From Syntrophorhabdaceae bacterium (GTDB lineage Bacteria; Desulfobacterota; Deferrimicrobia; Deferrimicrobiales; Deferrimicrobiaceae), in NCBI GenBank assembly GCA_009783195.1, contig WRHP01000013.1, forward strand, positions 1 through 39,672: a stretch of DNA of 39,672 nt. Reading direction: 5' to 3'. Positions 1 through 39,672 of the stretch are shown here, piece by piece. The notes beneath the pieces were generated by a model. It did not search any database. It was given only the letters and a program-made list of their open reading frames with translations, and was not told the origin of the DNA. A program made the position numbers and the translations under genes. The first letter of the stretch is position 1; each line of letters opens with the position of its first letter.

Positions 1-1116
1 TGCCGACAGCAACGCCTCTTTCAGCGAAGCAGGATCTTCCGGCGGCACAAGGATAAAGATACCCGGATACTCCGTTACCAACCGACCCAGTTCCGTGTGC
101 GCGTCAGCCGTCACGAGCGCGGCGCCACCAACCGCGAGTATGCCGGTAAGTTTCGAAGGCAGGAAAGCATCGGCGCCACCTTTTTTCTGGATCACCAGAT
201 GAACATCTGCCGTGGCCAAAAGCGACGGAACATCTTCGGGCGGTTGCAGCGGCTTGAAGACTACGTTGCGCAAACCAAGCTTTTTCGTTTTTTCCACAAG
301 ACCATCTCTTGCCGGGCCGTCTCCCACCATAAGGAACAACGCGCTTGGGTATTCTTCCCGCATCGCCGCCGCTGTCTCCAGGATCACCTCCAGCCCTTGT
401 TTTAGCCCCATATTGCCGGCATACAGGACAATTCGCGCATCCGGCGCAAGGCCCCATTCCTCGCGGAAGTCGCGCCCCCGGATTCCCGGCTTGATTTGCT
501 CCGTATCCACCCAGTTTGGAAACAATGCCGCGCGGGAATCGGCCAGCCCCAACTCCGAGAGCCGCGCGACCATTCGCCTGGATACGGATGAAACGATATC
601 GAAGCGGCGCGTCAACCAGCCCTCGACCGCTACGATCCACTTTTTCAGAAAGCCACTCTTCAGGTAGCCAAGCCCGAAAAACGCTTCCACCTCGTAATCC
701 TGCACATGAAGCCACGCCTCGGCCCCAGACAGGCGTGCCGCCGCCAAAGCTCCGGGCGCGCAAAACAATGTCGGCTCGACCGCAAACACAACATCCGGCC
801 GCCAGAAGATCTGGGCCAGCGCTACGGGAAAGCTGGAGAGCGCAAAAGACAGGGGATGAAACAGGCGAGAAATCCCTTCCGGGCGTTTTGGAACCCATAC
901 GGGGCAACGGAATATCTCAACCCCGCGAATCGTTTCCTTGACGTACTTACATCCGTGGTATCCATCGCCAATCTTCCAGGCGGGATAATGCGGCGGCGCC
1001 GACATAACCCGCACGGCATGCCCCCGCGCGGCCAACCACTCGGCCATCTCGGACGTGTATTTGCCGATGCCGATCAACTCCGGAGCGTAGTTCATGCCGT
1101 AGATCAGGATGCGCAC
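1..1116 (-). CDS. WcaI-like family 4 glycosyltransferase (partial, runs off the left edge)
   Basis: Manual minus-strand translation from GTG at 1116: (V)RILIYGMNYAPELIGIGKYTSEMAEWLAARGHAVRVMSAPPHYPAWKIGDGY...LYAGNMGLKQGLEVILE... Absent from the ORF track because it is open-ended with a GTG start; the listed 104..907 ORF is another frame. Confidence 0.88.
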   Translation of the reverse strand, partial: MRILIYGMNYAPELIGIGKYTSEMAEWLAARGHAVRVMSAPPHYPAWKIGDGYHGCKYVKETIRGVEIFRCPVWVPKRPEGISRLFHPLSFALSSFPVALAQIFWRPDVVFAVEPTLFCAPGALAAARLSGAEAWLHVQDYEVEAFFGLGYLKSGFLKKWIVAVEGWLTRRFDIVSSVSRRMVARLSELGLADSRAALFPNWVDTEQIKPGIRGRDFREEWGLAPDARIVLYAGNMGLKQGLEVILETAAAMREEYPSALFLMVGDGPARDGLVEKTKKLGLRNVVFKPLQPPEDVPSLLATADVHLVIQKKGGADAFLPSKLTGILAVGGAALVTADAHTELGRLVTEYPGIFILVPPEDPASLKEALLSA

Positions 1117-1841
1117 GCCGATTCTTGCCTGCGGAACAGAAAATCCGCCTGAATTGGTTTCCCGTCACGGCCAAAGACAGTGTTATATCTCGCTACAAAC
1201 TGAAAATCCCGACCGCGCAGCCATTCGATTACCTCTTCCGCCAACACCTGGCCTTCATATAACTCGACATAAGAACATTCCACATATACATGGCCGAACA
1301 GTGTCAGTAACTCTTCGCATCCTCTCAGAGCCTCAAGCTCGTACCCTTGAACATCCAGTTTCAGCAATGCGTTGGGACAAAGATCCTCAGGCGACACAAA
1401 CTCAATCAAGCGGCCTACTCGAACATTAAGCGTCGCCACTTCTCCGGTTCCGGGAAATATGGCAATCTGCATCGGCGTAATCGGCAACAGCGAAGAAGAA
1501 TCGTTTTTTTTGGAGACATGCATGAGCGCGGTACCGGAAACCAGGCCAATGGCCGCTTCGAGCAACACCACTTTCTCGTCGCCCTCGAACACCTTTCTGA
1601 ATGCCGCCGCAGATCCCGGCAACGGTTCAAAAAAAATAATCCGTGCCGCCGGAAAACAATTTCGTGCCGCCAGCGCGAACTGACCACGACCGGCGCCAAC
1701 ATCGATCACGGTTTGGCAATCAAGACCAGAAAGAACCTGTTCATGCTCCACTCCCGCCGCAACCTGATGAAAAAACAGTTTTTTCCTGTAACAGGGCGAC
1801 TTGAGCAACTTTCTGAATTTGCCGATTTTAGTGAAAACCAT
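1104..1841 (-). CDS. FkbM family methyltransferase
   Basis: VIDVGAGRGQFALAARNCFPAARIIFFEPLPGSAAAFRKVF and LLKLDVQGYELEALRGCEELL are typical of FkbM-type SAM methyltransferases. Confidence 0.9.
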   Translation of the reverse strand: MVFTKIGKFRKLLKSPCYRKKLFFHQVAAGVEHEQVLSGLDCQTVIDVGAGRGQFALAARNCFPAARIIFFEPLPGSAAAFRKVFEGDEKVVLLEAAIGLVSGTALMHVSKKNDSSSLLPITPMQIAIFPGTGEVATLNVRVGRLIEFVSPEDLCPNALLKLDVQGYELEALRGCEELLTLFGHVYVECSYVELYEGQVLAEEVIEWLRGRDFQFVARYNTVFGRDGKPIQADFLFRRQESACAS

Positions 1842-3012
1842 TTTCCCGCTTGATAATGCTCATCAGCTTTTCCGCCACCCGCCGGACATCGAACCGACGC
1901 TCAAAGCACGCCCTGGCTTGCGTACGTATCCGGCGGATCTCTTCCGGAGACAGACCAAGCCAGCGTTCCAAGAGTCTGACAACCCCGTCAAGATTGTCAG
2001 TTTCCGCGAAACCCGCCCCGTCGCCGATTATTTCCTTCCATATGTTCACTTTGTCGGTAATCAGAACCGGCAGCCCGCACGCAAGCGCCTCCGCAACCAC
2101 AATCCCGAAATTTTCCGAATGAGACGGAAGTATAAAAACCTCCGCCGCATGAAACGCGCCCCATTTCAAATCTCCGGTCAGCATTCCTGTCCAGGTAATC
2201 CTGTCTTCCACTCCGCGCTTTTTGGACAGCGCTTCGAGCTTTCTTTGCCACCCTTCCTGGTCCGGGCCCGCCATAACCAGGCGTAATTCGGGATTTCCTT
2301 CCGCCGCTCGGGCAAACGATTCAATCAAAAGGTCGCAGCCTTTCTTCCGATGAATGCGGCTTAGAAAAAGGATCAACCGTTTTCCTTGCAGCAACGGAAA
2401 GCGTTGCAAGAAAAATTCTCTTTGCCGATCCGGATCGCCTGCGTAATCAGGTACACAGCATTCGACCACTTCCTCGTTAGCCTGGTACATCCAAAACGAT
2501 TGTCTGGCGAGATTTTTCTCTTCCTCGCAGGTAAATAACACCGCTTTGGCGTCTCGCAACACCCGATACTCCGCCCAAGGCCAGTAAAGCCATTTTTTCA
2601 TGTGCTTTGCGGGATAAGCCCGTTTGAACCATGGATCAAGAGCGCCGTGTATAAATACGAAATATGGAAAAGACCGGGTACGGGCGGCTATCCATGTCCC
2701 GATGCTTTGAAACTGCCATATGCCATGGACTATGACGGCATCGAATTCACGCGCATGCGTTTTCAGCCACGGAATCAATCGTCTGTTGAAACGATACTTT
2801 CCGAAGCTTGGCCCCAATCCATGAACAATCCCGGGGAAATCGGCAATCCAAGGCACATCCTTCCCGTCCAGCGTGACCACTTCGGCACAATTTCCCATGC
2901 TGTTGATTGCAACGGTCATCTGCCGACATGCTTTTACCGGCCCGCCGTACGCCGGATTCAATGTGCCAATCACCTGTAGCAGCCTCATATGCCGCATTCG
3001 AACCCAAGGCAA
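1828..3012 (-). CDS. Family 4 glycosyltransferase (GT-B fold)
   Basis: GGPVKACRQMTVA N-terminus; KRLILFLSRIHRKKGCDLLIESFA; PSHSENFGIVVAEALACGLPVLITD motif. Confidence 0.93.
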   Translation of the reverse strand: MPWVRMRHMRLLQVIGTLNPAYGGPVKACRQMTVAINSMGNCAEVVTLDGKDVPWIADFPGIVHGLGPSFGKYRFNRRLIPWLKTHAREFDAVIVHGIWQFQSIGTWIAARTRSFPYFVFIHGALDPWFKRAYPAKHMKKWLYWPWAEYRVLRDAKAVLFTCEEEKNLARQSFWMYQANEEVVECCVPDYAGDPDRQREFFLQRFPLLQGKRLILFLSRIHRKKGCDLLIESFARAAEGNPELRLVMAGPDQEGWQRKLEALSKKRGVEDRITWTGMLTGDLKWGAFHAAEVFILPSHSENFGIVVAEALACGLPVLITDKVNIWKEIIGDGAGFAETDNLDGVVRLLERWLGLSPEEIRRIRTQARACFERRFDVRRVAEKLMSIIKRENGFH

Positions 3013-3611
3013 TTTTCCCAGCGTTCCTTCTCTTCCACCCGCAAAAACATTGGATCTTCCGAATCATTAAAGAACGCTTTGCGAATATTCCTGAATCCGG
3101 CGTCGGCAAGTTCCGCCTGCATCGAAGCAAAATCCCACATCCACCTGTGCCGGGTATTTCCTAACCATTCCGCCAGAAATTCGCCCAGTTTCTTCCCTCT
3201 TCTCCATTGTCCCAACCCCGTTCCCTTCATAAATTCACAGGCCGAGACGGCGGAGTAATCATCCATGTAGCGCACAGCGTAATATCTCAAATCAGGAAGG
3301 ACGAATCGAAATCTGCCCTCCTCGGCCAACAAAGCATGGGTATTCCTCAAGGCTATTTTTAAATCTTCATGGGAGAAATGCTCCAGCACATGACTACAAT
3401 AGACACCTTTACAACTGTTGGGATTAACCGGCAGGCCCAGCAATATATCTCCATACCGAACATTTGGCGGAAACGGCTTGGGATTTCGCTTTATAAACCT
3501 GCCGATGCCCGGAATCTTTTCCAGGCGTAATGTCGGCGAGGCGTCGAAATTGAGCCATTCTTCGGGTGTACACCAACCGCAACCATATTGAACGTAAAGA
3601 CCTGTGTTCAT
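2985..3611 (-). CDS. Class I SAM-dependent methyltransferase-like protein
   Basis: MNTGLYVQYGCGWCTPEEWLNFDASPTLRLEKIPG...GDILLGLPVNPNSCKGVYCSHVLEHFSHEDLKIALRNTHALL. The track start at 3647 adds 12 residues that match the tail of a GT9 remnant, so the ATG at 3611 is preferred. Confidence 0.82.
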   Translation of the reverse strand: MNTGLYVQYGCGWCTPEEWLNFDASPTLRLEKIPGIGRFIKRNPKPFPPNVRYGDILLGLPVNPNSCKGVYCSHVLEHFSHEDLKIALRNTHALLAEEGRFRFVLPDLRYYAVRYMDDYSAVSACEFMKGTGLGQWRRGKKLGEFLAEWLGNTRHRWMWDFASMQAELADAGFRNIRKAFFNDSEDPMFLRVEEKERWENCLGFECGI

Positions 3612-3621
3612 ATTATTCGCG

Positions 3622-3959
3622 CTACCCAATGCTCCCGCTTTTCGCACGCCACATCAAACATCTTCTATACGGTTATGGAAGCGACACACTTTTTCATTTT
3701 CAAGACATTTCCAAGTCAATACCCGCGGTAACCGGTTCGACAATAAATAACGCGACGGCCCGAACTGAAAGGAAACCTGCATGGGTAAGGCCGGACCTGC
3801 AGACAACGGCCTCCATCAGCACCGCTTTGCCACTAACGTAAAAATTGCGTTGCTTCGCATCCAGAAACACCCGTCCGCGCGATCGAATCATGCGCGTAAA
3901 CGCGACAATCATGTCGCCCGGCTGCCAAAGCGATAAATGAGGACTTTACTGATACTCAC
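3622..3959 (-). pseudogene. Internally deleted, frameshifted remnant of a GT9 gene (paralog of 4758..5810)
   Basis: N-terminal part (VSISKVLIYRFGS / GDMIVAFTRMI...FYVSGKAVLMEAVVCRSGLTHAGF) aligns with MSIRKVLIYHLGSLGDTVVALPCIHLI...NFPVSGKEASMESVIGGSGLVHGYF. The 3' DNA (tggaaatgtcttgaaaatgaaaaa...gcgaaaagcgggagcattgggtag) aligns with the 3' end of the intact gene. About 0.7 kb is missing from the middle. Confidence 0.87.
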
Positions 3960-4689
3960 TTTTTTCGGCAACAACGAGAAAATTCTGGCTGAAGATAACC
4001 CCGCTATTTATATCTCCTGTCTCCACTGCAATGTAAAAACGCAGGATAGAGCGTATTACCTTCCAAAGCACAAACCGGATTGCGCTTTTTACACCGTGAG
4101 GAACCGGCGCGTCCTCGAAACAGCGGATATTGGAGAAACCGGAGGAAAGTAGCAGCTGGCTTATGGAATTGCGGGTGAAAGCCAGTTCATGGGTCAGGTC
4201 AAAATATCGTGATCGCCCGCAAAAAGGCGATCCCCCGTTCGGCATGTTAATGATCCAACGCCCACCGGGTTTCACCACGCGATAAATCTGGTCGACAAAC
4301 CCCAATAACTCCTCTCGGGTAAAATGTTCGACCACATCAATAGTTATCACGATATCCACGGATTCCGAACGCTGCTCCGGCAAAAAAACCATAAGATCGG
4401 CTTCCTCTACACCCTCGATTCCAAGCTTTTTCGCCGAGGCAATCTGTTCCGACGAGCCGTCCACACCGCGAATATTTTGATACCCGGCAAGACGGGCGAA
4501 ATAAATCAATGCGCCATGGCCGCAACCCAGGTCAAGAATCGCCGCGTTGCGATCGGCAAGAAAATGGCGTCGTATCAGCCGCTTCATCCAAGGCGCCCTC
4601 GGTTTTAAACCGCTTGTATCGGCAGGCACAAAATAACAGTCGCGCGAATTCACATAATGACGGTATATACGGTTCCGGTATTCAGTCAC
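3946..4689 (-). CDS. SAM-dependent methyltransferase (copy B, paralog of 5807..6541)
   Basis: ILDLGCGHGALIYFARLAGYQNIRGVDGSSEQIASAKKLGIEGVEEADL. Homology with copy A starts at VTEYRNR, so the GTG at about 4689 is preferred to the track start at 4740. Confidence 0.9.
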   Translation of the reverse strand: MTEYRNRIYRHYVNSRDCYFVPADTSGLKPRAPWMKRLIRRHFLADRNAAILDLGCGHGALIYFARLAGYQNIRGVDGSSEQIASAKKLGIEGVEEADLMVFLPEQRSESVDIVITIDVVEHFTREELLGFVDQIYRVVKPGGRWIINMPNGGSPFCGRSRYFDLTHELAFTRNSISQLLLSSGFSNIRCFEDAPVPHGVKSAIRFVLWKVIRSILRFYIAVETGDINSGVIFSQNFLVVAEKSEYQ

Positions 4690-4708
4690 TATACAAACCC
4701 CTTTTCGT

Positions 4709-4744
4709 CTGTCCCAACCCCGTTCTTTCCATGAATCCACTGGC
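4709..4744 (-). pseudogene. Short relic of a second copy of the 2985..3611 methyltransferase
   Basis: 28 of 36 positions match 3207..3242 by eye, including an identical 16-mer (tgtcccaaccccgttc), at the syntenic position expected from the module duplication. Confidence 0.55.
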
Positions 4745-4757
4745 TAAAGCAACAGGG

Positions 4758-5810
4758 CTACCCGTGGTCCAGCTTTTCGCGCACCGCATCAAACACCTCT
4801 TCAACGGTTATAGAGGCGATGCATTTTTTTTCATACTCAAGACATTTCACCAGCATGCACCCAAAGCAATCAGTCCGATGATAGATAACGCTGTGGTCAA
4901 AACCAAAAGGAAACCATACGCCAGGCTCAATCCGCGCACTGAAAACCGCAACACACGGAACTCCGCATGCGGCCGCAAGGTGCATCGGCCCACTGTCGTG
5001 GCCAACAAAAAGCATCGATTTTTCGAGTACACAAGCGCTGACTCTTGGAGGGATTAGCCCGCAAAGGTTTTGCTTTGGCCCTTTCCATTTCGCGGCAACG
5101 GATTCGCTCTTTCTTCTTTCACCCTCCGAACCGATCATCACGAGCCCCAGGCCGGGGAACCGATCAGACACTCTGCTCAGCAAATCAGACCAGTTACCTT
5201 CTCCCCAATCGTTAACATCTACTTTTGTCCCAACACTTGCCACGATGAATCGAGCCGCCCCTTCCGGCATAAATCCATCCGCCGTCTTTCTTTCTGCTTC
5301 ATTTAGCCGTAAATCCCAGCTTTCCGGTTTATCCACGAATGCATCACCCAGTTCCCGAATACACCGCGCCAGCCGATTTGCCTCGGATTCAAATCGGTCG
5401 TCCTCATCAAGTACCTTGTATTCTCGCAATTTGGCCGAATACGGTATTCCAACCATTTTTCGAATTCCGCAACCGGCGAAAAACAACGCATCGCGGTAAA
5501 CGGGAATTTTTCCTCTTGGCCTCGTCAGATATACAAGCTGCTCGGGAGCCCATCGGCGAATTTCCCGCCCCAAAATCCAAAGCTTCTTTGGGCTACGAGT
5601 TCCAAGCGGATACTTGAAATACCCATGAACAAGACCAGACCCGCCGATAACAGATTCCATCGATGCCTCTTTGCCGCTGACAGGAAAATTAGTCAAAACA
5701 CGGCGCTCCGCATCCGGGAATGCTCTTGCAATCAAGTGTATGCATGGAAGCGCCACAACCGTGTCGCCCAGGCTGCCCAGGTGATAAATGAGGACTTTAC
5801 GAATGCTCAC
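4758..5810 (-). CDS. Family 9 glycosyltransferase (heptosyltransferase-like)
   Basis: KVLIYHLGSLGDTVVALPCIHLIARAFPDAERRVLTN N-terminus and LFVGHDSGPMHLAAACGVPCVAVF motif of GT9 enzymes. Confidence 0.92.
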   Translation of the reverse strand: MSIRKVLIYHLGSLGDTVVALPCIHLIARAFPDAERRVLTNFPVSGKEASMESVIGGSGLVHGYFKYPLGTRSPKKLWILGREIRRWAPEQLVYLTRPRGKIPVYRDALFFAGCGIRKMVGIPYSAKLREYKVLDEDDRFESEANRLARCIRELGDAFVDKPESWDLRLNEAERKTADGFMPEGAARFIVASVGTKVDVNDWGEGNWSDLLSRVSDRFPGLGLVMIGSEGERRKSESVAAKWKGPKQNLCGLIPPRVSACVLEKSMLFVGHDSGPMHLAAACGVPCVAVFSARIEPGVWFPFGFDHSVIYHRTDCFGCMLVKCLEYEKKCIASITVEEVFDAVREKLDHG

Positions 5811-6541
5811 TCTTTTTCAGCAACAACGAGAAAATTCTGGGTAAAGATGCCCCCGTTACCTGCATCCCCAGTCTCCGCCGCAATGTAAAGACGCAGGACA
5901 GATCGGATTGCCTTCCAAAGCCCCCATCTTGCCGCACTCTTTACGCCGTGAGGAATCGGCGCATCCTCAAAGCAGCGGACATTGAAAAACCCGGAGGAAA
6001 GCAGCAATTGGTGGATTGACTTACGGGTGAAAACCAATTCGTGGGTCAGGTCTCCGTATCGCACACATCCGAAGAAAGGCGATTCCCCGTTTACTGTATG
6101 AATGATCCATCGCCCGTTACGTTTTAATACGCGACAGACATGGTCAACAAAACCCAACAACTCATCTTTTGTAAAATGTTCTATCACATCAAAAGCTATC
6201 ACCAGATCCACCGATTCCGCCTGCTGCTTCGACAGGAAAACCGACAGGTCAGCTTCCTCAACTCCTTCGATTCCAAGCCTTTTTGCCGCGGCAACCTGTT
6301 CCGGAGATCCATCCACGCCGCGTATATTTTTATACCCGGCAAGACGAGCAAAGTGGATCAAGGCGCCGTGGCCACAGCCAAGATCCAGGATAGAAGCGTT
6401 GCGATCGGCAGGAAAATGATTTCGGATCAACTGTTTTAGGTAAGGCGCCCTTGGCTTGAAACCGCTTGTACCAGAAGGAGCCAGGGGCTCACCTCGCGCG
6501 CTCACATAGTAACGGTAACTACGATTTCTATATTCGGACAT
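5807..6541 (-). CDS. SAM-dependent methyltransferase (copy A)
   Basis: ILDLGCGHGALIHFARLAGYKNIRGVDGSPEQVAAAKRLGIEGVEEADL; overlaps the start of the GT9 gene. Confidence 0.92.
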   Translation of the reverse strand: MSEYRNRSYRYYVSARGEPLAPSGTSGFKPRAPYLKQLIRNHFPADRNASILDLGCGHGALIHFARLAGYKNIRGVDGSPEQVAAAKRLGIEGVEEADLSVFLSKQQAESVDLVIAFDVIEHFTKDELLGFVDHVCRVLKRNGRWIIHTVNGESPFFGCVRYGDLTHELVFTRKSIHQLLLSSGFFNVRCFEDAPIPHGVKSAARWGLWKAIRSVLRLYIAAETGDAGNGGIFTQNFLVVAEKE

Positions 6542-7752
6542 TACGCAAGAGCGCCTTTTGCCCGGATGTTCTTATTTCGCCCCACTGCCAGACATGCGGC
6601 CACAATATCGTCCGCGCAGGATTTTATGCTGTATTTCGAAACCAACTCCAGGCTGCGTCGCCCGAATTCCCGGCGCAGGCTGGCGTCGCGAACCAACCGG
6701 CCCAACGCATTTTTCAACGCATCGACATCCTGATAATCCACCACGAATCCATTCCATCCCTCTTTCACCAAATCAGCGGCACAACCAACCTTGTCCGTAA
6801 CCACAATCGGAAGAGAAAAATTCATGGCTTCGTTCACAACAAGCCCCCATGTCTCCATATATGACGAAGGAAGCACAAAAATATCCGCTACCGAATAAGC
6901 GCGAGGTATCTCCGTCTGATTGAGAAATCCGGGTAGGATGACATCGGGAATTTGCCTACGACGGATCAGATCTTCCATGGAAGACCTCAAAGGCCCATTT
7001 CCAACCATAAGAAGCATGCACGGCATCTCTGCTCTCAAACACGCAAAAGCCTCGATCAGCAACAATGGCTGCTTTTTCTCTATGAATTTTCCGGCAAACA
7101 TGATCACCGGGACATCATCAGGTATTCCAAATTCCAAGCGAAGTTGTTTTCTTTTTGATGTCAGTGCAATCGCCTTCCCGCGAAAGAAATCGTTATCTAC
7201 ACAGTATCGGGCAGGAAACAATCTGTCAGGCCGCATCCCATAATGCTTGAAATATCGACGATTGTTTTCTCCTATGTATAACCCGTAGGTACAGCAAAAC
7301 AACCCCCGAAGCATAACCGTTTTCAACAGCCTCTTATACCAGGGTCTTCCGTTTAAAAGTGTTTGTTCCTCGCGAATCAAAATTTTCGTTCCGCTGAAAC
7401 ACGCAGTAGCAACAGCAAGCCAAGTATTAAGGTGTGCATACCCATGAACCCATACAACGTCAAATTGCCCAAATACTGTCTCCCTAAGAATGTCCCAATT
7501 CGGCATTTGAAAAAAATTAATTTCCAATTTTTTGTTTATTGCGCTTGGACACCATCGAACGTCATACCCATCCAGTAACGAAATATTCCACTCAATCTCC
7601 TGGCCAAACTCCTTATCTTTATGCCGCATCAGCGACTCATCAGAGAAATAAAATACTGTTTGATGAATTTCCTGACGGCCGGCAAGCTCTTTATACAATG
7701 GAGAAAGATATTGAATCGGATGAGACACCAGATGAGCCACGCGAATTATCAT
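6541..7752 (-). CDS. Family 4 glycosyltransferase
   Basis: VPVIMFAGKFIEKKQPLLLIEAFACLRAEMP; FVLPSSYMETWGLVVNEAMNFSLPIVVTDKVGCAADLV. Confidence 0.93.
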   Translation of the reverse strand: MIIRVAHLVSHPIQYLSPLYKELAGRQEIHQTVFYFSDESLMRHKDKEFGQEIEWNISLLDGYDVRWCPSAINKKLEINFFQMPNWDILRETVFGQFDVVWVHGYAHLNTWLAVATACFSGTKILIREEQTLLNGRPWYKRLLKTVMLRGLFCCTYGLYIGENNRRYFKHYGMRPDRLFPARYCVDNDFFRGKAIALTSKRKQLRLEFGIPDDVPVIMFAGKFIEKKQPLLLIEAFACLRAEMPCMLLMVGNGPLRSSMEDLIRRRQIPDVILPGFLNQTEIPRAYSVADIFVLPSSYMETWGLVVNEAMNFSLPIVVTDKVGCAADLVKEGWNGFVVDYQDVDALKNALGRLVRDASLRREFGRRSLELVSKYSIKSCADDIVAACLAVGRNKNIRAKGALA

Positions 7753-7805
7753 AAAAATAAAACCTTATTTTTTATTAATTTTAAACCATTAAATGATAAT
7801 ACACG

Positions 7806-9278
7806 CTATTTAAATATATGCACTTTATTTATTCCAATAAAAATAGAAATAATCATCATAACAATGATTTCCTGCGGCAACACTCTAAGAATAACAGCCA
7901 TATTTCCCTGGAATCCTCCTTCCACAAACGTATTATTTATTGATGCCAAAATAAATATAGCCCAAACATTGTTTTGAATATCAAGGCCTGTTGCTTTTTT
8001 TATAATTAAAAACATTATTATTGAAATAAACAGCGGAAATACGAAAACACCAACCCAACCAAAGGAGACATATCCAACTCCAACAAGCGGCGAGGACAAG
8101 AAATTTCCGTATCTATACTCACCTGTATAATAATAATGTAACCAATCTCCCTCGCTGTAATCCACCGGCTTGTCAGGTACAAAAAAACGAGGTAAAGCAA
8201 ATTTAATAGCACGACCAATTACTTCAAATTTAACATATCCAATACTATTAGCACCATCCATAAATAAATCTGTATTATTTACCAGACTAACTCTTTCTAA
8301 AAGATTGTTCGGCATTTCATAATAATTTAAATAAAATTTCCCTGTTAACGCCTCTGCATCTAACATATATAAATATTTCGAATAACTATCATTAGCCTCA
8401 TCCAATCTTGTAAAAACTTGCATTGTAAAAAAAATTCGCTCCTTCCAACCTAAATCTTCCCGAAAATTCCGAACAACTAAAAATACTGGCGTGATGATTA
8501 TCAGCAATAAAATAGCTATAATTGCGCTTGTAATTTGTTTTTTTGTGATTTTTCCGCGAAAAGCTATATCAGTAAGAATCAATGCCAGAAATACTTCAAC
8601 TATCATCGCTCTAGAATTTTGTATGAAGGAAAAAATGATCTCAACCGCTAGCACCACTACCACCCAAACATCAAATATTCTACGCTCATCGCTCCGAGTA
8701 ATTGAACTTGCGGCCGCGGAAATCAATGACAAATGCAGAAATGGCATAAAAGCGCTAGAAATATTCCACACAGGAATTGAAGAGCTTACCCGTAAGGCAC
8801 ATTCCAAGTTAGAAACAAACCCTATTAGAAATGAGTAATACGAAATACGGCGTAATAAACCATGATGGGTTATCGATCGAAGCAATGGCAAACCCACATT
8901 CATGCGATTTACAGAAATAAACCCGATAAAATAAGCAGCTACGCCGACAGCCACAGCCAAAAAAGCACATAAGGGGTTTTCCAGGTTGGTATCAAGCGCC
9001 TGCCCGAAAAACAGTTTTGCGAATAACGAAACTCCCACATATCTGAAAGCAACAAGAAAAACAAGAACTGCCCCGATATTTACCACTCCAAAGTTAGCAA
9101 CCGGAACAACTCCCATCATTATGGCGGTAATCGCTAGCAGTGGAATCAATGAATCAGAACCAATGGCAACATGCAAAAATCCACAGATAATACATAAAAA
9201 AATCAGCCACCAGAATATATTCTTCCTTGTCGCCTCTTGTGCCAAAAAAGAAAGCTTTGCAATTTGCGGATTTATCAC
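7806..9278 (-). CDS. O-antigen / repeat-unit polymerase-like integral membrane protein (Wzy-like)
   Basis: 490 aa with many hydrophobic segments, extracytoplasmic loop with WLHYYYTGEYRYGNFLSSPLVGVGYVSFGWVGVFVFPLF, in a Wzx/Wzz cluster; strongly AT-rich. Confidence 0.78.
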   Translation of the reverse strand: MINPQIAKLSFLAQEATRKNIFWWLIFLCIICGFLHVAIGSDSLIPLLAITAIMMGVVPVANFGVVNIGAVLVFLVAFRYVGVSLFAKLFFGQALDTNLENPLCAFLAVAVGVAAYFIGFISVNRMNVGLPLLRSITHHGLLRRISYYSFLIGFVSNLECALRVSSSIPVWNISSAFMPFLHLSLISAAASSITRSDERRIFDVWVVVVLAVEIIFSFIQNSRAMIVEVFLALILTDIAFRGKITKKQITSAIIAILLLIIITPVFLVVRNFREDLGWKERIFFTMQVFTRLDEANDSYSKYLYMLDAEALTGKFYLNYYEMPNNLLERVSLVNNTDLFMDGANSIGYVKFEVIGRAIKFALPRFFVPDKPVDYSEGDWLHYYYTGEYRYGNFLSSPLVGVGYVSFGWVGVFVFPLFISIIMFLIIKKATGLDIQNNVWAIFILASINNTFVEGGFQGNMAVILRVLPQEIIVMMIISIFIGINKVHIFK

Positions 9279-9332
9279 GATTTAAATATCACTCTTAAAC
9301 GCATACCTATTTATTAACACCAGACCCTTGTC

Positions 9333-10376
9333 TCATATATTACCAAGTATCTGTTTAACAACTATTTCATTCAAAAACTTATTGTTTTGGCAACGTCGCT
9401 GACCGGCCTTTGTAATACTCAAGCGAACTTCCTTATTTTTAAGCAACCAGAGTATTTTCTCCGCGCATTCTTCCGCCGTGCTCCAAAAAACAGCTTCCTT
9501 GTTATCCTTGTACATTGCCTCGTGTTCTGAGGTTCGCTCAGCACAAAATAGACTACCTATATAAGGAATTTCTACAGATCGAGTGGTATGCAAATCTCTG
9601 TTTCTTTTAGAAAGAAGCCCAAGACATATTTTAGAGCATTGAATAGCTCTCACATAATCGACACCCATTTGAGGTTCTTGCCATACAGACCTCAGGATCG
9701 GCCATTCTTTGCTCTTTTTCCAGCGTTCTCCATAGATAGTCAACGGGACTCCCAGTTCCAGCAGACGGGCAAGGAATGGTCCCCGCTCCGGCATCCAGGT
9801 TCCGATAAAGGAAACTTCGCTTGCAAAACGTGATCTATCCTCCAACGTCAGCTTCAAGGGCGCGTGCGCAACTTCATCAGCAGAAAAATACACGCGTAAC
9901 ACCTTTCGGGCGCCAGCCTCATACGCCTCCGCAATATTCTCTACCCGCACCACAACAACCAGGTCATAAATCGGCAAAGCTTTTCGATAAACAGAAAAAC
10001 GCTTTTTCGTCTTATCTTTAGACGGAAAAGGGTCATCGACATTGTAGTTGATTACAATCGGGATTGAATCTTTGAGGCGCTTCACCATATCCGGGCTGAT
10101 CAACACTCCCTGGTCTACCCAAGCTATATCGTATCGCTGCTTTTGAATGGCGCGGTTCAAAAGCGGGCGAATACAGCGCTCCACCGCCCATGCGCCGCCT
10201 TCATAAATGAATTTATTTAATATCCTGTTCGCCTGTTGATGTTTTGGGAAAAAAGCCCCTGGTTCGGCTATGTTAACTATGTCGACTTCATGTCCGATTC
10301 GCCTTAAAGCATTGGCGCGGTGCGCGGAAGTTCCCTCGTTTGCTCCAAGATAAAGAATACGTTTACAGATCGACAT
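9333..10376 (-). CDS. CgeB-like glycosyltransferase family protein
   Basis: KRILYLGANEGTSAHRANALRRIGHEVDIV; SFIGTWMPERGPFLARLLELGVPLTIYGERWKKS; RSVEIPYIGSLFCAERTSEHEAMY. Confidence 0.83.
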   Translation of the reverse strand: MSICKRILYLGANEGTSAHRANALRRIGHEVDIVNIAEPGAFFPKHQQANRILNKFIYEGGAWAVERCIRPLLNRAIQKQRYDIAWVDQGVLISPDMVKRLKDSIPIVINYNVDDPFPSKDKTKKRFSVYRKALPIYDLVVVVRVENIAEAYEAGARKVLRVYFSADEVAHAPLKLTLEDRSRFASEVSFIGTWMPERGPFLARLLELGVPLTIYGERWKKSKEWPILRSVWQEPQMGVDYVRAIQCSKICLGLLSKRNRDLHTTRSVEIPYIGSLFCAERTSEHEAMYKDNKEAVFWSTAEECAEKILWLLKNKEVRLSITKAGQRRCQNNKFLNEIVVKQILGNI

Positions 10377-11538
10377 GCGATTCCGTCATCCCGGCAAGTA
10401 TTTCCGATATTCGAGCGCCGTAATCATCCCATCCGCCCATCCCGGCAACTCGTTTAAGCGCATTTTCGCTTATCCGGTTTCTTTGCTCCGGATCATCCGC
10501 CATCAATTGCAACCGCTCCGTTATGGCACACGGATCTCTTGGCCTCACGATAAACCCTTCCACTCCGTCAGTGAAAAGATCCGACGCCCCCGTGTTCGTC
10601 GTCCCGATGACCGGACATCCGCAGGCCATCGCTTGTGCCTGAACTAATGCCAGACCTTCCTCCACACTCGGTAGCACCATGACATGGGAACGGCTCATCA
10701 CGTTTTTAAGTTCCTTTTGCGGCATGGCACCGAGAATCTCTACCTTGCCAGCAGGAGGATATCTCTTTAAATACCGCTCCATTTCGGGCTGCATCGGCCC
10801 GACAATGCGCAGACATTTCCGCGAATGACGTAAGCCCTCGAAAGCCTTTAGAAGATATGGAACACCTTTCTGGAAGCTTACTTGTCCCACAAACAGCACA
10901 TCAAAACCGCCCTTTTCCGGATCGCAAGTTTTTTCGAAACAGCGAAGGTCAACCCCATATGGCGCTTTCCGCAGTTTCAACGGAGAAACTCCCATTTCAA
11001 CAAAGGAATTTCTGGCAAACTCCGAAGGCACTGTTATGATATCGGCCGCTTCATACTCGGCCTCTTCCTTTGCGATAAAGCGAGGATCTATTCCGGGAAA
11101 TCTTTCACCCCATTGGGAAAACTCCTCTTTTAAAATCGCTTCCTGGTAGCGGATGTGGGAAGACCCCCGATCGCAAACTGTCCTGATCCCCAGCCGGGAC
11201 GCGACGCGAAAACTCCTAAGTCCGGAACCGGATAAAACAAACAGAACATCGCATTCAGGAAGCCTGCGGGAAACGTAAGTATCCAGCGCCTCGTGAGCCG
11301 CCCATGCCAATTCCCTTTGCAGAGGTTCTTTCAGCATCCCCCACCTGGACAACGCCATGTATGGCGTTGTAAACCATGGAAAGGTAACAACCTTTTCCGA
11401 TGGAAGATCCTCGCCGCGCAATTTCCAGCCAGGATAGCCGGCAAAAAACTTCACCAGCATGTCGCGCTTTGACAACTGGCGGGCAAGATCAAAATGATGA
11501 AACCGCGCGGAACAGACAACCGTTACCCGTACGCTCAA
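10363..11538 (-). CDS. Family 4 glycosyltransferase
   Basis: VDVLFVGQVSFQKGVPYLLKAFEGLRHSRK-type region; VLPSVEEGLALVQAQAMACGCPVIGTTNTGASDLFTDGVEGFIV. Start set at the TTG before SVRVTVVCSARFHHFDLA; the track start is 11607. Confidence 0.9.
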   Translation of the reverse strand: MSVRVTVVCSARFHHFDLARQLSKRDMLVKFFAGYPGWKLRGEDLPSEKVVTFPWFTTPYMALSRWGMLKEPLQRELAWAAHEALDTYVSRRLPECDVLFVLSGSGLRSFRVASRLGIRTVCDRGSSHIRYQEAILKEEFSQWGERFPGIDPRFIAKEEAEYEAADIITVPSEFARNSFVEMGVSPLKLRKAPYGVDLRCFEKTCDPEKGGFDVLFVGQVSFQKGVPYLLKAFEGLRHSRKCLRIVGPMQPEMERYLKRYPPAGKVEILGAMPQKELKNVMSRSHVMVLPSVEEGLALVQAQAMACGCPVIGTTNTGASDLFTDGVEGFIVRPRDPCAITERLQLMADDPEQRNRISENALKRVAGMGGWDDYGARISEILAGMTESHVDL

Positions 11539-11687
11539 GAAACACTCTCTCTTGGGGCCATCACTGACATGCGAGTCACATCCGCGCCCTGCGGGCGCGT
11601 AAATCAAACTGCGTCAAACCAAAAAATAACGGATAACAGGCATATTTTTCGCCAACAGTATTGTTAATCGCGTTCAACAACACCAAA

Positions 11688-12707
11688 TTATTCTTCCCGT
11701 GGTATGGTTTTAACAACATCCCGAAATAAATCCAGATATCTATTCGCAATGGCTTTACCTGTGTATTTTTTAAAATGAGCTTTAGAATCCAACAGGCAAC
11801 GGGATATTATTTGTTGGTCGAATAATGTTTTTCGTATGCAAACCGCCAACGCTTCCGCATCCCCATTCGGGAAAGTCAACCCGCCGGGACCAATTGCTTC
11901 CTTAAGCCCTCCTCCTTCCGAGCCCACCACAATACAGCCACATGCCATTCCCTCCAGCGCAACCACTCCAAAAGGCTCATTCCATACGGATGGAACGACC
12001 AAGACCTTATGTGAATTAAGAAGCTCGGTAAGTTCATACCCCATTTTCACGCCAACAAATTTCACTTGAGCGGACAGACCCAATTCATCTGTAAGGATTC
12101 GCCAAGCCTGTTCTTCGGGCCCTTTCCCGACGACCGTCAAATTTGGCTGTAACCCGTCCTTTCGTAAAAGAACCAGCGCATGCAAAAGAACAGGAAGTCC
12201 TTTTTCCGGAACAAACCGGCCAAGAAAAACCAGATCTTTTTCTCTTCGCAACCCTGAAGTTTCCCGAAAAACATCTTCATCATAAGGGCTATTTATGACA
12301 ACAGATTGTTGCTGGAAATCTGCGGCTATTACGCTACTTACTGATATTTGTGTTGCCCATCGAAGAACAAATCTTTTTAACCGGCCATTTAACCTGTCTT
12401 TCGCAATCCATTGATGATGCGTAACAACCCATGGACGATGGATAAAAAGCATCGGCCAGGCGTTCCGAAGGCTGATATGGTTATGAAAAACAAGGTCTGC
12501 CCACGCGGTTAATTTCAAATGCTTGAAAACAGAAGGCCGCCTAATAACTTCATAAGGGAAAGTGTCGTTTATTTGATTTGATGGCGTATTGGTTACTAAT
12601 TTAACCACATGCCCGGACCTGACAAATCCTTTGGCAAGCACTGCCGCCACTGTTTCAGTACCACCAACACTCGGAAAAAAATGGTATGAAGACAACAGTA
12701 TTCTCAT
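11688..12707 (-). CDS. Family 4 glycosyltransferase
   Basis: MRILLSSYHFFPSVGGTETVAAVLAKGFVRSGHVV; LVFLGRFVPEKGLPVLLHAL; VVPSVWNEPFGVVALEGMACGCIVVGSEGGGLKEAIG. Internal ATG preferred to the track start at 12755. Confidence 0.93.
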   Translation of the reverse strand: MRILLSSYHFFPSVGGTETVAAVLAKGFVRSGHVVKLVTNTPSNQINDTFPYEVIRRPSVFKHLKLTAWADLVFHNHISLRNAWPMLFIHRPWVVTHHQWIAKDRLNGRLKRFVLRWATQISVSSVIAADFQQQSVVINSPYDEDVFRETSGLRREKDLVFLGRFVPEKGLPVLLHALVLLRKDGLQPNLTVVGKGPEEQAWRILTDELGLSAQVKFVGVKMGYELTELLNSHKVLVVPSVWNEPFGVVALEGMACGCIVVGSEGGGLKEAIGPGGLTFPNGDAEALAVCIRKTLFDQQIISRCLLDSKAHFKKYTGKAIANRYLDLFRDVVKTIPREE

Positions 12708-12779
12708 GGGGTTATATCTTTTAACCAGCCAAGTTGTTTTTTTGGCAGACGGCATAGTTCAAATTACAACCCTCAAATC

Positions 12780-14180
12780 CTATGCCTTTTTCATATCCCT
12801 ATTCGCTCTGATCAAAAACCACGGCGGCTTCGCAATTCCAGCTACCCAGGATGAAAAAGATTCTCCGGCAAGCGAAAGCATTTTCGGCAACGCATATGCC
12901 GCCATTATCGATTCACTAAGGAAAACCGCCACTCCCGCGCCTGTAATACCCAGCTTATTCAACAACAGGATGGCGAAAACAAAGGTTAGTCCGCCGTACA
13001 CCACGGAGTAGACCATCGCTATTTTTACGTGGCGATTCGTAGCATAAGCCGCCATCAGTGCGACGTACCAAATGGAATTGACTACCACGGCAAGCAGAAG
13101 GAACAAATAGAGTGGCCAATACATCGCTACTTTTCCATGGGTCCACAAACCAAGAAGCCATTCTCCCGAGACCGCCAGCAGCAGACAAAAAACCGCGCCC
13201 AACCATAGCGACGCCTGACATGAACGGTTAAACAAGCGGCGGAAATCCTTCTTGCGGTCTCCCCCATAAGCAATCGCCATCTCCGGCTCGATTATGCGGC
13301 TGATAATAGCGGCAGGCTGCATGGCAAACCGGGAAAGTGTGCGCAGAACGCTTACGGCAACAACCGACGAGGGACCAAGCAACAACCCAACGACCAACAC
13401 TATCCCCTGAATATTGAGCGCATTGCCCAATGGAAACGCAAGAGAAGCAAAAGCGGGAGCCGAAAGGTGTTTTATTTCCGCCACCGTAGCCGCATGCCAC
13501 CCATACCGCAACCATGGCGTAGCGCGATACAACCCAAGGCGCATCAGAGCCAAACCCGCAAGCCGCCCTCCCAAGTATCCGCAAGCGGCCGATACCGGTC
13601 CGCCGCCCCAAAAAACCGCTGCGCTTAAACCGCCAAACTCCATCAGTTGTACCGTAGCAGATAACACCATGCCTTCCGCATAGCGTCCATCGCACCAAAA
13701 ACCGCCGTTTACAAGCCCCGTCTGGAAGCCCGTCAGCACATAGGCGACAAGAATAATGGCCGAAAGCTTCGCGGTGTTGGACCCCATTTCCTTAAATCCA
13801 AGCCAATCTGAAAGCGGCACAACCGGCACAACAAGGAATGCCAGCATGCCAACGCAAAGCGATACCAAGAGAAGCAAAACCCAAGTGCTCTGGAAGACAG
13901 ACAATGCGCCGGCGCGATCTCCCGCGCCGCTACGAATGCTCATCTCCCGGCAGGCGGCGCCGGCAAACCCGCCGTCGCACATACTCAAATACATCGGGAT
14001 CGCGGCCAGCATGAGCCACTCCCCATAAAGCTGGGCGCCCCAGCAACTCAATAGAAGAGGCACCTCCACAAGACGGATCAGGATATGGACCGCCTGCGAG
14101 TACCCTTGCGCCCCAAGTCCCTTCGTAAGGCGGGATCGAAGGTCGGATTTTTTCGGGATGGTCATTCCAAAAGAAAACAA
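12780..14180 (-). CDS. Polysaccharide flippase (Wzx / MOP superfamily)
   Basis: 466 aa multi-helix membrane protein with SRLTKGLGAQGYSQAVHILIRLVEVPLLLSCWGAQLYGEWLML N-terminus, in an EPS cluster. Confidence 0.85.
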   Translation of the reverse strand: MFSFGMTIPKKSDLRSRLTKGLGAQGYSQAVHILIRLVEVPLLLSCWGAQLYGEWLMLAAIPMYLSMCDGGFAGAACREMSIRSGAGDRAGALSVFQSTWVLLLLVSLCVGMLAFLVVPVVPLSDWLGFKEMGSNTAKLSAIILVAYVLTGFQTGLVNGGFWCDGRYAEGMVLSATVQLMEFGGLSAAVFWGGGPVSAACGYLGGRLAGLALMRLGLYRATPWLRYGWHAATVAEIKHLSAPAFASLAFPLGNALNIQGIVLVVGLLLGPSSVVAVSVLRTLSRFAMQPAAIISRIIEPEMAIAYGGDRKKDFRRLFNRSCQASLWLGAVFCLLLAVSGEWLLGLWTHGKVAMYWPLYLFLLLAVVVNSIWYVALMAAYATNRHVKIAMVYSVVYGGLTFVFAILLLNKLGITGAGVAVFLSESIMAAYALPKMLSLAGESFSSWVAGIAKPPWFLIRANRDMKKA

Positions 14181-14204
14181 AGGAGAAGAAACGCGGAGGC
14201 GGCT

Positions 14205-15113
14205 CTACCTCAAGCCGCCGACATTTTTTGAACCGCCATTCTCGCGGATGCAGAAAAAGACCCAACTGCCGATCAACGCGAGGAACATCGATACGCCGGC
14301 GTTGTAAAGCCTGCGTGGCCGGATTTTCCTGTCCGGGGCGCGCGGCGAATCTATCACCCTGAAGCCGAACTGCTCCCGGTTCCGGGCCATCATCTCCTGC
14401 TCCACCTCATGGCCAAGAAGTGAATAGAGACGATCTCGCGTAAGAGCATCCATCGTCTTTCCAATCTGCTCCTCGATGAATTTTTTATTTTTCACCGCGC
14501 GGTTCAATGCTTCTTCCTGGAGGCGGCTTCTACCTTCTTCGAGATAATGCTTCACAATCTCGGCGGAACCTGCCGGAGAAGGAGAATCAAAAGAAATGGT
14601 CACTGTGCCCGCTCTACGGTTGACCAAAACCCGCAGCCGCTCTTTCGCGGCTCGAATGGCATCCCATTCGCCAGGCACATCCGATCCGTTCTTGCCGGAG
14701 AGGCGCTCTATCCATGACCGGCGGATCTTTCCGGACACGGGGTCGTATCGGTCTTTATACAGGATCAACCAAAGATTATGCTTGCCGAACACGCGTACAG
14801 TCAGATCGTCACTTCTAAAAAGCGCCTCAAGATCCTCCACTCGAGTTGCTCCCCCAACATTGATTCCGAAGCTTGCCAGCATTCCCAAGCCCGGATTTTC
14901 CCTTCTCTCCTGCGGCGGAGGGGCGATCACCGCGGAGGCCTGATAAACATTTTGCTTCATCAACAAAAAAATAAACGTCACGACCCCGGCCGCCAGACAG
15001 ATCAGCGTGATCTTGCTCCATGACTGAAACAGAGTACGGATGTGCCTGCCAAGGTCTATAAAATCATCCGGCCGGCCGGCCGCTGAAAACCGCTCTTCCA
15101 CCCCGGCCTCCAT
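14205..15113 (-). CDS. Chain-length determinant protein (Wzz family)
   Basis: N-terminal TM after a short cytoplasmic segment, QNVYQASAVIAPPPQERRENPGLGMLASFGI, and a C-terminal DSPRAPDRKIRPRRLYNAGVSMFLALIGSWVFF TM. Confidence 0.9.
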   Translation of the reverse strand: MEAGVEERFSAAGRPDDFIDLGRHIRTLFQSWSKITLICLAAGVVTFIFLLMKQNVYQASAVIAPPPQERRENPGLGMLASFGINVGGATRVEDLEALFRSDDLTVRVFGKHNLWLILYKDRYDPVSGKIRRSWIERLSGKNGSDVPGEWDAIRAAKERLRVLVNRRAGTVTISFDSPSPAGSAEIVKHYLEEGRSRLQEEALNRAVKNKKFIEEQIGKTMDALTRDRLYSLLGHEVEQEMMARNREQFGFRVIDSPRAPDRKIRPRRLYNAGVSMFLALIGSWVFFCIRENGGSKNVGGLR

Positions 15114-18100
15114 CAGAACGCTATCACCAGCACGCCCACCGACACGGCGATCTGGTACAAGATCTGTACGAGATCTTTTACATCCTTCATTGCGCGAGCC
15201 TCGGCCAGTTTCTGCGGCACGACAATGGAATCGCCCGGTTCAATCTTGGAAGACATGAACCCGCCCGTGAGGAAATTGCCGCCGGCGCTGCTTCGGCTTA
15301 CCACAGAACCGTTGGCCTTCAACACAAAGATGTTATCGCGATCCGCTTTATCCGCGGGGCCGCCTACTTTTTTCAGATAATGACTGACTGAGTCGTTTGC
15401 GGGATCATAAACAACACCGGTCGGGTTATATACCCGGCCAACGACGTTTACCACATTCATCTTCGTCGGCACAAACAAGCGGTCGCCATCTTCAAGGAAA
15501 ATATCATCGCTGCTCCCCACCATGGCGTCCGGATCGCTCAGCTTGATGATGACGCGCCCCTGCGCTTTCACCTTCTTCAACTGGGCAAGAAGCCCCCGCC
15601 TTGCCTCCAGAAGTTGCCGGTTCGATTCGACATCCTCACGACTAAGAGCAGCCCCCACCTCCTGCGCTTTTTCCGCAACCGCGATCTCGAGCTCCTCGAT
15701 CATCTTGTCTATCGCTTCCTGCTGCGCCTCCTGCGTGGAAACGCGCGTAAAGACGGCGGCTTTTATGTAGGCTCCGTTTGTGTACCCACCCGCTCTCCTG
15801 ATAACAGAACTAAGCCGCTCGCCCTTCTGCGCCGCGTACGCGCCCGGAAAGCGGAACTCCCCCGCAAGGGTAATAAGGATTTTTTCTTCCCATTCGGGAA
15901 TCTGCCGGACATATAGAAAATCATCCGCTACAAGCGGAATATCAGCCTCCTCTTCTCCCGCAACAGCGCGATCCGGATAGACGATGATCGTCCGCGTGCT
16001 GACAAAATCTCCCTCTTCGCTTATTTCCCGCCGAATCAGCTCGGCTTCTTTCTGGTATGAACTTTCCAGGAAACCGCCTGATTTGAACAGCAGATCCGAA
16101 AGCTTCATGTCCCGCGTCAAGATGAAATCGCCCGGCTGCCTCACCTCCCCTGCGACGGAAACAGTTCTGCGCAGGGACGCCTCATGAATCGAATGAATCC
16201 GGATACGGTCCTCGTCATGCAAAAGCTTGTTCTCTTGCGGATCTCCGGCCATCGCCTTGCCCAGGTGGAAGTAGATCGTCTGGTAATTGCGACTCTCGTC
16301 AACACGCACAATCTCGGCGCGCTCGAGGCTGGCAAGCCGGGTCAACCCGCCCGCCATGTTCACGAGATCGGCTACCCGCGTTCCCTCATGAATCTCGAAA
16401 ACGAGTGCGTTGCGCTCGAAATGAGATTCCGCGCGCCGGGCGTCCACAGCGCGGGTGTCCGCGCCGCGTGTTTCCGCAAACCTAAGCTCTGCTTCCCTGA
16501 TCTCTGATGCCTTGAAATCACGGCGACGGATCCTCTGGTCGCGCAGGATGGCCTCCCGGGATTCCGCCAGAGCATCGGCCTTCGCCTTTTCTCCCACGCC
16601 ATCGGCGCTTTTGACCATGTCGTCTCTACGGATATGGTCTTCCTCCCGCAGCGATTCCCGGAACCGTTCCTCCTTCGATTTTTCCGGCTCAAAAGAAAAC
16701 CGCGTACCGTCGTCGGCCACGGGCTTCTTCAGCAGCTCCACCCGCGCCAACCGTATTTCGCCGGAAATGGAGGCGCGCGGAAAATCCTCGAAATCTTTGC
16801 GATGGAAAACCCTCAGCGTATCTCGCGGCATAAGCGTTACGTCCGCGCCACGCTTGCGCTCAAGAACAATCTCCCGCAAGTTCACCGGAACGATTTCTTT
16901 GCGCAGGTCCGGCGGAACAAGCCGGACGATCAGGGCATATTCATAATGCGTCTCCGGCAGAAACTCGCTTTCGTTGTTAAAAAGCGACCCCACCGTCATG
17001 CCATCCTTGAACTCATACCTGCCCGGACGCCGCACATTCCCTTCAAGCGCCACAGCTTTCTCATCGGCCAGAATGATCGGGAAAACACGAACCAGGTCAC
17101 CGTCCGCAAGCGCAAAACCGTCCTGATTCTTTTCCAACTCGTCGGCGTCGGCATCGAGTACCACGCGAGCGGTATTTTCTTCGAGCCGCTCCACTTGCAC
17201 GCGCCGTTTATAGGCCGCGGGAGTAAATCCGCCCGCAAGATGAACCAGGTCCAGAAGGTTCTCGCCGCCCTTCAACTCGTAAATGGCGGGCCTGCGCACC
17301 TCTCCCGCAACAGCGGCAAGCCTGCCCACCACGGGAACAAAAACCACATCGCCCTGGATCAGGCGGATATCCGAACGGCTATCTCCTTTGAGGAGAAAAT
17401 CGTACAGGTCTATCTCCCCAACAACAGAACTGCCTCTCAATATGCTTATGCGACGCAGCGACCCGATATCCTTTAACCGGCCGGCGGAAGACAGCGCTTG
17501 TATCGCCGTGTTCAGGGAGCTGATGTTATACCACCCTGGGTTGCGCACCTCGCCCATCACGGACACGCGAATCCCCTTCATCTGTCCCATGCCGACATCG
17601 GAGTTGACTTCAGCTATGGTGGATACTTTCGACTTCAGCAACTTCTTTACTTCCTCAAACGTCTTGCCGGCCACATAGATGGAGCCAAATTTTGGGAAAA
17701 ATATCTTCCCGTCGCGGTCAACCACCATTCGCTGGGTTCCCTCGACACGCCCCCACATGCGTACGATGAGCTCATCGCCTGGGCCCACGACATAGTTCGA
17801 GGAAACCGGCAGGTTTTCCGACTGAGGCGTAGCCGCGCCAAACGGCACGAACAGATCGTGGCCGAAATGGACAAGCGATTCCCGTTCTCTGGCAGTAAGA
17901 CGATTGCTGAAAAGTCCGCCGACGTAAGTGGATTTACGCCAATCGTAAGGAGACTCCGCCGTACCCCGCCCCACCCCGGCGATCGTATTGGCTTCGGGCC
18001 TTCCGGCGGCCGGTTCTCTCATAACGGCATCGCCTTGCGCCTCGCCCGCCCTTTCTTTCAAAACATTATCCAGCGCCTGTCGATAGCTTTCAGGGTCGGA

Positions 18101-18316
18101 ACCTATATATTGTCTGGCCGCGGCCGCCTGTTCGGGCGTAATCCCATACTGAAGAAGCTGCGTGTTTCTCCCGCCAAACGGCTCCCCCGCAAAAGCAAAA
18201 GACTTGACCGCAAAAAGGAAAAGGAAAAAGAGCGCCGTGGTCTGCCGCAAGACAGGCCCAAACCGCGAAACAGTTATATCCCTCTTGTTTATCAAGAACT
18301 TTTCCTTTTTAAGCAA
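15113..18316 (-). CDS. Large multi-SLBB polysaccharide export protein (OPX/Wza-related)
   Basis: Signal-like N-terminus; VVGPGDELIVRMWGRVEGTQRMVVDRDGKIFFPKFGSIYVAGKTFEEV export domain; repeated GEVRxPGxYxL...xGGF SLBB motifs. Start uncertain: TTG at 18316 or TTG near 18295. Confidence 0.92.
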   Translation of the reverse strand: MLKKEKFLINKRDITVSRFGPVLRQTTALFFLFLFAVKSFAFAGEPFGGRNTQLLQYGITPEQAAAARQYIGSDPESYRQALDNVLKERAGEAQGDAVMREPAAGRPEANTIAGVGRGTAESPYDWRKSTYVGGLFSNRLTARERESLVHFGHDLFVPFGAATPQSENLPVSSNYVVGPGDELIVRMWGRVEGTQRMVVDRDGKIFFPKFGSIYVAGKTFEEVKKLLKSKVSTIAEVNSDVGMGQMKGIRVSVMGEVRNPGWYNISSLNTAIQALSSAGRLKDIGSLRRISILRGSSVVGEIDLYDFLLKGDSRSDIRLIQGDVVFVPVVGRLAAVAGEVRRPAIYELKGGENLLDLVHLAGGFTPAAYKRRVQVERLEENTARVVLDADADELEKNQDGFALADGDLVRVFPIILADEKAVALEGNVRRPGRYEFKDGMTVGSLFNNESEFLPETHYEYALIVRLVPPDLRKEIVPVNLREIVLERKRGADVTLMPRDTLRVFHRKDFEDFPRASISGEIRLARVELLKKPVADDGTRFSFEPEKSKEERFRESLREEDHIRRDDMVKSADGVGEKAKADALAESREAILRDQRIRRRDFKASEIREAELRFAETRGADTRAVDARRAESHFERNALVFEIHEGTRVADLVNMAGGLTRLASLERAEIVRVDESRNYQTIYFHLGKAMAGDPQENKLLHDEDRIRIHSIHEASLRRTVSVAGEVRQPGDFILTRDMKLSDLLFKSGGFLESSYQKEAELIRREISEEGDFVSTRTIIVYPDRAVAGEEEADIPLVADDFLYVRQIPEWEEKILITLAGEFRFPGAYAAQKGERLSSVIRRAGGYTNGAYIKAAVFTRVSTQEAQQEAIDKMIEELEIAVAEKAQEVGAALSREDVESNRQLLEARRGLLAQLKKVKAQGRVIIKLSDPDAMVGSSDDIFLEDGDRLFVPTKMNVVNVVGRVYNPTGVVYDPANDSVSHYLKKVGGPADKADRDNIFVLKANGSVVSRSSAGGNFLTGGFMSSKIEPGDSIVVPQKLAEARAMKDVKDLVQILYQIAVSVGVLVIAF

Positions 18317-18332
18317 AATTTGGGAGCGAAAC

Positions 18333-18345
18333 GCAAGCTACCGCC
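18333..18345 (-). promoter_or_regulatory. ops-like element (RfaH recruitment site)
   Basis: Minus strand reads GGCGGTAGCTTGC, containing the full GGCGGTAG ops core; lies just upstream of the SLBB gene and downstream of an RfaH-like gene. Confidence 0.75.
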
Positions 18346-18552
18346 CATGCAAACAGCGAAAAACTTATCCCTTTCAGACAACCCCCGCATTAGAACGCGA
18401 TAATATCACCTAAAACACCCTCTCCTGGCAATCATCATTTCACTATATCAATGTGTGTAAGCCCGGCGCGATGCTCGGCTATCCTTACGACGAACACCGC
18501 AAGCAATGCGGTTTTTGCGTGGGAAATGTCCGGTTTAATAGGCTCAACTCCT

Positions 18553-18925
18553 ATCTGCATGGGCGGCTTCGTTTGGGCAAAAGATCTCCCCCGCAGGCAC
18601 TACTTTCTGTTTTTATGCGTAGCCAGAGACGGTTTCGCCAAAAAACAGGGCAGCGTAGGCATGTACATGAAAACCGCTTCCATACCATCGGACAAATCGC
18701 GGGGAGGTTCTCCGGAGGGGTATGCCTTCTGTTTCGCCGCGTAGCCAAGGACGGCGAAGCAAGAAACAGGGATGACGAGAAAGCGTACCCAAAGGAGAAG
18801 CCTCCCTGCGATGGCCGTGCCGCGCGGCTTTGGCATACGCAGCATCCAGCTTGGCGTTACCATAGGCGGCTATCAAGCGTACCCGGAGGAGAGTGTAGCG
18901 AGCGAAAGAAGCCGCCTCTGCTAAT
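18553..18925. repeat. MITE-like palindromic repeat, compound copy with two core hairpins
   Basis: Outer inverted ends: ctgcatgggcggcttcgtttgggcaaaagatctccc versus reverse complement of ggagagtgtagcgagcgaaagaagccgcctctg. Two cores CTGTTT...GTAGCCA...AACAG near 18607 and 18729. Confidence 0.7.
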
Positions 18926-18943
18926 CAAGAGTGCGGCTGGTTT

Positions 18944-19459
18944 CTATTCGAGAGACAGTTTTTCAATGGTGAGACGATAGCTCGATACGGCGTCAAGAAG
19001 GAGTATGACGCGCTCGCGGTCGGGCAATTCTTCGAGAAAAATTGCTTCCAGTCCGGCAAAGGGGCCTTCTCCGATCCTGACCTTTTGGCCGGGAGACAAA
19101 TCAACTCTGCGCGGCTCAAGCTTGATAAATCCTTCGCCATCCATCCGCTCCCGGATGGCGGTTACGATTTCCTCTCCGACTTCCTGTGGTTCAAGGCCAA
19201 AACAGATGACGCGGGCAACACCGTGGGTATATTTGATGGTCTTGAGCTCGTCGCCGCGAAACCGTACGAACAGATAGGTGGGAAAAAGGGGCCGAACCTC
19301 TAAAGCGCCACGGTTGCGACGAGACTTCTTATGAAATCTCGGATAAAGAACTTCATATCCGGCGCCGTTTAGCCGGTTGTAAACCCGGTTTTCGTTCAAA
19401 GCTTTAGTTTTGACCAGGTACCATTTGGGATCCAAGAACAGCCTCCGCCGCACAACCAC
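18944..19459 (-). CDS. rfaH: RfaH/NusG-family specialised transcription antiterminator
   Basis: WYLVKTKALNENRVYNRLNGAGYEVLYPRF...RPLFPTYLFVRFRGDELKTIKYTHGVARVICFG...GEGPFAGLEAIFLEELPDRERVILLLDAVSSYRLTIEKLSLE; located upstream of the EPS operon. Confidence 0.9.
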   Translation of the reverse strand: MVVRRRLFLDPKWYLVKTKALNENRVYNRLNGAGYEVLYPRFHKKSRRNRGALEVRPLFPTYLFVRFRGDELKTIKYTHGVARVICFGLEPQEVGEEIVTAIRERMDGEGFIKLEPRRVDLSPGQKVRIGEGPFAGLEAIFLEELPDRERVILLLDAVSSYRLTIEKLSLE

Positions 19460-19517
19460 CGCCGCACCGTTTCACACCGATAACTTGGGATAGTAGTCGT
19501 TCCGTGGTTTAACTCGA

Positions 19518-20474
19518 TTAACATCCCGGTTTTGCCGATTCCGCCTCCAGGAGCTCACGGAAATAGGCAATGGTTCGGATCAACCCCTCCCGCAACAAAA
19601 TGGCCGGTTCCCAACCCAGCTTTTCTTTGGCAAAAGAGATGTCCGGCTTACGCCTGACAGGATCGTCTTGAGGCAGCGGATGAAAAGCGAACTCTGACCT
19701 GGAGCCGACAAGCTCCCTGACCATCGCTGCCAATTCCATAATAGTAAATTCGCCCGGATTTCCGAGATTGACCGGCCCGGCCAGCTCGTCCTGGTCCATC
19801 ATCCTGATCATCCCGGTAACCAGATCGTCAACGTAACAGAAAGAACGTGTCTGGTCCCCTTTCCCGTATATGGGGATCGGCTCGTCTTTAAGCGCCCGAA
19901 CGATAAAATTCGACACGACGCGTCCGTCGTTTGGGTGCATGCGGGGGCCGTACGTATTGAAAATACGGATAACCCGAACCTGCAAACCGTGCTGGCGATG
20001 GTAGTCGAAAAAGAGCGTCTCGGCGCACCTTTTCCCTTCGTCGTAGCATGCCCGCAGCCCGATCGGGTTTACGTTTCCCCAGTACGACTCTTTCTGCGGA
20101 TGCTCCACCGGATCACCGTACACCTCGGAGGTTGAAGCCTGCAGAATCCTGCACTTAAGGCGCTTTGCAAGCCCCAGCATATTGATCGCGCCGTGGACGT
20201 TCGTTTTGGTCGTCTGGACCGGATCGAACTGGTAGTGCACGGGGGAGGCCGGACAGGCAAGGTTATAAATCTGGTCCACCTCGACGTATAAAGGCCAGGT
20301 GATGTCGTGCCGCATGAACTCGAAGGACGGATTCTCGTGGAGATGCTTGATATTCTGACGGCGCGAGGTGAAGAAATTGTCAACGCAGAGAACTTCATCT
20401 CCACGCGCAAGCAGCCGCTCGCAGAGATGCGATCCGATAAACCCGGCGCCGCCGGTAACCAGAATCCGTTTCAT
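19518..20474 (-). CDS. uxs: UDP-glucuronate decarboxylase (UDP-xylose synthase), extended SDR
   Basis: [84 protein letters not shown]. Confidence 0.93.
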
Positions 20475-20556
20475 TACGTTTTTCTCCTGACTGTTCGTCT
20501 TCCGCGCTACCGCGGCCGTTTAAGCCTTGCCTCAATTTTTTTAATGGAATCGTTGT

Positions 20557-21600
20557 TTACAAACGGCCTGGATTTTTGCTGTTTGTAAGCTCACAAAAAA
20601 CCTTGCGGCCCTCGCCGGGCGGCTCTATCCCGGCATCCTCCAGATCCGCGTCCATCATGATCCGGACCAGTTGGGAAAAAGATATTTTCGGTTCCCAGTC
20701 AAGGAGCTTTTTGGCTTTAGATGAGTCGGCAATCAGGTTTTCCACCTCTGTTGGCCGATAATACTTCGGATCGATCCTGACATATTCCTGCCAGTCGAGC
20801 CCCGCGTAGCTGAACGCTTCCACAAGAAAATCTTTCACCGAATGGGATTCTCCGGTGCCTACAACAAAATCATCCCCACGGTCGTGCTGAAGCATGAGCC
20901 ACATCGCCTGAACATATTCGTACGCAAACCCCCAGTCGCGTCGGGCATCGAGGTTCCCAAGGAACAGCTCTTTTTGCTTGCCGGCCTTTATGTTCGCGAT
21001 CGCGCGAGTGATCTTCCTGGTCACGAACGTCTCGCCGCGCCGGGGAGATTCGTGGTTAAAGAGTATGCCGTTGGTGACAAACATGTTGTGCGCTTCCCTG
21101 TAGTTCACCGCCATCCAGTAGGAATACACTTTGGCCGCCCCATACGGGGATCTGGGATAAAACGGGGTTTTCTCGTTTTGAGGCGGAGGAGATGCCCCGA
21201 ACATCTCGCTGGAGGAAGCCTGATAGTACCGGGTTTTTACTCCCGTGCTGCGCAACGCCTCCAGGATGCGGGTCGTTCCCAAACCGGTTACATCGCCTGT
21301 ATATTCCGGGATATCGAAAGAAACACGCACATGGCTTTGCGCGCCCAGGTGATAAATTTCGTCCGGCTGGATGTTGTAGATAAGGTTTATCAGTTGCCCG
21401 CCGTCGGACAGATCTCCGTAATGCAAAAACATACGGGCCTCGTCAACGTGCGGATCAACATACATATGGTCCAGGCGGCCGGTATTGAACGTTGAGGCCC
21501 GGCGGACAATCCCGTGGACCTCATATCCTTTCGACAAAAGAAATTCCGCGAGGTACGATCCGTCCTGGCCGGTTATACCGGTAACCAACGCTTTTGGCAT
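20557..21600 (-). CDS. gmd: GDP-mannose 4,6-dehydratase
   Basis: [82 protein letters not shown]. Internal ATG preferred to 21624. Confidence 0.96.
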
Positions 21601-21652
21601 TTTTTTCCGCTCCCTTGCAACCAACCATATGTGATAAACGGTAATTCATGGA

Positions 21653-22981
21653 ATGTATCCCGAAAAACAGGCGAGTTCAATGATCGACCCGCTGGAATTC
21701 CTTCAAACATACGTCCGGATAGACACTTCTAACCCGCCCGGCGACTGCCGGGAGGCGGCAAAGCTGCTGAGCGGGATTCTTGAAAACCACGGGCTTTCTC
21801 CGTCGGTCTTCGGCGCTACCCCGGAGAAACCAAATGTTTTTTGCCATGTCGGCGGCACAGAGGAACCGGGACTGATCCTGATCCATCATATGGACGTCGT
21901 CCCCGCGCGGGCGGAGGAATGGAGCGTGCCGCCGTTTTCGGGAGAAATCCGGGACGGGTACATGTACGGGCGTGGAACGTTAGATACAAAATCATTGGGA
22001 GTCGCTCACTGGTGCGCCGCCCTGCGGGCGATGAAAGAAGGAATCCTGCGGCGAAAGTTATTCCTGGCGGCAAACCCGGACGAGGAAGTAGGCGGAGGCG
22101 ACGGCGCCGAATATTTCGTCAAACACCTCCCTTTTTCCCTCGGAGAAGTTTACGGGCTCAACGAAGGCGGGGTCGGCGTACCTAACATGTTCGGCATCAA
22201 AGGCAAATTCTTCCTGCTGGACATGTGGGAAAAAGGACCCGTGTGGATGAAACTCGAAGCGAAAGGCTCGGCGGGCCACGGAAGCCGGCCTTCGAAGCAG
22301 GATGCGCCCGCCCGCCTGGCAAGAGCGGCGGCGCGGATCGTCGAACACCATGAGCCGGCCCGGATGACAAAACCCGTACTCGACATGTTGCGGACGCTTC
22401 GGGAAAAGGGGTTTGCCCGCCATCTTTTTGATGAAAAAACCATGGACGATCCCGCGTCACTTGAAAGACTTGCGTCGGAATTTCCCGAAATCGCCCCTCT
22501 GCTGCGAAACACCTTCGCCCTGACCACGCTTTTGGCAGGGTTCAAACCGAACGTAATCCCATCCGGCGCCGAAGGAACTATCGACTCTCGAATCCTGCCG
22601 GGAGAAAATCCCGACAATGTGGCAAAAAGGCTGAGGGAAATGATTCAAGACCTGGATGTCTCGCTGGAAATCCTGTTTGCCGAAATGCCGACCGGCTCCG
22701 CCGGGGGGCCGCTATATGACGCGTTGGAGGACGCAATCCTTTCGGTCCATCCGGACGCGGTCGTTACCCCATATCTGGCAACCGGCTTTACCGACTCCCG
22801 GTTCTACCGCGGGATCGGCATTCCGACCTACGGGCTTATGCCAATGCTTTTGCCGCGCTCCGAACAAAGCCGGGTCCATGGAGTGGACGAGCGAATTCAC
22901 TTGGACAACGTCCGGGAAATGACCGACATTACTTTCGCGCTGATCCGGCGCTGGAACCAGGACTCCGCCGCGTCAATGTAG
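21653..22981 (+). CDS. M20 family metallopeptidase / deacylase
   Basis: LILIHHMDVVPARAEEWSVPPFSGEIRDGYMYGRGTLDTKSLGVAHWCAALRAMKEG...AANPDEEVGG. MIDPLEF at 21680 is an alternative start. Confidence 0.92.
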   Translation: MYPEKQASSMIDPLEFLQTYVRIDTSNPPGDCREAAKLLSGILENHGLSPSVFGATPEKPNVFCHVGGTEEPGLILIHHMDVVPARAEEWSVPPFSGEIRDGYMYGRGTLDTKSLGVAHWCAALRAMKEGILRRKLFLAANPDEEVGGGDGAEYFVKHLPFSLGEVYGLNEGGVGVPNMFGIKGKFFLLDMWEKGPVWMKLEAKGSAGHGSRPSKQDAPARLARAAARIVEHHEPARMTKPVLDMLRTLREKGFARHLFDEKTMDDPASLERLASEFPEIAPLLRNTFALTTLLAGFKPNVIPSGAEGTIDSRILPGENPDNVAKRLREMIQDLDVSLEILFAEMPTGSAGGPLYDALEDAILSVHPDAVVTPYLATGFTDSRFYRGIGIPTYGLMPMLLPRSEQSRVHGVDERIHLDNVREMTDITFALIRRWNQDSAASM

Positions 22982-23051
22982 CCGGAGCGCCAACCTCCAC
23001 GCCCCGACACAGTCTCCGTAAATAGCGCGTTCGCCTTAATGCCGGATTCCG

Positions 23052-23225
23052 GTTAGCATGTCCGGCTTCATTTGAGCGAGAACCTTCTCCCGCAAGAGAC
23101 GCCTTCTGTTTCGCTGTGCAGCCAAGGATGGCGAAACAAGAAACAGGGCAGCGCAACCTGCCAGGGATGGCAGGTAAGCGTACCCGAGGGAGAGGGTTTC
23201 GAGCGAAGAAGCCGACCATGCTAAC
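23052..23225. repeat. MITE-like palindromic repeat (single copy)
   Basis: Ends GTTAGCATGtcCGGCTTC...GCGAGAACCTTCTCCC and reverse complement of GGGAGAGGGTTTCGAGCGAAGAAGCCGACCATGCTAAC; core CTGTTTCgctgtgcagccaaggatggcgaaacaaGAAACAG matches the 18.5 kb copy. Confidence 0.8.
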
Positions 23226-23256
23226 AGTGTTTCGCAACCCGTAACGGTTTTCCGGC

Positions 23257-24597
23257 TCAAAAGAAGATAAGCGTCACCAGTATGAACACCGGCAAGAGAA
23301 CAACGCAGGACCACCCCATATAGCCGAAAAAGGATGGCATGCGAACCCCCGTTTCTTCAGCAATCGCCTTCACCATGAAGTTGGGGGCATTCCCAATATA
23401 TGTATTCGCCCCCATAAAGACGGCCCCGGCGCTGATAGCCTTCAGCAGCGGCGCGGAAACACCGGCTACCTGGCTCACATCTCCAAGCGACTGCGCGAGG
23501 CTTAAAAAAACAAGATAAGTGGGAGCATTGTCGAGGAAACTTGACAGCAGGCCGGTCGCCCAAAAAAAGTGGGCCGGATTTGTAATGCCCAGCCCAACCC
23601 CGCGCGCCTTCAGAATCAGCATCGCCGGAAGTATGGTGGCGAATATCCCCGCAAAGAGAATAGCCACTTCATTGATTGGGTGATAGGTAAACCCGTTCTC
23701 CTTCCGGATCGCAGCGGGAGTCAACCAGATGGACGCGGCAGCCGCGGCTGCCATAAGAATCTCTCGCCACGGAGATGAAAGGAACACACTGCCGACCACA
23801 GCCGCAAGGAGCAGGAAATTTATCTTCCCTTTGACGGAAACAGACACCTTCTCTTCCGGCAAGGAAGGCGCGGCATCGGAAAAAACACAAGGAGCAGTAA
23901 AAACGGAAGCCGCATGCCTGACGCCTTTGGCTTCATCCGCCGTAGCGGCCTCCCGCGCCCGTTGTTCAATCATAAACACGCGGCGGTCAACCATGTAGAA
24001 AACGCTAATCACCGTTGTGACCACGAAAAACCACATCCATTTCATGTGGACCAGCGTCCAGAAAAACGGCACTCCCTTCAAATAACCAAGAAACAGCGGA
24101 GGATCGCCTATGGCCGTCAGCAGTCCCCCGATATTGGCGACGACGAAAATGAAAAAGACGACCACATGCGCGGACCGCTTTCTGCCCGCGTTTGCCCGCA
24201 AAAGCGGGCGAATCAGAAGCATCGAGGCTCCGGTGGTCCCAAGCAGGTTTGCCAGAACGGCTCCTCCAGCCAGGAAAACGGAGTTTACCGCCGGGGAACC
24301 GCGCATCGCCCCCCGGAAAAGAATCCCGCCGGAAACAATAAACAGCGCCCCAAGAAGCACGACGAACGAGACATACTCCATCGACAAATGAAGCAACTCG
24401 CCCGGAGCGCGAACAGCGAAATACGCGGCCGTGGGAAGACCAAACGCAAGCGACACTCTCCCGTAATGACGCAGCCAGAACGCCGGCGCGAATACCGGGA
24501 ACAGGGCTATCGCCAGAAGAAGTCCTACAAACGGCAGAACCGACCAGAACGGAAGAGTCAGCCCCAAGACCAGCGGATCTTGTGCAAACATGAGCAT
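23257..24597 (-). CDS. Sodium:proton antiporter / ion transporter superfamily protein (NhaD/ArsB-like)
   Basis: LLGTTGASMLLIRPLLRANAGRKRSAHVVVFFIFVVANIGGLLTAIGDPPLFLGYLKGVPFFW and C-terminal FMGANTYIGNAPNFMVKAIAEE. Confidence 0.87.
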   Translation of the reverse strand: MLMFAQDPLVLGLTLPFWSVLPFVGLLLAIALFPVFAPAFWLRHYGRVSLAFGLPTAAYFAVRAPGELLHLSMEYVSFVVLLGALFIVSGGILFRGAMRGSPAVNSVFLAGGAVLANLLGTTGASMLLIRPLLRANAGRKRSAHVVVFFIFVVANIGGLLTAIGDPPLFLGYLKGVPFFWTLVHMKWMWFFVVTTVISVFYMVDRRVFMIEQRAREAATADEAKGVRHAASVFTAPCVFSDAAPSLPEEKVSVSVKGKINFLLLAAVVGSVFLSSPWREILMAAAAAASIWLTPAAIRKENGFTYHPINEVAILFAGIFATILPAMLILKARGVGLGITNPAHFFWATGLLSSFLDNAPTYLVFLSLAQSLGDVSQVAGVSAPLLKAISAGAVFMGANTYIGNAPNFMVKAIAEETGVRMPSFFGYMGWSCVVLLPVFILVTLIFF

Positions 24598-24613
24598 TTT
24601 CCTTAAAAGAGTT

Positions 24614-25444
24614 TCACATGTACAAAAAGAGGTTGCGGCGTCCCTCGTTCAGAAGACAGCCGGTAATGGAAAATCCCAACAGATCAGTCCAGCGGTGCTC
24701 TCCCCACCCGCCAAGAACAGCGAGATCCACATTTTCCTTTTCGCAATAATCGGAAAACGCCTCCTGCTTGCGCCCATTTATAACGCGGGGTTCCCACGAA
24801 CCGTATCCCGCATTCGCCAACAGGTTTTGCGGCATCGCTATACGCTCTTCCCCATCTTCCGGAGAATCGGCCACCGTCAAGAGGATTCCGCGACAACCGG
24901 ACTTCCAAAGAGACAGCTTCGTCATCGCCCCCACAACACGCTCGGTGCGAAACCTGCCGCCGCATCCGATCACCACCGTTTGAATCGGACGGTATGGCGT
25001 GCACGCCAAAAGAATCGGGATTCCGCCATCCCGCATTATTTTGAGGATCATCTTCCCCGGCTTGTCCTTCATATCCGGATTGAAATGTGAGTTGATCGCT
25101 CCCACAACCAGATCATGCCCGCCTGACGAAGCGATAAACTCCTCCGCCGGTTTTCCTTCCCGAATATCTCCTTGGGACTGAACTCCGGCGTTTGCGCAAG
25201 CCTGGCTGACAGATGAAAGAATCTCGGTCGCCTCCGCCATTTTCCGCCGTTCGGTCTCCTCCGCCGCGTGCTGCGCCATGTGTATCGAGCCAAGGCCTAC
25301 GCCTCCCTCAATCCGCCGGATCTCGGACTGGTCGATGACGTATAGCACCCGGATCGTCGCGCCGTAGACCTTCGCAACGTCAATCGCCAGTGCCAAAGCG
25401 TCTTTAAAAGAAGGATCATTGGAAACGGGAAGAAGGATATTCAT
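24614..25444 (-). CDS. Universal stress protein family (two Usp-like halves)
   Basis: MNILLPVSNDPSFKDALALAIDVAKVYGATIRVLYVIDQSEI; KPAEEFIASSGGHDLVVGAINSH; second half ending DLAVLGGWGEHRWTDLLGFSITGCLL. Confidence 0.85.
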   Translation of the reverse strand: MNILLPVSNDPSFKDALALAIDVAKVYGATIRVLYVIDQSEIRRIEGGVGLGSIHMAQHAAEETERRKMAEATEILSSVSQACANAGVQSQGDIREGKPAEEFIASSGGHDLVVGAINSHFNPDMKDKPGKMILKIMRDGGIPILLACTPYRPIQTVVIGCGGRFRTERVVGAMTKLSLWKSGCRGILLTVADSPEDGEERIAMPQNLLANAGYGSWEPRVINGRKQEAFSDYCEKENVDLAVLGGWGEHRWTDLLGFSITGCLLNEGRRNLFLYM

Positions 25445-25564
25445 AAGCGCCTCGCAAATTAATGGAAACTCAAGATTTACGCCAGCTATCGAATTGTAGC
25501 GCGAATCATTTCAGGGCATAATCCGGATTCGGCTTCACAAGACATAAACCGGGAGACCATTTCG

Positions 25565-26863
25565 ATGACAGGCAAACAGATATTGCGGTTTTTCCTGTTT
25601 TTCCTTTTTCTTGCCGCGGCAAACGCATGGGGACAGGATAACACCGCCGCTACGTCACCCGAACCGGTTCAATCAATAGAAATACAAGCCTCGCTTCCTG
25701 CGGAGCCAACACCCGCCGCGGAATCAACGCTTAACGCATCGCCGTCAGAGCCGGCGCGGCAAACAGAAGCGCAAGCTCCGCTTGACACAGAACCGGCGCT
25801 TGCCATGGAACCCGCGCCTGACGCGGAGCCTGCGCTTCCCGAGGAGCCCGCCGTCATCCGCGTTTTTGCCGTCGGCGACATCATGATTGGAACCACCTTC
25901 CCGGAGAACATTTTGCCTCCAAATGACGGCGCGGACTATTTTGATCCGGTCCAGCCATTCTTGAATGGAAGCGATATTCTTTTCGGCAACCTGGAAGGAC
26001 CGCTTACAGAAGGAGGAAAATCCACCAAATGCGGCGATTACAAGCCGGGGCCGGGCATAAAACGATGCTTCGCCTTCCGTAGTCCGCCAAGGTACGCCAA
26101 GCTGCTACAGAAAGCCGGATTCAACGCTCTTAACGTAGCAAACAACCACGCCTTCGATTTCGGAGAGAAGGGAATGGAAAATACTCTTGCCGCGCTGAAC
26201 AATGTCGGCATTCAGCCGGTTGGAGGCAAACAGGTGGCCTTCTTCCATGTGCATGACAAGCGTATAGCCGTAGTCGGATTTTCCTGCTCAACAAGGCTTA
26301 CGCCGTACATGTACTCAATGCTCGACATCCCCCAGGCCATACGGATCGTTTCGAGTCTGAAAGCGGAAAATGACCTCGTCATTGTGTCGTTTCACGGCGG
26401 CGCGGAAGGATCAGCGGCGCTGATCGTCCGGGACGCCTACGAGGAGTTTCTTGGAGAAAACAGGGGAAACCCTGTCCGCTTCGCCAGAGCGGTAATAGAC
26501 GCGGGCGCGGACCTTGTGTTGGGGCACGGGCCGCATGTTCCCCGCGCAATCGAAATATACCGGGATAAACTTATCGCCTACAGCCTGGGTAATTTCGCCG
26601 CGTACAGCATGTTCAATCTCACGGGTCCAAGCGGCATGGGATACGTGCTGCAGGCCACCTTATCAGCGGAGACTGGAAATATACTCTCCTTCCGTACCCC
26701 TTCCACGGTGCTTCTGCAGCCGGGAATCCCGGCCATCGACAATAAAGGCAACGCGGAAACACTGCTTCGAAAACTCTCGATGGAATTCATTGCGGGAAAA
26801 CCAGACGTAAAAACCAAACGGGAAACCCTTATAAAAACCTGGGAGCAAAGCGACGCGCCTTAG
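25565..26863 (+). CDS. CapA family (poly-gamma-glutamate synthesis-type) protein with signal peptide and A/E/P-rich linker
   Basis: VIRVFAVGDIMIGTTFPENILPPNDGADYFDPVQPFLNGSDILFGNLEGPL; NALNVANNHAFDFGEKGMENTLAAL; VLGHGPHVPRAIEIYRDKLIAYSLGNF. Confidence 0.93.
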   Translation: MTGKQILRFFLFFLFLAAANAWGQDNTAATSPEPVQSIEIQASLPAEPTPAAESTLNASPSEPARQTEAQAPLDTEPALAMEPAPDAEPALPEEPAVIRVFAVGDIMIGTTFPENILPPNDGADYFDPVQPFLNGSDILFGNLEGPLTEGGKSTKCGDYKPGPGIKRCFAFRSPPRYAKLLQKAGFNALNVANNHAFDFGEKGMENTLAALNNVGIQPVGGKQVAFFHVHDKRIAVVGFSCSTRLTPYMYSMLDIPQAIRIVSSLKAENDLVIVSFHGGAEGSAALIVRDAYEEFLGENRGNPVRFARAVIDAGADLVLGHGPHVPRAIEIYRDKLIAYSLGNFAAYSMFNLTGPSGMGYVLQATLSAETGNILSFRTPSTVLLQPGIPAIDNKGNAETLLRKLSMEFIAGKPDVKTKRETLIKTWEQSDAP

Positions 26864-27972
26864 TTGGCGGCTTCATTCTCGTCGAAGAAAAGCCGTCTGG
26901 CCCCGATATAACGCTTTTTGTAATACGGATGATCAATAGAAGTGATCTTAACGCAGCGGGACCATGACGACGCGTGTATGAACTTATCGTCGCCCAGGTA
27001 AATTCCCACATGCGAAGGATATCTCGCGTAAGTGCGGAAGAAGACCAGGTCGCCGACGGACAGCTTATCCCGGTCCACACCCATGCCAACCAGATATTGC
27101 TCTCTTGCCGAGCGCGGCAGCTTCATATCCAGCGTGTCGAAAACCTTCCACACAAACCCGGAACAGTCTACCCCGCTCGACGACGTCCCTCCCCACGCAT
27201 ACGGAGTAAACAGCATTTTCTTCGCCACGCGGACAACCTTATCCCTGGCCAACTCCAAGTCGCCGCCTTGGGGCACAACCTCCCCGGCCGGTTCTTCCTC
27301 CGTAGCGGCATGAAACTGCTCGGCGGCGGCATCTGGCCCCGGTTCATCCTCACGCCCGAACAGCACAATCCGTCGCCCCGGCACAAGAATATCGGAGTCG
27401 AGGCCGTTGCTCACCATAAGCTCTTCGACCTCCATGCCGAACTTTCGGGCGATCTTGGCAAGCGAATCTCCTTCCTCGACCGTATAGGTTTCAGGCAAAA
27501 CCCTGCGGATGACGATCAGCGCCCCGGACCGTAGCCTCTTTCCTTCCCGCATACGGTTTATGCGGCGCAGGTCGTTTACCCGCACGCCATATCTGCTGGA
27601 GAGCGACCAAAGCGTGTCACCACGGCGAACCATGTGGATCTGCGGCGGACCGGCAGGAGCATCGACGGTGAAAGCTTCGTTAGGCCTGTCACCGGAACTC
27701 ACATGGACATCATTGTCTTTCCCGCCGGGTGATTCCGCGATGCGCTTGGGCGCCTTTTTCTCCGGAATCTTCAGGCTTTTCCCGGCCCTGATCATGTTCG
27801 ACTTCAAGCCGTTTTCCGCGCGAATCTCTTCCGTGGAAACATGGAACCGTTTAGCTATCTTGTAAAGAGTATCTCCTTCCTTTACCAGATAGGTGGCGGA
27901 AGGATCGGCCGGACAAGGCTTAAGCAGCAGAAAAAAAACCGCGGCCGGAATAACAAGTCGCCGGATCTTCAT
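26860..27972 (-). CDS. LysM (three copies) and NlpC/P60 peptidoglycan hydrolase
   Basis: Three LysM motifs (YLVKEGDTLYKIAKRFHVS, HMVRRGDTLWSLSSRYGVR, YTVEEGDSLAKIARKFGME) and NlpC/P60 region PYAWGGTSSSGVDCSGFVWKVF...YPSHVGIYLGDDKFIHAS. Confidence 0.96.
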   Translation of the reverse strand: MKIRRLVIPAAVFFLLLKPCPADPSATYLVKEGDTLYKIAKRFHVSTEEIRAENGLKSNMIRAGKSLKIPEKKAPKRIAESPGGKDNDVHVSSGDRPNEAFTVDAPAGPPQIHMVRRGDTLWSLSSRYGVRVNDLRRINRMREGKRLRSGALIVIRRVLPETYTVEEGDSLAKIARKFGMEVEELMVSNGLDSDILVPGRRIVLFGREDEPGPDAAAEQFHAATEEEPAGEVVPQGGDLELARDKVVRVAKKMLFTPYAWGGTSSSGVDCSGFVWKVFDTLDMKLPRSAREQYLVGMGVDRDKLSVGDLVFFRTYARYPSHVGIYLGDDKFIHASSWSRCVKITSIDHPYYKKRYIGARRLFFDENEAAN

Positions 27973-28093
27973 GACGCCGAAATCTTTCCATGGAGCGCAA
28001 ATGTTGGCATCTTGTATTGGCCCCGTGCTTTTGCCGTTCAGATGATGGGTTGATGGCGAAGAGTGTTCGCGCGAAACAAGCCGGAAGAAAATG

Positions 28094-28684
28094 CTATCGG
28101 GCGCCTTTTCTCAAGTCGTTCAGAACGAGCTTTATGATAGCCTTCAGCGTCTCGAACACTCCCATTCCGGTTCTGGCGCAAGCCTCAAACTCGGGAACAT
28201 TTCGCGTGTTCAACAAGGCGTGCATTTCGACAACGGAGGCGATGTCTGGCAGATCTCGCTTATTGTACTGAATTACCATGGGTACTTTTCCCATGTTGTA
28301 TCCCTGTTCCTCGAGGTTCAGGCGCAGGTTTTCGAGCGACTCTATGTTGGCATCCATCCGGGCAAGCTGCGAATCGGCACAGAAGACCACGCCATCAACC
28401 CCGCGAAGAATCAGGCGTCGGCTGGCATCGTAGAAAACCTGGCCCGGCACAGTGTAGAGGTGGAAGCGGGTCTTGAAGCCACGAACCTCACCCAGTGAGA
28501 GCGGAAGAAAATCGAAAAACAGGGTGCGCTCCGTCTCGGTCGCAAGGGAAACCATCTTTCCCCGCGCGTCGTAGTTCATCCTCTTATATATGTAATGAAG
28601 GTTGTTCGTCTTCCCGCAGAGGCCAGGACCGTAATACACGATCTTGCAGTTAATTTCTTTAGAAGAGTAATTTATAAACGACAT
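28094..28684 (-). CDS. mglA: MglA-like small Ras-type GTPase
   Basis: [96 protein letters not shown]. Confidence 0.96.
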
Positions 28685-29163
28685 CAGCAGAACAAGCTTT
28701 CGATATCTTCCTCGGTCAATTCTTCGATCAGTACCTCCTCTCCCGTTTTTTGCTCGGCGGAGGCCAATATCCTGGACAACTCTTCGGATGCACGCCGGAC
28801 CCGCAATCTGACCAAGCCGATGGATGACTGGCGGTCAAAAACCACCACCAGGATCAGCCGGTCGCCAACGACCGATATGTGCATGTTGTCTCTCTCCCCT
28901 TCATGGAAGAGGATCGAGAACTCTTTCTCTCCTATAAGGTTGGCAAGCCCCCCCGTTGCGGCGATGTTTCCCGCCGCAAGGGAGGCTAACGCGGTAACAT
29001 CAAACCCTGCGGTCTCACCAGTGGACGCAATCAGCGCCCCATCTTTATCAACAAGAAATACCGCTTTCGCTAAAGCGGTGGCACGAAATTTTCTCAATAC
29101 CGCCAAGAAGGCGTTGAACTCTTGTTCCCTCAAAACAAAACGACTCGGGCTGTTCATATGCAA
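28684..29163 (-). CDS. mglB: Roadblock/LC7 domain protein (MglB-like)
   Basis: [78 protein letters not shown]; stop overlaps the mglA start (TGATG). Confidence 0.9.
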
Positions 29164-29188
29164 AACGATACCATACTTGTCCTTTTAT

Positions 29189-31462
29189 TTACAGGTATGG
29201 ATTCTTGTGCATCTCCTTGAGCCTGATCCAGCGACGGTCTATTTCGGCCTGGAACCGATCCAGCGCCTCTTTCATTTCAGGGTTCAGCATGTGCTTGGTC
29301 TTGCCCATCGTCTTCAGCCACTCTGACACCGGGATTTTCTTTCCCTGCTCCTCCGGGTCGTAGTTGATCGTTGTAATGCCGCGCTCAACTTCATACAGCG
29401 GGAAGAAACAGCTATCCACAGCCGCCTGGACGCACGGAATAGCTATGCGCTCCTCGACTCTCCATGCCAGCGTGCACAAAGAAATCAGCTTTACAAAAAC
29501 CACTCCCTCTTCCGCATACTTCTGCGCCTTGGCCGCTTTGCGAATCAGGTCGCGAGGATTGCTCTCGGCCGCCTGGCAAACGTACGGCGAGTTACACGCC
29601 GCAAAGATTTGCGTGGTGTCTTTATGGTGCGTCCCCTTCCCGCGCTGGAACGGTCCGTAATTGGATGTCGATGTGGACTGCCCCAGCGGCACGGTAAAGG
29701 AAAGCTGTGAGCCGGTGTTCTGGTAACCCTGGTTGTCATATTCGCAGATGATCATCCGGTGGTTGCGCATAACGGCGCCGATCGAGGGGCCCATACCGAT
29801 GTCGTGCCCGCCGTCGCCGGTAATCATGATAAACGTGATCTTCTCGTCCTTACCGATCTCGCCGCGGCGTTTGCGTTCCTCGAACATCTCGACCACGCCG
29901 GAAAGCGTCGCCGCTCCGTTCTGGAACAGGTTGTGGATATAGGTGCTCCTGTGGCCGGACCAGGGATAGCCGGTGGTCACGATCATGCCGCAGCCGGTAT
30001 GCCACAATGTCACGACGTGCCCCTCGATCCCCTTCAGGAACGCATTGATGCTCGCGGTCAGACCACAGCCCGGACAAGCCCCGTGCCCCTGAGTAATTCG
30101 AGAAGGCCGCTCGGTGAGGTTCCGGAGTATGTTCCCCTTTACATCCAGCTTGCCGTCTTTTTCCTCGACAGTGATAAGCCCGGTAACTTCCGCTTCTGAA
30201 AGCGGGTTGAAGGCTTTGGGCGCTTTATATGACGAGTCACCCGGATCGGCGCCGACGTAGTCGTAATAAACTTCCACCTTTCCGGTTTTGGCTATCTCAA
30301 CCGCCTCGCGCAGCATCGCTACCGCGTCTTCCACGAAGAACTCTTTACCGCCCAGGCCAAACACCTTGGCCGCAATCTGCGTCCGGTTGTCCGCAAGCCC
30401 CTGAAGAGCCGCGCGAACCTCGATCGCCATTGCGCCGCCATAAGCGCCGAAGTTGTCTTGCCGATCCGCCACGACAAGCCCTTTCACATTTTTGAGAGCC
30501 GCGCGAACTTCCTCGATCGGGAACGGACGAATGAGGTTGGGCCGTATCAGCCCCACCTTAAGTCCTTCCTTGCGAAGCGCATCGACCGCTTCTTTTGCGG
30601 TCTCGGCCGCGGAGTTCAGAATGAACAGCGCCGCTTCGGCATCCTCCATACGGTATAGTTCCAGCACATCGTAGCGCCTGCCGGAAATGGCCTCGTATTC
30701 ATTGAATACTCTCTTGACCACATCGTTTGCGCGCAGAATTGCTTCGGCCTGCTGCTTTTTGTTGTTGATGTAATCCGGATCGTTCATATACGAGCCGATA
30801 GTAACCGGGTTTGCCGGGTCCACCGTGGACGCCGTGGGAACAAAGGGGCCGACAAAATCGCGCACCACCTGCGCATCTTCAAAGATCTCGATCCGGCGTT
30901 TCTGGTGCGAAGTGAAGAAACCGTCATACGCGACGAAGATGGGGAGGCGCACCGACATGTCCTCGGCAATTTTCGGCGCCATGATGTTCATGTCGTAAAC
31001 CGCCTGCGCGTCAGCGGCCATCAGGATCACCCAGCCTGTGTTCATCGCCAGCATGATGTCGCTGTGATCGCAGCGAATATCGAGCGGACCAGACACGGAA
31101 CGCGTAACAATGTTGAACACCATTGGGAATCGCGTGCCGGACTGCACCGGAAGCTGCTCATACGAGAAGAGCAGACCGTTTGCCGATGTGGCGTTGAAAA
31201 CCCGCCCGCCCGCGGTTGACGCGCCGTAACAGATCCCCGCGGCGCCATGCTCGCCGTCGCCGGGAATCATGGAAACATTGTGCTCACCCGCAGCCTTCAT
31301 GCTGTCAAGCGTCTCGGCAACTTCCGTGGAGGGCGTGATGGGGTAATAACCCATAATGTGGTAGTTGATTTGCTTGACCGCCGTCGCGGCAATCTCGTTG
31401 CCGTTTTGAACAACTTTCACCTGAACGGGACGACCAATCACCGATTTCGCCGTCTGGGCCAT
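29189..31462 (-). CDS. 2-oxoacid:ferredoxin oxidoreductase, fused alpha and beta (TPP) subunits
   Basis: Alpha: INYHIMGYYPITPSTEVAE, LMAADAQAVYDMN. Beta: GHGACPGCGLTASINAFLKGIEGHVVTLWHTGCGM, ITGDGGHDIGMG, EYDNQGYQNTGSQLS. Confidence 0.93.
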   Translation of the reverse strand: MAQTAKSVIGRPVQVKVVQNGNEIAATAVKQINYHIMGYYPITPSTEVAETLDSMKAAGEHNVSMIPGDGEHGAAGICYGASTAGGRVFNATSANGLLFSYEQLPVQSGTRFPMVFNIVTRSVSGPLDIRCDHSDIMLAMNTGWVILMAADAQAVYDMNIMAPKIAEDMSVRLPIFVAYDGFFTSHQKRRIEIFEDAQVVRDFVGPFVPTASTVDPANPVTIGSYMNDPDYINNKKQQAEAILRANDVVKRVFNEYEAISGRRYDVLELYRMEDAEAALFILNSAAETAKEAVDALRKEGLKVGLIRPNLIRPFPIEEVRAALKNVKGLVVADRQDNFGAYGGAMAIEVRAALQGLADNRTQIAAKVFGLGGKEFFVEDAVAMLREAVEIAKTGKVEVYYDYVGADPGDSSYKAPKAFNPLSEAEVTGLITVEEKDGKLDVKGNILRNLTERPSRITQGHGACPGCGLTASINAFLKGIEGHVVTLWHTGCGMIVTTGYPWSGHRSTYIHNLFQNGAATLSGVVEMFEERKRRGEIGKDEKITFIMITGDGGHDIGMGPSIGAVMRNHRMIICEYDNQGYQNTGSQLSFTVPLGQSTSTSNYGPFQRGKGTHHKDTTQIFAACNSPYVCQAAESNPRDLIRKAAKAQKYAEEGVVFVKLISLCTLAWRVEERIAIPCVQAAVDSCFFPLYEVERGITTINYDPEEQGKKIPVSEWLKTMGKTKHMLNPEMKEALDRFQAEIDRRWIRLKEMHKNPYL

Positions 31463-31474
31463 GCCTTGATCTCC

Positions 31475-32500
31475 TTATTTCAGAAACTTGTGTTTTACGG
31501 TTATCTGCTCAATGTTCTGCTCAGCCTCTTTGACAGGAACAAGAGCGCCCGGCTTGCAGATATGAGTGCACCGCAAGCACCCCTTGCAGTACTGGTAATC
31601 GATTCCCCGAAGGATCATTCCTTCTTTGCCGCTTTTCGGGTCGATCCCCTTTTCCCACACAAAACAAAAGTCGGGGCAAGTGAGGTCACAATCGCCGCAG
31701 CGCACGCATTTAGAGAGATCAAGCAGCGGTATGATGCCCGTGCGACTCGTGGAGAGATCTTTGAAGCGCATGTTTCCCATTTCGAAAAGCACGCCGCCGA
31801 TCGGCGCCGTTTCATAGCCATACTTGGGCACATCCCGTTGGAACGGCTTGTATTCGTACTTGCCGTCTTTCGGAAACTCCTCGATCTTCACTTCTTCGTA
31901 GCCGCGCCGCAGCGCCTCCATGTTTCCTTTCATCAGGTTGGCGTATTTCTCGCCAAACATATCGTTGACCGCCCACTCCACCGCTTTCCATTCAAAGAAA
32001 CCGGAGATCTTGGCGATCGCGCCGATCATGACCATGTTGACTCTGGAGCGGGTGGCCCTGGCGATCTCCATTGCGTCGATCACGCCGATCGCGCCTCCGG
32101 AGAGCTTAAGGAAATCCCTTGCTTCCGTAGGCGTCTTGCGCGTGTTCAGAATAACCGTGGTCTTTCCCGGCGTCGCTCCGGCCGTCACCGGCACCGCTCT
32201 GATCAAAGCTTCGTGGAATATGGCCAGAATATGAGGTTCCTCGACCGGACTGTTGATGCGGACTTTGGTGTCCGCCTCGCACACACGGACAAACGCTTTT
32301 ACCGGTGTGCCTTTCTTCTCGGAGCCGTATGACGCGAATCCCGCGCCATTCATTCCCATACCAATGATGGCGGCTTCCGTCAGGATCTTTCCGGCCACAT
32401 TGGCGCCCAGCCCTCCAATGCTTTCCATTCGAATCTCGAAGAACCCAAGATCGTTCTTCACCGGCAACGCGACTTTTTCACAACTCTCGCTCATAACCAT
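31475..32500 (-). CDS. 2-oxoacid:ferredoxin oxidoreductase, fused gamma and delta (2x[4Fe-4S]) subunits
   Basis: IRMESIGGLGANVAGKILTEAAIIGMGMNGAGFASYGSEKKGTPVKAFVR (gamma); CVRCGDCDLTCPDFCF and YCKGCLRCTHICKPGAL (ferredoxin-like). Confidence 0.92.
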   Translation of the reverse strand: MVMSESCEKVALPVKNDLGFFEIRMESIGGLGANVAGKILTEAAIIGMGMNGAGFASYGSEKKGTPVKAFVRVCEADTKVRINSPVEEPHILAIFHEALIRAVPVTAGATPGKTTVILNTRKTPTEARDFLKLSGGAIGVIDAMEIARATRSRVNMVMIGAIAKISGFFEWKAVEWAVNDMFGEKYANLMKGNMEALRRGYEEVKIEEFPKDGKYEYKPFQRDVPKYGYETAPIGGVLFEMGNMRFKDLSTSRTGIIPLLDLSKCVRCGDCDLTCPDFCFVWEKGIDPKSGKEGMILRGIDYQYCKGCLRCTHICKPGALVPVKEAEQNIEQITVKHKFLK

Positions 32501-32534
32501 CTCCCCTTCGGGAAAAAGTTGGCTCCGACGCCTT

Positions 32535-33137
32535 TTACAGCTCTCTCCGTCCTTTAATCGCCCTGCCGACGGTTACTTCGTCGGAGTACTCCAGATCGGC
32601 ACCCATCGGGAGGCCATACGCAATGCGCGTCACGCGCGCTCCCAACGGTTTCAAAACACTTCCGAGATATGAAGCGGTTGCCTCTCCTTCCGCCGTCAGG
32701 TTCGTTGCGAGCACAACCTCCGAAACCCCTCCCAACGCAACCCTATCGACAAGCTCCCGTGCATGAATATCATCAGGCATCACTCCGTCAATCGGGGAAA
32801 TCGCCCCCCCTAGAACATGATAACGCCCTCTGAACTCGCCGCTCTTCTCAATCGGAACTATATCGGATGGTCCTTCAACGACACAGATCAGGTCGTCGCG
32901 TCTCAACGGATCGGCGCACAAAGAACAAGGATCTTCGTCGGCGATGCCAAGACAACTTGAGCATCGTATCACAGATTCCGGAATGCAAGAAATCGAGTTC
33001 CCAAGCTCCCGAACAAAATCGGGCGGCATTTTAAGCAGGAACAGGGCAAGCCGCGTCGCCGTCTTTTCACCGATCCCCGGAAGACGGGACAACAACTGGA
33101 TAAGCCGCCGCAGCGGTTTGGGGTATACCGAACTCAA
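32535..33137 (-). CDS. recR: Recombination protein RecR
   Basis: YPKPLRRLIQLLSRLPGIGEKTATRLALFLL; CSSCLGIADEDPCSLCADPLRRDDLICVVEGPSDIVPIEKSGEFRGRYHVLGGAISPIDGV. TTG start overlapping the ybaB stop is preferred to 33233. Confidence 0.96.
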   Translation of the reverse strand: MSSVYPKPLRRLIQLLSRLPGIGEKTATRLALFLLKMPPDFVRELGNSISCIPESVIRCSSCLGIADEDPCSLCADPLRRDDLICVVEGPSDIVPIEKSGEFRGRYHVLGGAISPIDGVMPDDIHARELVDRVALGGVSEVVLATNLTAEGEATASYLGSVLKPLGARVTRIAYGLPMGADLEYSDEVTVGRAIKGRREL

Positions 33138-33445
33138 AACAGACCCGGCGGCAGCACCCCGCCCGCGATCTTGGTTATTTCGGAAGCCATCGTCTCCCGC
33201 GACCGGACAAGAGCATCGTTTACAGCCGCGCAAACCAGATCCTGCAACACTCCGATGTCATCTGGGGAAACAACTTCCTTCCCTATCCGGACAGACACGA
33301 TATCCTGTCTGCCGTTCGCCGTGACAGACACCATTCCACCGCCGGAAGAACCTTCCACCTTTACAGCGGCAAGCTCCTCCTGGAGACGCTGAAACCGGTC
33401 GCGCATCTCCTGTGCCTGACGCACCATGTCGCCTAAATCATTCAT
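33134..33445 (-). CDS. ybaB: YbaB/EbfC family nucleoid-associated protein
   Basis: DMVRQAQEMRDRFQRLQEELAAVKVEGSSGGGMVSVTANGRQDIVSVRI, between dnaX and recR. Confidence 0.95.
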   Translation of the reverse strand: MNDLGDMVRQAQEMRDRFQRLQEELAAVKVEGSSGGGMVSVTANGRQDIVSVRIGKEVVSPDDIGVLQDLVCAAVNDALVRSRETMASEITKIAGGVLPPGLF

Positions 33446-33490
33446 GTAACCTCCGCAAGAAAACCCGCGGCTTCAGGCCGCGGCTGCTTT

Positions 33491-35215
33491 CTATTCCTCT
33501 TCAGGCAGCGCTTCCGTAAACAGAGCCTTTTCGCTCTCCTCGTCTCCGGCCGCCGGAACATCCGGAACTTCCGCAACCGGCGTCGCCGCCGAAAGCGGAA
33601 TTATCTTCGCCAGCATGGCCCCGTTAAATACCCGGAGCGCTTCGAGCACCACAGGGTCCGAAAGAATCTGCCGCTCGAGGATTTCCTCCCGCTTGACGCC
33701 TACGTCATGCTCAGGACTTTTTTTTTCAGCCGACATCTCGAGGCGAACAGGGACAGGGCGATTTAGCGCTTCCTCGACAGCGGAAAGTACGATGCTCCAC
33801 TTGTCCGGTTCCTTGAGACGCTCGATAAAAACCTCGTTGCCGCAGTAAACAACAAACTCATCCTCCCGCATCTCTCCCGACAAATGAGGCAAAAGGCCGG
33901 TCAGCACGACCTTTCGTTTCCCTTCGATGATCCGTTTCACGTTGTTCCAGACATCATTGGACAACGGGCTTTCTTTCCCGGCGGTGGTCGTGATCGCCCC
34001 GTCGCCGGACGCCGCCTGCGCGGTCGCCGGTTTCCGGGAAGAAACCACGGGCTTTGGCAAAACTTGCGGGGGGGGCGGTGCCGGAGAATCCGAAGCACCG
34101 GCTTCCAGAGCCCCGACAGCCAGCAACCCTTGCGCGTTTGCAAGGCGAAGCAGCAACAGTTCGAACCCAAAGTGAGGAAACTCGGTCCCAAGCACATCCC
34201 GCTCCGAGCGGAAGGCAATATCCAGGAAAAACATCCATTCTTCCTTCGCCCGCCTGGAGACAGCTTCCTTCATCCGTTCGAGAGAGCCCGGCGAATATCC
34301 GTACAAAAGCTCCGTGTTCCCCGTAAATGACAGGACCGCCGCATCGCGCAAAACATCAATGAGCGAGCGATAAAGATGCTTCAGATCCGCCCCGCCGGAC
34401 CTAAGCGCATGGAAGCGGACAAGCGCTTGTCCCACCCCTTCCAGGACAGCGGCTAATGTCAGGTCTATGGCCGCCTCTATTCCGACCAGCCCAAGCATCC
34501 CCTCTATCAACGGGGCGGTTATGTTCCCCGCGCCCGAAACCGTCGCCTGCTCAAACAGCGACTGCCCATCCCGCATCGATCCAAAAGCGTACCTGGCCAT
34601 GAGGGTTAGGGCATCCTCTTCCGCCGCCACCCCTTCGGCCGCCGCCATTTCCGCAAGCCGCCCGCGAATCTCGGCATCGGTAAGCATCCGGAAATCGAAC
34701 CTCTGGCAACGGGAAAGGATAGTGTCTGGAATTTTGTTTGGCTCTGTTGTGGCCAGAATGAAAATCACATGCGGCGGCGGCTCTTCCAGCGTCTTCAGAA
34801 GGCCGTTGAAAGCCGCGGTCGACAGCATGTGAACTTCGTCAATGATATAGACCTTGTAGCGAAGGCGAGAGGGAGCGTAAGCAACTCCCTCTCTTAAACG
34901 GCGTATATCGTCTATTCCGTTGTTGGACGCCCCGTCGATCTCCTGCACATCGGCGCTGCCGCCGGACCCGGTTTCTTCGCACGCCGGACAGGATAGACAT
35001 GGCGTGGAAGTGGGGCCGCTCTCGCAATTGAGCGCCCTGGCCAGAATCCGCGCGAAAGTGGTTTTCCCTACGCCTCGGGTGCCTGAAAAGAGGTAAGCAT
35101 GGTGGACCTTGCCGGAGGAGATAGCATTGGAAAGGGCGCGGGAGACATGGCTCTGCCCGACGATATCATCGAACGTTTTCGGGCGCCATTTCCTTGCCAA
35201 CGCCTCGTAAGCCAC
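33491..35215 (-). CDS. dnaX: DNA polymerase III subunits gamma/tau
   Basis: (V)AYEALARKWRPKTFDDIVGQSHVSRALSNAISSGKVHHAYLFSGTRGVGKTTFARILARALNCE. GTG at 35215 has a GGGGGGAAAG Shine-Dalgarno; the track start at 35311 would read into the SRP RNA gene. Confidence 0.96.
   Translation of the reverse strand: MAYEALARKWRPKTFDDIVGQSHVSRALSNAISSGKVHHAYLFSGTRGVGKTTFARILARALNCESGPTSTPCLSCPACEETGSGGSADVQEIDGASNNGIDDIRRLREGVAYAPSRLRYKVYIIDEVHMLSTAAFNGLLKTLEEPPPHVIFILATTEPNKIPDTILSRCQRFDFRMLTDAEIRGRLAEMAAAEGVAAEEDALTLMARYAFGSMRDGQSLFEQATVSGAGNITAPLIEGMLGLVGIEAAIDLTLAAVLEGVGQALVRFHALRSGGADLKHLYRSLIDVLRDAAVLSFTGNTELLYGYSPGSLERMKEAVSRRAKEEWMFFLDIAFRSERDVLGTEFPHFGFELLLLRLANAQGLLAVGALEAGASDSPAPPPPQVLPKPVVSSRKPATAQAASGDGAITTTAGKESPLSNDVWNNVKRIIEGKRKVVLTGLLPHLSGEMREDEFVVYCGNEVFIERLKEPDKWSIVLSAVEEALNRPVPVRLEMSAEKKSPEHDVGVKREEILERQILSDPVVLEALRVFNGAMLAKIIPLSAATPVAEVPDVPAAGDEESEKALFTEALPEEE
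33718..33726 (-). promoter_or_regulatory. A9 tract in dnaX, candidate slippage / programmed frameshift site
   Basis: Minus strand GCT GAA AAA AAA AGT CCT; -1 frame gives AAG TCC TGA (stop), and loss of one A gives GTC CTG AGC ATG ACG TAG (stop). Confidence 0.6.
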
Positions 35216-35277
35216 CGACTTTCCCCCCTGGGCCGCCAAATCATTCCAGATAAACAAGACCTTGAAGCGCCCTTCCG

Positions 35278-35402
35278 GGAATCCGCCGGCGGCCAGGGTG
35301 ACCGACGGCACACGGAGATATGCGGCTGCCGCTGCTTCCTTCCGGACCTGACGGGGTTTACCGCTTTCCGTTGCGGCGGGCCTGACCGCCGGCGCATTCC
35401 CG
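35278..35402 (-). ncRNA. ffs: Bacterial signal recognition particle RNA (4.5S-like)
   Basis: Minus strand contains the SRP domain IV signature GGTAAACCCCGTCAGGTCCGGAAGGAAGCAGCGGCAGCCG; terminal helix GGGAATGCGCCGGCGGTCAGG with CCTGGCCGCCGGCGGATTCCC; lies directly upstream of dnaX. Ends approximate. Confidence 0.93.
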
Positions 35403-35805
35403 TGAGGACGCCCGGACGATCCCGCGAATCCGACAACGCGGAAAACGCATTTTACGAAATTACACCGAAGGATTCAACCGGCAGGCTTTTTCACGCGAAC
35501 ACGCTTAAAACATCCCGGCAAGCAGGCGGTTTGGAAGATTAAAAAAGGAGATCTGTTTCTTTTTCCAATCAATTAGGAACTCCGCTTCAGTTATCTGTCC
35601 AATCTATTTGCTATGCCTATAGGCAACAAATTATAGATCACTAACGTCCCATGCTCCTGTCAATGGGAAGCGTAAACAGCACGAACATCAGTCGGATTTT
35701 TGGGGAGGTTTTGCGGCAATACAGGTCGCGGCGAGGAATCACCCAATAAGAGCTTGCCTTTCAGACAGGCGTTGATCGCGCGTTCATATATCATCCGGAA
35801 CGGGG

Positions 35806-35925
35806 TGAATCCCCCGTGTTTAGTGGAGACCCGACCGTTTCTGTTGATTCCATGCCAATAGTTCGTTTCGTATTCGACCGGCGGAATATCGCCGATTGAT
35901 TCAAATTCTGTACTATTGTTTAAAA
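35806..35925 (-). mobile_element. Remnant of an IS3-family element: transposase C-terminal fragment plus probable terminal inverted repeat
   Basis: Minus-strand peptide FESIGDIPPVEYETNYW resembles the IS3 OrfB tail (IGxIPPAExExxYY), followed by a TG-starting end TGAATCCCCCGTGTTTAGTGGAGACC at 35806..35831. Confidence 0.65.
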
Positions 35926-35938
35926 AGGAGAATCTTAA

Positions 35939-37084
35939 ATGACCCGATTTATACATATATGCTCGGTATTGATTGTGGTTTGTTTCGCCGCGATGGTTCA
36001 GGCGCAAGATTTTGACGCAACCAAACGCGCTATGGAAGAGTCAAAAGTACCATTTCCAGAAGCCCAATACCTCCTTGGAATTATGTACAAAAACGGTCAG
36101 GACACAGCACAGGATTATACCGAAGCCTTTAATTGTATTTTCAATGCGGCACAAAATGGATATACGGATGCCCAATACAGTCTTGGAATGATGTACGCCA
36201 ACGGTCAAGGCGTAAGCCAGGATTACACGGAAGCCGTAAAGTGGCTTCGCGTGGCGGCGAGAAAAGAACATGAGGATGCTCAATATAGCCTCGGGATGAT
36301 GTACGCCAACGGTCAAGGCATAAGCCAGGATTATAGGGAAGCCGTAGCGTGGTTTAACGAGGCGGCGAAACAGAAACATGCGAAAGCCTTGAAAGCGCTC
36401 GAAGCTATGAAAAGCAAGACTTCTTCGTCCGCAATGTTTCAAGCGCAAGACTTTGACTCGGTTAAGCGCGCGGAGAAAAAGGGAATCATGGAAGCTATGT
36501 TCAAGATTGGAAAGAGCTACAGCTTCGGCCGGCCTGGCGAAGCAAGTGATGATACGGAAGCCGAAAGCTGGTATCGCAGGGCAGCGGAACAGGGATATGC
36601 GGTTGCCCAGTTTGAGCTTGGGCGGGTGTACAAAAAAGGCCAAGGCGTTGCCAAAAATTATACAAAAGCCGCAAGGTGGTATCGCTTGGCGGCGGAACAG
36701 GAACACAGGGAGGCTCAGTACTGCCTTGGAGAAATGTACGAAAAAGGCCAAGGCGTTGCCCAAGATTACACAGAAGCCACAAAATGGTATCGCTTAGCGG
36801 CGGAACAGGGACACATGGATGCCCAGTACTACATTGGAAAGTTGTATGAAAAAGGCAAAAGAGTTGCCCAAGATTATACGGAAGCAGCAAAGTGGTATCG
36901 CTTAGCGGCGGAACAGGGACACATGGATGCCCAGTACTACATTGGAAAGTTGTATGAAAAAGGCCAAGGTGTTGCCCAAGATTATACGGAAGCCGAAAAC
37001 TGGTATCGCCTGGCGGCGGAACAAGGAGATAAGATTGCCCAAAAAGCGCTCGAAGCCTTGGAGAAAAAACGCTATAAGCCCTGA
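35939..37084 (+). CDS. Sel1-repeat (SLR) protein with signal peptide
   Basis: Repeated A(Q/D)YxLGxMYxxGQGVxQDYTEAxKWYRLAAEQGHxxAQ units of about 36 aa; N-terminus MTRFIHICSVLIVVCFAAMVQAQ. Confidence 0.95.
   Translation: MTRFIHICSVLIVVCFAAMVQAQDFDATKRAMEESKVPFPEAQYLLGIMYKNGQDTAQDYTEAFNCIFNAAQNGYTDAQYSLGMMYANGQGVSQDYTEAVKWLRVAARKEHEDAQYSLGMMYANGQGISQDYREAVAWFNEAAKQKHAKALKALEAMKSKTSSSAMFQAQDFDSVKRAEKKGIMEAMFKIGKSYSFGRPGEASDDTEAESWYRRAAEQGYAVAQFELGRVYKKGQGVAKNYTKAARWYRLAAEQEHREAQYCLGEMYEKGQGVAQDYTEATKWYRLAAEQGHMDAQYYIGKLYEKGKRVAQDYTEAAKWYRLAAEQGHMDAQYYIGKLYEKGQGVAQDYTEAENWYRLAAEQGDKIAQKALEALEKKRYKP
36785..36964 (+). repeat. Near-identical 108-bp tandem repeat units inside the Sel1 gene
   Basis: tggtatcgcttagcggcggaacagggacacatggatgcccagtactacattggaaagttgtatgaaaaaggc occurs at 36785 and again 108 bp later at 36893. 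Confidence 0.95.
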
Positions 37085-37338
37085 GCCGCGGCAGTCTCGA
37101 TTTGATATGACAGTTACCCCTTGAAAATCACGCAACTACCGCAGATAACCCTATAATAAAGTTTATAGCCATATAGCGACAATACTGGTATGTTTGATAG
37201 CATCGTTAATCATGAAATGCCAACACGCAATAGATGCTGGCAGAGCTTTAAGAAACCGTGATCTGTGAAATAAAATCTGTCTCAAAGGCACAAAAACCCT
37301 CTGATAATAGGTGATTATCTTAAATATGGGGAAAACGC

Positions 37339-38496
37339 ATGATACAGATGATGACTGGTTATACGGAAGAGATTGACGAGATAGATGGTGGCATTGCCGA
37401 GGTTTTGGAGCATATCGATTTTGAGTTATTGAGAAAAAACAGCGTAGGTATCATTACCTGCCATCCAGATTTTACCCGGTCTGAATTTACCGCCAAGCTC
37501 TGCGAGAAACTGCCGTTTGACGTCATCGGTATAACAACCATGGCAAGCGCGAATCAGTATGGCATGAGCATGTACGCGCTTACCTTGACTGTGTTGACCA
37601 GCGATGATGTGGTATTCGAAACCGCCGTCTCCGAACCAATGGACCCCGGCAATTACCAAGAAAAAATCAAGGATGTTTATTCGGAAGCGGTAAAAAAACT
37701 TCCCGGCCCCCCCGCGCTGATTCTTGCTTTTTTCCCGGTTATCCAGGATGTGAGCGGGGCAATAATGCACAAGAGTTTTGACAAGATTTGCGAAGGCGTT
37801 CCGCTTTGGGGAAGCCTTGCCGCGGAAGTAGAGCTGAACTGGAATAAATGTTTTGTCTTTTATAACAGCGAGGCTCATAAGAACAAGCTTGCCATGATAC
37901 TGATGCACGGCCCCGTTGCTCCAGAATTCGTTATGGTATCCTTGCCGTCTCAGAACATCAGGGAAAACCGCGGACAGATCACGAGCGCCGACGGCTGTTT
38001 GCTCAAGGAGATAGACGGCATTTCTCCACGGAAATACTTTGAGGATTTCGGCATTATCCTCATGAACAATGTGCCTGTCATAACGCCTCTGATGCTTTAT
38101 TACGATGGCGACTCCAAGCCAATAACCGTAGGCGTATATTCTATATCCGATGACGGAAGCTTCCTGTGCGGCAATGAAATGCCCGTGGGCGCGTCCATAG
38201 CCATTGGCGAAATCACTTCTGAAGGCATCATTTCCACGACAACGGAAGCCATGGACAGGATCATTAAAACCGGCAAGCGTGGCGGGGCGCTGCTAATGCC
38301 CTGTATTGCCCGCTACATAATGCTGGCGCCAAATCATAATGAAGAAATGTCTCTTGTAATCAATAAACTGGAGAACGGTCATATTATGCCCTTTTTAGTG
38401 AACTACTCCGGAGGGGAGCTTTGTCCGGTACAGGATAAGACGGGCGTACTGCGAAACCGTTTCCATAACCATACTTTTATCGCCTGCGTTTTTTAG
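37339..38496 (+). CDS. FIST-domain (FIST_N/FIST_C) sensory protein
   Basis: PFDVIGITTMASANQYGMSMYALTLTVLTSDDVVFETAVSEPM; ALILAFFPVIQDVSGAIMHKSFDKICEGVPLWGSLAAE; C-terminal half with MPCIARYIMLAPNHNEEMSLVINKL and PFLVNYSGGELCPV. Confidence 0.85.
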   Translation: MIQMMTGYTEEIDEIDGGIAEVLEHIDFELLRKNSVGIITCHPDFTRSEFTAKLCEKLPFDVIGITTMASANQYGMSMYALTLTVLTSDDVVFETAVSEPMDPGNYQEKIKDVYSEAVKKLPGPPALILAFFPVIQDVSGAIMHKSFDKICEGVPLWGSLAAEVELNWNKCFVFYNSEAHKNKLAMILMHGPVAPEFVMVSLPSQNIRENRGQITSADGCLLKEIDGISPRKYFEDFGIILMNNVPVITPLMLYYDGDSKPITVGVYSISDDGSFLCGNEMPVGASIAIGEITSEGIISTTTEAMDRIIKTGKRGGALLMPCIARYIMLAPNHNEEMSLVINKLENGHIMPFLVNYSGGELCPVQDKTGVLRNRFHNHTFIACVF

Positions 38497-38509
38497 AAGG
38501 AATAAAGCG

Positions 38510-39672
38510 TGGAAGAATTGACGACTGCGGAGCAACAAGCCCGCATTTCTGAACTGGAAAAGCTGCTTAGAAAGAAAGAACGGGAGATAGAGCGCCTTAA
38601 AACAGCTATTGAGCAAGAGAAGGTATACGCAAACGCCAAAGCTAACCTGATTACCGCGCAAACAACCGCCCAGCGGGTCAGGGATCGCTATTTGCGTCTT
38701 TTGCTGGATAATACCCAAAACGTTATTATCTGTTTTGACCATTCGGAAAAGGTTGTTTTTTGTTCCAACGCCCTTCTCGAACTTGCGGGAATCCGGGATG
38801 GCAGCGAGAACGGCAGGAAACTTGGCGAGCTTTTGGAAGGCTTATGCGATGACACGTTTATCGAGATTATTGCCGATAACCTTTCCACATTGCTTGTTGA
38901 AAACAAGTCACGGTCCGTTCAGGCTGAAACCTGCTTTTGCGGTCGGGAGCAGCGCAAATTCCGCGTTGTTTTCTGCCCTATGGCGTCAAACGAAATAGCC
39001 AACGAAGGCGCCATCATAATTTTTCACGATGTCACCGATATTGAACGCGCCCGTGAAGACGCGGAAGCCGCAAGCCAGGCTAAATCTGTTTTTCTTGCCA
39101 ATATGAGCCACGAAATGCGTACACCCATGAACGCCATCATCGGCATGACACTCATAGGCAAGGCAGCCTCGGATCTGGAAAAAAAGAATTACGCTTTTGA
39201 AAAAATCGAAGGCGCTTCAGCCCATCTTTTAGGGGTTATCAACGACGTTCTGGACATATCCAAAATCGAGGCCGGCAAGCTTGAGTTGTCCCCGGTGGAA
39301 TTCAGTTTTGAAAAAATGCTCCAGAAAGTGTTCGATGTCGTCAATGTCAGCATAGCGGAAAAGTGTCATAATTTCAGCGTACATGTTGACGAAAGGATCC
39401 CGGATACGTTAATTGGCGATGACCAGCGCTTGTCCCAGGTCATCACTAATCTGCTTGCCAACGCCATCAAGTTCACCCCTGAAAACGGTGATATACGCCT
39501 AAATGTGCATTATAATGGGGAACACGATGGCCTTGTCAGCCTGCGCGTTGAGGTAAGCGATACCGGCATAGGCATAGACGAGGACCAGCAGGCCCGTTTG
39601 TTCCAATCCTTTGAGCAGGTCGAGAACAGCACAACACGTAAATTCGGCGGAACCGGGCTTGGTCTTGCCATT
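38510..39672 (+). CDS. PAS-domain sensor histidine kinase (partial, runs off the right edge)
   Basis: Manual translation from [27 protein letters not shown] (coiled coil), [27 protein letters not shown] (PAS), [22 protein letters not shown] (H-box), [18 protein letters not shown] (N-box), [32 protein letters not shown]. Confidence 0.94.

Follow-up and report, generated by a model that had tools for sequence, protein, structure and literature searches.

A probable self-contained RfaH-ops module at a deltaproteobacterial exopolysaccharide locus

Introduction

RfaH of Escherichia coli is the sole member of its family for which recruitment is known in detail (PMC7593976), and the literature accessible without subscription yielded no report of an ops element in the Desulfobacterota, Geobacter or Myxococcus, or otherwise outside the Gammaproteobacteria. 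In the 39,672-nucleotide stretch of DNA analysed here (the window), a gene resembling rfaH and an ops-like sequence precede a long run of polysaccharide genes. Does this arrangement represent a genuine RfaH-ops pair governing its own neighbours, a pause site that the protein does not read, or a fortuitous match? We addressed this question by examining the locus, the protein, and the corresponding loci of related genomes.

Results

Organization of the locus

Read along the minus strand, the locus consists of gmd, an epimerase gene, the RfaH-like gene, a spacer, ops, the SLBB/Poly_export gene and a polysaccharide run that continues to the window edge (Table 1). The sequence-only reading had located a near-perfect ops tens of bases before an SLBB gene heading a long same-strand run. 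The element is indeed found at that position and is even exact; it lies 598 bases from the RfaH-like gene and 37 bases from the SLBB start, and same-strand polysaccharide genes extend over about 18 kb from that start to the window edge. An alternative SLBB start, TTG 18316, is allowed by the ORF scan, but the start given in Table 1 is preferred because AAGGAAAAG precedes it and because it yields a signal peptide.

Table 1. Features of the RfaH-ops locus (window coordinates).
Feature	Coordinates	Strand	Details
gmd	21624..20557	minus	
NAD-dependent epimerase/dehydratase	20474..19518	minus	
Nucleotide-sugar genes upstream of rfaH	19518..21624	minus	
RfaH-like NusG paralogue	18944..19459	minus	171 aa; start possibly TTG 19435, where orthologues begin
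rfaH-ops spacer	18346..18943	minus	598 bp
Extended family motif ATG+ops, ATGGGCGGTAGCTTGC	18333..18348	minus	ATG immediately 5' of ops
ops element, GGCGGTAGCTTGC	18333..18345	minus	12/12 match to GGCGGTAGCNTGC; conserved beside rfaH in relatives
Putative 18-codon leader ORF, MGGSLRFAPKFCLKRKSS	18292..18348	minus	Opens at the ops ATG
Shine-Dalgarno-like AAGGAAAAG, 5' of the SLBB start	18299..18307	minus	Direct reading
SLBB/Poly_export outer-membrane polysaccharide export gene	15113..18295	minus	Pfam SLBB 1.2e-49, Poly_export 1e-18; start TTG 18295; first gene past ops
Remaining polysaccharide run, putatively ops-controlled	1..15113	minus	Wzz-like, MatE flippase-like, glycosyltransferases, others

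The spacer is made of dispersed repeats, and the same genome holds 46 further matches to it. Since rfaH and ops are separated by 50-200 bp in most relatives, these repeats were inserted into the leader of the window locus. Between rfaH and ops, no known RNA element scored above the Rfam gathering score, and a simple scan of the minus strand from rfaH to the SLBB gene detected no intrinsic terminator. An imperfect 16-nt inverted repeat (18341..18356 / 18551..18566) was also observed, through which the upstream leader RNA could pair with ATGGGCGG at the start of ops. Such pairing could mask the ops RNA, or the inverted repeat could be a by-product of the spacer repeats.

The exact GGCGGTAGCNTGC sequence occurs once in the window and once in the whole 1,738,394-bp genome (88% complete), and its predicted DNA hairpin is the same as that of E. 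coli ops. Sites with one mismatch number 32 elsewhere in the genome versus 45 for a reversed control, i.e., there is no excess. With the near-matches at control level, several trans targets in this genome are unlikely.

The RfaH-like protein

Judged by its sequence, the window protein is an RfaH-like specialised NusG paralogue, in agreement with the original assignment of the gene adjoining ops. It matches Pfam NusG through its NGN domain (50.9 bits), and its best NCBIfam model is RfaH (TIGR01955, 97.7 bits, under the cut-off of 144.5), followed in order by UpxY (NF033644, 63.4 bits, cut-off 100), NusG and LoaP (NF033641, 29.6 bits, cut-off 125), the UpxY and LoaP cut-offs not being reached either. 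E. coli RfaH is its top PDB sequence match (1e-10); in the Foldseek ranking, the ops-paused complex of E. coli RfaH takes second place, behind a NusG model. The Rho-binding IFG loop of NusG is gone, positions 145-147 reading A-V-S.

In E. coli RfaH, four side chains touch ops, H20, R23 and R73 among them (PMC5995543). The sequence-only reading had made its case depend on the presence of the residues that read ops, an expectation that stands only in part. Alignment to E. coli RfaH indicates that K10, R16 and T72 are retained, as are F56 and F130, whereas H20, R23 and R73 have become R, G and H, respectively, so that K10 alone remains of the contact set K10/H20/R23/R73. Two further substitutions, E48R and I93V, affect residues that, like the retained F130, belong to the autoinhibited alpha-helical CTD arrangement of RfaH. 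The polymerase-binding F56 is a phenylalanine in the window protein and in all 35 ops-linked rows of the alignment. AlphaFold, given 23 homologues in one run and 55 in another, modelled a beta-barrel-like C-terminal domain (CTD) each time, with a CTD pLDDT of only about 57-76. The replacement of E48 by R together with this beta CTD model makes autoinhibition of the E. coli type doubtful, and it is probably absent from the window protein.

rfaH and ops are paired at most family loci

The family sample comprised 24 genomes including the window's own; those with readable record titles are all MAGs. An RfaH orthologue sharing 58–82% identity with the window protein was found in 14 of them, again counting the window's own, and among the other family genomes, those scored with the NusG profile revealed housekeeping NusG alone. 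Once G002 (contig end) and G008 (Ns) were left out, 12 loci could be scored. Nine of these carry an exact ops on the same strand 50–600 bp past rfaH (G000, G001, G003, G005, G010, G015, G017, G018 and G020), and G007 carries a downstream same-strand ops with one mismatch. By comparison with these nine, ten 700-bp downstream segments would be expected to contain about 4e-4 exact same-strand sites by chance, or 1e-3 according to the empirical control density.

The two other scorable loci, G004 and G014, possess rfaH and no ops nearby, and are a natural ops-less contrast inside one genus. In both (L108 and L109, respectively), the rfaH orthologue abuts or overlaps the next polysaccharide gene. 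Two peculiarities were observed at other family loci. The rfaH frame of G010 (L126) enters other sequence after about residue 135, its CTD being maybe frameshifted or mis-assembled, and in G020 (L040) a pair of genes judged by eye to be VapBC-like toxin-antitoxin genes lies between ops and the EPS genes.

ops follows rfaH in many families of the phylum

Across the phylum, 395 genomes were covered by a profile search, and 155 of them contain RfaH-like paralogues, a few of the weakest matches being possibly NusG. In the flanks of 81 loci from other families, ops-like sites with at most one mismatch occurred solely on the rfaH strand, nearly all of them downstream. A k-mer count behind the RfaH-like genes, made without assuming any motif, returned GGCGGTAG as the most strand-enriched downstream 8-mer (23/80 loci, none on the opposite strand), with GCGGTAGC next (22 loci, again none). 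Pooling phylum and family gave 36 linked ops sites versus a single reverse-strand core in 65.9 kb. The eight core bases served to select these 36 sites, and outside that selected core C9 is found in 35/36, T11 in 31/36 and G12 in 34/36. The ops sites of the relatives keep G4, G5, A7, G8 and the C3:G8 pair, which E. coli RfaH needs, along with the pause bases T11 G12. In E. coli ops, G4, G5, A7 and G8 are required for RfaH recruitment and T11 G12 is the pause-inducing dinucleotide (PMC5995543). The sequence-only reading had staked its proposal on conservation of the ops core in syntenic loci. Such conservation is clear: the core accompanies rfaH both within the family and in numerous further families of the phylum.

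The genes found after ops encode SLBB/Poly_export, Wza, Wzi, Wzz-like and XrtA-type proteins, a sugar transferase, a polysaccharide deacetylase/DUF3473 protein and an asparagine-synthase-type protein. On a quick tree, ops-linked paralogues cluster, the ops label requiring 8 changes compared to 28 for shuffled labels. A clade of 70 rows (SH-aLRT 99) contains the window protein, E. coli RfaH and 34 of the 35 ops-linked paralogues, the exact place of the long-branched E. coli RfaH being unsure. Entire subclades of the tree are without an ops site.

Further ops sites in relatives

Additional EPS-linked ops sites were detected in six family genomes (G002, G003, G007, G015, G017 and G020), their targets including Wza-like (G015), Wzz-like (G003, G017) and Wzi-like (G002) genes. 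Such sites before other polysaccharide operons suggest that the RfaH-like factor of these relatives probably works in trans as well.

A second class of ops comprises seven sites (L004, L009, L028, L087, L090, L105 and L026) that fall inside a Poly_export gene, at its 5′ end; this gene follows a sigma-54 response regulator. There, ops is embedded in codons 5-9 (W-A-V-A-C) of the Poly_export signal peptide, and TGG GCG GTA GCC TGC is 100% identical in the seven genomes, synonymous positions included, whereas the flanking codons vary. Three genomes, G011, G012 and G021, keep an ops of this class although housekeeping NusG alone was found in them; the missing RfaH may reflect a binning loss, or another factor may use the site.

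An ATG precedes ops in the family

Of the 22 linked family sites, 20 have an ATG immediately before ops, as compared to none of 15 unlinked chance sites. These classes were assigned after inspection, and the linked set includes a site, G017 C148, for which no target gene was identified. In the window, this ATG has no good Shine-Dalgarno sequence ahead and opens a putative leader ORF, the TGA of which overlaps the TTG that starts the SLBB gene (TTGA). The leader stop likewise overlaps the next start in G007, G017, G015 (second site), G037, G074 and G109. In G010 and G002, the ATG before ops is the sole plausible start of a Wzi-like gene. The sequence-only reading had raised the possibility that ops, lying so close to the start codon, is coupled to translation initiation. 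This notion has gained support, given that two relatives have no usable start other than the codon immediately before ops and that, in several others, a short ORF opening at ops runs up to the first gene and terminates on its start.

These observations raise the possibility that the family ATG+ops is a composite element, in which the ATG would be a true start to which RfaH delivers the ribosome, opening either a leader peptide or the first gene. Such an element would refine a genuine RfaH-ops pairing rather than replace it, and agrees with the presence of the ATG at linked rather than unlinked sites, with the overlapping leader stops and with the lack of a Shine-Dalgarno sequence before most of these ATGs. 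Nevertheless, we consider it rather doubtful. The seven sites within Poly_export genes retain the ATG even though it is not in frame with the gene, AAT or AAC takes its place in other families, and the leaders of G001, G003 and G005 stop short of the next start. The out-of-frame ATG and the AAT/AAC triplets weaken the view of the ATG as a mere codon and speak for a DNA motif of the form A-[A/T]-N. We take this motif to be an upstream extension of the ops element which, in some genomes, doubles as a start codon. The E. coli ops sites of waaQ and rfbB have no ATG directly ahead.

Discussion

Proposed mechanism and alternatives

Taken together, these data make it very probable that the deltaproteobacterial exopolysaccharide locus in the window has a self-contained RfaH-ops module, in which the cis-encoded RfaH, loaded at ops, drives the EPS operon. 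The sequences, their conservation, the strand-specific linkage, the target genes and the protein homology are observed; pausing, binding, NusG exclusion and ribosome recruitment would proceed by analogy with E. coli RfaH. Expression of gmd, the epimerase gene and rfaH, which make up the upstream part, would yield the RfaH-like elongation factor. RNA polymerase would then pause at the downstream ops, which has the consensus pause bases GG...TG, and the non-template strand would expose a GGTA loop closed by C3:G8. Diverse RNA polymerases pause at ops-like sequences (PMC7593976). The NGN domain of the factor is predicted to bind both this loop and the polymerase clamp. Having lost its own Rho-binding loop, the factor would exclude NusG/Rho and remain bound across the ~18 kb operon, and its KOW domain would probably aid ribosome loading at the first gene, which starts at or just past ops. 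The cis layout would have the factor produced just upstream of its own loading site. The cis-encoded antitermination circuit originally suggested is supported, with antitermination itself inferred; its strictly cis character has to be qualified, since relatives with ops before other operons point to probable action in trans as well.

According to a less likely scenario, to which we assign a small probability, the cis paralogue loads co-translationally and blind to sequence, as proposed for beta-type RfaH, and ops is merely a strong pause, not read by the protein, that buys time for factor loading or ribosome entry. The beta CTD in both models, the loss of E48 and the three altered ops-contact residues are consistent with this scenario, as are the adjoining rfaH and ops-less operons of G004 and G014 and the reported action of beta-type, cis-located RfaH proteins without ops (PMC13015549). 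However, the relatives keep G4, G5, T6, A7 and G8, bases that are read by E. coli RfaH and unneeded for pausing (PMC5995543), which argues against a pure pause since the latter would allow them to drift. Moreover, the identical sites located far from rfaH in other operons need a factor acting at a distance. Lastly, a chance ops match near an unrelated NusG paralogue, which the prior of about 0.005 for one 12-base match per window and the control-level near-matches of the genome might have left credible, is refuted by conservation and strand-specific linkage in relatives and retains virtually no probability.

Implications

Although the RfaH-ops switch has been dissected solely in bacteria of the E. 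coli type, its distribution appears far wider, with consequences for the presumed evolution of the RfaH family. Ops contacts have been placed late in RfaH evolution (PMC7593976), and cis-located beta-type RfaH proteins have been described as ops-independent (PMC13015549, a 2026 preprint). The conserved ops beside cis-encoded, E48-less RfaH-like genes in numerous families of another phylum challenges both the late origin of ops reading and the ops-independence of cis-encoded beta-type RfaH. We tentatively raise the idea that ops reading is an old, phylum-wide trait of cis-encoded RfaH-like factors instead of a late enterobacterial invention for action in trans, and that in the family ops merged with a start codon, thereby loading both factor and ribosome. 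The relatives offer dozens of natural factor–site pairs with which to probe how ops is read without H20, R23 and R73. In addition, the rfaH-ops pairing provides a simple rule to locate regulated polysaccharide operons of uncultured bacteria.

Comparison with known systems

The closest counterpart is the E. coli RfaH-ops system of the waa, rfb, kps, hly and tra operons. Both comprise an NGN-KOW NusG paralogue that has lost the Rho loop, identical ops bases including the GGTA loop and the pause TG, and a long surface-polysaccharide operon with ops in the leader right before the first gene. They differ in that the window rfaH adjoins its target whereas E. coli rfaH is unlinked, that the window protein is changed at H20, R23, R73 and E48 and has a CTD modelled as a beta barrel, and that the window genome has a single exact ops. 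In addition, ops is preceded in the window and its relatives by ATG or AAT/AAC as opposed to CTGG/AGG at E. coli waaQ and rfbB, and the first gene in the window carries a Shine-Dalgarno-like site.

By analogy, the window factor would resemble Bacteroides UpxY in being encoded within, and acting on, its own capsule/EPS operon, although the UpxY model scores below the RfaH model on the window protein; PMC7593976 mentions no ops in connection with UpxY and gives as unknown how cis-encoded factors of this kind are recruited. Monomorphic beta-type RfaH proteins (PMC13015549) share with it a cis position beside a polysaccharide operon, the absence of some ops-contact residues and a predicted beta CTD. 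They are ops-independent according to that study, whereas the window gene has a perfect ops alongside. LoaP and TaA are also specialised NusG paralogues dedicated to long operons, but their targets are antibiotic operons, and the LoaP model falls well below its cut-off on the window protein.
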